From assembly GCF_024102715.1 (NCBI RefSeq), contig NZ_JAGFJM010000049.1, positions 1 through 54,743 of the forward strand: a DNA stretch of 54,743 bases. Direction: 5' to 3'. The number at the start of each line of letters is the position of its first letter. The stretch's first letter is position 1. The stretch is from Nitrosomonas communis. Lineage in GTDB: Bacteria > Pseudomonadota > Gammaproteobacteria > Burkholderiales > Nitrosomonadaceae. The translations under genes and the position numbers were made by a program. The notes under the pieces were generated by a model. It saw only the letters and a program-made list of their open reading frames with translations, had not been told where the DNA came from and did not search any database. Positions 1 through 54,743 of this stretch are shown here, piece after piece.

Positions 1-1253
1 CATAGACCTGCCCCTAGCCGGAACCAATAGAACAATTCAATTTGTGACTGGATTTGCATAAAACCCATGGCCAGCACACGCTGAAGATGGGTCTGCAGGA
101 TACCCGCGAACGCAAGCGTAAGCGTCATGAATACCATGGCGCCCGTCATGAACCAGAAACTCCACATATTCAGAATCTGGTTGAATGGCTGCAATCCCCG
201 TAAGGCAGGCAAGGCATAGGTAAAGAAAGCCAGATTCAACATCACATAGGCGCCATAAAAAGCCAGGTGCCCATGCGCCGCTGTCAACTGAGTGCCATGG
301 GTATAGTAATTGATCGATGGAAAACTATGCATGAGACCTAATATTCCTGCCCCAAAAAAAGCCATGACCGGGCAACCCAGGCTCCAGAGTGTTGCCGCTT
401 TATTGGGATGGTTGCGCCCGCTTTGATAAACCAGATAAAAAGCCCACAGGATCATAGCGAAAAAAGGCACGACTTCCAGAATCGAGAATACTGCGCCAAT
501 CCAGTGCCAGTATTCCGGCGTACCTATCCAGTAATAGTGGTGGCCGGTTCCCAGCAAGCCACTAAACAGAGAGAAACCAACGATGACGTAAAGCCACTTT
601 TCTATCACTTCACGATCGACTCCGGTTAGCTTAATCAACAAGAAGGCCAGCATGGCCGCCATAATCAATTCCCATACCCCTTCAACCCAGACATGCACAA
701 CCCACCACCAGTACAGCTTATCCAAGGCCAGGTTGTCTGGATTGTAAAAAGCAAAGAGGAAAAATATTGCGGCGCCCCAGAGACCCAGCAGCAAAACAAT
801 GGAAACGACGGTTTTCCGCCCTTTAAGAACGGTCATCGTTACATTGTAAATAAACAACAAAAAAGCAATCACCATCAGAATCTTGATCCAAAAAGGCTGC
901 TCCAGTAATTCGCGCCCTTCATGGATCCCGAAAAGATAACCGACAACAGCGGCCAAGGCGGCAAACACAAAGATCCCTAGCTGTAGCCAGGCTAGCTTGG
1001 GGCTATGGATTTCACATTCACTTTCTTCTGGAATCAGAAAATAACTGGCTCCAAAATAGCCCAGCAGCAGCCATACCAGAAGAGCGTTGGTATGTATCAT
1101 TCGAACAATATGAAAGGGAACGGCTTCCGACAGAAAATTCGGAAAAACGTAAATGATGCCCGCAAGCACACCAGCTAATACCTGAACCAGGAATAAGGCC
1201 AGCGCCGCTACAAAATAGGGATAAGCAAGTTTCTGGGTCTGATATTTCATCAT
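1..1253 (-). CDS. norB: Nitric oxide reductase large subunit NorB (3' end outside window)
   Basis: Catalytic subunit of the cytochrome-c-dependent NO reductase, an inner-membrane enzyme reducing two NO to N2O. The reading frame starts at ATG 1251-1253 (a second ATG follows directly), with AAGGAG about 9 bases upstream, and has no stop before the left edge, so about 417 codons of a roughly 450-475 residue protein are present. Visible haem-copper family features are RMIHTN near residue 53 (haem b ligand), VHVWVEGVWE (FeB His plus the Glu typical of NO reductases), GTGHHYYW (His pair for FeB) and AAHGHLAFYGAY (haem ligands). Many hydrophobic helices are present. norC lies 29 bases upstream on the same strand, as in canonical norCB operons. 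The missing part is only the last helices; norQ/norD may follow outside the window. Confidence 0.95.
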   Translation of the reverse strand, partial: MMKYQTQKLAYPYFVAALALFLVQVLAGVLAGIIYVFPNFLSEAVPFHIVRMIHTNALLVWLLLGYFGASYFLIPEESECEIHSPKLAWLQLGIFVFAALAAVVGYLFGIHEGRELLEQPFWIKILMVIAFLLFIYNVTMTVLKGRKTVVSIVLLLGLWGAAIFFLFAFYNPDNLALDKLYWWWVVHVWVEGVWELIMAAMLAFLLIKLTGVDREVIEKWLYVIVGFSLFSGLLGTGHHYYWIGTPEYWHWIGAVFSILEVVPFFAMILWAFYLVYQSGRNHPNKAATLWSLGCPVMAFFGAGILGLMHSFPSINYYTHGTQLTAAHGHLAFYGAYVMLNLAFFTYALPALRGLQPFNQILNMWSFWFMTGAMVFMTLTLAFAGILQTHLQRVLAMGFMQIQSQIELFYWFRLGAGL

Positions 1254-1282
1254 GAATCTCCTTAAGTAAATCGTACATGCAG

Positions 1283-1735
1283 TCAGCCAGCATCATTTGG
1301 GGGCCAGCCCAGCGTATCGATACGACTCGTCCATTCAAGAAAATCAATTAGGTCATCCAGCTCCTGTTCTGTCAGATTGAACTGCGGCATTTGCCGCCGT
1401 CCTGGGACACCTGTAGGCTGGGCGCGCATCCAGGCTTTTAGGCCCATGCGTGCGCCTTCCGGACTTTCACGTCCGCCGTAGCGGACCCACACATTTCCTA
1501 ATTCCGGGGCAAAGTATGCGCCCTCACCCAGGAGAGCATGACAATTAATACAGGAATGGCGTTCCCACACATGCTTTCCTCTGGCGACTGCCTCGGTCAA
1601 AGTAGATTCATCTGTTGAAACATTTTTGATATAGAAATGACTGTGAACAGTTAAAAGCGTGAAAGTCACCAGAAAGAAAATTGAACCACCATAGAAAATA
1701 TTGCGTGCTGCGGATTTGGTAAAACGTTCTGCCAT
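1283..1735 (-). CDS. norC: Nitric oxide reductase small subunit NorC, membrane-anchored cytochrome c
   Basis: NorC passes electrons from periplasmic donors to NorB. The protein (about 150 residues) has an uncleaved N-terminal membrane anchor, one c-haem site CINCH followed by ALLGEGAYFAPELGNV, and the family C-terminus around PQFNLTEQELDDL and WTSRIDTLGWPPN. I chose ATG 1735 (MAERFTKSAARNIFYGGS), which matches where NorC proteins normally begin; an in-frame TTG at 1762 adds nine residues. A purine-rich GGGGGAGG abuts the ATG more closely than usual, so the TTG start cannot be excluded. The gene is immediately upstream of norB on the same strand. In ammonia oxidisers this pair handles NO formed during ammonia oxidation and nitrifier denitrification; that role here is inferred. 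Confidence 0.93.
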   Translation of the reverse strand: MAERFTKSAARNIFYGGSIFFLVTFTLLTVHSHFYIKNVSTDESTLTEAVARGKHVWERHSCINCHALLGEGAYFAPELGNVWVRYGGRESPEGARMGLKAWMRAQPTGVPGRRQMPQFNLTEQELDDLIDFLEWTSRIDTLGWPPNDAG

Positions 1736-2218
1736 ACCTCCCCCTTGTTTACAAATGGTCAAAATTCACACATCGGCTACATTTGATTTTAACCATAATA
1801 ATCATATGGATAAATGGTTTCTCTAGAAACCGTCTCTGATTCTAACGCAAGCTTCTTACAATGAGAAGCCTGTGTACTAAATCGATGCCGGGAGAAAAAT
1901 TTTTGTTTAAATATAAGCTGTGATATCTCCATCTTTCCCATGACTTAACGTGAAAGAACCTGCTCAAAAAACGAGTGCAACCTGACCTCGAGGTCAAGGA
2001 TAGGGGTGAATAGATTAGGCTGTGCAGTTCAAGTAAGCCATTTTAGAGCTCAATAATAGAAGCGCGCTTTTTCTTAATGTTTTCCTCTCATTAAAACGTC
2101 ATATATGCGTCACAAGCATTTAACAATCCCACATTATCTTTGCAGTGTTTGATCGATCAATTAAGCGCAACAAAACAGATGCATATCTATTCTAAATAAT
2201 GTGGATGGAGAACAATCA
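1736..2218. other. Divergent intergenic region norC / phoX-like gene
   Basis: About 480 bases with no convincing gene. It must hold promoters for norC (leftward) and the PhoX-like gene (rightward). Two perfect palindromes are visible: TGACCTCGAGGTCA at 1983-1996 and TTGATCGATCAA at 2149-2160. No good NsrR-, NNR/FNR- or Pho-type site was found; the second palindrome has half sites like an FNR box but a 2-base instead of 4-base spacer. Confidence 0.5.
1983..1996. promoter_or_regulatory. 14-bp perfect palindrome, possible operator
   Basis: TGACCTCGAGGTCA is fully self-complementary and sits about mid-way between the divergent norC and phoX-like genes. A possible promoter with CTGACC as -35 and a 19-base spacer would place the dyad inside the spacer, an arrangement typical of MerR-family regulators, but the -10 match is weak. 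Binding factor unknown. Confidence 0.3.
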
Positions 2219-3619
2219 ATGTCTAATTCTCGTCGTGAATTTATCAAGCTGATGAGCGCGGGTGCCATGTTGGCGCCACTTACCGCCTTTTACAGCCGTC
2301 CTTCCGCGGGTGCTCCCAGTTTCGGTCCTGGTTTCGGCCCACTTACCCCAGCGTTGCCACTCAACACCAGTGAATTATTTGCATACCGGGTTGATGATCC
2401 AGCGTCGCTGGCTTTCGATTTTCGTAACATTCCAATCATCTCGCTTCCTCCCGGGTTCCGTTACTGGGCGGTGTCATGGACGGGCCAACGCATGAGTGAT
2501 GGGTCGATCGTGCCTGGCGATCAAGATGGTATGGCAGCTTACCGTGGGCTGAATGGTACGACCATTCTGGTGCGTAACCACGAGCTTAGCAACCGTGAGA
2601 ATAAATTCGGCAATCTCGATGGCGTATTGGTGCCCAGTGAACTGAAGTACGATACCTGGTGCAATGGTGGCACGACTACGCTTGTTTTAAACAGCGACGG
2701 CATGCTGATGCGTGATTTTGCCTCGTTGGGTGGTACTAATAACAATTGTGCTGGTGGTTTAACGCCATGGGGAACCTGGTTGACCTGTGAGGAAAGCACT
2801 TCGCTGCCGACGGGTAGCGAAACGGGTTACCAGAAGCCTTATGGTTATGTGTTTGAAGTGCCCGCGTTTGTGCACGCGCCTGTGCAAGCCGTGCCTATTG
2901 TCGCCATGGGCCGTTTCAATCATGAGGCCACAGCAACCGATCCGCGCACCGGCATCGTCTACCAGACTGAGGATGTCGGCGATAGCTTGTTCTACCGTTA
3001 TGTACCGAACATCAAAGGTGAGCTGCTGGCGGGAGGGAAGCTGCAAGCATTGAAGCTCAAAAATTTTTCTGATGTAACCAATACCCGTACCGGTTTTCTG
3101 GAGCTCAAGGGTGTACCGCTGGCTTGCGAATGGGTCACGATTGATAACCCAGATCCTGCTGACAATGTGTTCGACAACAGTACTCGTGCACAGGGTCAGG
3201 CAAAAGGCGCTACGATTTTCTCACGCGGCGAAGGCGCGTGGTATGGCAATGATCTGATATATTTCTGCTGTTCGAATGGCGGAAATTTGGGCGCAGGGCA
3301 GATTTGGGCCTACCACCCAGCAACCGAAACTTTAACGCTAGTGGTCGAGTCAGAAAGCCGTGATGGGCTGGATGCACCGGATAATATCACTGTTGGCCCC
3401 GACGGCCGTATCTATATGTTTGAAGATGGTAGCGGGGGGGACAATATCGTCGGTGTAAATTCAGAAGGCGAATTGTTCAGGGTGGCAGAGAATTTGGTCA
3501 ATACAGCCGAGTTTTGTGGTGGTTGTTTCTCGCATAATGGCCGCTTCATGTTCGTCAATATTCAGAATCCTGGTATGACGCTGGTGATCGAAGGTCCTTG
3601 GCGCAAGGGCCAGGCTTGA
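2219..3619 (+). CDS. PhoX-family (DUF839) secreted phosphatase-like protein with Tat signal
   Basis: A 466-residue exported protein. The N-terminus has the twin-arginine form SRREFIKLMSAGAMLAPL, as in PhoX-type proteins exported folded by Tat. Conserved family segments are RNHELS near residue 115, a Gly/Thr run GGTTTLV, CAGGLTPWGTWLTCEES, GRFNHEATATDP, EDVGDSLFYRY, FSRGEGAWY, DAPDNITVGPDG and CGGCFSHNG. PhoX enzymes are Ca2+/Fe3+-dependent alkaline phosphatases; this assignment is by family and substrate is not shown. I chose ATG 2219 because GGATGGAG lies about 8 bases upstream; the frame opens at GTG 2201. It is a single gene followed by a strong terminator. No clear Pho box was found upstream, unlike pstS and the porin in this window. 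Confidence 0.8.
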   Translation: MSNSRREFIKLMSAGAMLAPLTAFYSRPSAGAPSFGPGFGPLTPALPLNTSELFAYRVDDPASLAFDFRNIPIISLPPGFRYWAVSWTGQRMSDGSIVPGDQDGMAAYRGLNGTTILVRNHELSNRENKFGNLDGVLVPSELKYDTWCNGGTTTLVLNSDGMLMRDFASLGGTNNNCAGGLTPWGTWLTCEESTSLPTGSETGYQKPYGYVFEVPAFVHAPVQAVPIVAMGRFNHEATATDPRTGIVYQTEDVGDSLFYRYVPNIKGELLAGGKLQALKLKNFSDVTNTRTGFLELKGVPLACEWVTIDNPDPADNVFDNSTRAQGQAKGATIFSRGEGAWYGNDLIYFCCSNGGNLGAGQIWAYHPATETLTLVVESESRDGLDAPDNITVGPDGRIYMFEDGSGGDNIVGVNSEGELFRVAENLVNTAEFCGGCFSHNGRFMFVNIQNPGMTLVIEGPWRKGQA

Positions 3620-3649
3620 TGAAATAAACTTTCCTTTTGTATCCCCATC

Positions 3650-3690
3650 AGGAGTGCCGCCATAATGAAAACATGGCGGCACTCCTTTTT
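3650..3690 (+). terminator. Rho-independent terminator of the phoX-like gene
   Basis: Perfect 14-bp stem: AGGAGTGCCGCCAT (3650-3663) pairs with ATGGCGGCACTCCT (3673-3686), with a 9-base loop and a following T-rich tract. It lies 30 bases after the stop codon at 3619. Confidence 0.92.
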
Positions 3691-3695
3691 ATTTT

Positions 3696-3739
3696 AAAAA
3701 TTCCACTAGACGCTCTCTCGCTCCATCCAGTGGCGGAAT
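3696..3739 (-). terminator. Probable terminator of the CHAD-parA operon
   Basis: Read on the minus strand, ATTCC-G-CCACT-G-GA pairs with TC-T-AGTGG-AAT around an 18-base loop, followed by a T run. It begins directly after the parA stop codon (3740-3742). Confidence 0.6.
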
Positions 3740-4477
3740 CTAGCTTAACTCTTTGATTTCGTCCCAAAGCGCCTCGTAAGCTTTTCCAGCTCGGCTATTT
3801 TTGGCGAACAGAGGCACTGGCTGACGATGGATGCCCATTTGTTCGATATCACTGGCATAAGGGATGCAGGTTTTCAGGATACGCACATTATCAGGCGGGT
3901 TTTCAATGATCTGTTTGTGCAGTTTTTTGCGTAAATCAACCATGGAAAAGAACATGAAAACCTTGGCGTGTGCAACCCCAATTTTATTGCAGAATTCAAG
4001 GATCTGGTCCAGTGTGCGCAAAGACAGGGTTGTTGGGATTGTTGGCGCGATAATGATGTCGGCGGCGACGAGAATATTCTCGGATACCAGTGAAACACTG
4101 GGCGGACAATCAAGAAAGATGTAATCATATTCTGTATCCAGTGGTTTCAACAGCTTACGAATTCTTTTGTCAGAATTTTTAAAATCATCTAACGCAAGAT
4201 CGAGGTTTCGATAGGAAAAATCGGCAGGCACCAGGTCCAGGTTGATATGATCGGTTCCTTTAATCACATCATCCAATTCTTTTTTACCGGAAAGCAATCC
4301 TGCACCACCTTTTTTTACTTTGGGTTTTATCCGGAAGTAAAAGCTGGTTGCACCTTGCGGATCCAGATCCCAAACCAGCGTCCTGGCGCCTTCCCTGGCT
4401 GCGAGATAAGCTAAATTGACGGTTGTGGCTGTTTTTCCGATACCACCTTTGATGTTGTAGCAGGCAACAATTTTCAT
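3740..4477 (-). CDS. ParA/MinD-superfamily ATPase
   Basis: A 245-residue deviant-Walker ATPase. The N-terminus carries KGGIGKTATTVNLA (residues 9-22; signature lysine plus P-loop lysine), followed by WDLDPQGATSFYF and, near residue 120, DYIFLDCPPSVS (Walker B region). Such proteins position plasmids, nucleoids or other cargo in the cell. No parB-like gene or parS-like repeat is nearby, so ordinary DNA partitioning is doubtful. Its start overlaps the end of the upstream CHAD gene by 4 bases (ATG 4475-4477, CHAD stop at 4474), so the two are translationally coupled. Because CHAD domains bind polyphosphate, an inferred role is positioning of polyphosphate or another granule. Confidence 0.88.
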   Translation of the reverse strand: MKIVACYNIKGGIGKTATTVNLAYLAAREGARTLVWDLDPQGATSFYFRIKPKVKKGGAGLLSGKKELDDVIKGTDHINLDLVPADFSYRNLDLALDDFKNSDKRIRKLLKPLDTEYDYIFLDCPPSVSLVSENILVAADIIIAPTIPTTLSLRTLDQILEFCNKIGVAHAKVFMFFSMVDLRKKLHKQIIENPPDNVRILKTCIPYASDIEQMGIHRQPVPLFAKNSRAGKAYEALWDEIKELS

Positions 4478-6051
4478 ACTGACATACCTCCCGGTTGATG
4501 ATGGGGGCTAAGTGCGTTTGTAAATTCCGCCCTTTTACTGGGTGAGGTAAATTCCTTAAAACATTCCTCAAAGTGCGCCCGAACCGCTTCTTTGCGCGCG
4601 GTCAGTTTTTCTACCAGTACACCCATGGCGATGATGGTTTTTGTTTCAGCCAATCCCTCATCCTGCATTTCCTGCGCAAAGCGGATTAATTGTGTTATCT
4701 GAATGCTGAGATCCTGAAAATCACCCAGATTTTCTTGCAACAGTTTGAGTGTTTTTATCAATTTCTTAATTTGCTCATCCGCATAATAATCATGAAAAAA
4801 CTCGAGCAGATAGCGGAATTTTTTGCAAGTCTTGCGAAGCTCATGTAGCTCTTCATCATGCGATTGCTCACTAATCGCTGCGCCTTCCCTGAGGACTCTT
4901 TTGTACAGTTTCCAGATGCGTTGATTGGCCACTTGTTTGGCTGGTTGAATTGCGTTCGAAGCCGCCTGCGATCGGTCAGGTTTATTTGTCAGAATGCGTT
5001 GCCATTCGCTGATCAGTTTATGGTAACGTTTTGAATTCAGTGCCTGACATAGCTGCTTATGTTCCACTTGCCAGTGACGCTGCAAGAATTGCCGGAACGG
5101 GATGAGATCGTTCTGCAGCCCTGACGGAAGTTCTTGCGTATAACCATCAAATTTTAATAAGTACATATCAAGATCACGCGTAGGGCCTGTCATCGTTCCC
5201 AGCCAAGACAGCTCTTGTCTGAAGTAAGCGAGCACTTTATCAGGAAACACCTGTTTGATCTGGCCTAGAATTGATCGGGCACGCCTTACGGCAACACGAT
5301 AATCATGCAGGAATTCCGTGTCGATTGCAGCGCATATGCCTTGCTCATTTGCCTGTATGACGCTGAGTAAGTGTGTCAGCAAAATCTGGAGTGCTTCCCG
5401 GGTATTCAGCGACTCTGTTAATTTCTGGACTATTGCCGGTGCGGCAGGTGTTTGCCCGGTTGCTGCAAGAACTTCATCAAACAGGGTGCTGCTCGCGTGG
5501 GGCAACTTCAAATGTTGACTGCTATATTGCACTACCTGCTTAAATGCTTTTTTATAGCCTCTGACCGGAAGCACCATCAGGCGAGCAGGAATGCTGTTAT
5601 CCTCAGCTTGCCCTGTCATTGAATAACTTTCAGCATGCAGGATGGCAAGCGTCTTGCCTTCCTTATCCAATACCAGCAATTGCCTGCGCTTGATATGAAT
5701 GGTTGCAACCGTGATTAGTGCTCTGATGCCAAGGACGCTATCCAGTAATTGGCGACATGATTTATGGCGAATATCGTGTGAAAATCTGGCCACTTTATCG
5801 AGTGGAAATTTATAAGTACTGTTGTCAGTTTCCTTATGGCAGATAAAAAAATGATGCGCGCTGCCGTGGCTGTCCATGCCGCAAACATAACCGCCGTGAT
5901 AAAGTCGCCAATCAAAAGAATCCAGATATTGCCTTTGAATACGGATATGGCTAGCTTCGTGCGAGGCATATTGTTGGCACAGCAACGTAAAAATATGCTC
6001 AATATCTGTCTTTTGATTAAGAACGAACTGGATGCAGTGGGCTGATGCCAT
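4474..6051 (-). CDS. CHAD-domain protein with degenerate CYTH-like N-terminus
   Basis: A 525-residue protein. The C-terminal half (about residues 205-500) is a CHAD domain: helical, rich in conserved His and basic residues, with EFLHDYRVAVRRARSILGQI, GTMTGPTRDLDMYLLKFDGY, HELRKTCKKFRYLLEFF and LKLLQENLGDFQDLS. CHAD domains bind polyphosphate and often follow a CYTH triphosphatase domain. The N-terminal half has a CYTH-like stretch (RQYLDSFDWRLYHGGYVCG resembles the usual YDTPD..LR..G segment), but the ExExK motif that defines active CYTH enzymes is absent, so catalysis is unlikely. No strong ribosome site precedes the ATG at 6051. It is the first gene of a two-gene operon with the ParA-like ATPase. 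Confidence 0.85.
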   Translation of the reverse strand: MASAHCIQFVLNQKTDIEHIFTLLCQQYASHEASHIRIQRQYLDSFDWRLYHGGYVCGMDSHGSAHHFFICHKETDNSTYKFPLDKVARFSHDIRHKSCRQLLDSVLGIRALITVATIHIKRRQLLVLDKEGKTLAILHAESYSMTGQAEDNSIPARLMVLPVRGYKKAFKQVVQYSSQHLKLPHASSTLFDEVLAATGQTPAAPAIVQKLTESLNTREALQILLTHLLSVIQANEQGICAAIDTEFLHDYRVAVRRARSILGQIKQVFPDKVLAYFRQELSWLGTMTGPTRDLDMYLLKFDGYTQELPSGLQNDLIPFRQFLQRHWQVEHKQLCQALNSKRYHKLISEWQRILTNKPDRSQAASNAIQPAKQVANQRIWKLYKRVLREGAAISEQSHDEELHELRKTCKKFRYLLEFFHDYYADEQIKKLIKTLKLLQENLGDFQDLSIQITQLIRFAQEMQDEGLAETKTIIAMGVLVEKLTARKEAVRAHFEECFKEFTSPSKRAEFTNALSPHHQPGGMSV

Positions 6052-6272
6052 AGCATTAGGAAAAGGAAGAACGGTCAGACATGATTGATATGGTCCATTA
6101 TAGAATTATCAATTAATTTTTTTGCGCATGAGGATAATCAAAAGATTGTTTTGCCAGCCAGATGGAAACCAATCCCGCATCCTCTGCGGCAATAGCCTGG
6201 GCTGTCAGGACAAATAAAAACAGCTATGCAGAAGCTATCTTTTCATGCTGTCGCCAGAGCTATGAGCAGGAA

Positions 6273-7949
6273 TCAAATCATCGCTGTAATTTCCGGAAAC
6301 ACGATATAAAACATTAAGTAAGCAGCGCCCAGGGTTAACAGCAGATTCAGCAGCTGTCCACAAACATAAAGTATCAATGGTTTGCCACCAACAAAATGAT
6401 GCTTGAGCGTTTTGAAATTGGTCGACAGGCCGATACTGGCAAACGCCAGGCAAAAAAACCATGTTCGCAGATTTCTGGTGAAATCACTCAGAATGCCGTT
6501 TTCCAGCACCAGATTGGCGATATGTTTATCCAGCGATGCATAAAGGATTGAAAACAGGACGCTTGCGCCAATAAAGCCGAGAATGAATTTAGGGAAACGA
6601 TGCCAGATTTCTCCGATACCGATTTGCGGCGCTTGTGCATCCTTTTCTACCTTGGTTGCAAAATAAATGGCAACACAAAAGGCGACAAGGCCTATCAGCA
6701 TGTTCTGAATCATTTTGATCGTGGTCGCGACATACATCGCTTTTTCACCCAGCGCTGCGCCAGCGGCCACTACTGCGCCGGAACTATCGACTGTGCCGCC
6801 GATCCAGGCCCCGCCCAGCACTTCCGGCATGCCGGTAAATTTGACGAAAAGTGGCATCACCACCATCATGATAGCGGTGAAAACCATGCTCAGGCTGATC
6901 GCCACGGTGAGTTCCTCGCGGCTGGCCTTGCTGGCCGCGGCCGTAGCAATCGCAGCAGATACGCCGCATACGCTCATATCGGCACTGATCGTGATGTTGA
7001 GCGATTTGGAAGCGATCTTCAATATATTCTGACCAAACCAGTAGGTTGTTACCAAGACGATGGGTGTAACTATCCAGGCTACAAAAATGCCAGGCAGGCC
7101 AATAGCGAGGATTTTACCGATCATCAACTCTGCTCCCATTAAAACCAGCCCGGTTTTAATGAAAAACTCCGTTTGTAATGCGCTGGTCGCCCAGCCTGGT
7201 GTGCCGATGGTGTTGCTGATGATGATGCCCAGCAGGATAGCCCATATGGCGTATTCGATACCGAAATCCTTGAAATCATTCTGTGCTGCCAGAAATAGTG
7301 AAATCAGCGACAGCAGAAAGACGGGCACAAAACCTTGGGCGAACTGTTTGAAGGGGATACCCTGCACTTTGGCGCCTATGCCAAATAATACCGCCAGAAA
7401 TCCGAAAAGCAGGATGATATGGGGCAGGGAGAAAGCACCTGCTTTCAGTTTTGCTTTTTTCTTTTCAGTTTCACTCAAAAGCTGTTGCCATTGCTCAATG
7501 GCGCTCTGGGCCGATGAATTGAGCGTTTCTATCTTAAAATCAACAGTCTGCGCGGCGAGTTCAGCAACCAGTGCCTGCTCGCGTGCTAAAGCGAGCGCAT
7601 TGGTTTCTGCCGCCATATCGGCAGGGGTGGCTGGCTTGTAAAAAGCTTCAATAGGATTATTGCTCCATTTATTGGGCAGGGTGGTGAGGTTTTTCAGGAA
7701 TTTGCCAATGGGATCCTCCGATAATTTCAGTTTGGCTAATTCCGCTGTGGCTTCGTGCCAGGCGACAGTTTTGATCGGTTTGCCGGCTTCGCTTTGAATG
7801 ATTGCTGAAGTTTCGGCAATTTTCTGCTTCAAATCTGCAGAAAGAAGCGAGAAGTAAATCGCCAGCCCGGCTAGCAATAAAAAGCTACCAATGATGATGG
7901 CCCAAAAATCTTCTGTTTTAAAAAAAGGTTGTTGATGGTGCTTGGTCAT
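6273..7949 (-). CDS. YeiH-family putative sulfate exporter with long N-terminal extension
   Basis: A 558-residue inner-membrane protein. From about residue 170 it matches the YeiH/UPF0324 transporter family: many hydrophobic helices plus the conserved SADMSVCGVSAAIATAAASK, GGTVDSSGAVVAAGAALG and FCLAFASIGLSTNFKTL. Usual members are near 340 residues. Here about 170 extra residues come first: one membrane helix (FWAIIIGSFLLLAGLAIYFS) and then a polar, Ala/Glu/Lys-rich, probably coiled-coil region before the transporter body. Substrate is not proven for this family; sulfate or sulfonate export has been proposed. The gene is alone, flanked by about 220 and 420 bases without genes. No Shine-Dalgarno sequence is evident before ATG 7949, so the start is only moderately secure. 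Confidence 0.85.
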   Translation of the reverse strand: MTKHHQQPFFKTEDFWAIIIGSFLLLAGLAIYFSLLSADLKQKIAETSAIIQSEAGKPIKTVAWHEATAELAKLKLSEDPIGKFLKNLTTLPNKWSNNPIEAFYKPATPADMAAETNALALAREQALVAELAAQTVDFKIETLNSSAQSAIEQWQQLLSETEKKKAKLKAGAFSLPHIILLFGFLAVLFGIGAKVQGIPFKQFAQGFVPVFLLSLISLFLAAQNDFKDFGIEYAIWAILLGIIISNTIGTPGWATSALQTEFFIKTGLVLMGAELMIGKILAIGLPGIFVAWIVTPIVLVTTYWFGQNILKIASKSLNITISADMSVCGVSAAIATAAASKASREELTVAISLSMVFTAIMMVVMPLFVKFTGMPEVLGGAWIGGTVDSSGAVVAAGAALGEKAMYVATTIKMIQNMLIGLVAFCVAIYFATKVEKDAQAPQIGIGEIWHRFPKFILGFIGASVLFSILYASLDKHIANLVLENGILSDFTRNLRTWFFCLAFASIGLSTNFKTLKHHFVGGKPLILYVCGQLLNLLLTLGAAYLMFYIVFPEITAMI

Positions 7950-8367
7950 ATTCGATAGTAGTAATAAGTGTGATTACCCAGCTAAAAATCAGAGAGAATA
8001 AAAAAGAACATCATCTTATGTTATTGATATCTTGGCGGTAGCGCAATGTTATTTGTACTTTGGCATGTTGCAAGTCACTGTTCGTAAAGTGGTTATAAGT
8101 ATTTCTACGTATATATTTTTTTTGATTACGAATCTAGTATGAATGACGTCCTCGGTTATTGCGTGCTACTGCAGCAGAAGCTTGCAGGGCAGACTGAGTG
8201 AGTGGCTCAAACAGCAAGGAAACAGTGGCATTTGCAGTTTAGATCATCTTGTAATTAATAAGGTTGAGATTGAGCAATACATGCTTATTTCAGCAGTCGC
8301 CGATTTGAGTAACTGTTTGGTTTGGCCAGGTTTCAAAATTATGTTGCTTCAGTTAAGGAGAACCATC
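7950..8367. other. Divergent intergenic region yeiH-like / hsp20
   Basis: About 420 bases, A/T-rich around 8090-8130, without a supported gene. A frame open from 8143 runs into hsp20 but its composition is not protein-like and it lacks a ribosome site, so I treat it as untranslated. No clear heat-shock (sigma-32) promoter was recognised. Confidence 0.45.
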
Positions 8368-8925
8368 ATGACAAGTACCAAGCGAGCATCTTCAGCTCCG
8401 TCTAGCGAGATAACCGCCACACCGGCACCTTCAGCTTCAGCGAATGAGGCAAGCGTCGCGCCGCCTTCAATTCCGTCTGGCGAGACAAGCGCTACGCCAA
8501 CACCGGCAACTTTGCCAAGTACTGTTGCGCGATCCGATCTTTTTGCCACTATTGAAGATTGGCTCACCAATTTAGGTCAACGGATACATATAGGAGATAT
8601 TCCAGAAATGAAAGTCGATTTGTCTGAAAATGATACTGTTTACACCGTCCTTGCAGATATTCCCGGGGCAAATAAAGAAGATATCAAAGTTCAACTGGAA
8701 GGCAACCGTGTTTCCATCAGTGTCGATAAAAAGAAGGCGGCAGAACCAAAAGAGGGTGAAAGAGTCATTTCTCGCGAGCGTTCGCAAGAAGCAATCTCCC
8801 GTACATTCCGTCTGGACGAGGAAATCGATGAAAACAAGGCACAGGCTAAATATGAAAATGGCGTGCTGGAATTAATATTGCCGAAAAAACATGTGAAAAC
8901 GATCAAACAGATCGAGATCATGTAG
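8368..8925 (+). CDS. Small heat-shock protein, Hsp20/alpha-crystallin family
   Basis: A 185-residue holdase chaperone. Start ATG 8368 is fixed by AAGGAG seven bases upstream (8355-8360). Residues 1-60 are a low-complexity Ala/Ser/Pro/Thr-rich tail, unusual in length for bacterial Hsp20. The alpha-crystallin domain follows (about residues 80-175): MKVDLSENDTVYTVLADIPG, a FRLDEEID segment and the conserved YENGVLELILPKK. These proteins bind unfolding proteins in large oligomers without ATP. It lies 220 bases upstream of a GroEL-like gene on the same strand, suggesting a small stress locus, although a weak hairpin separates them. Confidence 0.92.
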   Translation: MTSTKRASSAPSSEITATPAPSASANEASVAPPSIPSGETSATPTPATLPSTVARSDLFATIEDWLTNLGQRIHIGDIPEMKVDLSENDTVYTVLADIPGANKEDIKVQLEGNRVSISVDKKKAAEPKEGERVISRERSQEAISRTFRLDEEIDENKAQAKYENGVLELILPKKHVKTIKQIEIM

Positions 8926-9064
8926 CAGCGAGGAAGTCTTGCCTATTCACAGCAGGGGCAGTTACTGCAGCTAAGGGTAGCATCATGCTGTGTCTAAGTC
9001 TGGGCACTGTGGCTACAGAGGCGAGAGGTGCCCCGCTTTAACTCGCTTTAGGGTCCGCTTTTAT

Positions 9065-9094
9065 CTATCTGCGATCTGTTTACAGATAGCCTTT
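9065..9094 (+). terminator. Weak hairpin between hsp20 and groEL-like gene
   Basis: CTATCTG (9065-9071) pairs with CAGATAG (9083-9089), followed by CCTTTTG. The seven-pair stem and short T tract make it a weak terminator or attenuator; it lies 50 bases before the groEL-like start. Confidence 0.35.
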
Positions 9095-9144
9095 TGAGTG
9101 AAGTAATCCGGGTAAGCTGAGAAACGATCGTCCAGGAGGTTCCA

Positions 9145-10748
9145 TTGCCGGCAAAGCAAATCCTGTTTCATGATGCGGTATACAGCAAGATTGCCTGCGG
9201 CATGAATATTCTAGCCGATGCAGTCAAGGTCACGCTCGGCCCGCGTGGCCGCAATGTTATTCTCGAACGTGCTGATGGTTCACCGCTGATCGCCAATTCT
9301 GGTGTAGTGGTGGCGAGGGAAATCGAGCTTGAGGATAAGTTTGAGAATATGGGTGCACTGATGGTGCGAGAAGTCGCCAGTAAGACATCCGCTACGGCAG
9401 GAGATGGCACGACTACCGCGACAATCCTGGCCCAGGCCATCGTGCGCGAAGGCATGAAGTTTGTCGCAGCAGGAATGAATCCGATGGATTTGAAGCGTGG
9501 TATCGACATAGCGGTGGCGGCTATCGTGGAGACGCTGGGAGCAGTATCCAGACCATGCATCACCCGCAAAGAAATTGCCCAGGTGGCTGCTATTTCTGCG
9601 AATGCCGATACGGCGGTAGGCGAAATCATTGCTGCAGCGATGGAGAAAGTAGGAAAGGAAGGGGTCATTACAGTCGAAGATGGCCAAGGGCTGGAAAATG
9701 AACTGGAGATTGTAGAGGGCATGCAGTTTGAGCGCGGTTACCTGTCTCCCTATTTCATCAACAAGCCGGAAAGACAAACAGTCGAACTGGATGATCCCTA
9801 TATCCTGCTGTGTGAAAAGAAAATCAGCAATATCCATGATTTGTTACCCTTGCTAGAGCAAGTTTCCCAGGCTAATCGGCCGTTACTGATCATTGCAGAG
9901 GATGTTGAGGGGGAAGCACTGGCAGCATTGGTGATCAATAATCTACGTGGCATTCTTAAAGCAATAGCCGTTAAAGCGCCAGAATTTGATGACCGGCGCA
10001 AGGCGATCCTGGAAGATATTGCGATTCTCACTGGTGGCGCTGTGATTACTGAAGCAAGCGGTCTTCTTCTGCAAAAGATTACCCTGCAAGCACTTGGCCA
10101 GGCGAAGCGCGTTGTAGTAGATAAGGAAAATACGATACTCATTGGCGGGGTTGGGGAGATTGAGAAGATCCAGAACCGTATCAAAGAAATCCATCAACAG
10201 ATTGAAGTACCTTCAAGTAATTACGACAAGCAAAAGTTACAGGAGCGTGCGGCCAGGCTCGCTGGGGTGTGGCGGTTATCAAGGTGGGCGCCGCGACCGA
10301 AACAGGGATGAAAGAGAAAAAAAGCCGGATCGAAGATGCTACGCGTGCCACGCGTGCCGCTGTGGAAGAGGGGATCGTACCAGGTGGCGGTGTCGCTTTA
10401 CTGCGCGCCAGAACGGCGATCGGTGTCCTGCAGGGTGATAATCATGAGCAGAATGCCGGTATCCAGATTGTCCTGCGGGCGTTAGAGGAACCTTTACGGC
10501 AAATTGTCATCAACGCGGGCGGTGAGCCATCCATCGTACTGGCCAATGTATTGAAAGAAAGCGGTAACTTTGGCTATAACGCAGCTTCCGCGGAGTATGG
10601 CGATCTGCTGGAAATGGGGGTGCTCGATCCCACGAAAGTGACACGCTCTGCCTTACAGAACGCAGCTTCGATTGCCGGTCTGATTCTGACGGCCGATGTC
10701 ATGATCGCTGGCCTGGCTGAGCCTGCTGAAGAAACACATGGGACATAA
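9145..10748 (+). pseudogene. groL: GroEL-like chaperonin, interrupted by a one-base frameshift
   Basis: 60-kDa chaperonin homologue. TTG 9145 is preceded by AGGAGGT (9134-9140), a very good ribosome site. GroEL motifs are clear: [12 protein letters not shown], the ATP loop [23 protein letters not shown] and [11 protein letters not shown]. Near 10270 the frame changes: the first part ends at 10311 in out-of-frame sequence after RAARLAG, and the family sequence ([18 protein letters not shown]) resumes in the next frame to stop at 10748. The total of 1604 bases is one short of a multiple of three, and the expected AGGVAVIKV would need one more base at the GGGG run at 10264-10267. No groES is adjacent and the C-terminus lacks the GGM repeats of the main GroEL, so this is a secondary copy. 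True mutation and sequencing error cannot be separated here. Confidence 0.88.
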
Positions 10749-10776
10749 GATGAATAAAACCAGGAGATTTGAGCGA

Positions 10777-10794
10777 TTGTCATAATTTTGTAAC
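10777..10794 (+). promoter_or_regulatory. Pho box upstream of pstS
   Basis: TTGTCAT-AATT-TTGTAAC: two 7-base repeats with a 4-base spacer, very close to the PhoB-binding consensus CTGTCAT-N4-CTGTCAT. It ends 79 bases before the pstS start and implies induction of the pst operon by phosphate starvation. Confidence 0.8.
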
Positions 10795-10873
10795 AAATGA
10801 GGCACATAGTATTTCAGGGTTAGCAATAGGGATATATAACATCATCTAATTGTTATCCTAAAGGAGGAAAGAA

Positions 10874-11923
10874 ATGTCCAGAAAATCATTTGTTTTGACC
10901 ATGGCGCTACTGACTGCCGCAATCCCATGTTTCGCGCAGGCCGCGCGTGATTATGTCAGTATTGTTGGCTCCTCCACGGTTTATCCTTTTGCCACGGTCG
11001 TGGCTGAAACTTTCGGTAAGACCAGCCGATTTAAAACGCCAAAAATTGAATCCACAGGTTCTGGCGGCGGTTTCAAGCTTTTTTGTGGCGGGATAGGGGT
11101 TGCGCATCCTGATATTACCAATTCTTCCCGTGCCATCAAAAAGTCAGAGATCGACGCCTGTGCTGCCAACGGAGTTACAGATATCATCGAAGTGAAAATT
11201 GGCTATGACGGCATTGTCATTGCCAATGCCAAAAAAGCTGAGCAATTGCAGTTTTCGCGAAAAGACCTGTTTTTAGCGCTGGCCAAGAATGTTCCCGATC
11301 CCAAGGGTAGCGAAAAATTGGTGCCCAATCCCTTTAAGACCTGGAAAGAGGTCAACTCCGATTTGCCGAATACTGCCATTGAAGTGCTCGGCCCGCCACC
11401 CACCTCAGGCACCCGTGATGCTTTTGTCGAGCTTGCCATGGAAGGAGGTTGTAAAAAGTTTGATTGGATCGCAGCAAAAGAAAAAGAGGATGAAAAGCAG
11501 TACAAGTCAATTTGCCATGCAATTCGTGAAGATGGCGCTTATGTTGAGGCAGGTGAAAACGATAACCTGATTGTACAGAAGCTGGAAGCAAATCCAAATG
11601 CAGTAGGTATTTTTGGCTATAGCTTCCTGGATCAGAATACTGACAAGGTGCAGGGTCTAATGATTGACGGGGTTGCACCATCGTTTGAAGCGATTGCAGA
11701 TAATAGCTATCCCATTTCCCGCCCACTGTTTTTTTATGTGAAGAAAGCGCACGTCGGTATGATTCCAGGAATCAAGGAATACTTGCACGAGTTTGTCAGT
11801 GAAAAAGCCTGGGGCGAGGAGGGCTATCTGTCAGACAGAGGGTTGATTCCTATGCCAGTGGCTGAACGTACTGCCGTCGCTCAGGATGTTAAAACCCTAC
11901 GGGTAAATGTAAGCCGTCATTAA
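10874..11923 (+). CDS. pstS: Phosphate ABC transporter substrate-binding protein PstS
   Basis: A 349-residue periplasmic phosphate-binding protein. AAAGGAGGAAAG lies just before ATG 10874. A signal peptide (MSRKSFVLTMALLTAAIPCF, cleavage near AQA) precedes the mature start ARDYVSIVGSSTVYPF. Family phosphate-loop segments are GSSTVYPFA, STGSGGGFKLFC and GPPPTSGTRDAF. It resembles the long PstS class with PDITNSSRAIK. First gene of the pst operon, behind a Pho box; a stem-loop separates it from pstC, which commonly allows more PstS than membrane subunits. Confidence 0.95.
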   Translation: MSRKSFVLTMALLTAAIPCFAQAARDYVSIVGSSTVYPFATVVAETFGKTSRFKTPKIESTGSGGGFKLFCGGIGVAHPDITNSSRAIKKSEIDACAANGVTDIIEVKIGYDGIVIANAKKAEQLQFSRKDLFLALAKNVPDPKGSEKLVPNPFKTWKEVNSDLPNTAIEVLGPPPTSGTRDAFVELAMEGGCKKFDWIAAKEKEDEKQYKSICHAIREDGAYVEAGENDNLIVQKLEANPNAVGIFGYSFLDQNTDKVQGLMIDGVAPSFEAIADNSYPISRPLFFYVKKAHVGMIPGIKEYLHEFVSEKAWGEEGYLSDRGLIPMPVAERTAVAQDVKTLRVNVSRH

Positions 11924-11930
11924 CCGGTTG

Positions 11931-11966
11931 AAAAAGTGGCGCAGTGCAAGCCACACCGCCCTTTTT
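11931..11966 (+). terminator. Stem-loop between pstS and pstC
   Basis: AAAAAG-T-GGCG (11931-11941) can pair with CGCC-CTTTTT (11957-11966); an alternative inner stem is GTGGC (11936-11940) with GCCAC (11950-11954). It probably acts as a partial terminator or mRNA-stabilising hairpin. Confidence 0.55.
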
Positions 11967-11979
11967 GAGTTAAATTGTT

Positions 11980-13362
11980 ATGCATACATTCACCTTTGTT
12001 TTGATTTTACTAATGCTGATGGTGGCCAGTTTCTTCTTTGGCCGCCGGCGGGCAGTGACAGTTTCCAAGGGTGATGTTCGCTCCCTCAACTCCTTGCCCG
12101 GTTACTATGGCTACTACACTGCGCTGTGGTGCGGGATTCCGGCGCTGCTTATTTTTACTTTCTGGCAGTTTTCTGAATCGGCAGTGATCACCAATCTGGT
12201 CATTGCGGGCCTGCCGGAAGAAGTCACGTTACTGTCAAAACAGCAATTAAACCTTGTCATCAACGAAATTCGCAATCTGGTAAGTGACAATATTGTGGCA
12301 AGTACGATATCGCCAGAAATAGCAGCAGCAGCCGAGCGCTATCGTGAAATGCAGGCGATCAGCAAGATGGCATTATTTGCAGTCATGATGGCGCTTGGCG
12401 TGGGTGGCGCTACCTATGCATTATCCCGCATTCATCAGCAACATAAAGCACGCAACAAGGTTGAGAATACGATTCTGATTTTTCTGATAGCCTGTTCTAC
12501 CATCGCGATATTTACCACCTTGGGTATTGTGCTGTCAGTTTTATTTGAGGCGATACTTTTTTTCCAGGCGGTGCCTGTCACAGACTTTCTGTTTGGATTG
12601 GAGTGGAGTCCTCAAACCGCCATACGGCCCGGCCAGGTGGGCGCATCGGGTGCATTTGGCGCTGTCCCTTTGTTCACCGGCACCATGCTGGTATCAGCCA
12701 TTGCCATGGTAGTCGCGGTGCCCATTGGGCTGATGTCGGCTATCTATTTAGCTGAGTATGCCTCACCAGGCATGCGTGCCTTGAGTAAACCCATGCTTGA
12801 AGTGCTTGCAGGTATTCCCACGGTGGTATATGGATTTTTCGCAGCATTGACCGTTGCGCCCTTTTTCCGAGGATGGGGTGAGTCACTGGGGCTGGCTATT
12901 TCATCTGAAAGCGCATTGGCGGCAGGGGTCGTGATGGGAATCATGATTATTCCGTTTGTCTCGTCACTTTCTGATGATGTGATTTATGCGGTACCACAAT
13001 CATTGCGTGACGGCGCTTATAGTCTGGGGGCAACGCAATCTGAAACGATCAGAAAAGTCGTGATACCAGCAGCACTTCCTGGCATTGTGGCGGGCATTCT
13101 GCTGGCGGTGTCACGTGCTATTGGCGAGACCATGATTGTGGTGATGGCAGCAGGCCTGGCAGCGAATTTGACCGCTAATCCATTAGAGTCTGTTACCACA
13201 GTGACTGTCCAGATCGTCACTTTGCTGGTGGGCGACCAGGAGTTTGATAGTCCGAAAACGCTGGCGGCTTTTGCTTTAGGGCTGGTACTTTTTGTGGTAA
13301 CGCTGGTCCTCAATGTCATCGCATTATATGTCGTGAGAAAATATCGTGAGCAATATGAATGA
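11980..13362 (+). CDS. pstC: Phosphate ABC transporter permease PstC (long form)
   Basis: A 460-residue inner-membrane permease, longer than the about 320-residue E. coli PstC. The extra N-terminal part (residues 1 to about 175) holds a first helix, a helix near residue 45, a periplasmic stretch rich in Glu/Gln/Ala and a helix near 130. The permease core follows with TPFSFLFG-like DFLFGLEWSPQ, VAVPIGLMSAIYLAEYASP, EVLAGIPTVVYGFFA and the ABC-coupling loop SLGATQSETIRKVVIPAALP. The last 17 bases overlap pstA. It forms the channel with PstA. Confidence 0.93.
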   Translation: MHTFTFVLILLMLMVASFFFGRRRAVTVSKGDVRSLNSLPGYYGYYTALWCGIPALLIFTFWQFSESAVITNLVIAGLPEEVTLLSKQQLNLVINEIRNLVSDNIVASTISPEIAAAAERYREMQAISKMALFAVMMALGVGGATYALSRIHQQHKARNKVENTILIFLIACSTIAIFTTLGIVLSVLFEAILFFQAVPVTDFLFGLEWSPQTAIRPGQVGASGAFGAVPLFTGTMLVSAIAMVVAVPIGLMSAIYLAEYASPGMRALSKPMLEVLAGIPTVVYGFFAALTVAPFFRGWGESLGLAISSESALAAGVVMGIMIIPFVSSLSDDVIYAVPQSLRDGAYSLGATQSETIRKVVIPAALPGIVAGILLAVSRAIGETMIVVMAAGLAANLTANPLESVTTVTVQIVTLLVGDQEFDSPKTLAAFALGLVLFVVTLVLNVIALYVVRKYREQYE

Positions 13363-14653
13363 ATTAGTCCCGCCAAAACCGAAAACAATCGATCTGGTCA
13401 ACGCCAGCCTGGCTAAGCGGCGCGCATCTGAAAGGTTGTTCCGCGGCATCGGCCTGATATCCATCATGATGGCCCTGATGTTTCTTTTTATGCTGTTCTA
13501 CAGCATCGTGTCCAAAGGCTACACTGCTTTTCGGCAAACCCACATTCAACTGGAAGTCAATTTTGATCAGCAGCTGCTGGATCCGGCAGCAACACGCCAC
13601 CATGACGTGCTTTCCTCTGCTGACTATAGCAGTCTGGTCAAAGCAAGCTTGAGCAAGCTATTTCCTGATGTAACCAGTCGTAACGAAAAGCGTCAGCTTC
13701 ATGGTCTTGTCAGTGCGGGTGCTGCCTATCAGTTGCGGGATATGGTCATGGCGGACCCTGCCTTGCTTGGCCAAACCCTGCAGCTATGGGTACCGGCGGA
13801 TGATGACGTGGATATGCTGATTAAAGGGCATATTGATCGAGATGGGCCAGAGACCGAACGCCGCCTGCGTGATGTGCAGATTGCATGGCTTGATCAATTG
13901 GCAGCCCAGGAAAAACTGTCACTTAAGTTCAATATGTTATTTTTCGCCAATGGCGATTCACGCGAACCGGAGCTTGCTGGCATATGGGGCGCGTTGATGG
14001 GATCGATCTATACCTTGCTGGTAACTTTGCTGTTATCGTTTCCGATGGGTGTCGCCACTGCTGTCTATCTGGAAGAGTTTGCTCCCAAAAGCAAGTGGGT
14101 GGATTTGATCGAGGTTAATATCAACAATCTGGCTGCAGTGCCATCCATTATTTTTGGACTCCTTGGTCTGGCAGTATTTATCAACTTCATGAGTTTTCCG
14201 CGTTCGGCCCCGCTGGTTGGCGGATTGGTGCTTGCCTTTATGACATTGCCTACGATCATTATCGCCAGCCGTGGCGCCCTGAAGTCCGTGCCGCCTTCCA
14301 TACGGGAGGCGGCGCTCGGTGTGGGTGCATCAAAAATGCAAACAGTTTATTTTCATGTACTGCCGCTTGCTACTCCCGGCATGCTTACGGGTACGATCAT
14401 TGGTATGGCGCGTGCGCTCGGCGAGACAGCACCCTTGTTGATGATTGGCATGGTGGCTTTTATCGTTGATATTCCATCAGATATATTTGATCCTGCCACG
14501 GCGTTGCCGGTACAAATTTATTTGTGGGCAGATAGCCCGGAACGTGCGTTTGTCGAGCGTACCTCGGCAGCGATTATTGTGTTGCTAGGATTTCTTTTTG
14601 TCATGAATGCGCTGGCGATCATCCTGCGCAAGAAATTTGAACGGCGGTGGTAA
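13346..14653 (+). CDS. pstA: Phosphate ABC transporter permease PstA (long form)
   Basis: A 435-residue permease, again longer than E. coli PstA (about 296). A cytoplasmic N-terminus and first helix ([20 protein letters not shown]) are followed by a periplasmic insert of about 150 residues, then the core with [37 protein letters not shown] and the coupling loop [20 protein letters not shown]. The frame opens at GTG 13346, overlapping pstC by 17 bases; ATG 13355 is an equally possible start. Ends 22 bases before pstB. Confidence 0.92.
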
Positions 14654-14675
14654 ATTATTCAGGAAAGGATGGTTG

Positions 14676-15575
14676 ATGGCTAATACCGTTAATATGAGTC
14701 AATATAATGAGCAGGCCGAGCGTCGCAAACAAGAGCGCAGAAAACAAGGCAAAATGCGGCTGTCAACAGCTACAGTTACGCGTGACAATAGAGAAACGAT
14801 TGGAAATGTCACTGTTCCTGACTACCGGATACGCTGTACCGATATCAACGTGTTTTATGGCGACAAGCATGCTATCAGGAACATTACGCTCGACATTGGG
14901 CGCCATGAGATCATTGCCATGATTGGCCCCTCCGGCTGTGGAAAATCTACTTTCCTGCGTTGCTTGAATCGAATGAATGACACCATAGAAAATTGTCGTG
15001 TGACTGGCAAAATCATGATGGATAACCAGGATATCAATGACAAGTCAATTGATGTGGTGCCGTTGCGCGCCAAGGTGGGAATGGTGTTTCAGAAGCCCAA
15101 TCCTTTTCCGAAATCAGTGTATGAAAACATTGCTTTCGGGCCACGTATTCATGGTCTTGCCAAAGACAAAGTCGAGCTGGATGAAATCGTGGTGACAAGC
15201 CTGAAAAGAGCAGGACTTTGGGAAGAAGTTAAGGATCGGCTTGATCAGCCAGGAACAAGCCTGTCCGGCGGACAGCAGCAGCGTTTGTGTATCGCGCGCA
15301 CGATCGCAGTCAACCCCGAAGTGATTTTGATGGATGAGCCTTGCTCTGCGCTTGACCCCATCGCGACGACCAAGATCGAGGAGCTGATGGATCAACTGTG
15401 TGCCGATTATTCGATCGTGATCGTAACGCATTCCATGCAGCAGGCGGCGCGTGTATCGCATCGTACCGCGTATTTTCATCTTGGTGATTTAATCGAGGTC
15501 GGCGCTACCGAGCAGATTTTCACCAAGCCTGTGCATCAGCTGACTGAAGATTATATTACGGGCCGTTTTGGTTAA
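14676..15575 (+). CDS. pstB: Phosphate ABC transporter ATP-binding protein PstB
   Basis: A 299-residue ATPase powering phosphate import. I chose ATG 14676, after AGGAAAGGATGG, rather than the upstream open frame that overlaps pstA. About 45 extra polar residues precede the ABC domain. Walker A is GPSGCGKST, the PstB-typical RCLNRMND follows, the Q-loop is [18 protein letters not shown], the signature [13 protein letters not shown] and Walker [14 protein letters not shown], with the switch His in VTHSM. Fourth gene of the operon, followed by phoU 26 bases later. Confidence 0.95.
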
Positions 15576-15601
15576 ACCCATAAAGCAAGGAGGAAAAAAA
15601 T

Positions 15602-16303
15602 ATGTCAACTCGACTTGAGGGTCATACCTTCCGGCGGTTTGATGGCGAGTTATATCACCTTCACACCGAAATACTTCAAATGGCTGGACTTGTTTATGAG
15701 CAGGTGCAAATGGCGCTTGAATCTTTTCAACAACAGAAATTGGATAGCATTCGTGTGATAAATGAAAGAGAGGCGCAGGTAGATGCTTTGGAGAAAAGCA
15801 TCGATAGTGTCATCACTGAAGTATTGGCAAAACGTGGTCCAGTCGCCCGCGATCTGCGCACCATTATGGCATTTTCAAAAGCAGTCACCGATCTTGAACG
15901 TTTGGGTGATGAGGCCGCTAAAATAGCCTATATCGCTGCCACCATGTATAACAATGATGGCAATAATCCAAGTAATTACTTGCTGCGCGATGTCGGCATA
16001 ATGGGCAAGCTTGCCTGTGTCTTGCTAAAAGAAGCGATTGAAATTCTGGATATGCTTGATCTGGAGAGAGCTGAAAAATTGTTAAATAGCCATGATGATA
16101 TTGAAGAAGAGTTCCAGGCAGGTTTACGCAGATTGGCTACTTATGTGCTTGAAGACGCACGAAACGTTGGCCACATCATTAATGTTGTGCTGGCCATGAA
16201 ATCACTAGTGCGTATTGGTGAACACGCGCGCAACCTGGTGGAATATGTCGTGTATATGGTTAGCGGCGAGGATATTCGGCATACTGAGAGTGTGCAGGCC
16301 TGA
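15602..16303 (+). CDS. phoU: Phosphate-specific transport regulator PhoU
   Basis: A 233-residue all-helical protein that links PstSCAB to Pho signalling and represses the regulon when phosphate is ample. AAGGAGG lies just before ATG 15602. Two PhoU repeats are visible with the acidic metal-site signatures KAVTDLERLGDEAAKIA (about residues 97-113) and SLVRIGEHARNLVEYVVYM near the C-terminus. Last gene of the pst operon. The sensor pair phoR/phoB is not in the window. Confidence 0.94.
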   Translation: MSTRLEGHTFRRFDGELYHLHTEILQMAGLVYEQVQMALESFQQQKLDSIRVINEREAQVDALEKSIDSVITEVLAKRGPVARDLRTIMAFSKAVTDLERLGDEAAKIAYIAATMYNNDGNNPSNYLLRDVGIMGKLACVLLKEAIEILDMLDLERAEKLLNSHDDIEEEFQAGLRRLATYVLEDARNVGHIINVVLAMKSLVRIGEHARNLVEYVVYMVSGEDIRHTESVQA

Positions 16304-16403
16304 TTTTTCACAAGTTTGAACTGTGTGAGGCTTTCGATGAATTGTTGAAGCGCTCTACGCGCAGTACGACGGAATGTAGAGACAATTTACCTAATAAAGG
16401 GGT

Positions 16404-17710
16404 TTAGGATGAAACATTCAGGCTAGGATGACGGGAAATCTGGACACGTTGTATCAGAAAGAGCAAGGACATCGATATTGAATAACCGCAAGCGGCACCG
16501 ACCAGACCCATGTGATAACTCAATACTGTGGTGAAGATCAGGTTCAGGATCATCGCACACATTGTTGTTACGAAAACATTATGCGTCCTTTTCATAAACT
16601 GCAGATAATAGGGTGCATCTGAGAACATGGCGCTGATTGAGGCGCCTGCAGCAAGGATACAAAGTGCAAAGTAACCATCAGGAAAATGGGGACCGAACCA
16701 TGCAAGAACCTCTTGTCCGAAAACTGCGATACTACAGAAAAACAAGCCTGCCAGGCCCCCGACGACGACCAGTCGATGCTGCATGAGATGATGCATTGAT
16801 GCAGCATCCCTGCGCTCCATAAACAGTGACATCAAGGGTAGATACAATCGGTTGACTGTGTTTGCAAATAATACAATAAGTGTCCCGGTCTGGGCCACAA
16901 CGGCGTAAATTCCTACTACCGCTTCAGATGGATAAAGGAATTTGAGAAGGATTACACCGGAGCTCGCCATCATGGTGAGCATCCAGCTGTTCATCATCAG
17001 TGGGGCGGAGTGACTGATCCATTCCCGCTTGAGATATAAAGGTTGGGCCAGCCATACCCCCTGCGGTGTAGAGATGCGCATGAACCGGTAGATTGCAATC
17101 AAACCCCCTATCCAGCGACTCCATAGACCAGGCTCACGCTGACGGCTGTCATCGGCAACTCGAACGCATAGAGCAGAATCACGAAAACGAAGAAACAGGC
17201 TGGAACTTGGAAGCGATAGATAACGACGGCTTCGATCGGGGCGTTGTTGGCTATGACAATCTCAATCAGGAACAGAACGATTACTATAAATGGCAGGAAA
17301 GAGACCATCACTACGATCGGGATATGACTTTCGCCAAGTCGATTCAAAAATACTAATTCGAGTATAACGTCCAGCACCACGACCAACAGAACACTGAAGA
17401 TAAATATCACGGTCAGTGAAAACCGCAAGAAACCACGCGTGTGAGACCAATCGCCATGATCGCGATAGACCGGAATGCAATGTAACGCATACTTCTCTAG
17501 ACCGAGTGTAGCAACTGTCGCCAAGACGGTGACTACGGATATCGCCACGCTGTAATCGTCGAAATCGGGGACGGTAAGATTACGAGCCAGGACGATGTTG
17601 GTCACGTAAAACCACAGGAAGTTTGCAAGGGCCAAAGCACAGAGTAGAAGCGCCCGGAAATAGTCTGCTCTTGAGAGCGCTTGAACTTCGATATATTGTC
17701 GTTTCGTCAT
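16404..17710 (-). pseudogene. Wzx/oligosaccharide flippase-like membrane protein, split by a frameshift
   Basis: Two adjacent minus-strand frames make one protein. The first (17710 to 17108, 200 residues, ATG start MTKRQYIEVQALSRADYF) ends in VYGVAG-stop; the second (from about 17117 to 16404) continues with GGLIAIYRFMRISTP. The total of 1307 bases is one short of a multiple of three, and the break lies by a GGGGG run at 17104-17108, so a single-base loss is the simplest reading. The combined product of about 435 residues has a dozen hydrophobic helices and the pattern of polysaccharide biosynthesis exporters (for example NIVLARNLTVPDFDDYSVAI near the start). No glycosyltransferases are nearby, so it is an orphan. 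Sequencing error remains possible. Confidence 0.7.
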
Positions 17711-18032
17711 TGGCTCGAGTGAAATAGAATTAGCAGCGATAGGCCCTTTTCATCAGAATTGAAAGGTTTCACTACTGTTGGACGTCTCTGAGGTCGACTT
17801 AGCAAGAGAATCATTCATGGCCAGTCTCGTTTAGGCTTCGTCGAAGCATTATTGGCGTGGTTTACCTTGTATTAATTGGTTAAGCGAGCTTTATCCGCTT
17901 TACAAAAAAATCGGGTAGAAACAAGCATCAAGCATCGATCGGCGTATTTTACTAATCAGGCAGAAGGCTTGGCCTGTAGCGCCTAAGAGCTGACTGTATT
18001 CCGCCCCATCTCGCCTTTTAAGCTAAGGAGTT
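17711..18032. other. Intergenic region between porin and flippase-like gene
   Basis: About 320 bases. I see no gene, RNA or repeat here. Both neighbours read leftwards, so it holds the 3' region of the porin transcript and the promoter of the flippase remnant. No clear terminator hairpin was recognised. Confidence 0.4.
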
Positions 18033-19478
18033 TTACCAAGTGACCTGTCCGCGGAGTAAAACGCCTTGTGGTTCAGCTCCTGCAAATGGACCACCTTTGA
18101 CGTTCAGAACGTGTACGTAATTGGCCATGAATTTGAAATTGGAATGAGGATACCAATTGACGCCTACTGTGATATTCTCCTCCTTGCCACCTTCAACGTC
18201 CTTATTGTTTAGATCTAAACCACTGTAACGAGCCGCGATTTCCCAAGCCCCGATGCCTCCCAGGCCCACGATGCTTTTTGGTTTAGGATTTTTGAGAGTG
18301 CCAAATTTGAAATTATAGATTCGAGGCTCGCCTGTCACAATCCAGCTTCCCTGGACATACCAGCCGTCGAACCCGGGGTTCGTCAGACCCTTGCGCTCAA
18401 CATCGGCGTACATATATTCGCCCTGCAAGGAAACTGGACCATAGATGATAGCGGTTTCCACACCAATACGGGTTACGCTGTCGACATTGGTCAATAAGCC
18501 CGTATCAACTAGCCGATTGGTGCCCGGAGTCATTTCAGGCCGTTCACGGAAGCGAACCGGATTATCGGGCGAGAGCCAAGAGCCGGCAAAGCCAAAATGC
18601 ACGATTTTATCCTCGGTGTGGATAGGCGATAGGGTGCCCCGGCCGGTAAAAACAACGGGATCATCCCTTTCCAGCTCCACGCCACCAAACTCTTCACCGG
18701 AAGCGTTTCTCCCGTAGAAACCTGTGTGGAGCGTCCATAGGTCATGACCGTGGGTAATTAGGCCGAAACCGAGGCGGCGGGCGTCAGGTGGGCTGAAAGC
18801 TCGGCTGGGCAAGGCTCGTTCGATAAAGGTAATATCGTTGGAGCTGTTGAAACTTTCCAATCCATAGGTTTCCTTGAAATGGCCCAAAATGGCCGAGGCT
18901 GGCCAGACTTCCTCATTGTTATAAGCCAGCCATGCATCCCGCAAGCCTGCGAGGACGTCACCATTGCCAGCAAAGTCATATTGTAGCTTCAATTGCCAGC
19001 GTTTCCACAAAGTGGCGAGGATATCCAAGCGGGCGCGCCTGATGCTGGCGTTATCGTGAAAGTCGGTAGATTCTCCGCTGTCTGCCCGGTCGTCGTCGTA
19101 AATTCCTCCTTGCGTATGAAGACGCCCTCCTAGGCCCCATACAAAGTTACCATCCCGTGACTTGAATTCGAGTTTGCCTTTCGTATTGATTACAGGAAAG
19201 TCCTTAGTGACTGCTTCGACTTCCTTCTTCACTTCCTGCTTGGTGACCGCCTCGATTTCCTTTTTTACCTCTTGCTTGATTTCTTCCGGTGTTGCAGAAG
19301 GAATCTCGTTAGCTTCGTCGACAGGCTTGAGAGTCCCGAGTTTAACGCGGCCAGGAGCTGGTTGTCCGTAGAGCTGGTCGGTTTTGGGGTCGATGTAAAT
19401 ATCGAGCGCGAAGGCTGGAAAGACGGCGAATCCAGTGAGAATGAACACCAGTATGCTAGTAAGATAGGTGATTTTCAT
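18033..19478 (-). CDS. Phosphate-selective porin (OprP/OprO family)
   Basis: A 481-residue outer-membrane channel. A signal peptide (KITYLTSILVFILTGFAVFP, cleavage near AFA) is followed by a periplasmic linker with a short tandem repeat, KQEVKKEIEAVTK then KQEVKKEVEAVTK (about residues 68-92), probably a coiled coil for trimerisation. The barrel follows with family segments WGLGGRLHTQGGIYDDD, ASIRRARLDILATLWKRWQL, WLAYNNEEVWPASAILGHFK and alternating beta strands ending in an aromatic residue (VTW). A candidate Pho box 111 bases upstream and the nearby pst operon support phosphate or polyphosphate uptake. Ion selectivity is inferred from family and context. Confidence 0.88.
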   Translation of the reverse strand: MKITYLTSILVFILTGFAVFPAFALDIYIDPKTDQLYGQPAPGRVKLGTLKPVDEANEIPSATPEEIKQEVKKEIEAVTKQEVKKEVEAVTKDFPVINTKGKLEFKSRDGNFVWGLGGRLHTQGGIYDDDRADSGESTDFHDNASIRRARLDILATLWKRWQLKLQYDFAGNGDVLAGLRDAWLAYNNEEVWPASAILGHFKETYGLESFNSSNDITFIERALPSRAFSPPDARRLGFGLITHGHDLWTLHTGFYGRNASGEEFGGVELERDDPVVFTGRGTLSPIHTEDKIVHFGFAGSWLSPDNPVRFRERPEMTPGTNRLVDTGLLTNVDSVTRIGVETAIIYGPVSLQGEYMYADVERKGLTNPGFDGWYVQGSWIVTGEPRIYNFKFGTLKNPKPKSIVGLGGIGAWEIAARYSGLDLNNKDVEGGKEENITVGVNWYPHSNFKFMANYVHVLNVKGGPFAGAEPQGVLLRGQVTW

Positions 19479-19589
19479 TGAGATCCTCCACTGAGAAGCG
19501 AATTCTGTTAAGCAGCTGTTGATTAGTACTTCCCGAGTAAATGTGATGTACAGCGAAACAGCAAACAGCTGCCCGCACTGGACTAGCTT

Positions 19590-19607
19590 ATGTAAGAATT
19601 GTTACAA
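19590..19607 (-). promoter_or_regulatory. Candidate Pho box upstream of the porin gene
   Basis: On the minus strand TTGTAAC-AATT-CTTACAT: two 7-base repeats with a 4-base spacer. The first repeat and spacer are the same as parts of the pstS site (TTGTAAC and AATT); the second is a 5-of-7 match to CTGTCAT. It lies 111 bases upstream of the porin ATG. Confidence 0.6.
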
Positions 19608-19788
19608 ATTTATTAAAGAGAGCGTCTGCAAGGATGGTGATTTCCCTATAGCAGTGGGCCGCGAGACGGCTTTGGTTTGGCTATGATCCAAAAATTCGCA
19701 GGCTACCGTAGAGAGAGTAGTGATAAAACCAAGCAAACCAATGTGCGCTCGGCTGCATCATTGATTTCAAGGAGAGAATAAATTTACC

Positions 19789-19908
19789 ATGATGGCGTGC
19801 CCAATCGAGCCTGATAAAGGTTATTATTCATATAGAACTGCTTTGGGATACGCCATAGACCGAATAGCATGCGTGCACCGGCCTCAAGATATTGCTAAAA
19901 TCAAATGA
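19789..19908 (+). CDS. Possible 39-residue small protein, unrecognised
   Basis: Within the 480-base gap between the porin and EcsC genes a short frame runs from ATG 19789 to TGA 19906-19908 (begins MMACPIEPDKGYYSYRTALG, ends DIAKIK). AAGGAG lies 14 bases upstream, farther than ideal. There is no recognised domain or membrane segment. It may be chance; the rest of the gap appears empty apart from the Pho box and promoters. Confidence 0.2.
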   Translation: MMACPIEPDKGYYSYRTALGYAIDRIACVHRPQDIAKIK

Positions 19909-19959
19909 CGAATAGCCAGAGGCAATTCAATATTTTTTCATATTGATTACAGGCAAGAA

Positions 19960-20769
19960 ATGACCGAAATCCTGCAACTCATACCAGAGGATGCGGAGGC
20001 ACTACGCATTGCCCATCAGCATCTGGAGCATCCCAGCCTGGCGGCACGCCTGACTAACTTTGTCGGTCTGCCGATTGAGCGCAGTCTCAAGCTGCTGCCC
20101 AAGGCTTGGTACGAGAATCTGCGACAGGGCATGAACCGGACTCTGCTGACAGCGCTGGAATGGGCTATCAGTCCACTTGACTTGCAGCCTGGCATTTCTG
20201 CCCAGGAAGGTTACCATAAACTTTTGGCGGCTACTTCGGGAGCGCTTGGCGGTTTCTTCGGCCTTCCCGCAGTTATTGCCGAGTTGCCTGTGTCGACCAC
20301 GATTACCTTGCGGGCTATTGCCGATATCGCCCGCAGCGAGGGTGAAGACCTGGGCGATCTACGCACTCGTCTGGCCTGCCTGGAAGTTCTGGCGCTAGGA
20401 GGTCGTACTGATGAGGATGATGCAGCAGAAACCGGCTACTATGGTGTCCGCATCGTCCTGGCTCTGCATTTGTCCAGAGTACCGGAAAAGGTGCTGGAAA
20501 AGAGTATTCTCAAACCATCTCACCCGGCCATGGTGGAGCTGATCGCTGCTATCGCTGCCCGTTTGGGTATCGTGGTTACTGAAAAAACTGCAGTTCAGAT
20601 GGTGCCCATACTGGGCGCCTTGAGCGGAGCGCTGGTGAATGTGATCTTCATTCAGCATTTCCAGGATATTGCCCGTGCCCACTTCACGGTGCGCCGCTTG
20701 GAGCGCAGCTATGGCTCCGAGTTGATCCGGCGTGAATACGATAATTACAGCCGGGCGGAGCACGTCTGA
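19960..20769 (+). CDS. EcsC-family protein
   Basis: A 269-residue protein. The central region LAATSGALGGFFGLPAVIAELPVSTTITLRAIADIARSEG (given here in two joined parts, about residues 90-130) has the Gly-rich hydrophobic core and the LP-x-T-x-R-I-I motif typical of EcsC proteins, and a second hydrophobic stretch (VPILGALSGALVNVIF) near residue 215 completes the family pattern. The molecular role of EcsC is not established; in Bacillus it sits beside the EcsAB transporter. Here it is a lone gene, 195 bases upstream of the P-type ATPase on the same strand; a link between them is possible but not shown. Ribosome site is weak. Confidence 0.8.
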   Translation: MTEILQLIPEDAEALRIAHQHLEHPSLAARLTNFVGLPIERSLKLLPKAWYENLRQGMNRTLLTALEWAISPLDLQPGISAQEGYHKLLAATSGALGGFFGLPAVIAELPVSTTITLRAIADIARSEGEDLGDLRTRLACLEVLALGGRTDEDDAAETGYYGVRIVLALHLSRVPEKVLEKSILKPSHPAMVELIAAIAARLGIVVTEKTAVQMVPILGALSGALVNVIFIQHFQDIARAHFTVRRLERSYGSELIRREYDNYSRAEHV

Positions 20770-20964
20770 CGCTGATTCTGCTTGCAACAGGGTTGGCATG
20801 CATCGCACCGTTGGTTATAAACGTGAGTTGAAAAAGGCGGTCAGTTTGTTATACATTGGAGCAAGCAAGATACGTTAAGCGTAGAGCAGCAATCCTCAGT
20901 GCGGCTGGACGATACATTTCGTTGCTGCCCACTGCAGTAAAGCAACCAATATTCAATATACTAT

Positions 20965-23900
20965 ATGATGGTCAGCAATACTGAATCCAGACTTACGCCG
21001 CAGGTCTCGCCTGGTGCGGATAAAAAAATTATTAAAATCAGGATAAAACCTGTGCACACCTGCGTGCCGGGCAGAGCGCGCTATCATGTAAATATCTTGC
21101 AGCGTGTAGCTGCGCTGGCACAGCACCTGGAGCAGCAATTGGGTGCAATCTCGGGTGTTGTTATGGTTAGAGTAAATAGCCTGACAGGATCGGTGGTAAT
21201 TGTTTATGGCAAAGACATCGCGCTGGATAAACTGCCTTTTTTGTTGCTAGAAGCCTGCAAACAAGCACTTAAAAGTCTTCGTTATACTGGCTCGCTAACT
21301 AAATCTGATGCAGCAGCAGTATCAACCAGTTTCACAGCTTATTTCGATTCGCTGTGGAAAAGAACGCAAAACTTATTTGCTGCGCCGCTGCATACCCCCG
21401 TAAGCCCAAATGCACCTCAAGATAACACCGATTGGCACATTCTTGAGGTAAGCCGTATTTTAGAAAAACTTCAAGTAGATACGCGCCAAGGCTTGGATAA
21501 ACAGGCAGTGCAGCGCATGCTGCAACAGTATGGCCTGAATCAATTGCCGGAAATTGCCCAGCGCTCACCGCTTAGCATGTTTCTCAACCAGTTGTTCACG
21601 TTACCGGTAGGACTACTCGCGGCCTCTGCGTTAGTCTCGCTGGCAACAGGTGGGATATTGGACGCAGGCATTATTGTGGGCGTGGTGATGATTAATGCGA
21701 GTATTGGTTTCTTCACCGAAATGCAGGCGGAAAAAATTATTAGCTCATTGACAAAAATTACCCCGCGGCATGCACAGGTAATACGCGATGGCGGCGAACT
21801 GCAATCGATACCGCATGCGCATGTGACTGTGGGTGATGTGCTGGTGTTGCAGCCGGGTGATTTTGTTGCTGCGGATGCGCGTGTGATTAAAACCAGTCAG
21901 CTCACCGTGGATGAATCGGCATTGACCGGTGAAAGCATGCCAGTGTCGAAAAATACGTCACCCATTGCCAAACAGGACACGCCACTCGCTGACCGGCGCA
22001 ATATGGTGTATATGGGTACCATGATAACCGGCGGCAATGGCGTGGGCATTGTCATCGCGACTGGTGTTAACACGCAGATTGGGCAAATTCAAAGTCTCGT
22101 TGGCGAAGCGCATTCACCTGAAACTCCCATGCAGCAGGAACTTGATCATATTGGCACCCAATTAGCGCTCACGAGCGGTGCGATTTGTTTGGGTGTATTT
22201 GCACTTGGTATGTTGCGTGGCTATGGTTTATTGCAAATGCTCAAGAGTTCAATTTCACTGGCAGTAGCAGCAGTGCCGGAAGGGTTGCCAGCAGTGGCCA
22301 CGACCACGCTTGCTCTCGGTATCCGCAAGATGCGCAAATATAACGTGGCAGTCCGCCATCTTGACGCAGTGGAAACGCTCGGTTCGGTGCAAGTATTTTG
22401 TCTGGATAAAACCGGCACTTTAACTTTGAACTGTATGACTGCTGTTACAGCTTATGTGGGTGGCAAGCACTATCTTGTGTCCGGCGAGCAATTACTCGTA
22501 GGCGATCAACCCATAGCCGGATTTTCCGATGACAGTTATCGGCGCTTTTTAGAGATTATCAGCCTGTGCAATGAATCAGTGCAACAGAATAGCGGCCAGC
22601 AGACTCACATGAATGGCACGCCTACAGAGAACGCCTTGCTGGAGCTTGCCAGATTCAGTGGTTTGGATATTGATGCGCTGCGGCAGCAATATCCCCACTA
22701 TAAAATCAAGTATCGCGCGGAAAACCGGCCATACATGTGCACTTTTCACCGTTTGCCGCGAAAGCGGCATTTGATTGCCGTGAAAGGGAGTCCGCAAGAA
22801 GTGCTAACGTTATGTGATTTTTACCAGGATCAAGGTGGCATACATCCGATTGACGATGCTTTTCGTGCCTCGGTGAGCAACATCAATAATCAAATGGCAG
22901 GGGATGCGCTGCGCGTGCTGGCTGTAGCTTACGCCGAGAAACCAATGAAAGATGAAGAGGCACCTGTGCATTTGACCTGGCTTGGTTTGGTGGGCATGAC
23001 TGATCCTTTACGTACCGGCATGCCCGATTTGATGCGCTTGTTCCACCGCGCTGGCATTCATACCGTCATGATCACCGGAGATCAATCCAGTACCGCCTAT
23101 GCAATTGGTAAGCAATTGAATTTAAGCAACGGCAAGCCGCTGCAAATTCTTGATTCCACCCGATTGGAAAAACTCGATCAGAAAATATTGAGTGGCGTGA
23201 TTCAGGGTGTGCATGTGTTTGCCCGTGTCAGCCCGGCCAATAAACTGCAAATTGTGCAAGCCATCCAGAGGAGTGGCAAGATTGTTGCGATGACAGGGGA
23301 TGGCATTAACGATGGTCCCGCGCTAAAGGCAGCCAATATCGGGGTGGCAATGGGTGGCGCTAGTTCCGATGTGGCACGCTCAGTATCGGATGTTGTGCTG
23401 GAAGACGATAACTTGCATACCATGGTGCTCGCTGTCGAGCATGGGCGCGCTATTTATAACAATATCCGTAAATCGATTCACTATCTGATCTCGACTAACA
23501 TGTCCGAAATCGAAGTGATGCTAGCCGGCATTGCGGTGGGGGCGGGCGAAGTGTTAACGCCGATGCAGCTTCTGTGGATCAATCTTATTACTGATATCTT
23601 TCCGGGACTTGCTTTATCCATGGAAGCACCAGTAGCAGACTTAATGCAGCAACCGCCACGTGATCCGCAAGAGAAAATCATCCGGCGCGACGATTTAATA
23701 CGAATGTCACGGGAATCGGCCATTATCACCATGGGGTCTATGGCAGCATACGGTTATGGATTTTTACGGTACGGGATTGGCCCGCAATCCAACACCATTC
23801 TGTTTAATTCGCTGACGCTTGCGCAATTGTTGCATTCAATTACCTGTCGTTCGGAAACCCATTCGATCTTTAATCAAGGCGCATTGCCGCGTAATCCTTA

Positions 23901-24159
23901 TTTGAATTATGCTATTGCAGGGTCTGGTCTGCTACAAGTTCTGGCCATGCTTGTACCTGGCTTGCGCAACGGTCTCGGTGCAGTGCCGTTAAACATACTC
24001 GATTTGCTGGTCGTTGCAGGCGGCGCGACGGTACCCATGCTGATCAATGACAGCGCCAAACATCTCATCAAGGCTAAAATGGACGTTACCAATGACGAAA
24101 GTGATGCAAATACATCAACTACAGATGTTTCTCAAACAATGAAGGAGGCGGCGGCATGA
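20965..24159 (+). CDS. P-type cation ATPase (P2A/Ca2+-type core) with N-terminal HMA-like domain
   Basis: A 1064-residue membrane pump. Residues about 24-95 form an HMA-like domain without CxxC, with PGRARYHV and LTGSVVIVYGK. The pump core follows: LTGES in the actuator domain, PEGLPAV in M4 (Glu439), phosphorylated Asp481 in DKTGTLT and hinge GDGINDGPALKAANIGVAMG (Asp783). The membrane residues that bind Ca2+ in SERCA appear conserved: ISTNMSE in M5 (Asn845, Glu848) and WINLITD in M6 (Asn873, Thr876, Asp877), so Ca2+, Mn2+ or a similar hard cation is more likely than Cu or Zn. The C-terminal tail is polar. The stop overlaps the start of the metK-like gene by 4 bases, so they are translationally coupled. 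The combination of a P2A core and HMA-like domain is unusual. Confidence 0.92.
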   Translation: MMVSNTESRLTPQVSPGADKKIIKIRIKPVHTCVPGRARYHVNILQRVAALAQHLEQQLGAISGVVMVRVNSLTGSVVIVYGKDIALDKLPFLLLEACKQALKSLRYTGSLTKSDAAAVSTSFTAYFDSLWKRTQNLFAAPLHTPVSPNAPQDNTDWHILEVSRILEKLQVDTRQGLDKQAVQRMLQQYGLNQLPEIAQRSPLSMFLNQLFTLPVGLLAASALVSLATGGILDAGIIVGVVMINASIGFFTEMQAEKIISSLTKITPRHAQVIRDGGELQSIPHAHVTVGDVLVLQPGDFVAADARVIKTSQLTVDESALTGESMPVSKNTSPIAKQDTPLADRRNMVYMGTMITGGNGVGIVIATGVNTQIGQIQSLVGEAHSPETPMQQELDHIGTQLALTSGAICLGVFALGMLRGYGLLQMLKSSISLAVAAVPEGLPAVATTTLALGIRKMRKYNVAVRHLDAVETLGSVQVFCLDKTGTLTLNCMTAVTAYVGGKHYLVSGEQLLVGDQPIAGFSDDSYRRFLEIISLCNESVQQNSGQQTHMNGTPTENALLELARFSGLDIDALRQQYPHYKIKYRAENRPYMCTFHRLPRKRHLIAVKGSPQEVLTLCDFYQDQGGIHPIDDAFRASVSNINNQMAGDALRVLAVAYAEKPMKDEEAPVHLTWLGLVGMTDPLRTGMPDLMRLFHRAGIHTVMITGDQSSTAYAIGKQLNLSNGKPLQILDSTRLEKLDQKILSGVIQGVHVFARVSPANKLQIVQAIQRSGKIVAMTGDGINDGPALKAANIGVAMGGASSDVARSVSDVVLEDDNLHTMVLAVEHGRAIYNNIRKSIHYLISTNMSEIEVMLAGIAVGAGEVLTPMQLLWINLITDIFPGLALSMEAPVADLMQQPPRDPQEKIIRRDDLIRMSRESAIITMGSMAAYGYGFLRYGIGPQSNTILFNSLTLAQLLHSITCRSETHSIFNQGALPRNPYLNYAIAGSGLLQVLAMLVPGLRNGLGAVPLNILDLLVVAGGATVPMLINDSAKHLIKAKMDVTNDESDANTSTTDVSQTMKEAAA

Positions 24160-25343
24160 CGGCAAACTTTATATTTACTTCCGCCTCAGTGACCGCCGGG
24201 CATCCGGACAAGCTGTGTGATCAAATCAGCGATGCCATTGTTGATCACTTCCTGCAACAAGATCCTTACTCGCGGATTAACGCGGAGTGTGCGGTGGCAA
24301 GTGGTGTGGTATTTATCGCAGCGCGGTTTGCATCGCATGCAGTAGTCGATATTCCTGAAGTGACGCGTTATGTAATTGAAAATGTGGGTTACAACCAGCC
24401 TGATTTTAATGCTAAGGATTGCACCATACTGACCAATTTCACTGAATTGCCGCCAGAGGAATATGTCACGGCCGATGAAACACAAATGAGCGATGCGGAA
24501 CTGGACAATGTTACTGCAGAAAATCATGCAACAGTGTTCGGCTATGCCTGTAAGCAAACGCCGGCCATGTTACCTATGCCAATTTGGCTGGCACACCGGT
24601 TCGCGCGGCAATTAACGCAGGCGCGTGAAAGTGAACTGATATCCGGTTTGCTGCCTGATGGAATGTCGGAGGTTGCGATTGAATACAGAGATCACAATCC
24701 AGAACGCATTCACAGCATGGTGCTGGTCGCCAGTCATAATGAGGGTCACAGCAATAAAGCCAAAGATTTAAATGCTGCCTTGATCAAATATGTGGTTGAG
24801 CCAGTGGTAGAACAACAAGGTATCAGGATTGATAAGGACACCAATATTTACATTAATCCGCAAGGTCCTTTCTTCGGCGGTGGGCCTAAAGTGCATGCAG
24901 GACTTACGGGCAGGAAAGTGGCTGTTGATGGTTACGGTCAATATTGCCGTATGGGCAGTGCCGCGCTTAGCGGCAAAGATCCGTTGCGTATCGACCGCAC
25001 GGGCAATTATATCGCCCGTTATGCTGCAAAAAATGTCGTTGCAGCAGGTTTGGCAGAAGAGTGTGAAGTGCTGGTGAGTTACTGCATCGGCCAGGCGAAA
25101 CCGGTGACAGTTCAAATCAATACCTTTGGTACTGGCAATATTTCCGATCATGATATTGCAACGCGTTTACTGGATGTGATTGATTTCCGGCCGGGAGCAG
25201 TGATTAAGCAGTTCAATTTGCGAACTTTGCCTGCTAATAGAGATGGTTTTTACCGCAGGCTGGCAGTATTTGGCCATGTAGGCAGAGATGATATTGAGTT
25301 GCCTTGGGAGAAGACAGACTTAATAAAACTGTTAACCGGCTAA
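24156..25343 (+). CDS. Divergent S-adenosylmethionine synthetase (MetK) paralogue
   Basis: A 395-residue protein with the three-domain MetK fold. Conserved: GHPDKLCDQISDAI (residues 15-28), FGYA, LTGRKVAVDGYG, LSGKDPLRIDRT, AKNVVAAGLAEECEVLVSYCIGQA and GHVGRDDIELPWEKTD at the C-terminus. Departures from housekeeping MetK, compared from memory with the E. coli enzyme: the GAGDQG loop before FGYA is replaced by TAENHAT, the Glu in the first SES segment is Ala (TSASV), the methionine-side CET is CAV, and GGPMGDCGLTGRK is GGPKVHAGLTGRK. This is unlikely to be the cell's ordinary SAM synthase; altered substrate or regulatory function is possible. It is coupled to the P-type ATPase by a 4-base overlap, an odd partnership for MetK. 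Confidence 0.85.
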   Translation: MTANFIFTSASVTAGHPDKLCDQISDAIVDHFLQQDPYSRINAECAVASGVVFIAARFASHAVVDIPEVTRYVIENVGYNQPDFNAKDCTILTNFTELPPEEYVTADETQMSDAELDNVTAENHATVFGYACKQTPAMLPMPIWLAHRFARQLTQARESELISGLLPDGMSEVAIEYRDHNPERIHSMVLVASHNEGHSNKAKDLNAALIKYVVEPVVEQQGIRIDKDTNIYINPQGPFFGGGPKVHAGLTGRKVAVDGYGQYCRMGSAALSGKDPLRIDRTGNYIARYAAKNVVAAGLAEECEVLVSYCIGQAKPVTVQINTFGTGNISDHDIATRLLDVIDFRPGAVIKQFNLRTLPANRDGFYRRLAVFGHVGRDDIELPWEKTDLIKLLTG

Positions 25344-25344
25344 G

Positions 25345-25845
25345 TTATGGTTTTTTGGGTCTTAACAATTGGAAGGCATACCAAAACAAGTTGACCGCAT
25401 TGCCCAATACCGCACCTTGCGTGAGTTGCCGCGTGGCAAACATGACGAAGCTGATAAATAGCACTGAACGTAAGTCGAGAGAACCATGACTGAATTCCCG
25501 TAAAGTGGAATCAAATGATGCAAGCGAGCGGGAGGCTTTTTGTGCAGCCGTTGGCTGCTTGGCTGTGGTAAATATCGCCCCAGATTTTTCAGTCAAGTTG
25601 TCGGTGGATTCAAACTGAAGGAAGGGATGATTTTTGATGCGTTCAATCAGAACGTCTTGTTTAATGTCATCATATAACAACAACACACTGCCGGTTAGTA
25701 TATTCGCGGTAACTTGCTTCACGCCTGCAAAGCCGCTGCAATCAATCTGCAGTGCTTCAAAAAAAGATTGGTCGCGGCGTTTCGCGGGTACTTTAAAACG
25801 AATTCTTCCCGGCGTGATGTGGGTGATTTGCGCGGGTAGTTTCAT
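25345..25845 (-). CDS. HMA-like domain protein with C-terminal membrane segment
   Basis: A 166-residue protein. Residues 1-80 form an HMA-like ferredoxin fold without metal-binding CxxC: ITHITPGRIRFKVP, then ILTGSVLLLYDD. The same signature occurs in the ATPase N-terminus and in the 96-residue protein nearby. The C-terminal part after a polar linker (SLDLRSVLFISFVMFATRQL then GAVLGNAVNLFWYAFQLL) is hydrophobic and likely membrane-associated. It ends 2 bases beyond the metK-like stop on the opposite strand and starts 4 bases after the DUF5132 gene, so it is the last gene of a three-gene minus-strand operon. Confidence 0.78.
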   Translation of the reverse strand: MKLPAQITHITPGRIRFKVPAKRRDQSFFEALQIDCSGFAGVKQVTANILTGSVLLLYDDIKQDVLIERIKNHPFLQFESTDNLTEKSGAIFTTAKQPTAAQKASRSLASFDSTLREFSHGSLDLRSVLFISFVMFATRQLTQGAVLGNAVNLFWYAFQLLRPKKP

Positions 25846-25849
25846 AAAG

Positions 25850-26191
25850 CTAAGAGGAAGGATGCACCGTTTGTTCCGGATCTGCTGCAGATACTTCTAC
25901 GACATCTTCAATAATCTCCTCTGCGGCTACTGTTGCGGCTGCAGCTCCGGCACGTTCTTCATCAATTTCAGCGCGGGCTTCTGCCACCAGATCTTCTACC
26001 ACTTCTCCCAATTCAGCAACCGTCTCGCGGCCCTTATTTAGAAAAAGTATGCCTGATTTGATTGCTGCGCGCGCAAGAGGTCTCGCAGCTTGCGCAACTG
26101 CGGGCAGTATCACAGGCGCTAGAATGGCTGCCGCTATGCCGATTGCAAAGCCTTTGCCAGTATTACTTTTAAAAAAATCTTCAACTGACAT
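25850..26191 (-). CDS. DUF5132 small membrane protein
   Basis: A 113-residue protein starting at ATG 26191 after TGAGGT. The N-terminal hydrophobic stretch GFAIGIAAAILAPVILPAVA (residues 14-33) is one membrane helix, followed by ARPLARAAIKSGILFLNKGR and an acidic cytoplasmic-looking region with many Glu and Ala, ending in an acidic tail. I recognise this as DUF5132-like. The architecture (one helix, short amphipathic region, acidic tail) resembles mycobacterial PacL/DUF1490 proteins, which act as scaffolds for P-type ATPases; that comparison is by layout and is an inference. Middle gene of the three-gene operon facing the ATPase. Confidence 0.78.
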   Translation of the reverse strand: MSVEDFFKSNTGKGFAIGIAAAILAPVILPAVAQAARPLARAAIKSGILFLNKGRETVAELGEVVEDLVAEARAEIDEERAGAAAATVAAEEIIEDVVEVSAADPEQTVHPSS

Positions 26192-26277
26192 AATTACCTC
26201 AGATTAAAAAGTGCGCAGATCAAATTTCCTTATTTGGTTAAACACTGCGCGGATTTAAAAATATCAATGCATTATAC

Positions 26278-26568
26278 TTATTCAGCCAAATATGGCCGCA
26301 ATTTTTCCGTATCTAAATCTGGAAATAATTTCTTTAAAGTGACTAACAAGTGGTCTGAATTTTTTCCATCCTTAATCGCATACTTGTCATATTTGACTAA
26401 TACGCTGCCGGTCAGCATACTGATTTCCACTTCAGTGATACATAGCACCTTCGACAATTCAATTTCTACTTTCTTGGCAAAAGCCTCGTTATTTTTTATT
26501 TTGTCAACTTTTAGACGCACGCGTCCTGGAAAGAAATGTATGATTTTGATGCCTGGAAAGCTGAGCAT
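26278..26568 (-). CDS. Small stand-alone HMA-like domain protein
   Basis: A 96-residue soluble protein made only of the HMA-like domain: IIHFFPGRVRLKVDKIKNN, LCITEVEISMLTGSVLVKYD and a C-terminal amphipathic helix. No Cys pair is present, so classical Cu/Zn binding is not expected; the domain may instead dock to the ATPase. AAAGGATC precedes ATG 26568. First gene of the leftward operon with DUF5132 and the 166-residue HMA-like protein. Confidence 0.75.
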   Translation of the reverse strand: MLSFPGIKIIHFFPGRVRLKVDKIKNNEAFAKKVEIELSKVLCITEVEISMLTGSVLVKYDKYAIKDGKNSDHLLVTLKKLFPDLDTEKLRPYLAE

Positions 26569-26810
26569 GGTTGATCCTTTAATGACTAGCCCAATACAGA
26601 GCTGCGGTTCAACTATAGTGCTGCCAATTTTGTGAGCTTAAACAATGATTCCTTATTGATAAGCGCCAATTCGTACAATGAATTGATGGTATATAAGTAG
26701 ACAACCTATTGTCAATTTATAGCGCACAAAATCTACGCTTGACCGCTCCCTTGTGAGTTTTAGTATTTGTCCCTCTTGCCTCGCTACGATTATTCATATT
26801 CTGGAATTTC

Positions 26811-27821
26811 CTAGAAAATGAGCACGTTTACCACCAGGAAATACACTATCAGGCTTAAAAGATCCTGGATAATCGTCGCAAGTGGACCACTTCCGTAGGC
26901 AGGATCAGTGCCTAATCGCTGCAGCAGCCACGGCAGGAGCATCCCGATCGTCGATGCTATCGACGATGCGATCACTAATGATAACGAGACAGCTATTGCC
27001 AAATTTATATCAGCAAAAAACACCCATACGAAAGGAAAAGTTAGCAAACCTAATATCATGCCGATAATGATGCCGGTACGTGATTCCCCCACTACTAAAT
27101 GATGCAGATCGGCATGAGACAGGGATAGGCCGCGCACTGCCACAGCTTCGCTTTGTGTTCCTATCGCATCGGCAATATATACCAGACCTGGTACGAAAAA
27201 GGCGATCACAACGTTTCGGGCAAGCTCCGCTTCGAATGACGAAACCAGCACTGCTGATAGCATCGAGCCAAACAAACCGACGATCAGCCATGGTAAACGA
27301 TGGCGCACGCGCCGTAGCGGCGGCAGTTCGAGGGCTTCACGGGCGACATCGGATTCGCGTCCGATACCAGCCAGGCGGTGCAAATCTTCGATATGTTCGC
27401 GCCGCAGGATATGCATCAGCGCATTGGAAGGGACAGTACCCAATAAAAAGTGATGGTGATCGACGATAGGCACTGCGTTATGATCATGATGCAAAGCGAT
27501 TGACGCCACCCGTTCTTGATCGACATCTGGATACACAAACGGCAGATTAGTGTGCATGATATCGCCAATTTGTGCCTCGGGTGCCGCCGCGAATAACTCA
27601 GAAATCGGGATGACACCCACTAACTTGCCCACCGGATCAATTACACAGATTAATTCAATGTTTTCGTAGGTGTGGTTAGACAGGCTTGCACGCGTAGCAG
27701 CGGTGGTGTCAGTTGGCAGCGCACGTGGCACTGATGCAACCAGATAGTGCCCGGCAGTTTCAAAATGCTGACGAATTGTTGGAGGTTTGTAGCGGGTCGA
27801 TTCAGTTTTGCGCTTTATCAT
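26811..27821 (-). CDS. MgtE-type Mg2+ transporter lacking the N domain
   Basis: A 336-residue membrane protein. Residues about 20-150 hold two CBS domains (IELICVIDPVGKLVGVIPISE; HNAVPIVDHHHFLLGTVP). From residue 175 the MgtE channel domain follows with five hydrophobic helices, including WLIVGLFGSMLSAVLVSSFE, FVPGLVYIADAIGTQSEAVAVR (the conserved GTQ region, split here by helix) and a final FLVVNVLIF. The helical N domain that normally senses cytosolic Mg2+ in MgtE is absent, so gating must differ. It reads in the same direction as the HMA-like/DUF5132 genes, 242 bases upstream of them, and may belong to the same cation-handling region. Confidence 0.82.
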   Translation of the reverse strand: MIKRKTESTRYKPPTIRQHFETAGHYLVASVPRALPTDTTAATRASLSNHTYENIELICVIDPVGKLVGVIPISELFAAAPEAQIGDIMHTNLPFVYPDVDQERVASIALHHDHNAVPIVDHHHFLLGTVPSNALMHILRREHIEDLHRLAGIGRESDVAREALELPPLRRVRHRLPWLIVGLFGSMLSAVLVSSFEAELARNVVIAFFVPGLVYIADAIGTQSEAVAVRGLSLSHADLHHLVVGESRTGIIIGMILGLLTFPFVWVFFADINLAIAVSLSLVIASSIASTIGMLLPWLLQRLGTDPAYGSGPLATIIQDLLSLIVYFLVVNVLIF

Positions 27822-27943
27822 GATTTTGCAAAAGGCGGTTGAAAAAAAGCACTACCAGCATTAAGTGTAAGAGGCACAATAAAAATTGTTCTGGAAGCTT
27901 TGATCAGAAATGGTTTTGGTTCTTTAATAAGTAGCCATTATAG

Positions 27944-28793
27944 CTATCTAAAACTGCTTGTCAGCATGACCAAGAGACCGCTTGTTATGAATCCAGTAGG
28001 CAGCCATAAGAATATGCCAGTCGTAATCGGGCGGTTTTCGAAATACTGATAAAACAAATAACCACTGCCAATGCTGGCCCACAAGGCGAAAATCAGTCCG
28101 AATAGATGAATGCCAGGCTGATGCGGCAGGAAATGAAAGAAAGCTGCATGAGTAATCAAACATAACGGGAGCAGCTACGACCAGCATGACTAATAGCATT
28201 AGCCAGAAGAAATGGTCTTGTCTGCTGGAGTTATTCCATTTCTAAATCAAAACTGACATTGTCGGCTTCACCTTGCCGTATTATTTATACTGTCTGCGGC
28301 TCGCCTTCGCGTCATTTTTGATTTGGAAATGGAATTACAAACCACACGCTTGCGCCGAGAGCGCTTCTTGATTGAGCAGATCATGCAGCAACAATATATG
28401 CGCTACAAGCTGGAAAAAATTGAGTGTGTCTGGAATGGAGTCATGGCTTATCCAGACTCGAGTCAATGCGGCGTATCCGATTGCCAGTGTGAGTTACAGC
28501 AAGGTACGGAATGATCAGCCGGCCGTAGCGTTGTTTAATGGCATGAATCGGCTCAGTGACAAGTGATATGCCAGAGGATGCAAGCTTTTTTGCTGACAGA
28601 AATCCTGCTATGACAAAAAAGACTTGCACCGCGACTCGTCCGTGCTCACGCAACCAATCAATCAGGCCAGGGATCAATGGATATGCAAGTCTCGCATAGG
28701 CCCATACAATGTCAAGTGATGAGATGTGATCAGCAGGCATGAAATCGCTTTGAGTGCATCAATCAGAGGCATTCTCGAAGAACCGGTTTGCAT
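27944..28793 (-). pseudogene. Acyltransferase-3 family gene, decayed by several frameshifts and a MITE
   Basis: Reading the minus strand from ATG 28793, family sequence appears piecewise in different frames: RMPLIDALKAISCLLITSHH (start region), then after a shift YPLIPGLIDWLREHGRVAVQ and FFVIAGFLSAKKL, then after a second shift TLAIGYAALTRVWISHDS and FQLVAHILLLHDLLNQEALS. Soon after, the frame is lost and a 101-bp MITE is inserted. Downstream, hydrophobic fragments (LMLLVMLVVAAPVMF; GIHLFGLIFALWASIGSGYL) in two frames may be the remains of later helices, which is less certain. At least three lesions make this a true pseudogene rather than a sequencing artefact. The N-terminal H (SHH) and FFVIAGF motif are typical of membrane O-acyltransferases modifying polysaccharides. 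Confidence 0.7.
28231..28337. mobile_element. 101-bp MITE with 24-bp terminal inverted repeats and TTA duplication
   Basis: The element spans 28234-28334. Its ends are TTCCATTTC-T-AAATCAAAA-C-TGAC and, on the other strand, TTCCATTTC-C-AAATCAAAA-A-TGAC: 24-bp terminal inverted repeats with two mismatches. TTA flanks it on both sides (28231-28233 and 28335-28337), as expected of a target-site duplication. It has no coding capacity and is inserted in the acyltransferase pseudogene. A parent transposase is not in the window and no second copy was noticed. Confidence 0.75.
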
Positions 28794-28903
28794 GACTTTA
28801 AGGTGGCAAAGATAACAGTAGGTTATTTTCCTTATTGAAGAAATGGTTGCTTTGCCAAGATAACATTTCGCCTATTAATTTAGAAGCGTAGAATTTTACA
28901 CCA

Positions 28904-30205
28904 TTAACGCTCCCCACTTTTACTTCGATCCACCTCAAGCGCTGTTACCCAGCTACCGCTGTTTCCCCATGCATTTCTGATAAAAGATACGACGAGGGCG
29001 ATTTCTCCATCACGCAGGATTTGTTGAAATGGTGGCATCCCATAAGGCCGTGGGTTTGCTGCTGTCGTCGCTGGAAAACCTCCATTTAAGACAGTGCGGA
29101 TTGTATTCAAGGGAGATGCCATGATGACACTCCGGTTACCTGCCAGTGGTGGATAGATGCCAGCCACACCTTCTCCGGAAACACCATGACATTCCTGGCA
29201 GTATGTGTCATACAATTTTCTACCTTGAGCAAACTGCTCTTTCATGTTTTCTGATATTACTGGTACAAGCGTGCCCGAGGTATCATCGTTATTATTTTCC
29301 GCAATGGATTTAAGGTAAACAGCCATTGCACGAATATCTTCTATGGATAAATGCTGTAGGCTTTGCCGGATGATCGTCGCCATAGGACCAGAGGCTACTG
29401 CGCGCTTTGATATGCCGGTTGCCAGCAATTCGGTAATTTCTTCAATTGTCCAATCGCCACTGCTTACCTCCAGGCGTGAAATCAATGATGGTGCATACCA
29501 ATTCACGCCCATTATTCGCCCGCCTGTTAATGTATCTTCTTCGCTGGCTCCTAACAAGTTACGATTAGTGTGACAGGCATTACAATGACCCAATCCTTGC
29601 ACCAGGTAAGCACCCCGATTCCATTCTGCACTTTTGGATTGATCCGGTGTATATATCCCTTGCTTAAAATACAATGCACGCCAGATAGACAAGAGCGGTC
29701 TGAAATTATAGGGAAAACGGATGTCACTTGGTGGGTTAATTTGAGAAACCGCTGGCAATGACTGTAAATAGGCAAAAATTGCATTGGCATCCTGTCGCGT
29801 CACCTTGGTATATTCGGTATAAGGAAAAGCAGGGTAGAGCAAGCGACCATCACGTGACTTACCCTGATGTAACGCTTGCCAGAAATCCTCTTCAGACCAA
29901 GAACCTATTCCTGCCTCTTTATCAGGGGTGATATTGGGGGTAACGAAAATTCCAAACGAGGTAGACAGGCGGCGCCCTCCTGCAAATGGCTGACCTCCTT
30001 GCGCAGTATGACATCCCATACAATTTCCTGCGCGTGTGAGATAGGCGCCAAGCTTTTGCTGCTCAGATGCAGAGCGAGCCGATTCTTCATTGAGGATGTT
30101 TTCCGCTGCGGTCGTGGGTGCCAATATGGTTGCTAGAACATAACCAAGAAACAGGACAGCGATTTTCCATTCGCTCATGGTTGATGTGTTGAACCGGTAT
30201 TTCAT
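28904..30205 (-). CDS. Tri-haem cytochrome c
   Basis: A 433-residue exported cytochrome with three c-haem sites: NCMGCH, HCNACH and ECH in CQECHGVSGEG. The layout resembles the cytochrome c subunit of membrane alcohol, aldehyde or gluconate dehydrogenases, which carry electrons from periplasmic dehydrogenases to the chain. I chose ATG 30205 because it overlaps the stop of the upstream cytochrome gene (ATGA) and follows GGGGGAGC; the open frame begins earlier inside that gene. A signal or anchor helix lies at WKIAVLFLGYVLATIL. No dehydrogenase catalytic subunit is adjacent, so the electron donor is unknown. Second gene of an operon with a sigma-54-type promoter. Confidence 0.88.
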   Translation of the reverse strand: MKYRFNTSTMSEWKIAVLFLGYVLATILAPTTAAENILNEESARSASEQQKLGAYLTRAGNCMGCHTAQGGQPFAGGRRLSTSFGIFVTPNITPDKEAGIGSWSEEDFWQALHQGKSRDGRLLYPAFPYTEYTKVTRQDANAIFAYLQSLPAVSQINPPSDIRFPYNFRPLLSIWRALYFKQGIYTPDQSKSAEWNRGAYLVQGLGHCNACHTNRNLLGASEEDTLTGGRIMGVNWYAPSLISRLEVSSGDWTIEEITELLATGISKRAVASGPMATIIRQSLQHLSIEDIRAMAVYLKSIAENNNDDTSGTLVPVISENMKEQFAQGRKLYDTYCQECHGVSGEGVAGIYPPLAGNRSVIMASPLNTIRTVLNGGFPATTAANPRPYGMPPFQQILRDGEIALVVSFIRNAWGNSGSWVTALEVDRSKSGER

Positions 30206-30909
30206 TTTGTATGCTCCCCCAAAACAATGTTGCTGCAACGATTTGTCAGTGCAGGTGAAAGCACGCTGATGGAGCCTGGCTGTGTTGAAACAGGCTGAGC
30301 CGCTAGCCACTTAGTCACCGCATTGACTTCATCGTCAGTCAACTTTTTGGCAATTTCAGACATGCAGGTAGATACTTGACCGCGCATTGATCCACCATTG
30401 CGCCAGCTACCGAACTGGGCAGTAATATAGGCGCGGGATAGTCCCAGTAATCCGGGAATGGACGGCGCAATACCCATCAAGGTATCGCCGTGACAAGCGC
30501 TACATGCCGGGATATCCCTGGCCGGATATCCCGAATGGATGAGTTGCTTTGCCAGCTTGATTTCATCAGGTTGTATGCTGACCTGCTCGGGGGGTGGAAA
30601 TGACAATGGTAGAGTGGAGAAATAACCAGCTATTTCCAGCATGTATTTATCTGACATATTTTCCAGCAAAATAGCCATCGGCTGGTAGTGACGGCGGCCA
30701 TCCCTGAAATGACGTAACTGATTAAAGAGGTAGTCCTGCGGCTTGCCAGCTATGCGAGGATAATAAGCATGCCGCTCAATCTTGTCTTCGTTATCATGAC
30801 AGATGGTACACGCTTTTACGCGCTCGGCGATCGTATCAGGTACGCTCTTCGCAGCGTTGGCCACGGGCGTAATCAAAAGAAAAGTAATTAGAAGAATAAA
30901 ATGCATCAT
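30202..30909 (-). CDS. Di-haem cytochrome c (c4-like)
   Basis: A 235-residue periplasmic cytochrome. Signal peptide MMHFILLITFLLITPVANA, then a first haem site CTICH (residues 34-38) and a second CSACHGDTLMGIAP near residue 135. The arrangement of two similar domains (PRIAGKPQDYLFNQLRHFRD; SIPGLLGLSRAYITAQFGSW) is typical of cytochrome c4-like electron carriers. AAGGAGGT lies 7 bases before ATG 30909. First gene of the leftward two-gene operon, coupled by a 4-base overlap to the tri-haem cytochrome. Promoter and activator site lie upstream, next to a divergent sigma-54 activator. Confidence 0.9.
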   Translation of the reverse strand: MMHFILLITFLLITPVANAAKSVPDTIAERVKACTICHDNEDKIERHAYYPRIAGKPQDYLFNQLRHFRDGRRHYQPMAILLENMSDKYMLEIAGYFSTLPLSFPPPEQVSIQPDEIKLAKQLIHSGYPARDIPACSACHGDTLMGIAPSIPGLLGLSRAYITAQFGSWRNGGSMRGQVSTCMSEIAKKLTDDEVNAVTKWLAAQPVSTQPGSISVLSPALTNRCSNIVLGEHTK

Positions 30910-31075
30910 GTGCGATACCTCCTTGCTATTTAGCTTATTCTGAGAACTTGCTGCAATAGATGACTATCTCGACAGATCGCATGATCCGCCAGGTGGCTTG
31001 CTTTCTGAACTGTGCAAGCTTTTAAAATCATTTTTACTTGCTGATTGAAAAAAATATATTACTCAAGAATATATA

Positions 31076-31091
31076 TTCAATAATCGTGCCA
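31076..31091 (-). promoter_or_regulatory. Sigma-54 (-24/-12) promoter of the cytochrome operon
   Basis: On the minus strand TGGCAC-GATTA-TTGAA, against the consensus TGGCAC-N5-TTGCA: the -24 element is perfect, spacing is right, and the -12 element differs only at GC to GA. It points at the cytochrome genes, giving an untranslated leader of about 155 bases. The neighbouring activator gene is of the sigma-54 class, which supports the call. Confidence 0.65.
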
Positions 31092-31152
31092 TAAAATAAA
31101 CCATTGATTAATAATAGATTGCTGTTTTGTTGTGCTGTTGGAAAATTATGAT

Positions 31153-31187
31153 TCACAATTTTTTGTGATACGATTCACAAAAAATTG
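31153..31187. promoter_or_regulatory. Inverted-repeat operator / upstream activator site
   Basis: CAATTTTTTGTGA (31156-31168) and TCACAAAAAATTG (31175-31187) are perfect 13-bp inverted repeats with a 6-base spacer. A third half site, TCACAA at 31153-31158, pairs with the TTGTGA of the left arm. The centre is about 105 bases upstream of the predicted cytochrome start point, the usual place for an activator of sigma-54, and 11 bases before the activator's own start, which suggests autoregulation. Confidence 0.7.
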
Positions 31188-31197
31188 AGTTTTTTTA

Positions 31198-33039
31198 GTG
31201 ATGATGAATACTTTTAATGAGCTGTTCCATGATTCGCCGCTGTTTGTTGCGGTAATCGATGATTCACTTGTTTGTCGTGATCTGAATGCAGTATGGCGTG
31301 ACTACCTGAGTATGACGACTGCAGCGGTGGAGGCAATACCGGTAGCGCAATTATTCAGTCTTGAAAATGAACTTTTGCTCATGGATCAAATCACGCAGGT
31401 TATTCATCAGGGCAACGTGATTAGTGGAAGATCAGTTACATTACGGGAAAAAGATCCGGCAGTAAGATTCATGCACAAGGGATTGTTATCGGCCTGGCGT
31501 ATCTCGCAGACTCAGGAGGAACGGATGCGGGCGCTGTTAGTATTTACGGAAACAACAGAATATAGTCGGGCGATTAATCAGTTCAATCGATTGCAAACTA
31601 CACACGAATTAATTCTGAATGCGGTCGGCGAGGGAATTTATGGCGTAGATTGCGAGGGTAATACCACTTTCGTTAATGAAGCGGCCACCCAGATACTGGG
31701 TTGGCGTGCGGAAGATGTGATTGGTAAGTCACTGCACGATATCCACCATCATTCCTATCCTGATGGCAGGCCTTATCCTAGCAGCGAATGTCCAATTTAC
31801 GCTGCTGTGACAGATGGCAAAGTGCATCGTGGAGATGACGAGTTTTTTTGGCGCACGGACGGGATATCCGTCCCTGTTGAATATACCAGTACCCCCCTTC
31901 GTGAAGATGGCAAGCTCAAAGGTGCTGTTGTGGTCTTCCGCGATATTACTGAACGCCGGAAAAATGAGCGGCAACGTGAAGCGGCCTATACACAGATAAA
32001 AATCCTGAAAGATCTGCTCGAACGTGAGCGTGACTATCTGCGTGATGAAATTAATGTCAACATCAATTTTGGTGAGATCATTGGAGAAAGTCAGGCCTTA
32101 AAGCGTACGCTTGCCCAGATTGAAGCCGTTGCCAAGACTTCAACCAGTGTCCTCATTCTAGGGGAGTCAGGTGTTGGCAAGGAAATGGTTGCGCGCGCGA
32201 TTCATGCCAATAGCTCCCGGGCTGACAAACCCCTGGTAAAAGTTAATTGTGCTTCCATTCCCAAGGATCTTTTTGAAAGCGAATTCTTTGGGCATGTCCG
32301 TGGCTCATTTACCGGTGCTCATCGTGATCGCGTTGGCCGCCTGCATCTTGCTGCAGGCGGAACACTTTTTCTTGATGAGGTAGGTGAAATTCCTCTAGAT
32401 TTACAAGGTAAGCTATTGCGCGCATTACAGGAGCATGAATTTGAGCGCGTGGGCGATGATAAAACCATTAAAGTTGATGTGCGTATTGTGGCTGCAACGA
32501 ATCGTGATTTGAAGGCGGAAGTCGAAGCAGGGCGGTTTCGTAAAGACTTATATTATCGTCTGAGTATTTTTCCTATCGAAGTACCGCCATTGCGAGAGCG
32601 TATTCAAGACATCGGACCTCTCGCGATTCAATTCTTGAATAACATCTGTAAAGAGCTAGGGCGTGATCCATTAACATTGACCCGGCAACAATTGGATAGC
32701 CTGAATAGATATCACTGGCCGGGTAACATCAGAGAACTCAAGAATGTTATCGAACGCGCAGTCATTCTTACAAAAGGTAGCCGGCTCAGACTCGATCTTG
32801 CCATGTCCCATAATCATCAGAACGAGAAACCTCTGATAGCAGCACCGCCGGAAAATAATGAGTTTGTTACCGATGCTATTTTCCGTGAACAAGAGAAATT
32901 AAATATGGTTGCAGTCTTGCGTCACACGAACTGGCGCATATCAGGCACGGATGGCGCAGCCGAGTTACTGGGAATCAAACCTTCTACTTTTGCTTACAGA
33001 ATGAAAGTATACGGTATCAAGCAATCTGATTACCCATGA
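31198..33039 (+). CDS. Sigma-54-dependent activator with two PAS domains
   Basis: A 613-residue regulator. Residues 1-125 and 135-255 are PAS-like sensory domains; the second contains a His/Cys-bearing stretch (DIHHHSYPDGRPYPSSECPI) that could bind a cofactor. A short coiled coil leads to the AAA+ domain: Walker A GESGVGKE (322-329), GSFTGA (369-374; most family members have GAFTGA) and Walker B GGTLFLDEVGEI. A Fis-type helix-turn-helix ends the protein (WRISGTDGAAELLGIKPSTF). Start is GTG 31198, or ATG 31201 or 31204; no ribosome site favours one. Divergent from the cytochrome operon with a shared control region, so it most likely activates that operon in response to a redox or small-molecule signal. 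Confidence 0.93.
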   Translation: MMMNTFNELFHDSPLFVAVIDDSLVCRDLNAVWRDYLSMTTAAVEAIPVAQLFSLENELLLMDQITQVIHQGNVISGRSVTLREKDPAVRFMHKGLLSAWRISQTQEERMRALLVFTETTEYSRAINQFNRLQTTHELILNAVGEGIYGVDCEGNTTFVNEAATQILGWRAEDVIGKSLHDIHHHSYPDGRPYPSSECPIYAAVTDGKVHRGDDEFFWRTDGISVPVEYTSTPLREDGKLKGAVVVFRDITERRKNERQREAAYTQIKILKDLLERERDYLRDEINVNINFGEIIGESQALKRTLAQIEAVAKTSTSVLILGESGVGKEMVARAIHANSSRADKPLVKVNCASIPKDLFESEFFGHVRGSFTGAHRDRVGRLHLAAGGTLFLDEVGEIPLDLQGKLLRALQEHEFERVGDDKTIKVDVRIVAATNRDLKAEVEAGRFRKDLYYRLSIFPIEVPPLRERIQDIGPLAIQFLNNICKELGRDPLTLTRQQLDSLNRYHWPGNIRELKNVIERAVILTKGSRLRLDLAMSHNHQNEKPLIAAPPENNEFVTDAIFREQEKLNMVAVLRHTNWRISGTDGAAELLGIKPSTFAYRMKVYGIKQSDYP

Positions 33040-33175
33040 CATCTGATTTGTTTCCTATCTCAATAAATACAAAACCATAGACAGAGAATCATCATTCCTT
33101 CCTGGCTAAAACAAAAAAATTGCTACTATTGCAGCAAAAATGATAATTTTTTACTCCATTAAAAGGTAGGCCGCT

Positions 33176-33745
33176 CTGGCTACGCTACAAGAATTCTCTG
33201 ATTTTTTCATCAGCATCGAACAGCGTGCATATAAACAGGCGCTGTTCGCAGTGCATGATGAACACGTGGCATTGGATATTGTGCAGGATTCTATGATGAA
33301 GCTTACCGAGAAATATGCGGATAAATTGCCCGAAGAACTGCCTCCCCTGTTTCAGCGTATTTTGCAGAATACGATACGTGATTACTACCGGCGGCAGAAA
33401 TCCCGCTCGATATGGATAACACTCTTTTCAGCTTTCGCGCCCACTCATGATGAAAGTGAAGGTCATGATTTACTGGAAACTTTACCGATATCAAAAGATA
33501 CTGGTTTAGGTACTGATCCATACACGGAACTTGAGCAATCGCAATTAATCAATTTTATCGAGAAAGCATTAGAAACATTACCTGCGCGTCAACGAGAAGC
33601 CTTCCTGCTGCGTTATTGGGAGGAAATGGATGTAAGTGAAACTGCCAAGGTGATGGGCTGCTCAGAAGGAAGTGTGAAAACACATTGCTCTCGGGCAGCG
33701 CATGCGCTTGCTACTATACTGAAAGAAAAAGGAGTCAAATTATGA
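33176..33745 (+). CDS. RNA polymerase sigma factor (sigma-70 family), apparent CTG start
   Basis: Region 2 (LDIVQDSMMKLTEKYADK, then RDYYRRQKSRS) and region 4 (LPARQREAFLLRYWEEMDVS, then SEGSVKTHCSRA) are plain. The coding pattern extends upstream of GTG 33251 to a stop at 33167-33169, through ATLQEFSDFFISIEQRAYKQ. The only sensible start in that stretch is CTG 33176, 9 bases after AAGG; no ATG, GTG or TTG is available. Starting at GTG 33251 would remove 25 residues of region 2. The product would then be about 189 residues. It overlaps the DUF3619 gene by 4 bases and belongs to the betaproteobacterial trio with DUF3619 and DUF3106. Confidence 0.8.
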   Translation: MATLQEFSDFFISIEQRAYKQALFAVHDEHVALDIVQDSMMKLTEKYADKLPEELPPLFQRILQNTIRDYYRRQKSRSIWITLFSAFAPTHDESEGHDLLETLPISKDTGLGTDPYTELEQSQLINFIEKALETLPARQREAFLLRYWEEMDVSETAKVMGCSEGSVKTHCSRAAHALATILKEKGVKL

Positions 33746-34119
33746 ACGAAGAAGATAGGATGGGAAAAGAGGTGGCCAAACTATTGAATCGTAGTTTAAG
33801 TGAAATTAACCAGAATACACTGTATCAATTGCAAATAGCGCGCATGGCTGCCCTGCAGAATTATCAACCTGCGAAAAAGATTTTTCATATCGGTGCGGGT
33901 GTCTCTGTGCATAGTGGGCATGACGGACTTTTTGCTCATGCCAACAAACTGCTTTTGTCAGTGGCTGTATTACTTATTTTGCTGGGAGCTATTTATTTGA
34001 AAGTTGGCTACGAAATCGATGAAAATGCCGCAATTGATGCGATGATACTCGCTGACGATTTGCCAGTTGATGTTTATATTGATGATGAGTTTGATGCATG
34101 GCTGGATTCCACCTCCTAG
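33742..34119 (+). CDS. DUF3619 membrane protein, probable anti-sigma partner
   Basis: A 125-residue protein. ATG 33742 overlaps the sigma factor stop (ATGA), so the longer open frame upstream is not used. The N-terminal part (KEVAKLLNRSLSEINQNTLY) is a soluble helical region, a single membrane helix follows (LLLSVAVLLILLGAIYL, near residue 80), and the C-terminus is very acidic (DDLPVDVYIDDEFDAWLDS). The order and topology suggest it holds the sigma factor at the membrane; that role is inferred from position. Confidence 0.78.
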   Translation: MNEEDRMGKEVAKLLNRSLSEINQNTLYQLQIARMAALQNYQPAKKIFHIGAGVSVHSGHDGLFAHANKLLLSVAVLLILLGAIYLKVGYEIDENAAIDAMILADDLPVDVYIDDEFDAWLDSTS

Positions 34120-34493
34120 TCGCTGTTTGGATATTATTATTTACTGCCTATCCCAGTGATGCTTTTTCTGAGCAGAGACAGCCTACGTGGGCAGAGCTCA
34201 AACCCTATCAGAAAATAATCTTGCAACCGCTTGAGCAGAACTGGGATACAATCGAACCAGCCCAAAAAAAGAAATGGATAAATATCACTAAACATTATTT
34301 AAAGAAGACTCCTCAGGAACAACAGCGTATACAATCTCAGATGCGTAGCTGGAATGCGCTGACATCCGAGCAGCGCACGCAGGCCCGGGAAAGATACAAA
34401 AAAATAAAAAAACTACCTGCTGACAAACGTCAGGAAGTCAAGCAAAAATGGCGAAAGCCAGATGAATTACCGGAAAATAACAACAAGCAGTAA
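34098..34493 (+). CDS. DUF3106 exported protein
   Basis: A 131-residue protein with signal peptide (HLLVAVWILLFTAYPSDAF) and a positively charged helical body with WAELKPYQKIILQPLEQNWD and repeated W/M-x-x-L-x-x-E-Q-R units (SWNALTSEQRTQARERYKKI), the DUF3106 pattern. Start ATG 34098 lies inside the end of the DUF3619 gene (22-base overlap). Third gene of the sigma-DUF3619-DUF3106 operon; likely a periplasmic component of the same signalling or envelope system. Function unknown. Confidence 0.78.
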   Translation: MAGFHLLVAVWILLFTAYPSDAFSEQRQPTWAELKPYQKIILQPLEQNWDTIEPAQKKKWINITKHYLKKTPQEQQRIQSQMRSWNALTSEQRTQARERYKKIKKLPADKRQEVKQKWRKPDELPENNNKQ

Positions 34494-34665
34494 TTGGCCA
34501 AGATAACTTGAATTCTTGGTATTGCTGCATTCTGTTCAGGATTAAACAGAATGCCTGTATAGCAGAATGAGTACATATGTGTGTATTTGAGTTTTATACA
34601 TCCTATCTGTAACTAGTATTAGTTGTAATCATTTTTTCCTCTTCTACCTGATCACCCCTGAGCAA

Positions 34666-36969
34666 ATGCAACAGAACTCTTATCCATTGCAACATGAAAC
34701 TATGCTGACGTTTCCTCCCGTTTGGGCTTCTCAAGTCACGGCATATTTGACAAGCGAAGAAATCGTGCTGGCCTGGCTGGAAGTTGATCTGAATACGCGC
34801 TTGCATTTTTCTTCTGGCATAGTGGTGGTCACCAACCGGCGCTTATTGGCAAAAATGGCGGAGGAAGAATGCTGGCAAGACTGGAGCTATCAGCAGGGAT
34901 TAAAATTGTCATGTCGTGATCATGCGGGTGTGGGTAATCTCGAGCTATTTGATACACAAGCACGGCTTGCTCAATGGTGTTATACCTTGGGCAAGAATGC
35001 GGGAGTGCATCATCTCATAGCGGAATTTACGCAACAACTCCATTTCCGTTTAACCGGAGAAACGCCAATACAGCGCATTCCGGTCAAGTGTCCGAAATGC
35101 GCAGCAGTGTTATCGAGTGCGCAGGAAACTTGTCCGGTATGCAATCAGGATGCTCATATTCCTCCCTCCACTTGGACATTGTTTCGTTTGTGGCGCTTTG
35201 CCAGGCCATACAGATGGCGTTTGCTCACAGGCTTCCTGCTGATGCTTGGCGGTACTGCTGCGACGCTCGTGCCTCCCTACTTGACCATGCCGCTGATGGA
35301 CAATGTGCTGATTCCTTATCAGAACGGTAAGCCGATCGATGTTGATCTTGTCACCATTTATCTTTCCGGTCTGCTAGCTGCGGCTTTGTTGGCCTGGATA
35401 TTGGGTTGGTCACGGACTTATCTGCTAGCTAAAGTATCCGAGCGTATCGGCGCAGATTTACGGACGACGACCTATGAGCATCTTGTCAAGCTGTCACAAG
35501 AATACTTTGGCGGTAAGCGCACAGGGGATCTGATGGCACGGATTGGAGCAGAAACAGATCGTATCAATCTGTTTATTTCGCTGCATCTGCTCGATTTTGC
35601 CACGGATGTGATCATGATGAGCATGACCGCTATCATTCTGGTTTCGATCAACCCGTGGTTAGCGCTGGTGACATTGCTACCGTTACCGATCATTGCCTGG
35701 TTAATTCATCTGGTTCGCGACAGATTACGCACGGGTTTTGAAAAAGTTGATCGCGTCTGGGCGGAAGTCAATAATGTGCTAGCCGATACCATTCCCGGGA
35801 TTCGTGTAGTCAAGGCTTTTGCCCAGGAAGATCGGGAGGTGGCACGCTTTCGTGCGGCCAATCAACGCAATCTGGAAATCAATGATCGGGTTAACAGAGT
35901 CTGGGCACTATTTACGCCTACTGTCACGTTATTGACTGAGGTCGGCTTGCTGGTGGTATGGATATTTGGTATCTGGCAGGTATCGCAGGATCAGATTTCT
36001 GTCGGTGTGCTGACTGCTTTTCTGGCCTATATTGGACGTTTTTATCTAAGACTGGATTCGATGAGCCGGATCGTTTCTGTAACGCAGAAAGCGGCAGCCG
36101 GAACCAAACGTATTTTTGATATTCTGGACCATGTTTCGAGTGTGCCAGAGCCAGTCAAACTGGTTACCTTACCCGCGATGACAGGCCGTATTGAGTTGCG
36201 CAACGTGGGGTTCCGCTATGGAACGCGCAGTGTCACGCGAGATGTCAGCTTGGTGATCGAGCCAGGAGAGATGATTGGCCTGGTAGGACATAGTGGTTCA
36301 GGTAAGAGCACGCTCATCAATCTGATCTGTCGGTTTTACGATGTGACTGAAGGTGCGATTCTGGTTGATGGGGTAGATATACGCTCTCTACCTATAGCGG
36401 AATATCGCAAACATATCGGTCTGGTGCTGCAAGAGCCCTTTCTTTTCTTTGGCACGATCGCAGAGAATATTGCTTATGGCAAGCCTAACGCAACGCGCAA
36501 AGAGATCATTGCGGCAGCACGTGCCGCCTATGCGCATGAATTTATCCTGCGCTTGCCTTATGGTTATGATTCGCTGGTGGGTGAGCGCGGACAAGCGCTT
36601 TCAGGTGGCGAACGGCAGCGTATCTCGATTGCCCGTGCCTTGCTGATCGATCCACGCATCCTGATCCTGGACGAAGCGACCTCTTCGGTCGATACCAAAA
36701 CTGAGAAAGAGATCCAGGAGGCACTTGATAATCTTGTGCAAGGCAGGACAACCATCGCTATCGCCCACCGCTTATCCACCTTGCGTGAAGCTAATAGATT
36801 GGTGGTGCTCGATGGTGGAAAAGTCGTTGAGGTGGGTAATCATACCGAACTGATGGCGCGTCAGGGGTATTACCATCATCTCTACCTGTCTCAGTCGCGT
36901 AATGTCGATACTGAGGATCATTTGGCCGAGTTGGATAGTGCGGTTCGCGTCAGGGGAGATCGTGTGTGA
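34666..36969 (+). CDS. ABC transporter (fused permease-ATPase), cyanophycin-locus type
   Basis: A 767-residue half-transporter. Residues 1-135 are a domain of unknown function; a zinc-ribbon CPKC...CPVC lies at about 143-162; the membrane domain (six helices, about 185-475) begins at RPYRWRLLTGFLLMLGGTAA; the ATPase domain has Walker A GHSGSGKST, signature LSGGERQRISIARAL, Walker B ILILDEATSSVD and the switch His in AIAHRLST. The cytosolic zinc ribbon is unusual for an ABC exporter. It overlaps the DUF1854 gene by 4 bases and lies upstream of two cyanophycin synthetase genes; this order is the known cyanophycin-associated transporter arrangement in betaproteobacteria. What it transports is not known. 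Confidence 0.9.
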   Translation: MQQNSYPLQHETMLTFPPVWASQVTAYLTSEEIVLAWLEVDLNTRLHFSSGIVVVTNRRLLAKMAEEECWQDWSYQQGLKLSCRDHAGVGNLELFDTQARLAQWCYTLGKNAGVHHLIAEFTQQLHFRLTGETPIQRIPVKCPKCAAVLSSAQETCPVCNQDAHIPPSTWTLFRLWRFARPYRWRLLTGFLLMLGGTAATLVPPYLTMPLMDNVLIPYQNGKPIDVDLVTIYLSGLLAAALLAWILGWSRTYLLAKVSERIGADLRTTTYEHLVKLSQEYFGGKRTGDLMARIGAETDRINLFISLHLLDFATDVIMMSMTAIILVSINPWLALVTLLPLPIIAWLIHLVRDRLRTGFEKVDRVWAEVNNVLADTIPGIRVVKAFAQEDREVARFRAANQRNLEINDRVNRVWALFTPTVTLLTEVGLLVVWIFGIWQVSQDQISVGVLTAFLAYIGRFYLRLDSMSRIVSVTQKAAAGTKRIFDILDHVSSVPEPVKLVTLPAMTGRIELRNVGFRYGTRSVTRDVSLVIEPGEMIGLVGHSGSGKSTLINLICRFYDVTEGAILVDGVDIRSLPIAEYRKHIGLVLQEPFLFFGTIAENIAYGKPNATRKEIIAAARAAYAHEFILRLPYGYDSLVGERGQALSGGERQRISIARALLIDPRILILDEATSSVDTKTEKEIQEALDNLVQGRTTIAIAHRLSTLREANRLVVLDGGKVVEVGNHTELMARQGYYHHLYLSQSRNVDTEDHLAELDSAVRVRGDRV

Positions 36970-37436
36970 ACCAGCCTGATTATCAACTGAGCCGGAATGC
37001 CTTTGGGCGCCTGGTTTTGGTAGCTAAAAATCATCAAGTGTACGAAGGTGTCGTACCTATACGGGCCTTTCCGGTGACAGCGTCTGATGAAAGCATCGCG
37101 CTGGTCAGCGCGCAAGGTCATGAACTCGCCTGGATTGAAAACCTGAATGATTTACCCGAAGAATTTTGTGCCTTGATCAGGGCAGAGCTCATAAGTCGTG
37201 AATTCATGCCCGAGATTAAGCGGATCGATAAAGTATCAAGCTTTATCACTCCCAGCACTTGGTGGGTTCGAACTGATCGGGGTGATACTGCCTTCGTGCT
37301 CAAAGGCGAAGAAGATATCCGCCGCCTGCCGCCTACTGGCTTGTTGATCACCGATAGTTACGGTATTCATTTTCTGATTCGTGATCGTTTGCTGCTCGAT
37401 CGCCATAGTTGCAAACTGCTTGACCGTTTCCTCTAA
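36966..37436 (+). CDS. DUF1854 protein of the cyanophycin locus
   Basis: A 156-residue soluble protein, no signal or membrane segment. Recognisable DUF1854 features are FGRLVLVAKNHQVYEGVVPI near the N-terminus, VSAQGHELAWIENLNDLPEE and a C-terminal IRRLPPTGLLITDSYGIHFL. The start GTG 36966 overlaps the ABC transporter stop (GTGTGA), so the two are co-translated. Constantly found with the ABC transporter and CphA in betaproteobacteria; its function is unknown. Confidence 0.85.
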   Translation: MNQPDYQLSRNAFGRLVLVAKNHQVYEGVVPIRAFPVTASDESIALVSAQGHELAWIENLNDLPEEFCALIRAELISREFMPEIKRIDKVSSFITPSTWWVRTDRGDTAFVLKGEEDIRRLPPTGLLITDSYGIHFLIRDRLLLDRHSCKLLDRFL

Positions 37437-37522
37437 AGCAGATCAAAAATAGTTTGACTGAATGTAAACCGATTGGATACCAGCTGCGTTAATTGAAATG
37501 TTATTTATTCAGATTTCAATTT

Positions 37523-39835
37523 ATGTCAACTCATTCCAAACCTGATAATAGCAGTAAGAAAGACTTTAAGTTTCTTGAAATCCGTCACCTGAATGGCCCC
37601 AATATCTGGACGTATTACCCGGTGCTTGAAGCGCTTGTTGATATCGGAGAGCTTGAAGATTATCCATCGGATACCATTCCTGGTTTTTATGAGCGTTTAT
37701 CTTCTTGGTTACCTAGCCTGATTGAGCATCGCTGCAGTTACGGAGAGCGTGGCGGTTTTCTGAGGCGCGTCGAGGAAGGAACATGGCCATGTCATATTCT
37801 TGAACATGTCACACTCGAATTGCAGAATCTGGCAGGGATGCGTGGCGGCTTTGGCAGGGCGCGTGAAGCTGCTAGCCGAGGTGTCTACAAGGTGGTTGTT
37901 AGTGCCTGGCATGCAGAGATTACACGCAGTGCCTTATTCTCAGCACGCGAACTGATCTTGGCAGCAATGGGATTTGACTCTCAGCATCAGTCTTATGATG
38001 TGAAGGGTGCGGTGGAACGTTTGCGTGACATGGTCGATTCGTTGTGGCTTGGGCCTTCAACCGCATGCATTGTGGATGCAGCGATCGCGCGCAATATTCC
38101 AGCTATCCGTTTGCTTGCCAAAGGAAACCTGATTCAGTTGGGATACGGCGCGCACAGTCGGCATATTTGGACTGCTGAAACAGACCGGACACCGGCTATT
38201 GCTGAAAGTATTTCACGTGACAAAGATTTGACTAAAACGCTACTTGATTCCTGCGGTGTGCCTGTTCCGGAAGGGCGGGCGGTCACTAGTCCAGAAGATG
38301 CCTGGCAAGCTGCCAAGGAAATAGGTTTGCCGGTGGTAGTCAAACCACGCGATGGCAATCACGGGCGTGGCGTGTTTATCGAACTGAGCAGGCGTGAAGA
38401 AATCGAATCAGCCTATAGTATTGCATTACAAGAAGGAAGTGATGTGCTGGTTGAACGCTACATTCCAGGTACAGAGCATCGCTTGCTTGTCGTAGGCAGT
38501 CAACTCGTGGCGGCTACGCGCGGTGATTCGGTATCTGTCGTGGGTGATGGGGTTTCTACCATTGCCGAGTTGATCGATAATCAGATTAACTCTGATCCGC
38601 GCCGGGGAACTTCTGAAGATCATCCTCTCAATATCATCCGGCTGGATAGTGCTGCACAGATGGAAATTGCTCATCAAGGCTATAGCAGTGATTCTGTGGT
38701 GCCGGAGGGCAACAAAGTGCTGATTCAGCGCAATGGTAACCATGCTTTTGATGTAACAGATGATGTTCATCCGAGCATTGCTAAAACGGCAGTCTTGGCA
38801 GCGCGTATTGTTGGGCTGGATATTGCTGGTATCGATCTGGTGGTCAGCGATATCTCCCGTCCGCTCGCTGAGCAGGGGGGCGCGATCGTCGAAGTCAATG
38901 CCGGTCCCAGTCTATTGATGCATATCAAACCGGTTGTCGGCAAGTCCCGGCCTGTCGGCCAAGCGATTGTCAATCATCTTTTCCCAGGCCAGGACCATGG
39001 CCGTATTCCCGTTGTCGGCATTACTGGTAGTTATGGCAAAACAACAGTTGCCCATCTCGTCGCCAGGCTGCTCACGTTGTCAGGTAAGCGTACCGGCTTA
39101 GCTTGCAGCAGTGGTCTCTATCTTGATCATAAGCAAATTGACAAAAGTGATAGCGCTAAGTGGGAGGCAGCGAATCGCGTATTGATGAATCGTACCGTTG
39201 AAGCGGCGGTTTTCGAGAACGGTTTCGATGCCATTCTGCGCGAAGGGCTGGCTTATGATAGCTGCCAGGTAGGTATCGTGACCAATGTCAACCCTGCCTT
39301 GCACTATGGTCGATACGGCATTGAAACGCCCAAACAAGTTTTTACTGTACTGCGTACGCAGGTTGATGTCGTAACGCCAACTGCAGCTGTAATCGATGAT
39401 GTTTTAAAAGAGGTGATTTTGCCGACAGGTGCAGCGATTCTCAATGCAAGCATTCCCATGCTGATCGAGATGTCGGAGCTGTGCCATGGTGAAGTCATTT
39501 ACTTCAGCAGTGATCCAGAGTTGCCGGCAATCAATGCACATCGCCAACAGGGTACAGGTCCTGTACACGGCAAGCGGGCTGTCATTGTCCGGAATGGCAG
39601 AATCGTGCTGGTTAATGGAGCAGATGAAATGCCATTGATCAAACTGGCTGAGTTGCAACCTGCTGTGGGTGAACGCGCAGTGAGGGAAGTCGAGCATGTA
39701 TTAGCTGCGGTAGGTGCCGCTTGGGCGCTTGGTATTGCTCCTGAGCTTATTCGGCTGGGTATTGAAACATTCGGTTTTAATCAGGAAAAGAATAAATCTC
39801 AATATCTACATTTTCCAGAAAAACAAGAAATTTAA
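37523..39835 (+). CDS. Short cyanophycin synthetase paralogue (CphA-like)
   Basis: About 770 residues. Same order as CphA: N-terminal domain beginning EIRHLNGPNIW, ATP-grasp domain (about 215-480) with VPVPEGRAVTSPEDAWQAAK and VVVKPRDGNHGRGV and IVEVNAGPSLLMH, then a Mur-ligase domain with P-loop GITGSYGKTTVAH. Differences from the neighbour CphA: P-loop GSYGKTT instead of GTNGKTT, VTNVNPALHYG instead of VTNIGRGDHLG, and the protein stops at the point where the last Mur-ligase domain of CphA begins, so about 130 residues are missing. Mur-type arginine-adding chemistry is therefore doubtful, though ATP-grasp may act. I prefer ATG 37523; TTG 37493 is also open. cphA follows after 11 bases. Confidence 0.85.
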   Translation: MSTHSKPDNSSKKDFKFLEIRHLNGPNIWTYYPVLEALVDIGELEDYPSDTIPGFYERLSSWLPSLIEHRCSYGERGGFLRRVEEGTWPCHILEHVTLELQNLAGMRGGFGRAREAASRGVYKVVVSAWHAEITRSALFSARELILAAMGFDSQHQSYDVKGAVERLRDMVDSLWLGPSTACIVDAAIARNIPAIRLLAKGNLIQLGYGAHSRHIWTAETDRTPAIAESISRDKDLTKTLLDSCGVPVPEGRAVTSPEDAWQAAKEIGLPVVVKPRDGNHGRGVFIELSRREEIESAYSIALQEGSDVLVERYIPGTEHRLLVVGSQLVAATRGDSVSVVGDGVSTIAELIDNQINSDPRRGTSEDHPLNIIRLDSAAQMEIAHQGYSSDSVVPEGNKVLIQRNGNHAFDVTDDVHPSIAKTAVLAARIVGLDIAGIDLVVSDISRPLAEQGGAIVEVNAGPSLLMHIKPVVGKSRPVGQAIVNHLFPGQDHGRIPVVGITGSYGKTTVAHLVARLLTLSGKRTGLACSSGLYLDHKQIDKSDSAKWEAANRVLMNRTVEAAVFENGFDAILREGLAYDSCQVGIVTNVNPALHYGRYGIETPKQVFTVLRTQVDVVTPTAAVIDDVLKEVILPTGAAILNASIPMLIEMSELCHGEVIYFSSDPELPAINAHRQQGTGPVHGKRAVIVRNGRIVLVNGADEMPLIKLAELQPAVGERAVREVEHVLAAVGAAWALGIAPELIRLGIETFGFNQEKNKSQYLHFPEKQEI

Positions 39836-39846
39836 GGAAATTTAAT

Positions 39847-42462
39847 ATGAAAGTGATACAAATTCGTGCATTGCGCGGTCCCAATTTATGGAGTAAGCAC
39901 ACTTCCATTGAAGCAACGGTTGTTTTTAATGAAAACGAATGGTTCATCGACCGGCTGCCAGGTTTTGAAACACGTCTGCGTGAACGTTTTCCGGAGATTG
40001 CATTACTCCAGCCTGCTGATCAGCATGAAGCGGTTACAGTGGCGCATGTACTCGAAATTGCTGTACTTGGTTTACAAGCACAGGCAGGTTGTCCGGTTAC
40101 TTTTAGCCGTACTGTTCGCATGCCGGAGGCAGATACTTTCCGCATTATTGTCGAATACAGTGAAGAAGCTGTGGGGTGCCTTGCTTTTGAACTCTCTTTA
40201 AAATTGTGTCATGCTGCAATGGAAGATACACCCTTTGATCTGACTGATGCGCTACAACGTTTGCGGGCGCTTTATGAGGATATTCGTCTCGGGCCAAGCA
40301 CTGGTGCTATTGTTCGGGCTGCGGTCGCACGTGGTATTCCCTATCGCCGCCTGACTGATGGAAGTCTGGTGCAGTTCGGGTGGGGTAGCCGGCAACGGCG
40401 TATCCAGGCTTCCGAAAGTGATTTAACCAGTGCAGTGGCGGAATCCATTGTGCAGGATAAGGATCTGACCAAAGTACTTTTGCGCGCAGCTGGAATTCCT
40501 GTGCCGATGGGACGACCCGTTACAGACGCTGAAGACGCATGGGTTGCTGCTTGTGAGATTGGAGTGCCTGTAGTCGTCAAACCGCAGGATGGGAATCAAG
40601 GCCGGGGCGTGACAGCCAATCTGACTGATTATGAACAGATAAAAGTAGCTTATCTGAAAGCTGCAGCAGTTAGTGATAATGTCCTGGTTGAACGTTATGT
40701 GAGTGGCCATGACTATCGCATGCTGGTTGTGGGCAATAAGCTTGTGGCTGCAGCGAGGCGTGATCCGCCGCAGGTGGTAGGTGATGGTGTGCATAGCATT
40801 TATCAGCTAGTGGAGCAAATCAACCGTGATCCGTTGCGCAGCGAAGGTCATGCCAATTTACTGAGTAAAATTCACCTGGATGAGATTTCACTGGCTTATC
40901 TCGCTAGCCAGGGACTGACAGCAGAATCCATTCCGGCTAAAGGCAAGCGAGTTGTTTTGCGTCATAACGCTAATCTGTCCACAGGAGGTACGGCAACCGA
41001 CGTCACAGACGATATTCATCCAGAAATTGCAGCAACAATGGTGGCTGCTGCCCAAATGACCGGCCTGGATATCTGCGGGATGGATGTGATCTGCGATAGC
41101 ATTCTGCGTCCGCTGGAGGAGCAAGGGGGAGCGGTGATCGAAGTCAATGCAGCGCCTGGTTTGCGTATGCACTTGCAACCCTCCTATGGGAAGGGGCGCC
41201 CTGTAGGAGAGGCGATTATCGATAATATGTTCGCACAAGGTGATAATGCGCGCATTCCGGTGGTTGCTGTGACCGGCACCAACGGTAAAACGACCACGGT
41301 ACGCCTGATAGCGAGTATTTTTGAAAGTAATCAACTGTGCGTGGGCATGACATGCACCGATGGCGTTTTTGTCAATGGTGAATGCGTGGATACTGGTGAT
41401 TGTAGCGGTCCTAAGAGTGCCAGAAATGTTCTTTTTCATCCTGATGTCGATACTGCCGTGCTGGAAACGGCACGCGGGGGAATGCTACGCGAGGGATTGG
41501 GTTTCGATCACTGCCAAGTAGCCGTGGTCACCAATATCGGGAGGGGAGATCATCTCGGTTTGGCTAATATCAATACAACTGATGAATTAGCCGCCGTTAA
41601 GCGGCTCATCGTAGAGAATGTCACGCCAGGAAGTGGCGTTGCCGTGCTCAATGCGGATGATCCGTTGGTGGTGAGAATGGCTGAGCACTGCCCAGGTAGT
41701 GTCATATTCTTTTCCCGCAATAATCATAACCCAGTGATACTGGCGCAACGGGCACAACGCAAGCGAGCGATCTACCTTGAGGATCGTTACATTGTTATGT
41801 CGGCGGCAGAGATTGAACAACGGATACCATTGGGCGAGATTCCGCTCACCCAGAATGGACTTGTCACCTTCCAGATTGAGAATGCTATGGCAGCTATTGC
41901 TGTGGGGTGGGCGCTGGGACTGGATTGGACTGTCATTCGTACTGGCTTGGCTAATTTCATTAGCGATGTGGAGACTGCGCCCGGACGGTTTAATTTTTTC
42001 AGTTACCGGGATGCGACGCTGATCGCTGATTATGGGCACAATCCGGATGCGATGGAAGCGCTGGCGTGTGCGATTGATCGCATACCTGCAAAAAGGCGGA
42101 CAGTGGTCATCAGTGCGGCGGGTGACCGTCGTGATGAAGATATCCGGCTGCAGACCCGAATTCTGGGCGATGTGTTTGATGAAGTCGTGCTTTATCAGGA
42201 CAAATGTCAGCGTGGACGTGCCGATGGTGAAGTGCTGGGATTATTACGTGAAGGTCTCGAGAATGCTAAACGTGTGCGCAAGGTGAGTGAAATACACGGT
42301 GAGTTCAAGGCGATTGATACAGCGCTCACCAATCTGCAGGCAGGGGAGCTTTGTCTCATCTTAGTTGATCAGGTGGAACAGGCGCTTGGTCACATCCGTG
42401 ACCGGATTGCTACTGTCTGCCGAAGCAATGATCAAATGATGGAAGAGGCGCTGACAAGCTAG
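39847..42462 (+). CDS. cphA: Cyanophycin synthetase CphA
   Basis: An 871-residue enzyme that builds cyanophycin, the Asp-Arg nitrogen store, with ATP. N-terminal domain begins IRALRGPNLWSKHTSIEA; the ATP-grasp domain (about 210-480) adds Asp (VVVKPQDGNQGRGV; VIEVNAAPGLRMHLQPSYGK); the Mur-ligase-like part adds Arg (P-loop VTGTNGKTTTVRLIA near 476; VLETARGGMLREGLGF; TNIGRGDHLG; ADYGHNPDAMEAL in the last domain). Full family length. TTAAGGAAATTTA precedes ATG 39847. With the upstream genes it forms one operon from the ABC transporter onward. No cyanophycinase is in the window, so breakdown must be encoded elsewhere. Confidence 0.95.
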   Translation: MKVIQIRALRGPNLWSKHTSIEATVVFNENEWFIDRLPGFETRLRERFPEIALLQPADQHEAVTVAHVLEIAVLGLQAQAGCPVTFSRTVRMPEADTFRIIVEYSEEAVGCLAFELSLKLCHAAMEDTPFDLTDALQRLRALYEDIRLGPSTGAIVRAAVARGIPYRRLTDGSLVQFGWGSRQRRIQASESDLTSAVAESIVQDKDLTKVLLRAAGIPVPMGRPVTDAEDAWVAACEIGVPVVVKPQDGNQGRGVTANLTDYEQIKVAYLKAAAVSDNVLVERYVSGHDYRMLVVGNKLVAAARRDPPQVVGDGVHSIYQLVEQINRDPLRSEGHANLLSKIHLDEISLAYLASQGLTAESIPAKGKRVVLRHNANLSTGGTATDVTDDIHPEIAATMVAAAQMTGLDICGMDVICDSILRPLEEQGGAVIEVNAAPGLRMHLQPSYGKGRPVGEAIIDNMFAQGDNARIPVVAVTGTNGKTTTVRLIASIFESNQLCVGMTCTDGVFVNGECVDTGDCSGPKSARNVLFHPDVDTAVLETARGGMLREGLGFDHCQVAVVTNIGRGDHLGLANINTTDELAAVKRLIVENVTPGSGVAVLNADDPLVVRMAEHCPGSVIFFSRNNHNPVILAQRAQRKRAIYLEDRYIVMSAAEIEQRIPLGEIPLTQNGLVTFQIENAMAAIAVGWALGLDWTVIRTGLANFISDVETAPGRFNFFSYRDATLIADYGHNPDAMEALACAIDRIPAKRRTVVISAAGDRRDEDIRLQTRILGDVFDEVVLYQDKCQRGRADGEVLGLLREGLENAKRVRKVSEIHGEFKAIDTALTNLQAGELCLILVDQVEQALGHIRDRIATVCRSNDQMMEEALTS

Positions 42463-42652
42463 CGGTGATGGATTGCACATAATATTGGGATGTATGGCTG
42501 CTTGGAGGTTTGCCTTGTCTCATGTACTCAGTGGCGCTGTAAGGAACCCTACTCGACCATAAGGCGGAATCTGCGGAGTCCTGGTTCAACCCAGATTCCA
42601 CAGTTGATCTGATAATTTGCCGAGCTGAAACGGTGATACTCAGGAATGAATT

Positions 42653-43219
42653 TTATATCTTAGGTAAGGTTACGCCTTGCTGGAATTGGTATTTGCCGTT
42701 TCTATCTTTATATGAAGTCTCACACACTTCATCCGCTTCAAAGAAGATCACCTGAGCGACGCCTTCATTGGCATAAATTCTGGCAGGGAGGGGAGTGGTA
42801 TTGGAGAATTCGAGCGTGACATATCCTTCCCATTCTGGTTCAAATGGGGTGACATTGACGATGATGCCGCAGCGCGCGTAGGTGGATTTACCCAGACAAA
42901 TCGTCAGGATGTTGCGCGGAATGCGGAAATATTCGACTGTACGTGCGAGTGCAAAGGAATTGGGCGGGATAATGCAAATGTCACTTTTGACATCGACGAA
43001 GGAATTCGAGTCAAACCGCTTGGGGTCGACGATGGTCGAGTTCAGATTGGTAAACAGTTTGAATTCGTCTGAGCAGCGGATATCGTAACCATAACTGGAG
43101 GTGCCATAGGAAACAATGCTGTGGCCATCTTTCTGTTTGACCTGACCAGGTTCGAATGGCTCGATCATGCCATGCTCGCTGGCCATTTTGCGGATCCACT
43201 TGTCTGATTTGATCGTCAT
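42653..43219 (-). CDS. dcd: dCTP deaminase
   Basis: A 188-residue trimeric enzyme converting dCTP to dUTP for thymidylate synthesis. Family segments: [56 protein letters not shown], and the catalytic Glu in [20 protein letters not shown]. Length and start ATG 43219 agree with the family. It follows the Mrp/ApbC gene by 4 bases on the same strand, a common pairing in betaproteobacteria. Confidence 0.96.
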
Positions 43220-43223
43220 GGGG

Positions 43224-44312
43224 TTAATTATCTTCCATGATAATTTTAGTAAATACTTCAGAGTAGTCTTTTGTCAGATTGGCTATTTTGACCGCAACCC
43301 GGCGCGCTATGGCACGGTAAGTTTCAGCGATTTGTCCATCCGGTTCTGCGATCACGCTGGGTTTGCCTGAATCGGTATGTTCGCGGATCTTGATATCCAA
43401 GGGCAGTGCACCTAATAAATCGACATCATAGTCCTTGCTCATTCTTTCGCCGCCGCCTGTTCCAAAGATAGGCTCGGTATGACCGCATTTCGAGCAGATA
43501 TGCAGGCTCATGTTTTCCACGATGCCGAGAATCGGAATACCTACTTTTTCAAACATCTTCAGTCCCTTGCGCGCATCCAGTAAAGCAATATCCTGCGGGG
43601 TAGCGACAATGACAGCACCAGTCACCGGCACTTTCTGCGCGAGCGTCAATTGAATATCACCAGTACCAGGTGGCAGATCGATAACGAGATAATCAAGGTC
43701 ATGCCAGCGCGTATCGTTCAACAACTGCTGCAAGGCCTGCGTCACCATCGGGCCGCGCCATACCATTGGCGTTTCCACATCGATCAGCAAGCCGATCGAC
43801 ATGGCTTGAATGCCATGCGCGTGCATCGGTTCGATGGTTTTACCGTCGGGTGATTCGGGCTGACCGCTGATGCCGAGCATTTGCGGTTGTGATGGACCGT
43901 AGATATCCGCATCCAGAATGCCGACATTGGCACCTTCAGCCGCCAGCGCCAGTGCAAGATTGACTGCCGTAGCAGATTTACCAACGCCTCCCTTGCCAGA
44001 AGCGACTGCAATCACGTTTTTTACCCCCGGGATCAGTTTGACACCACGCTGGACGCTGTGCGGAATAATCTTGCTGGTGACGTTGACCGAGACACTGCCG
44101 ATACCTGGAATGGCTTTCAGCGTATCACTGACTTGCTGTTGAATCGATTCGAACACGCTTTTTGCCGGATAGCCCAGTTCGATCTCAAGCGAGACATTGT
44201 TCCCATCGATTTTGACGTTGTGTACTTCCTTGCTGCTGACGTAGTCTTTGCCCGTAGTCGGGTCGATCAATTGCTTGAGGGCGGTTTCTATTTGTTGTTC
44301 TGTAATCGCCAC
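43224..44312 (-). CDS. apbC: Mrp/ApbC-type Fe-S cluster carrier ATPase
   Basis: A 362-residue P-loop protein that carries and delivers Fe-S clusters. N-terminal MIP18-like (DUF59) domain at residues 1-85, deviant Walker [16 protein letters not shown] near 107, [31 protein letters not shown] and the cluster-binding CSKCGH near 275. GTG start at 44312 is supported by AAGGAG seven bases upstream. It precedes dcd and is divergent from metG; the promoter region between them is about 117 bases. Confidence 0.95.
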
Positions 44313-44429
44313 GATATCACTCCTTAATGCAGAGCATCATTTACTAAAACCATTGATGTTAACAAATATCAGGGTAAAGTATCCAGTTTGTTACAATTTA
44401 TCCCCCTAACATTCAACTACTGACAATCG

Positions 44430-46553
44430 ATGAACACACGCAAGATTCTGGTTACCTCTGCGCTGCCTTATGCCAATGGCAGCATTCACCTTGGCCATCT
44501 GGTGGAATACATACAAACCGATATCTGGGTCCGCTTCCAGAAAATGCAGGGACACACGGTGTATTACGTGTGCGCAGATGATACTCATGGCACGCCTATC
44601 ATGCTGCGCGCTGAGAAGGAAGGTATGACGCCGGAAGCACTGATTGCGCGTGTGCATGGTGAGCATTTGCGGGATTTTACTGGTTTTCATGTCGATTTCG
44701 ATAATTACTACAGCACACATTCGCCGGAAACTCGTCAGTATTCGGAGATGATTTATCACAAGCTGAAAGCAGCGGGGCTTATTAAAGTACGCGCTATCGA
44801 GCAGCTTTATGATCCGGTCAAAAACATGTTTCTGCCGGATCGCTTCGTCAAGGGGGAGTGTCCCAAATGCGGCGCAAAAGATCAGTATGGCGATTCCTGT
44901 GAAGCCTGTGGTGCAGCTTATGCGCCGACAGAATTAAAAAATCCTTATTCCGCGGTATCGGGCGCGACTCCTGTGAAAAAAGCCTCCGAGCATTTCTTCT
45001 TCAGCTTGTCGGATAGCCGTTGCGCCGATTTCCTGCGCCGCTGGACGCATGAAGCCAATCACCTGCAAGCGGAAGCAGCCAACAAAATGCACGAGTGGCT
45101 GGGAGAGGCGGGAGAAAACAAACTGTCCGATTGGGATATTTCGCGTGATGCACCGTATTTTGGCTTTGAGATACCGGGCGAATCCGGCAAGTATTTTTAC
45201 GTCTGGCTCGATGCACCGATTGGTTACATGGGTAGTTTCAAGAATCTATGTGCGCAACGCGGTATTGATTTCGATGAATTCTGGCAGAAAGAGAGCACGA
45301 CCGAACTCTATCACTTCATCGGTAAAGATATCCTGTATTTCCATGCATTGTTCTGGCCGGCCATGCTGGAAAATTCAGGCTACCGCACGCCCACGCAGAT
45401 TTTTGCGCATGGCTTCCTCACCGTGAATGGCGAGAAAATGAGCAAATCACGCGGTACTTTCATTACTGCAGAAAGCTATTTGCAGCAACAGCTCAATCCG
45501 GAATGGTTGCGCTACTACTATGCCGCCAAACTCAATGGCACATTGGAAGATATCGATCTCAACCTGGAAGACTTCACTGCACGCGTGAATTCGGATTTGG
45601 TCGGCAAATATATCAATATCGCCAGCCGCTGCGCGGGATTCATCAGCAAACGCTTCAATGGCAAGCTGGTTGCCGGAGAAGATTATCACTTGCTGCAGCA
45701 GATGATTGATGAACGCTTTGCCTCCTGGCAGCCGGGCATCATCGAGAAAGCATATGAAGAGCGGGATTTCTCTGCCGCAGTGCGGCACATCATGAAGCGT
45801 GCTGATGAAGTGAATGAGCTAATTCATGAATTGGCGCCCTGGGAAATCGCCAAAGATGCTGCACGTGACCAGGAATTGCACCGTGTCTGCAGTCTGGGAA
45901 TTCAGTTGTTTTATTTGCTCTCGTGTTACCTGAAGCCGATTCTGCCTGCAACAGCGGAGAGAATTGCGTACTTCCTTAATTGCCAATCCCTGCGCTGGCC
46001 GGAACAAAAAGCTGGGCAAGCTCTATCCAGCCTGCTGCTGCCAGCCGGTCACACCATCAATGCCTACCAGCACCTCATGACGCGCATTGATCCCAAGCAA
46101 ATCGATGCCCTGATTGAAGCAAACAAACAGACCATCGCCCCAACCCCCGATTCACACTCTCGCGTGCGGCACGCAGAAGCGCAACAGCATATCCAGCAAC
46201 ATGCAATCACACCGATCGCCGAAACCATCACGATCGACGATTTCAGCAAAATTGATTTACGTATCGCACGTGTTATCAATGCTGAACATGTGGAAGGTGC
46301 AGACAAATTGCTCAAACTTACGCTGGATATTGGCACAGAACAACGCACCGTTTTTGCCGGCATTAAATCCGCTTATGATCCAGAGAAACTCAAAGGGCGG
46401 CTTACTGTCATGGTCGCCAATCTGGCGCCCCGCAAAATGAAATTCGGCCTATCGGAAGGCATGGTGCTGGCAGCAAGCGATGGCAGCAGTGGGGGAGGGT
46501 TATATATCCTTACTCCTGATGACGGCGCGCAACCGGGCATGAGGGTCAAGTAA
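44430..46553 (+). CDS. metG: Methionyl-tRNA synthetase
   Basis: A 707-residue class I synthetase charging tRNA-Met. HIGH motif in [16 protein letters not shown], zinc knuckle [18 protein letters not shown] (about residues 145-162), KMSKS in [11 protein letters not shown], and a C-terminal tRNA-binding/dimerisation domain (about 605-707: [35 protein letters not shown]). Length agrees with the long dimeric class. Start ATG 44430. Confidence 0.97.
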
Positions 46554-46704
46554 ATCGAGGCAATAAGAAGCTGTTTGGGAATTCTGAGTGCTAGTGTTCA
46601 TGTGATGATTTTTTGCTGTTAACATGCACTATTTTATAAATTGACAAAAAAACGGAAAAAGCGTTATTTATCCACTGCCTTATGATTTGTAGCCTTAGAC
46701 AAGA

Positions 46705-47532
46705 TTGAGACAACTTAACGAGACAGGAGATGCTAACGCGACATGGCATCAGCAACCCAAGCAAGCAAACCGGCTTATTCTGCTAGGAGCGAGTAATTTG
46801 ACCTTGTCTTTGCGTCTGGTTATTCAGCAGGCTCAGCATTATTGTGGCAGACCGAGCGAGGTGCTGGTGGCTGCTGGTCATGGGCGTTCCTATGGTGAGA
46901 GCAGCCAGGTGCTGGTACGCGAGTTGCCGGGTATCATTGCCAGCGGTTTGTGGTCACAGCTTGATGCGGGGAATGCACGACCTACTTATGCTTTGCTGAC
47001 CGATATCGGCAACGATATACTTTATGGATTCATGCCTCACCAAATCCTGCAGTGGATCGCTTGGTGTGTCGAGCAATTGCAGAAGCATTCAGTCCATATT
47101 GTTATGACCAATCTGCCAATCGCATCGATTGAATCGCTGCCAGAATGGCGTTATCAGCTTTTCCGCAATCTGTTTTATCCCTCCTGCCAGCTTTCCAGAA
47201 GTGAAGCAGTTGAACGGGCGAGAGCGGTGCATCGAGGTCTAATTGAGTTGGCTGCGCGCAAACAATGCGTGCTCTGTGAGCAGCATCCCGAGTGGATGAG
47301 CGCTGACGGCATTCATTATGCTTATGGGAAAAGGCAGGAGCTATATCACCATATTTGTGCGTATTTCAGCGTGATGCGTGATCAATTGGGTCTTGCCGAA
47401 GATAAGCAATTATTTCCTCAGATCTGGCTGCAACGTCCACAGTTTGCTTACAAAAAAGTGTGGGGAAAAGAGAAACGTTGTCCGCAACCCAGTGGATTAT
47501 TAACCGATAAAACAGTTGTTTTCCTGTACTAA
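46705..47532 (+). CDS. SGNH-hydrolase-like protein
   Basis: About 275 residues, cytoplasmic (no signal). Blocks of the SGNH fold are present in order: LLGASNLTLSLRL (nucleophile Ser expected in GxSx), a Gly-bearing AGHGRSYGESSQVL, DIGNDILYG (GxND-type block) and DGIHYAYGKRQELY (catalytic Asp-His). This suggests an esterase or lipase-like hydrolase, substrate unknown; the first block is GASN rather than GDSL. No ATG lies in frame between the preceding stop (46696) and the conserved region; TTG 46705 is the likely start and its ribosome site is poor. It stands alone. Confidence 0.6.
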   Translation: MRQLNETGDANATWHQQPKQANRLILLGASNLTLSLRLVIQQAQHYCGRPSEVLVAAGHGRSYGESSQVLVRELPGIIASGLWSQLDAGNARPTYALLTDIGNDILYGFMPHQILQWIAWCVEQLQKHSVHIVMTNLPIASIESLPEWRYQLFRNLFYPSCQLSRSEAVERARAVHRGLIELAARKQCVLCEQHPEWMSADGIHYAYGKRQELYHHICAYFSVMRDQLGLAEDKQLFPQIWLQRPQFAYKKVWGKEKRCPQPSGLLTDKTVVFLY

Positions 47533-47626
47533 TAGAAAATATCGCGCGATACACTCAATCGAATCGGGCAGGATTTTACGCGCTACGCTCAATAACATTG
47601 CGGTTTTCGGGTTGAATTCCCAGGTT

Positions 47627-48277
47627 TTACCGGTCTGCAGCGTGATAAAAGAACCAGCCGAGACCGATCGTAAAAATAAAACAGCCGTATAACGCATGTT
47701 CGATGGTAGTGAGCAGCAGCGACTGGTGTTTATGGTAAGTATGGGAAAACATGACTCCACCCACCAAGGTAAACGAAATCGAGATCCAGTTGTTAAAGAC
47801 GATATGAGCGTAACCAAATAGAAAAGAACTGATGGCAATCATTTGCCATGGCTTACGAAAAATCGGGCGGTAGCGCGTGAAGAAATACATGCGGTAGAGC
47901 AACTCCTGCGGGTATACCGACAGAATGGGGTAAAGCAGCATGACCAGAAACCAGGTAAGTGGTTGTGTGCTGACAAGCGAGAATAATCTTTCCTCATGGT
48001 AGATATAAGTGAAGATGGTGACGACAGGTACAAGAAGGGTAAAACGCAGCAATATCGGTTTTAGGTTATGTAGCGTGACTTCTTTCGTGCTGACAAGCTG
48101 TTTCTTGTCAAAATCTGGCTGCTTCACTAGAAAAATAAGGCAAACGATGGAAAATGCCCATAGCGTCAGGAAAATTAACTTGATGCCATCAACGCTGTGG
48201 ATCGTCAAAGGTAATGCGATGAACACAGCGAAACATTCCAGATAGAGCAAGGGAAGGTGAGGGGGAGTGGAATTCAT
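47627..48277 (-). CDS. CPBP-family intramembrane protease-like protein
   Basis: A 216-residue membrane protein with six or so hydrophobic helices. CPBP (Abi/Rce1-like) motifs: YPQELLYRMYFFTRYRPIF (family EExxxR, here with Gln for the first Glu), FLFGYAHIVFNNW (FxxxH) and a late TIEHALYGCFIF (His-bearing helix). The family includes glutamate-type membrane proteases for prenylated or bacteriocin-related substrates. Loss of the first Glu may lower or alter activity. Convergent with the SGNH-like gene; no partner genes are close. Confidence 0.75.
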   Translation of the reverse strand: MNSTPPHLPLLYLECFAVFIALPLTIHSVDGIKLIFLTLWAFSIVCLIFLVKQPDFDKKQLVSTKEVTLHNLKPILLRFTLLVPVVTIFTYIYHEERLFSLVSTQPLTWFLVMLLYPILSVYPQELLYRMYFFTRYRPIFRKPWQMIAISSFLFGYAHIVFNNWISISFTLVGGVMFSHTYHKHQSLLLTTIEHALYGCFIFTIGLGWFFYHAADR

Positions 48278-48758
48278 ACTGTTTTACAAGTTTTCCTGGT
48301 ATATCTAATTCATGCTTTTGTTATCCAGCGTTGCAAAGAGTGACATTGCCTGGCTGACGCGCACAGCTAAGTACACAATACGAATCAGAATTTTACAGCG
48401 TGTACCTGCCTTGAGGAAGAGCAAAAGTCTGCTTAGTCAAAGTGGAACTGACTGTCGCTCCGGTTTGATTGCACTTGCTGATCTACCTTACCCAGATAAC
48501 ACTTGATTTTTGAGTAGAACAGAAAGTGCTGATTTAACAAGCTGTTTTGGTGTGAGCACGCAGACATTTGTGGTCAAAATCATGTTTCATAACTAGAAAT
48601 ATGCTATCAGGTGCAACTTGCCTTAGCCGTTGCTCATGTAGTACCACGGTACAATTGAATCTTCGAGGGTTTATGCAATGATAGCCGAATGCAATTCTGC
48701 TCCATGATTGCTTATCAGCATTTTTGAACTGATACCGGATCTTTAATTCATTGCAATA
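48278..48758. other. Intergenic region between CPBP-like and GGDEF genes
   Basis: About 480 bases without a supported gene. A leftward open frame (48534-48830) has no recognisable domain and overlaps the start of the GGDEF gene, so I do not call it. It holds the divergent promoters of its neighbours; no clear operator or RNA was recognised. Confidence 0.4.
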
Positions 48759-50552
48759 ATGCAAAATAAACTGGTTATTTTTCCCAGTCTCATGCAAGTG
48801 CAGTTGGCTAGCCGGTACTCCCTGCTTCAAGTAGCCTGCTGCAGCGTCCGCATGCCTGGGTATCCTGTTTGCTTGCTCTTCATTCTGCTGATTTTATTGC
48901 TGATGCCGCAGCTTGCACCAGCGCATGCTGATAAGTTGCTGATCGAGCGCGGACTGAGCGGGACGGTAATCAACGATCGGATGGCGGCGGCGACTGATGT
49001 CACTGCACGTATCCCTTGGCAGCAGATGCTGGATGAGCTGCAACGTTTTACACCTGGAAGTGGGTGCAGCGGAGTTGGCCTGGTGCCGGGTGCGCATTGG
49101 CTGCGGCTGGATTTCCACCGTGCTGAAACTGAACGCAGCGCGCCCTGGTGGCTAGTGGTGGAACCGCTCAATCTCTATGATCTACGCTTGTACCGCCGCA
49201 ATGTACGCGGAGAATTCGAGGAACTTGCCTCTGGCGAACGTGTGTCCTTTGCTGGAGGACGCGAGCGCGAATGGCGCCAGTACGCTTTTATCCTGCCCGA
49301 GCAGGGGCCAGTTTATCTGCGTGCTTATGATCCTGGTGGTGCCAGTTTTCCAGTAGCGTTGTGGCATCAGGATGATCTTGAGCGCCATGAGCATCTGGGT
49401 GAGTTGCTGCTGGGCGGTGTCTATGGTGCGCTGCTGGCTATGTGTCTCTATAATCTTTTTCTGGCGCTGAGTTTGCGCGATCCGGTTTACGGTTGGTATG
49501 TTGCAACCACTGTGACATTGGGTGTTTTCCTGGCCTATCTGCATGGCCACGCGGCTCAATGGTGGTGGCGCGACTGGCCGCAGTGGGTAGCCATGGGGCG
49601 GGTGGTGCTGCCCAGCCTCTGGGGACTGGCACTGGCTGGCTTCATAATGAGCTTCTTCCGCACCCGTATGTATCTTCCCGGCGCACATCGATTGCTACAG
49701 TTCATCGTGCTGAGCTATCTGTTCATTATCGTGATGCGTCTGACTGGCGCGCATGCGCTACCATCTCTGTTGTTAACTGCACAATCGCTGCCGGCTATTG
49801 GTCTGGTGTTCTATATTGCGATCCAGCGGTGGCGGCAGGGCATGGTGGCGGCGCGATATTTTCTAGCAGCGTACGGAATTGTGCTGGCTGGCACAGTCAT
49901 TTTTCTGTTGCGCATTTGCGGGCTACTGATGCCCAGCCCCTTGACCGAACTGGCTATGCCGGTGGCAGCTACGCTGGAGAGTCTGGTGTTCTCGCTGGCG
50001 CTGGCGGGGCGCATAAAGAGTCTCCATCATGCCAGCGCAGCAGCTTTCGTTGACGAATTGACCGGTCTGCCCAACCGTCGTGCGCTCGAGCAGCGCTTCA
50101 AGCTACATGTTGATAACAAAGCTCGCCACAGCTTCTATTTGCTGTCCGTGGATCTGGATAAATTTAAACCTGTCAACGATCGTTGGGGGCATGCCGAAGG
50201 TGATCAGGTATTGCGCGCATTGGCTCAGCGTATGCAGGCTTGCGTGCGCCATGAGGATTTGGTGGTACGTGTGGGTGGTGATGAATTCGTCGTGCTGCTT
50301 TCGCCTTCAGCCAGCAGCAGCATGGTCGCGGCGGTGACCAGTCGCTTGCTGGAAGTAATGCATGAACCAGTCCACGTGAATGCGCGTAGCCACACCCTAT
50401 CAGCCAGCATTGGGCTGGCGCATTATCCCACTGATGGCCACAGCTTGGCTGAGTTGTGCCATCATGCAGATATGGCGATGTATGAGGCTAAGCGGGCTGG
50501 AGGCAATACCTGGTGCGCCGCGCCACACTCAAGAGGAACAGCCCCAGCATAG
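48759..50552 (+). CDS. Diguanylate cyclase with 7TMR-DISM sensor
   Basis: A 597-residue membrane sensor. After an N-terminal helix (residues 30-50: VCLLFILLILLLMPQLAPA), a periplasmic beta-rich region (about 55-195) resembles 7TMR-DISM extracellular domains; seven membrane helices follow (about 200-405); the GGDEF domain is C-terminal (about 425-590). The active-site GGDEF is intact in VRVGGDEFVVLL, and an RxxD inhibitory site (RHED) lies five residues before it, so both synthesis of c-di-GMP and product inhibition are expected. Begins at ATG 48759. Likely senses an extracellular cue and controls attachment or motility. Confidence 0.9.
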   Translation: MQNKLVIFPSLMQVQLASRYSLLQVACCSVRMPGYPVCLLFILLILLLMPQLAPAHADKLLIERGLSGTVINDRMAAATDVTARIPWQQMLDELQRFTPGSGCSGVGLVPGAHWLRLDFHRAETERSAPWWLVVEPLNLYDLRLYRRNVRGEFEELASGERVSFAGGREREWRQYAFILPEQGPVYLRAYDPGGASFPVALWHQDDLERHEHLGELLLGGVYGALLAMCLYNLFLALSLRDPVYGWYVATTVTLGVFLAYLHGHAAQWWWRDWPQWVAMGRVVLPSLWGLALAGFIMSFFRTRMYLPGAHRLLQFIVLSYLFIIVMRLTGAHALPSLLLTAQSLPAIGLVFYIAIQRWRQGMVAARYFLAAYGIVLAGTVIFLLRICGLLMPSPLTELAMPVAATLESLVFSLALAGRIKSLHHASAAAFVDELTGLPNRRALEQRFKLHVDNKARHSFYLLSVDLDKFKPVNDRWGHAEGDQVLRALAQRMQACVRHEDLVVRVGGDEFVVLLSPSASSSMVAAVTSRLLEVMHEPVHVNARSHTLSASIGLAHYPTDGHSLAELCHHADMAMYEAKRAGGNTWCAAPHSRGTAPA

Positions 50553-50565
50553 CCTGCCGGGGGGC

Positions 50566-50615
50566 ATGCTCGAATTCCAAATGATAGATCTTCTATCATC
50601 ATTTGTTCGAGGCAT
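50566..50615 (+). terminator. Long imperfect hairpin after the GGDEF gene
   Basis: Left arm ATGC-TCGAA-TTC-CAAATGATAGA and right arm TCTATCATCATTTG-TTCGAG-GCAT pair over about 20 bases with small bulges, starting 14 bases after the stop codon. There is no T run, so it is either a mRNA-stabilising hairpin, a weak terminator or a short palindromic repeat. Confidence 0.45.
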
Positions 50616-50791
50616 AAGAATGTAGGAGCAGTTTGGAGTTTGGTGTGAGCCAGATACAATCTTATGCCGCGATCACTTGGCAGTATTTTTGCACTGGATT
50701 GAATTTTGCAAAAACTTTGTTTGTTTTTCCCATGCCAGGGACAAGTTATCCAGCCTTTTATTTGGCTTAATGTTAAAGAGGGGGGTGTAGA

Positions 50792-53089
50792 ATGAAAGGG
50801 GTTACTGCTAATAACGATACCGTTAGTAAGAAAGATGATAACCTTCTTGATGTAGCAATTGTGGGCGGGGGAATTGCTGGCCTGTATTGTCTTTATCGCC
50901 TGTTGAAAGATAAGGATCAGTTTGGTGGGGCAGAGAAAATCCGGTTGTTCGAATCATGTGATCACTTGGGTGGTCGGATTGAAACATGGTCATTAAAAAG
51001 AGAGTCAAGCGAGATTGGATACGCATCGACCTGGGATCCCCGACACTTGCTGGGTGACCTGACAGATCTTGATATTAGCCCCTATGATGATCCTGAAATC
51101 ACCGAATATCTGCGAGCCGAATTTGGTCCCATGCGTATCGAACCGCGCGACCAGTCTTTATTGCGCAACCTTCTTAACGAATTAGGCATAAAAGAACCGG
51201 ATCCTGGCGCTCCTGAGTCTTTGGACGATCTCATTCCTTTCTTTCCTTATACCGCCAAAGAGCCGGAATCGGCAAAATTTATCCTGACAGGTGAAGAAGC
51301 TGAACAAAAAAACACCATGGATTTGTTGCTGCTCAGTATCCGACGAATATTGGAGATTGTTGAGGGCACATACCAGGACAAGGATGAGGAAAATGTCATC
51401 AGGTGGCGCCATGCAAAGGCTAACAAGGCCTGGAATAATCTCCGCAGCGGCAAATCATTTCACAAGCATTATTGGAAGGGGGAGTTATTAGACTGGATCA
51501 ATCATCTGGAGGATTTCGATCCGCGTTTGTTTGCTGAATATCATCATGGGGTAAATGCAGCGGTTGACGAGGCTAAAGAAGAGAAATTGCGAAAATGGCT
51601 TGAAGAGAATTCTGACTATTACAAAATTCGATTATATTTTGAAATAGATGGCCACCCTCTGTGGGATATGGGTTTCTGGAATTTGATGAGCGATGTCCTA
51701 AGCCACTATGCAGTCGTCAAAATCCGGGATTGGGGAAGCTATTACCACTTCCTGCATGAAAATCTGAATGCAGCGGAATGGCTGATTTTCTGGCTCAAAG
51801 CGATCAAAGGGACGCGTGCGCTCAGAGGCATCCGGGGAGGCATGAGTCGCATTATTTATGCCTTGCTTTTTAGACTGTGCGAATTGAGCGATCGCGCTAG
51901 CTTGCAAGCAGAAATTAATAAAGTGCAGACCCAAGATGCTAAGACTCTTTATCACACATTTAATCAATTATCTGGAGAAGAACAGAAAAAAATTTTTACT
52001 AAGTTGCTTGCCCCTCTAATTAAAGTTGGACACGAACTCACTACGCTTGAGCTGATAGATCAAAGAAATCAAGGCGCGGTGAAGCTTGCTTTTGATATAA
52101 AAAATAAAATAGATGATCAACCATCTGAATTTTTGGCAAAACACGTTATCCTGGCTTTGCCGAAGTTGCCGCTGGATAAACTCAAAGAATCGCTCCCACA
52201 AATTTTGAGAAAAAGAGCACTAATGGAAGATGCGCAAAAATGTGAGGCCGCACTAGCATCAGTGAAATGTCTTCCCTTGTTGAAATGTTTTTTTATTCTC
52301 GAACATCCCTGGTGGCATGAGGACCTAGAATTAAACGCAGCGGCAGCCGATATTCCTACGCGAGAAATTACCTATACTCGGAGTAAAGACAAAACCAGGG
52401 GTATGATCATGATCTATACCGACCATCCTGCCATCACCTTCTGGTCAGATTATCTGCGGGAGTTCAAACAAACTGCGGAAACGGAGCAAATGCGCTACAC
52501 CGTCTGGTGGAAAGATAAATTTCCATTACCTTCATTTGAACAGATGAATGCTTGGGGAGGACAATGGAAAGATCTTGCCCGATTATGGAAGGACATAGCG
52601 GGGAATGAAATCGATCATAATAACGAAATCGCGGTAAAGGAAAAGTGGTCACAAATGCAAGGATGGTGGGCTGCACAATCTGCGCAAAGACAGAAAACGT
52701 TACGGAAAGATTATCTTGGTATCGATTCTGCCAAGCACTATTTCGAAGCTAAGGAAAAACAACAAGAACGGCTGTGGAATCGGTTTGTGCAATTTGCCAG
52801 AGATTATGAGCATCATGATTTTCTGGCAGATCATTTGCTGGCCTGCGGTATTCATGATTGGGGCAAAGCGCCCTTTGGGGCGGCAGCTCACGGTTGGTTG
52901 CCCGGAGAACAGTCACGCAAGCATGTTGAATTTTTGGCAGCATTTCCTCAGAATGGCAAATGCAAGGGTCAAATTCATGTATGCGGCGAGGCTTTTTCCG
53001 ATTACCAGGGATTCATAGAAGGTTCGCTTCGTTCGGCAGAAGAGGCGCTTGGTAGAATTGAGGCCGATAGGAAGGAGACAACAGGTTAA
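50792..53089 (+). CDS. Large FAD-dependent amine-oxidase-like protein
   Basis: A 765-residue flavoprotein. FAD-binding motif near the N-terminus VAIVGGGIAGLYCLYRLL (about 21-38), then LFESCDHLGGRIETW typical of amine-oxidase/protoporphyrinogen-oxidase folds, and the second FAD contact at the C-terminus HVCGEAFSDYQGFIEGSLRS. The length is much above the usual 450-500 residues: a charged, helical insert of about 250 residues (about 90-340) and another near 600-690 (rich in Trp and Lys) are present. Start ATG 50792 is preceded by AAAGAGGGGGG. It lies 25 bases upstream of putA on the same strand with a ribosome site between, so both may belong to an amino-acid catabolism operon. Substrate unknown. 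Confidence 0.7.
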   Translation: MKGVTANNDTVSKKDDNLLDVAIVGGGIAGLYCLYRLLKDKDQFGGAEKIRLFESCDHLGGRIETWSLKRESSEIGYASTWDPRHLLGDLTDLDISPYDDPEITEYLRAEFGPMRIEPRDQSLLRNLLNELGIKEPDPGAPESLDDLIPFFPYTAKEPESAKFILTGEEAEQKNTMDLLLLSIRRILEIVEGTYQDKDEENVIRWRHAKANKAWNNLRSGKSFHKHYWKGELLDWINHLEDFDPRLFAEYHHGVNAAVDEAKEEKLRKWLEENSDYYKIRLYFEIDGHPLWDMGFWNLMSDVLSHYAVVKIRDWGSYYHFLHENLNAAEWLIFWLKAIKGTRALRGIRGGMSRIIYALLFRLCELSDRASLQAEINKVQTQDAKTLYHTFNQLSGEEQKKIFTKLLAPLIKVGHELTTLELIDQRNQGAVKLAFDIKNKIDDQPSEFLAKHVILALPKLPLDKLKESLPQILRKRALMEDAQKCEAALASVKCLPLLKCFFILEHPWWHEDLELNAAAADIPTREITYTRSKDKTRGMIMIYTDHPAITFWSDYLREFKQTAETEQMRYTVWWKDKFPLPSFEQMNAWGGQWKDLARLWKDIAGNEIDHNNEIAVKEKWSQMQGWWAAQSAQRQKTLRKDYLGIDSAKHYFEAKEKQQERLWNRFVQFARDYEHHDFLADHLLACGIHDWGKAPFGAAAHGWLPGEQSRKHVEFLAAFPQNGKCKGQIHVCGEAFSDYQGFIEGSLRSAEEALGRIEADRKETTG

Positions 53090-53114
53090 GACAGCAAATG
53101 GGAGGCCAGCTACC

Positions 53115-54743
53115 ATGATCCATGATACCCCTTTTCCCGCTTTGACTTCTGCTAGAGCTGTTATCAACCGCGCCTATCTTTACGATGAAATCAGGCAACT
53201 CGATACTTTGCTTGCCTTCACCAAACTCAGCGAGCGCGAACAGGCGCAGGTGGAAGCACTGGCGCGGCAGTTGGTGAACACAGTGCGCAAAGCGGTGTGG
53301 GCGCGCGGCGGAATCGATGTTTTGTTGCATGAGTATGATCTCAGTACCGAGGAAGGTATAGTGCTGATGTGCTTGGCTGAAGCGCTGCTACGCATTCCCG
53401 ATGCCGCCACCGCTGACCGGCTGATTCAAGATAAACTCTCTGGCGCCGAATGGGACCGCCATCTCGGCCATAGCGCTTCATTTTTTGTCAATGCTTCCAC
53501 CTGGGGATTGTTGTTGACCGGAAAGCTGGTCAAACTCGAAACATCGTCATCGCTGTTTAATCGCCTCATTAGCCGCAGTGGCGAGCCGGTGATTCGCCTG
53601 GCAATCAAGCAGGCGATGCGTCTCATCGGCCATCAGTTTGTTATGGGCAACACTCTTGACGAGGCGTTAACGCGCGGCAGGAAGGATGAAAATAGACATT
53701 ATCGTTATTCCTTCGACATGCTTGGCGAGGCGGCGCTCACCGCTGCCGACGCAGAGCGCTATTTCGCTGCTTATCATCATGCCATCGCCACACTTGGCAA
53801 AGAGGCCGGAGAGGGCGATCTGTTTGATCATCCCGGTATTTCGGTGAAACTCTCCGCGCTCCATCCGCGGTATGAGTACACTCAGCGGCAGCGCGTGCTC
53901 GATGAGCTGTCCCCGCGCTTGCTGGCGCTGGCGCTGGCGGCCAAGGCTGCCAATCTCAGCATGACCATTGATGCTGAAGAAGCGGAGCGGCTTGATCTCT
54001 CGCTCGATCTGTTTGCAAGCGTATTTTGTAACGACGAGCTTACGGGCTGGAACGGTTTCGGCCTGGCAGTGCAGGCTTACCAGAAACGGGCCGTTCATGT
54101 GATCGACTGGCTGGCACAATTGGCTAGTCAGTGCAAACGCCAGATTCCAGTTCGCCTGGTCAAGGGAGCCTACTGGGATAGCGAGATCAAACTGGCTCAG
54201 GAGCGCGGTCTCGACGGCTATCCGGTATTTACTCATAAAGCGGCGACCGATGTTTCTTACCTCGCCTGCGCCCACCGCCTCCTCGGCAGCGGGGATCTTT
54301 TTTATCCCCAGGTTGTCACCCATAATGCCCGTACTTTTGCCACTCTTATCGTCATGGCCGGGTCGCGCCCCTTCGAGTTTCAGCGTCTGCATGGCATGGG
54401 CGAAGCACTCTATAGCGCCGTGTTCGATGGGCATCCGCAATTCAACTGCCGTGTCTACGCCCCAGTCGGCAACTATCAGGAATTGCTTCCTTACTTGGTG
54501 CGGCGATTGCTGGAGAATGGCGCCAACAGCTCTTTCGTTAATCAGATTGCAAATGAACAAATCTCTGTTGATGAGATCATTGCCGATCCTGTCAAAGAGC
54601 TTGAGCATCGTCCAGTACACATTCCTATGCCACGTTACCTTTATGGTCAAGAGCGGCTCAACTCAAAGGGTATCAACCTTGCTGACACCGAGGCGCAAAA
54701 ATATCTCAGCGAGGTGCTGGAAGCGGCATGCCAGCAATGCTGG
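53115..54743 (+). CDS. putA: Bifunctional proline dehydrogenase / P5C dehydrogenase PutA (3' part outside window)
   Basis: 543 codons are present, all of the proline dehydrogenase part. ATG 53115 follows GGAGG (53101-53105). The protein starts directly in the arm region (MIHDTPFPALTSARAVINRA); the N-terminal ribbon-helix-helix DNA-binding domain of the E. coli autoregulatory PutA is absent. Barrel motifs are present: SFDMLGEAALT, ISVKLSALHPRYE, SMTIDAEEAERLDLSLDLF, VRLVKGAYWDSEIK, YPVFTHKAATDVSYLAC, FQRLHGMGEALY and VYAPVGNYQELLPYLVRRLL. The FAD-linked domain oxidises proline to P5C; the P5C dehydrogenase domain should follow beyond the edge. Confidence 0.95.
   Translation, partial: MIHDTPFPALTSARAVINRAYLYDEIRQLDTLLAFTKLSEREQAQVEALARQLVNTVRKAVWARGGIDVLLHEYDLSTEEGIVLMCLAEALLRIPDAATADRLIQDKLSGAEWDRHLGHSASFFVNASTWGLLLTGKLVKLETSSSLFNRLISRSGEPVIRLAIKQAMRLIGHQFVMGNTLDEALTRGRKDENRHYRYSFDMLGEAALTAADAERYFAAYHHAIATLGKEAGEGDLFDHPGISVKLSALHPRYEYTQRQRVLDELSPRLLALALAAKAANLSMTIDAEEAERLDLSLDLFASVFCNDELTGWNGFGLAVQAYQKRAVHVIDWLAQLASQCKRQIPVRLVKGAYWDSEIKLAQERGLDGYPVFTHKAATDVSYLACAHRLLGSGDLFYPQVVTHNARTFATLIVMAGSRPFEFQRLHGMGEALYSAVFDGHPQFNCRVYAPVGNYQELLPYLVRRLLENGANSSFVNQIANEQISVDEIIADPVKELEHRPVHIPMPRYLYGQERLNSKGINLADTEAQKYLSEVLEAACQQCW

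What the first reader, a model, noticed from the sequence alone, without database searches (positions are those of the whole stretch)
20965..26568. Candidate undescribed cation system: P-ATPase + MetK-like + HMA-like / DUF5132 / HMA-like
A P2A-type ATPase with an HMA-like domain overlaps a MetK paralogue, and the opposite strand carries a tight three-gene set (HMA-like, DUF5132, HMA-like) ending 2 bases beyond metK. Seen directly: overlaps, spacing, and a domain signature shared by three of the five proteins. Inferred: all five work together. I know of no description linking a MetK-like enzyme with a P-ATPase and DUF5132.
Basis: partly seen in the sequence, partly recalled or inferred. Interest (0 to 1): 0.85.

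Follow-up and report, generated by a model that had tools for sequence, protein, structure and literature searches.

The report
Ion pump with obligate MetK-like partner
In the bacteria examined, one kind of ion pump is encoded beside a relative of the enzyme that makes S-adenosylmethionine, with a rewritten methionine pocket, and nearly always with the same small membrane proteins, so an undescribed pump system with its own partner enzyme probably exists.

Summary
A P2A-type ATPase with an N-terminal HMA_2 domain overlaps a divergent MetK paralogue by 4 bp; an HMA_2 / DUF5132 / HMA_2 set converges on it from the other strand. In 369 genomes drawn from the class, the MetK-like gene and the HMA_2-P2A pump were found in the same 12 genomes, each from a different family; DUF5132 in 11 of those 12 and in one other. 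Over all 30 genomes found with the MetK-like gene, the pump is adjacent in 30 and DUF5132 was found in 29, including two Chloroflexota with four genes on one strand.

The MetK-like proteins form one clade (24 of 24, support 100/100). They keep the ATP/Mg-triphosphate residues, but residues I recall as methionine contacts are consistently replaced.

Best reading: a scaffolded divalent-cation pump with a partner enzyme derived from SAM synthetase that no longer uses methionine. Linkage is shown; cargo, chemistry and scaffolding are inferred. DUF5132 resembles PacL scaffolds in build, but homology is not established. I found no description in the held papers.

The parts
20965..24159 (+). P2A-type cation ATPase with N-terminal HMA_2 (PGRxR) domain, 1064 aa
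   Evidence: Pfam E1-E2_ATPase, Cation_ATPase_N/C, HMA_2; best NCBIfam model TIGR01522 623 bits, below its cut-off 798; nearest solved chains SPCA1
24156..25343 (+). MetK-like protein, 395 aa, divergent subfamily
   Evidence: three S-AdoMet_synt domains; one clade of 24 with support 100/100; changed active-site residues
25345..25845 (-). HMA_2 protein with C-terminal helices, 166 aa (HMAa)
   Evidence: PF19991 E 3.9e-18; model pLDDT 85, pTM 0.48, HMA-like fold then three helices
25850..26191 (-). DUF5132 protein, 113 aa, one hydrophobic segment and Ala/Glu-rich tail
   Evidence: PF17195 E 6.9e-12; alignment of 29
26278..26568 (-). short HMA_2 protein, 96 aa (HMAb)
   Evidence: PF19991 E 7.5e-15
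19960..20769 (+). EcsC family protein, recurrent neighbour
   Evidence: PF12787 E 1.6e-27; found in 7 of the 13 Pseudomonadota families with the MetK-like gene, at the pump locus or at the DUF5132 locus
26811..27821 (-). MgtE-type divalent cation channel, recurrent neighbour
   Evidence: PF01769 E 1.3e-22; near the system in f1, f28 and f128, and as short pieces only in f114
10874..16303 (+). PstSCAB-PhoU phosphate uptake operon, recurrent neighbour
   Evidence: Pfam; near the system in f1 (Nitrosomonas genomes only), f114, f122 and, as PstB and PhoU only, f117

Best explanation
This is a conserved membrane-associated divalent-cation pump system. The P2A ATPase moves a divalent cation, most likely Ca2+ or Mn2+, out of the cytosol. 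DUF5132, a small protein with one hydrophobic segment, a GxxG/GxxxG motif and an Ala/Glu-rich tail, and the HMA_2 protein with C-terminal helices probably hold and regulate the pump much as PacL proteins scaffold mycobacterial P1B pumps. The HMA_2 domains, on the pump and free, carry a basic GRxR-type loop and no CxxC metal site, so they probably act in docking or lipid/anion sensing rather than metal delivery. The MetK-like protein is co-translated with the pump. It probably still binds Mg-ATP and can do the triphosphate half of MetK chemistry, but its methionine pocket has been re-specified for a different, probably anionic, ligand; it makes a product or signal that sets pump activity. SHOWN: gene content, pump/MetK-like pairing, near-perfect co-occurrence with DUF5132, one clade of MetK-like proteins, consistent active-site changes, purifying selection. 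INFERRED: cation identity and direction, scaffold role, enzyme substrate, co-translation, direct interaction.
For: Pump and MetK-like gene were found in the same 12 of 369 class genomes; pump members score 1501 bits or more and the best non-member 953, its match starting at profile position 117, after the HMA_2 domain. DUF5132 is in 11 of those 12 and in 1 of the 357 others. Pump and MetK-like gene lie within 11 bp of each other in 17 of 19 loci measured and 60-63 bp apart in the other 2. The MetK-like family keeps H14, D16, E42, R244, K245 and K265 in 24 of 24 and D271 in 23 of 24, while E55 becomes R, K or H in 24, D238 becomes H in 24, K269 becomes R in 23, and D118 is lost in 24 (N in 17) (E. 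coli numbering and roles recalled). Each of the 16 Nitrosomonadaceae genomes with it also has a canonical metK. E439, N845, E848, N873 and D877 of the pump are invariant in 18 of 18. All 18 pumps have the HMA_2-like region with GRxR and no CxxC. GxxG/GxxxG occurs in or before the hydrophobic segment in 27 of 29 DUF5132 proteins. PacL architecture and scaffold role: passages of PMC9374683 and PMC13043812.
Against: No experiment links these proteins. DUF1490 (PacL) matches only 2 of 29 DUF5132 proteins, best E 0.012; YtxH matches 3 of 29 at a better E of 0.002; none of the 29 has a His-rich end. In Chloroflexota DUF5132 mostly occurs without the MetK-like protein: 1 of the 10 PF17195-positive genomes has it. 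The MetK-like protein still passes the metK equivalog cut-off, 357.1 against 309.4 bits. K165 is variable (15 of 24) and D271 is E in G503. G320 has pump and MetK-like without detected DUF5132.
Confidence: 0.5

Rival explanations
1. The MetK-like protein is a second, ordinary SAM synthetase isozyme, co-expressed with the pump because AdoMet is needed under the same stress.
For: All three MetK domains are present and TIGR01034 is passed, 357.1 against 309.4 bits. The ATP/Mg-triphosphate residues are kept.
Against: D238 becomes H in 24 of 24, E55 becomes a basic residue in 24 of 24, and D118 is lost in 24 of 24. All 16 Nitrosomonadaceae carriers have a canonical metK as well.
Confidence: 0.15
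2. The MetK-like protein is a catalytically dead ATP/Mg sensor subunit that binds and gates the pump.
For: Pairing with the pump in 30 of 30 genomes and mostly overlapping genes; the nucleotide site is kept while the methionine site is lost.
Against: The replacing residues are themselves conserved (R at E55 in 22 of 24, H at D238 in 24, R at K269 in 23), which suggests a re-specified pocket rather than decay; H14 and D16 are kept in 24 of 24 and D271 in 23 of 24.
Confidence: 0.25
3. The genes travel together as a cassette with unrelated functions, so the linkage is hitchhiking.
For: Patchy distribution over many families and two phyla; in most genomes the genes are physically close (25 of 30).
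Against: In the single-contig genome G260 MetK-like and DUF5132 lie 1.7 Mb apart and still co-occur. Gene order and strand differ between lineages. Only this one genome shows them truly unlinked; in G356, G365 and G466 contig ends leave it open.
Confidence: 0.07
4. The system serves phosphate physiology: it balances or stores divalent cations together with phosphate (polyphosphate or calcium phosphate) rather than detoxifying a metal.
For: Pst-PhoU genes lie near the system in 4 of the 13 Pseudomonadota families with it (in f1 in the 5 Nitrosomonas genomes), and near a DUF5132-HMA_2 pair in one Chloroflexota genome. The window also has MgtE and a phosphate-selective porin.
Against: No Pho-box-like site near these genes; 2 weak sites in the window against 5.6 expected. 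No Pst in the 11 genomes of the second Nitrosomonadaceae genus or at the loci of the other 9 families, some of them short contigs.
Confidence: 0.3

Closest known systems
PacL1-CtpC metal efflux platforms (DUF1490 with P1B-ATPase; DUF6110 named as PacL-like in other phyla by the same papers)
   Same: Small membrane protein with a glycine motif and Ala/Glu-rich tail encoded with a P-type ATPase; in 5 of 9 other Chloroflexota loci DUF5132 sits near a shorter P-type ATPase
   Different: P2A pump in the window; no C-terminal His-rich motif; extra HMA_2 proteins; a MetK-like partner; homology of DUF5132 to DUF1490 not established
Canonical S-adenosylmethionine synthetase (MetK)
   Same: Three-domain architecture and ATP/Mg-triphosphate residues
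   Different: Methionine-side residues replaced; separate clade; beside a pump; additional to canonical metK in the 16 Nitrosomonadaceae carriers
P2A Ca2+/Mn2+ ATPases (SPCA/PMR1, bacterial LMCA1)
   Same: Core domains, PEGL, TM6 N and D aligned with SPCA1
   Different: N-terminal HMA_2 domain; N845 and E848 in TM5 where the aligned SPCA1 has S and A; below the TIGR01522 cut-off
CoBaHMA domains (recalled; term found in no held paper)
   Same: HMA-like fold with conserved basic residues and no CxxC
   Different: Not tested against the published family; partners here are MetK-like, DUF5132 and EcsC

Membership tests
S-adenosylmethionine synthetase (MetK) | three S-AdoMet_synt domains and TIGR01034 cut-off | tested here: met
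   (357.1 against 309.4 bits)
S-adenosylmethionine synthetase (MetK) | ATP/Mg-triphosphate residues H14, D16, E42, R244, K245, K265, D271 (roles recalled) | tested here: met
   24 of 24 each, D271 in 23 of 24; K165 only 15 of 24
S-adenosylmethionine synthetase (MetK) | methionine-side residues E55, Q98, D118, D238 (roles recalled) | tested here: not met
   E55, D118 and D238 each in 0 of 24, Q98 in 1 of 24; all 16 canonical proteins compared keep them
S-adenosylmethionine synthetase (MetK) | AdoMet synthesis | not testable with these tools
   needs enzyme assay
P2A Ca2+-type ATPase | P-type core, PEGL, TM5/TM6 cation ligands | tested here: met
   E439, N845, E848, N873, D877 invariant in 18 of 18; nearest solved structures SPCA1
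P2A Ca2+-type ATPase | NCBIfam PMR1-type equivalog cut-off | tested here: not met
   623.2 against 798.3 bits
PacL (DUF1490) | hydrophobic segment with glycine motif, Ala/Glu-rich tail, encoded with a P-ATPase | tested here: met
   GxxG/GxxxG in 27 of 29; A+E 28-53% of the tail; loci
PacL (DUF1490) | sequence homology to DUF1490 | tested here: inconclusive
   2 of 29 members, best E 0.012; YtxH does better, 3 of 29, best E 0.002
PacL (DUF1490) | C-terminal metal-binding motif | tested here: not met
   no end with 3 or more His among the last 12 residues in 29
HMA domain | ferredoxin-like HMA fold | tested here: met
   Foldseek first hits are the ATP7B HMA domain (prob 1.00, E 3.9e-3, TM over query 0.27); no hit reaches E 0.001, and non-HMA proteins (RNA polymerase L, LuxS) also rank high
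HMA domain | CxxC metal site | tested here: not met
   0 of 25 free HMAa proteins (first 110 residues) and 0 of 18 pump HMA_2 regions
CoBaHMA | membership by the published family model | not testable with these tools
   term in no held paper; name recalled

The most novel reading that the evidence does not exclude
A new class of ion-pump system in which a SAM-synthetase descendant has become a dedicated ATP-using enzyme of a P2A pump. It attacks ATP with an anionic acceptor other than methionine (an organic anion, or phosphate itself) and releases tripolyphosphate, coupling cation pumping to phosphate status on a DUF5132/HMA_2 membrane platform.
Probability: 0.2. Interest if true: 0.92.

Novelty: new variant of a known kind. 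Interest (0 to 1): 0.75.

Why it matters
Enzymes of the MetK family are known to me (recall) only as SAM synthetases. A clade that was found only beside one kind of ion pump, with a rewritten substrate pocket, suggests new chemistry or a new way to regulate P-type ATPases. It gives the poorly understood DUF5132, HMA_2 and EcsC families a shared context and a direct test. If DUF5132 acts as a scaffold, PacL-like scaffolding would extend to P2A pumps; the PacL papers already propose PacL-like DUF6110 proteins outside Actinobacteria.

Tried and rejected
ATPase-MetK fusion: a 1367-aa open frame in G296 suggested one, but pump and MetK lie in different frames with a 4-bp overlap. Plasmid-borne cassette: no DUF5132 match in 72,556 plasmid records, one weak HMA_2 match, and 167 records with a MetK match, all below 60% identity (15 of 167 rows seen, best 42.5%). 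Anti-phage defence: no PADLOC match at E 0.001 for the five proteins; EcsC matches a candidate, PDC-S29. Pho box: nothing above chance. Phylum of the Aminicenantes genome: 0 of 159 with the MetK-like protein, no positive control in that set. The MetK-like model has pLDDT under 50 at residues 135-140 and 248-273, so no ligand reasoning rests on it, and it was not searched against structures. NCBIfam on DUF5132 gave only chance-level hits.

Caveats on counts: the Fisher tests treat genomes as independent; the 12 positives come from 12 families, but shared ancestry and transfer are not modelled. The pump profile A5 contains the class members it finds, so their scores are inflated, and only the two best candidates per genome were scored, so a low-ranked pump could be missed. 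The MetK profile A1 contained none of the class hits outside Nitrosomonadaceae. PF17195 misses some members: G780 was not among the positives but has a DUF5132 protein by the A3 profile (84 bits); 6 of the 10 Chloroflexota positives, G822 among them, lie below Pfam's own cut-off. Some distant pumps and HMA_2 proteins score under the PF19991 cut-off (L121, L158 and L153 pumps). The Pst count covers loci of unequal length. My first checkpoint note says all 16 family loci showed HMA_2; in fact L035 showed none within its 4.2 kb (it appears further out). MetK-like start codons were set by me from the alignment. The identity correlation of MetK-like and pump (Mantel r 0.49, 97 of 9999 permutations as high) used the 12 loci in both A2 and A5.
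Full report
OBSERVATION. The window is contig 21 of a 3.05 Mb genome. Its MetK-like protein is 91% and 87% identical to those of Nitrosomonas sp. Nm33 and Nm34, so the source is very probably a Nitrosomonas. All five genes are at the stated coordinates. The pump is a P2A ATPase with an N-terminal HMA_2 domain; the paralogue has all three MetK domains; the other three proteins are HMA_2, DUF5132 and HMA_2. The genome has a second, canonical metK (39% identity) on another contig.

CONSERVATION IN THE FAMILY. Of 125 family genomes searched, 16 have the MetK-like subfamily (5 in the same genus including the window, at 85-100%; 11 in a second genus, at 55-57%), and each of the 16 also has a canonical metK. 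All 16 MetK-like genes sit directly after the pump, and all 16 genomes have DUF5132 at the locus.

CO-OCCURRENCE ACROSS THE CLASS. A profile built only from Nitrosomonadaceae (A1) found the MetK-like gene in 12 of 369 class genomes, each in a different family. PF17195 (DUF5132) was found in 12 of the same 369, and 11 are shared. The exceptions are G320 (MetK-like without DUF5132) and G287 (a DUF5132 fragment at a contig end, beside HMA_2 and EcsC, with only a canonical MetK). The pump profile A5 gave 12 genomes at 1501 bits or more, the same set; the next was 953 bits, with a match starting after the HMA_2 region (two candidates scored per genome). Fisher p is about 4e-19 and 9e-23. In G260 (one contig) the pump and MetK-like gene lie 1.7 Mb from an HMA_2-DUF5132-EcsC cluster, which argues against hitchhiking.

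BEYOND THE CLASS. In 249 phylum genomes (the sample includes the window's own) the window and G503 stand out: 545 bits or more, against 426 or less for the rest. G503 has pump, MetK-like, HMA_2 and DUF5132 together. In 151 Chloroflexota genomes 2 have the MetK-like gene; both have DUF5132, HMA_2, pump and MetK-like on one strand. PF17195 matches 10 of the 151, 4 of them over its cut-off. Of the 9 loci of those 10 that lack MetK-like, 7 have a free HMA_2-like protein and 5 have a P-type ATPase of about 690-750 aa nearby, some loci being cut by contig ends. Four of these five ATPases were scanned: none has Cation_ATPase_N/C domains, and HMA_2 is found in three at E 0.01 or better, one of them over the cut-off. 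They are probably heavy-metal type, but a CPC motif is in only one of five. So DUF5132 plus HMA_2 plus a P-type ATPase may be the older core, with the MetK-like protein on the P2A branch; that is inference. In total 30 of 30 MetK-like genomes have the adjacent pump. DUF5132 was found in 29 of 30, and at the same locus in 25. Of the five others, G365, G466 and G356 have it on another contig with contig ends close by, G260 has it 1.7 Mb away, and in G320 it was not found.

THE MetK-LIKE PROTEIN. It is one clade in a tree of 24 MetK-like and 19 other MetK proteins, support 100/100. Residues I recall as the ATP and Mg-triphosphate site are kept. Residues I recall as methionine contacts are changed in a consistent way: E55 to R in 22 (H or K in 2); D238 to H in 24 of 24; D118 to N in 17 and lost in all; Q98 kept in 1; K269 to R in 23 (earlier table of 21). 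Two acidic positions becoming basic suggests an anionic ligand; that is inference. Its dN/dS, 0.06-0.07, is the lowest of the seven genes measured. Two searches found no held paper on these residues.

THE PUMP. Five TM4-TM6 ligand positions are invariant in 18 of 18. They resemble SERCA (labels recalled) and, at TM4 and TM6, SPCA1. Ca2+ or Mn2+ is the likeliest cargo; not tested.

DUF5132 AND HMA_2. DUF5132 has one hydrophobic segment, GxxG/GxxxG in 27 of 29, and an Ala/Glu-rich tail. PacL1 (DUF1490) is described as a transmembrane domain plus Glu/Ala repeats, with conserved glycines in the segment, that scaffolds CtpC and other pumps (passages of PMC9374683 and PMC13043812). DUF1490 matches only 2 of 29 here, best E 0.012, and YtxH matches 3 at 0.002, so this is likeness of build, not shown kinship. 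The free HMA_2 protein is modelled as an HMA-like fold followed by three helices; it has an RxR loop in 25 of 25 (exact PGRxR in 17) and no CxxC. All 18 pumps have GRxR and no CxxC in this region.

NEIGHBOURS. Of the 13 Pseudomonadota families with the MetK-like gene, EcsC is at the pump or DUF5132 locus in 7, MgtE in 4 (short pieces in one) and Pst-PhoU genes in 4. In f1 the Pst genes are near the system in the 5 Nitrosomonas genomes and not in the 11 of the second genus. In G010 the Pst-PhoU, EcsC, pump and MetK-like genes run on one strand; in the window a porin and two smaller ORFs lie between PhoU and EcsC. A tie to phosphate is plausible, but no Pho box was seen.

LITERATURE. DUF5132, PF17195 and PF19991 occur in no held paper; CoBaHMA in none. 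A search linking metK, cation ATPases and nitrosifiers gave two papers that by their listing are unrelated. A paper on intracellular carbonate formers mentions P-type Ca2+ transporters; the passages shown do not mention this set. Most subscription papers are not held, so this is not proof of absence.

VERDICT. The association is real, old and nearly obligate in the genomes searched. The mechanism (scaffolded P2A pump with a MetK-derived partner enzyme) is the best-supported reading, at about even odds in full; the pump/MetK-like pairing itself is close to certain.

Noticed in passing
window 16404-19478: Two minus-strand ORFs (one Polysacc_synt-like) and a phosphate-selective porin (PF07396) lie between PhoU and EcsC; in another Nitrosomonas (L087) PhoU and EcsC are about 200 bp apart, so this may be an insertion.
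   Followed up: partly
L151, L153, L155, L156, L159: In Chloroflexota DUF5132 lies near a P-type ATPase of about 690-750 aa without MetK-like; HMA_2 was detected in three of the four scanned (L151, L155, L153; not L156), over the cut-off only in L151.
   Followed up: partly
L076 10938-13007: A second, shorter P-type ATPase overlaps the 3' end of the MetK-like gene in G260.
   Followed up: no
window 19960-20769: EcsC matches the candidate anti-phage model PDC-S29 (E 6.6e-11), probably just the EcsC family.
   Followed up: no
L160 1559-7268: A Chloroflexota DUF5132-HMA_2 pair lies about 1.6 kb before matches to a Pst permease, PstB and PhoU.
   Followed up: partly
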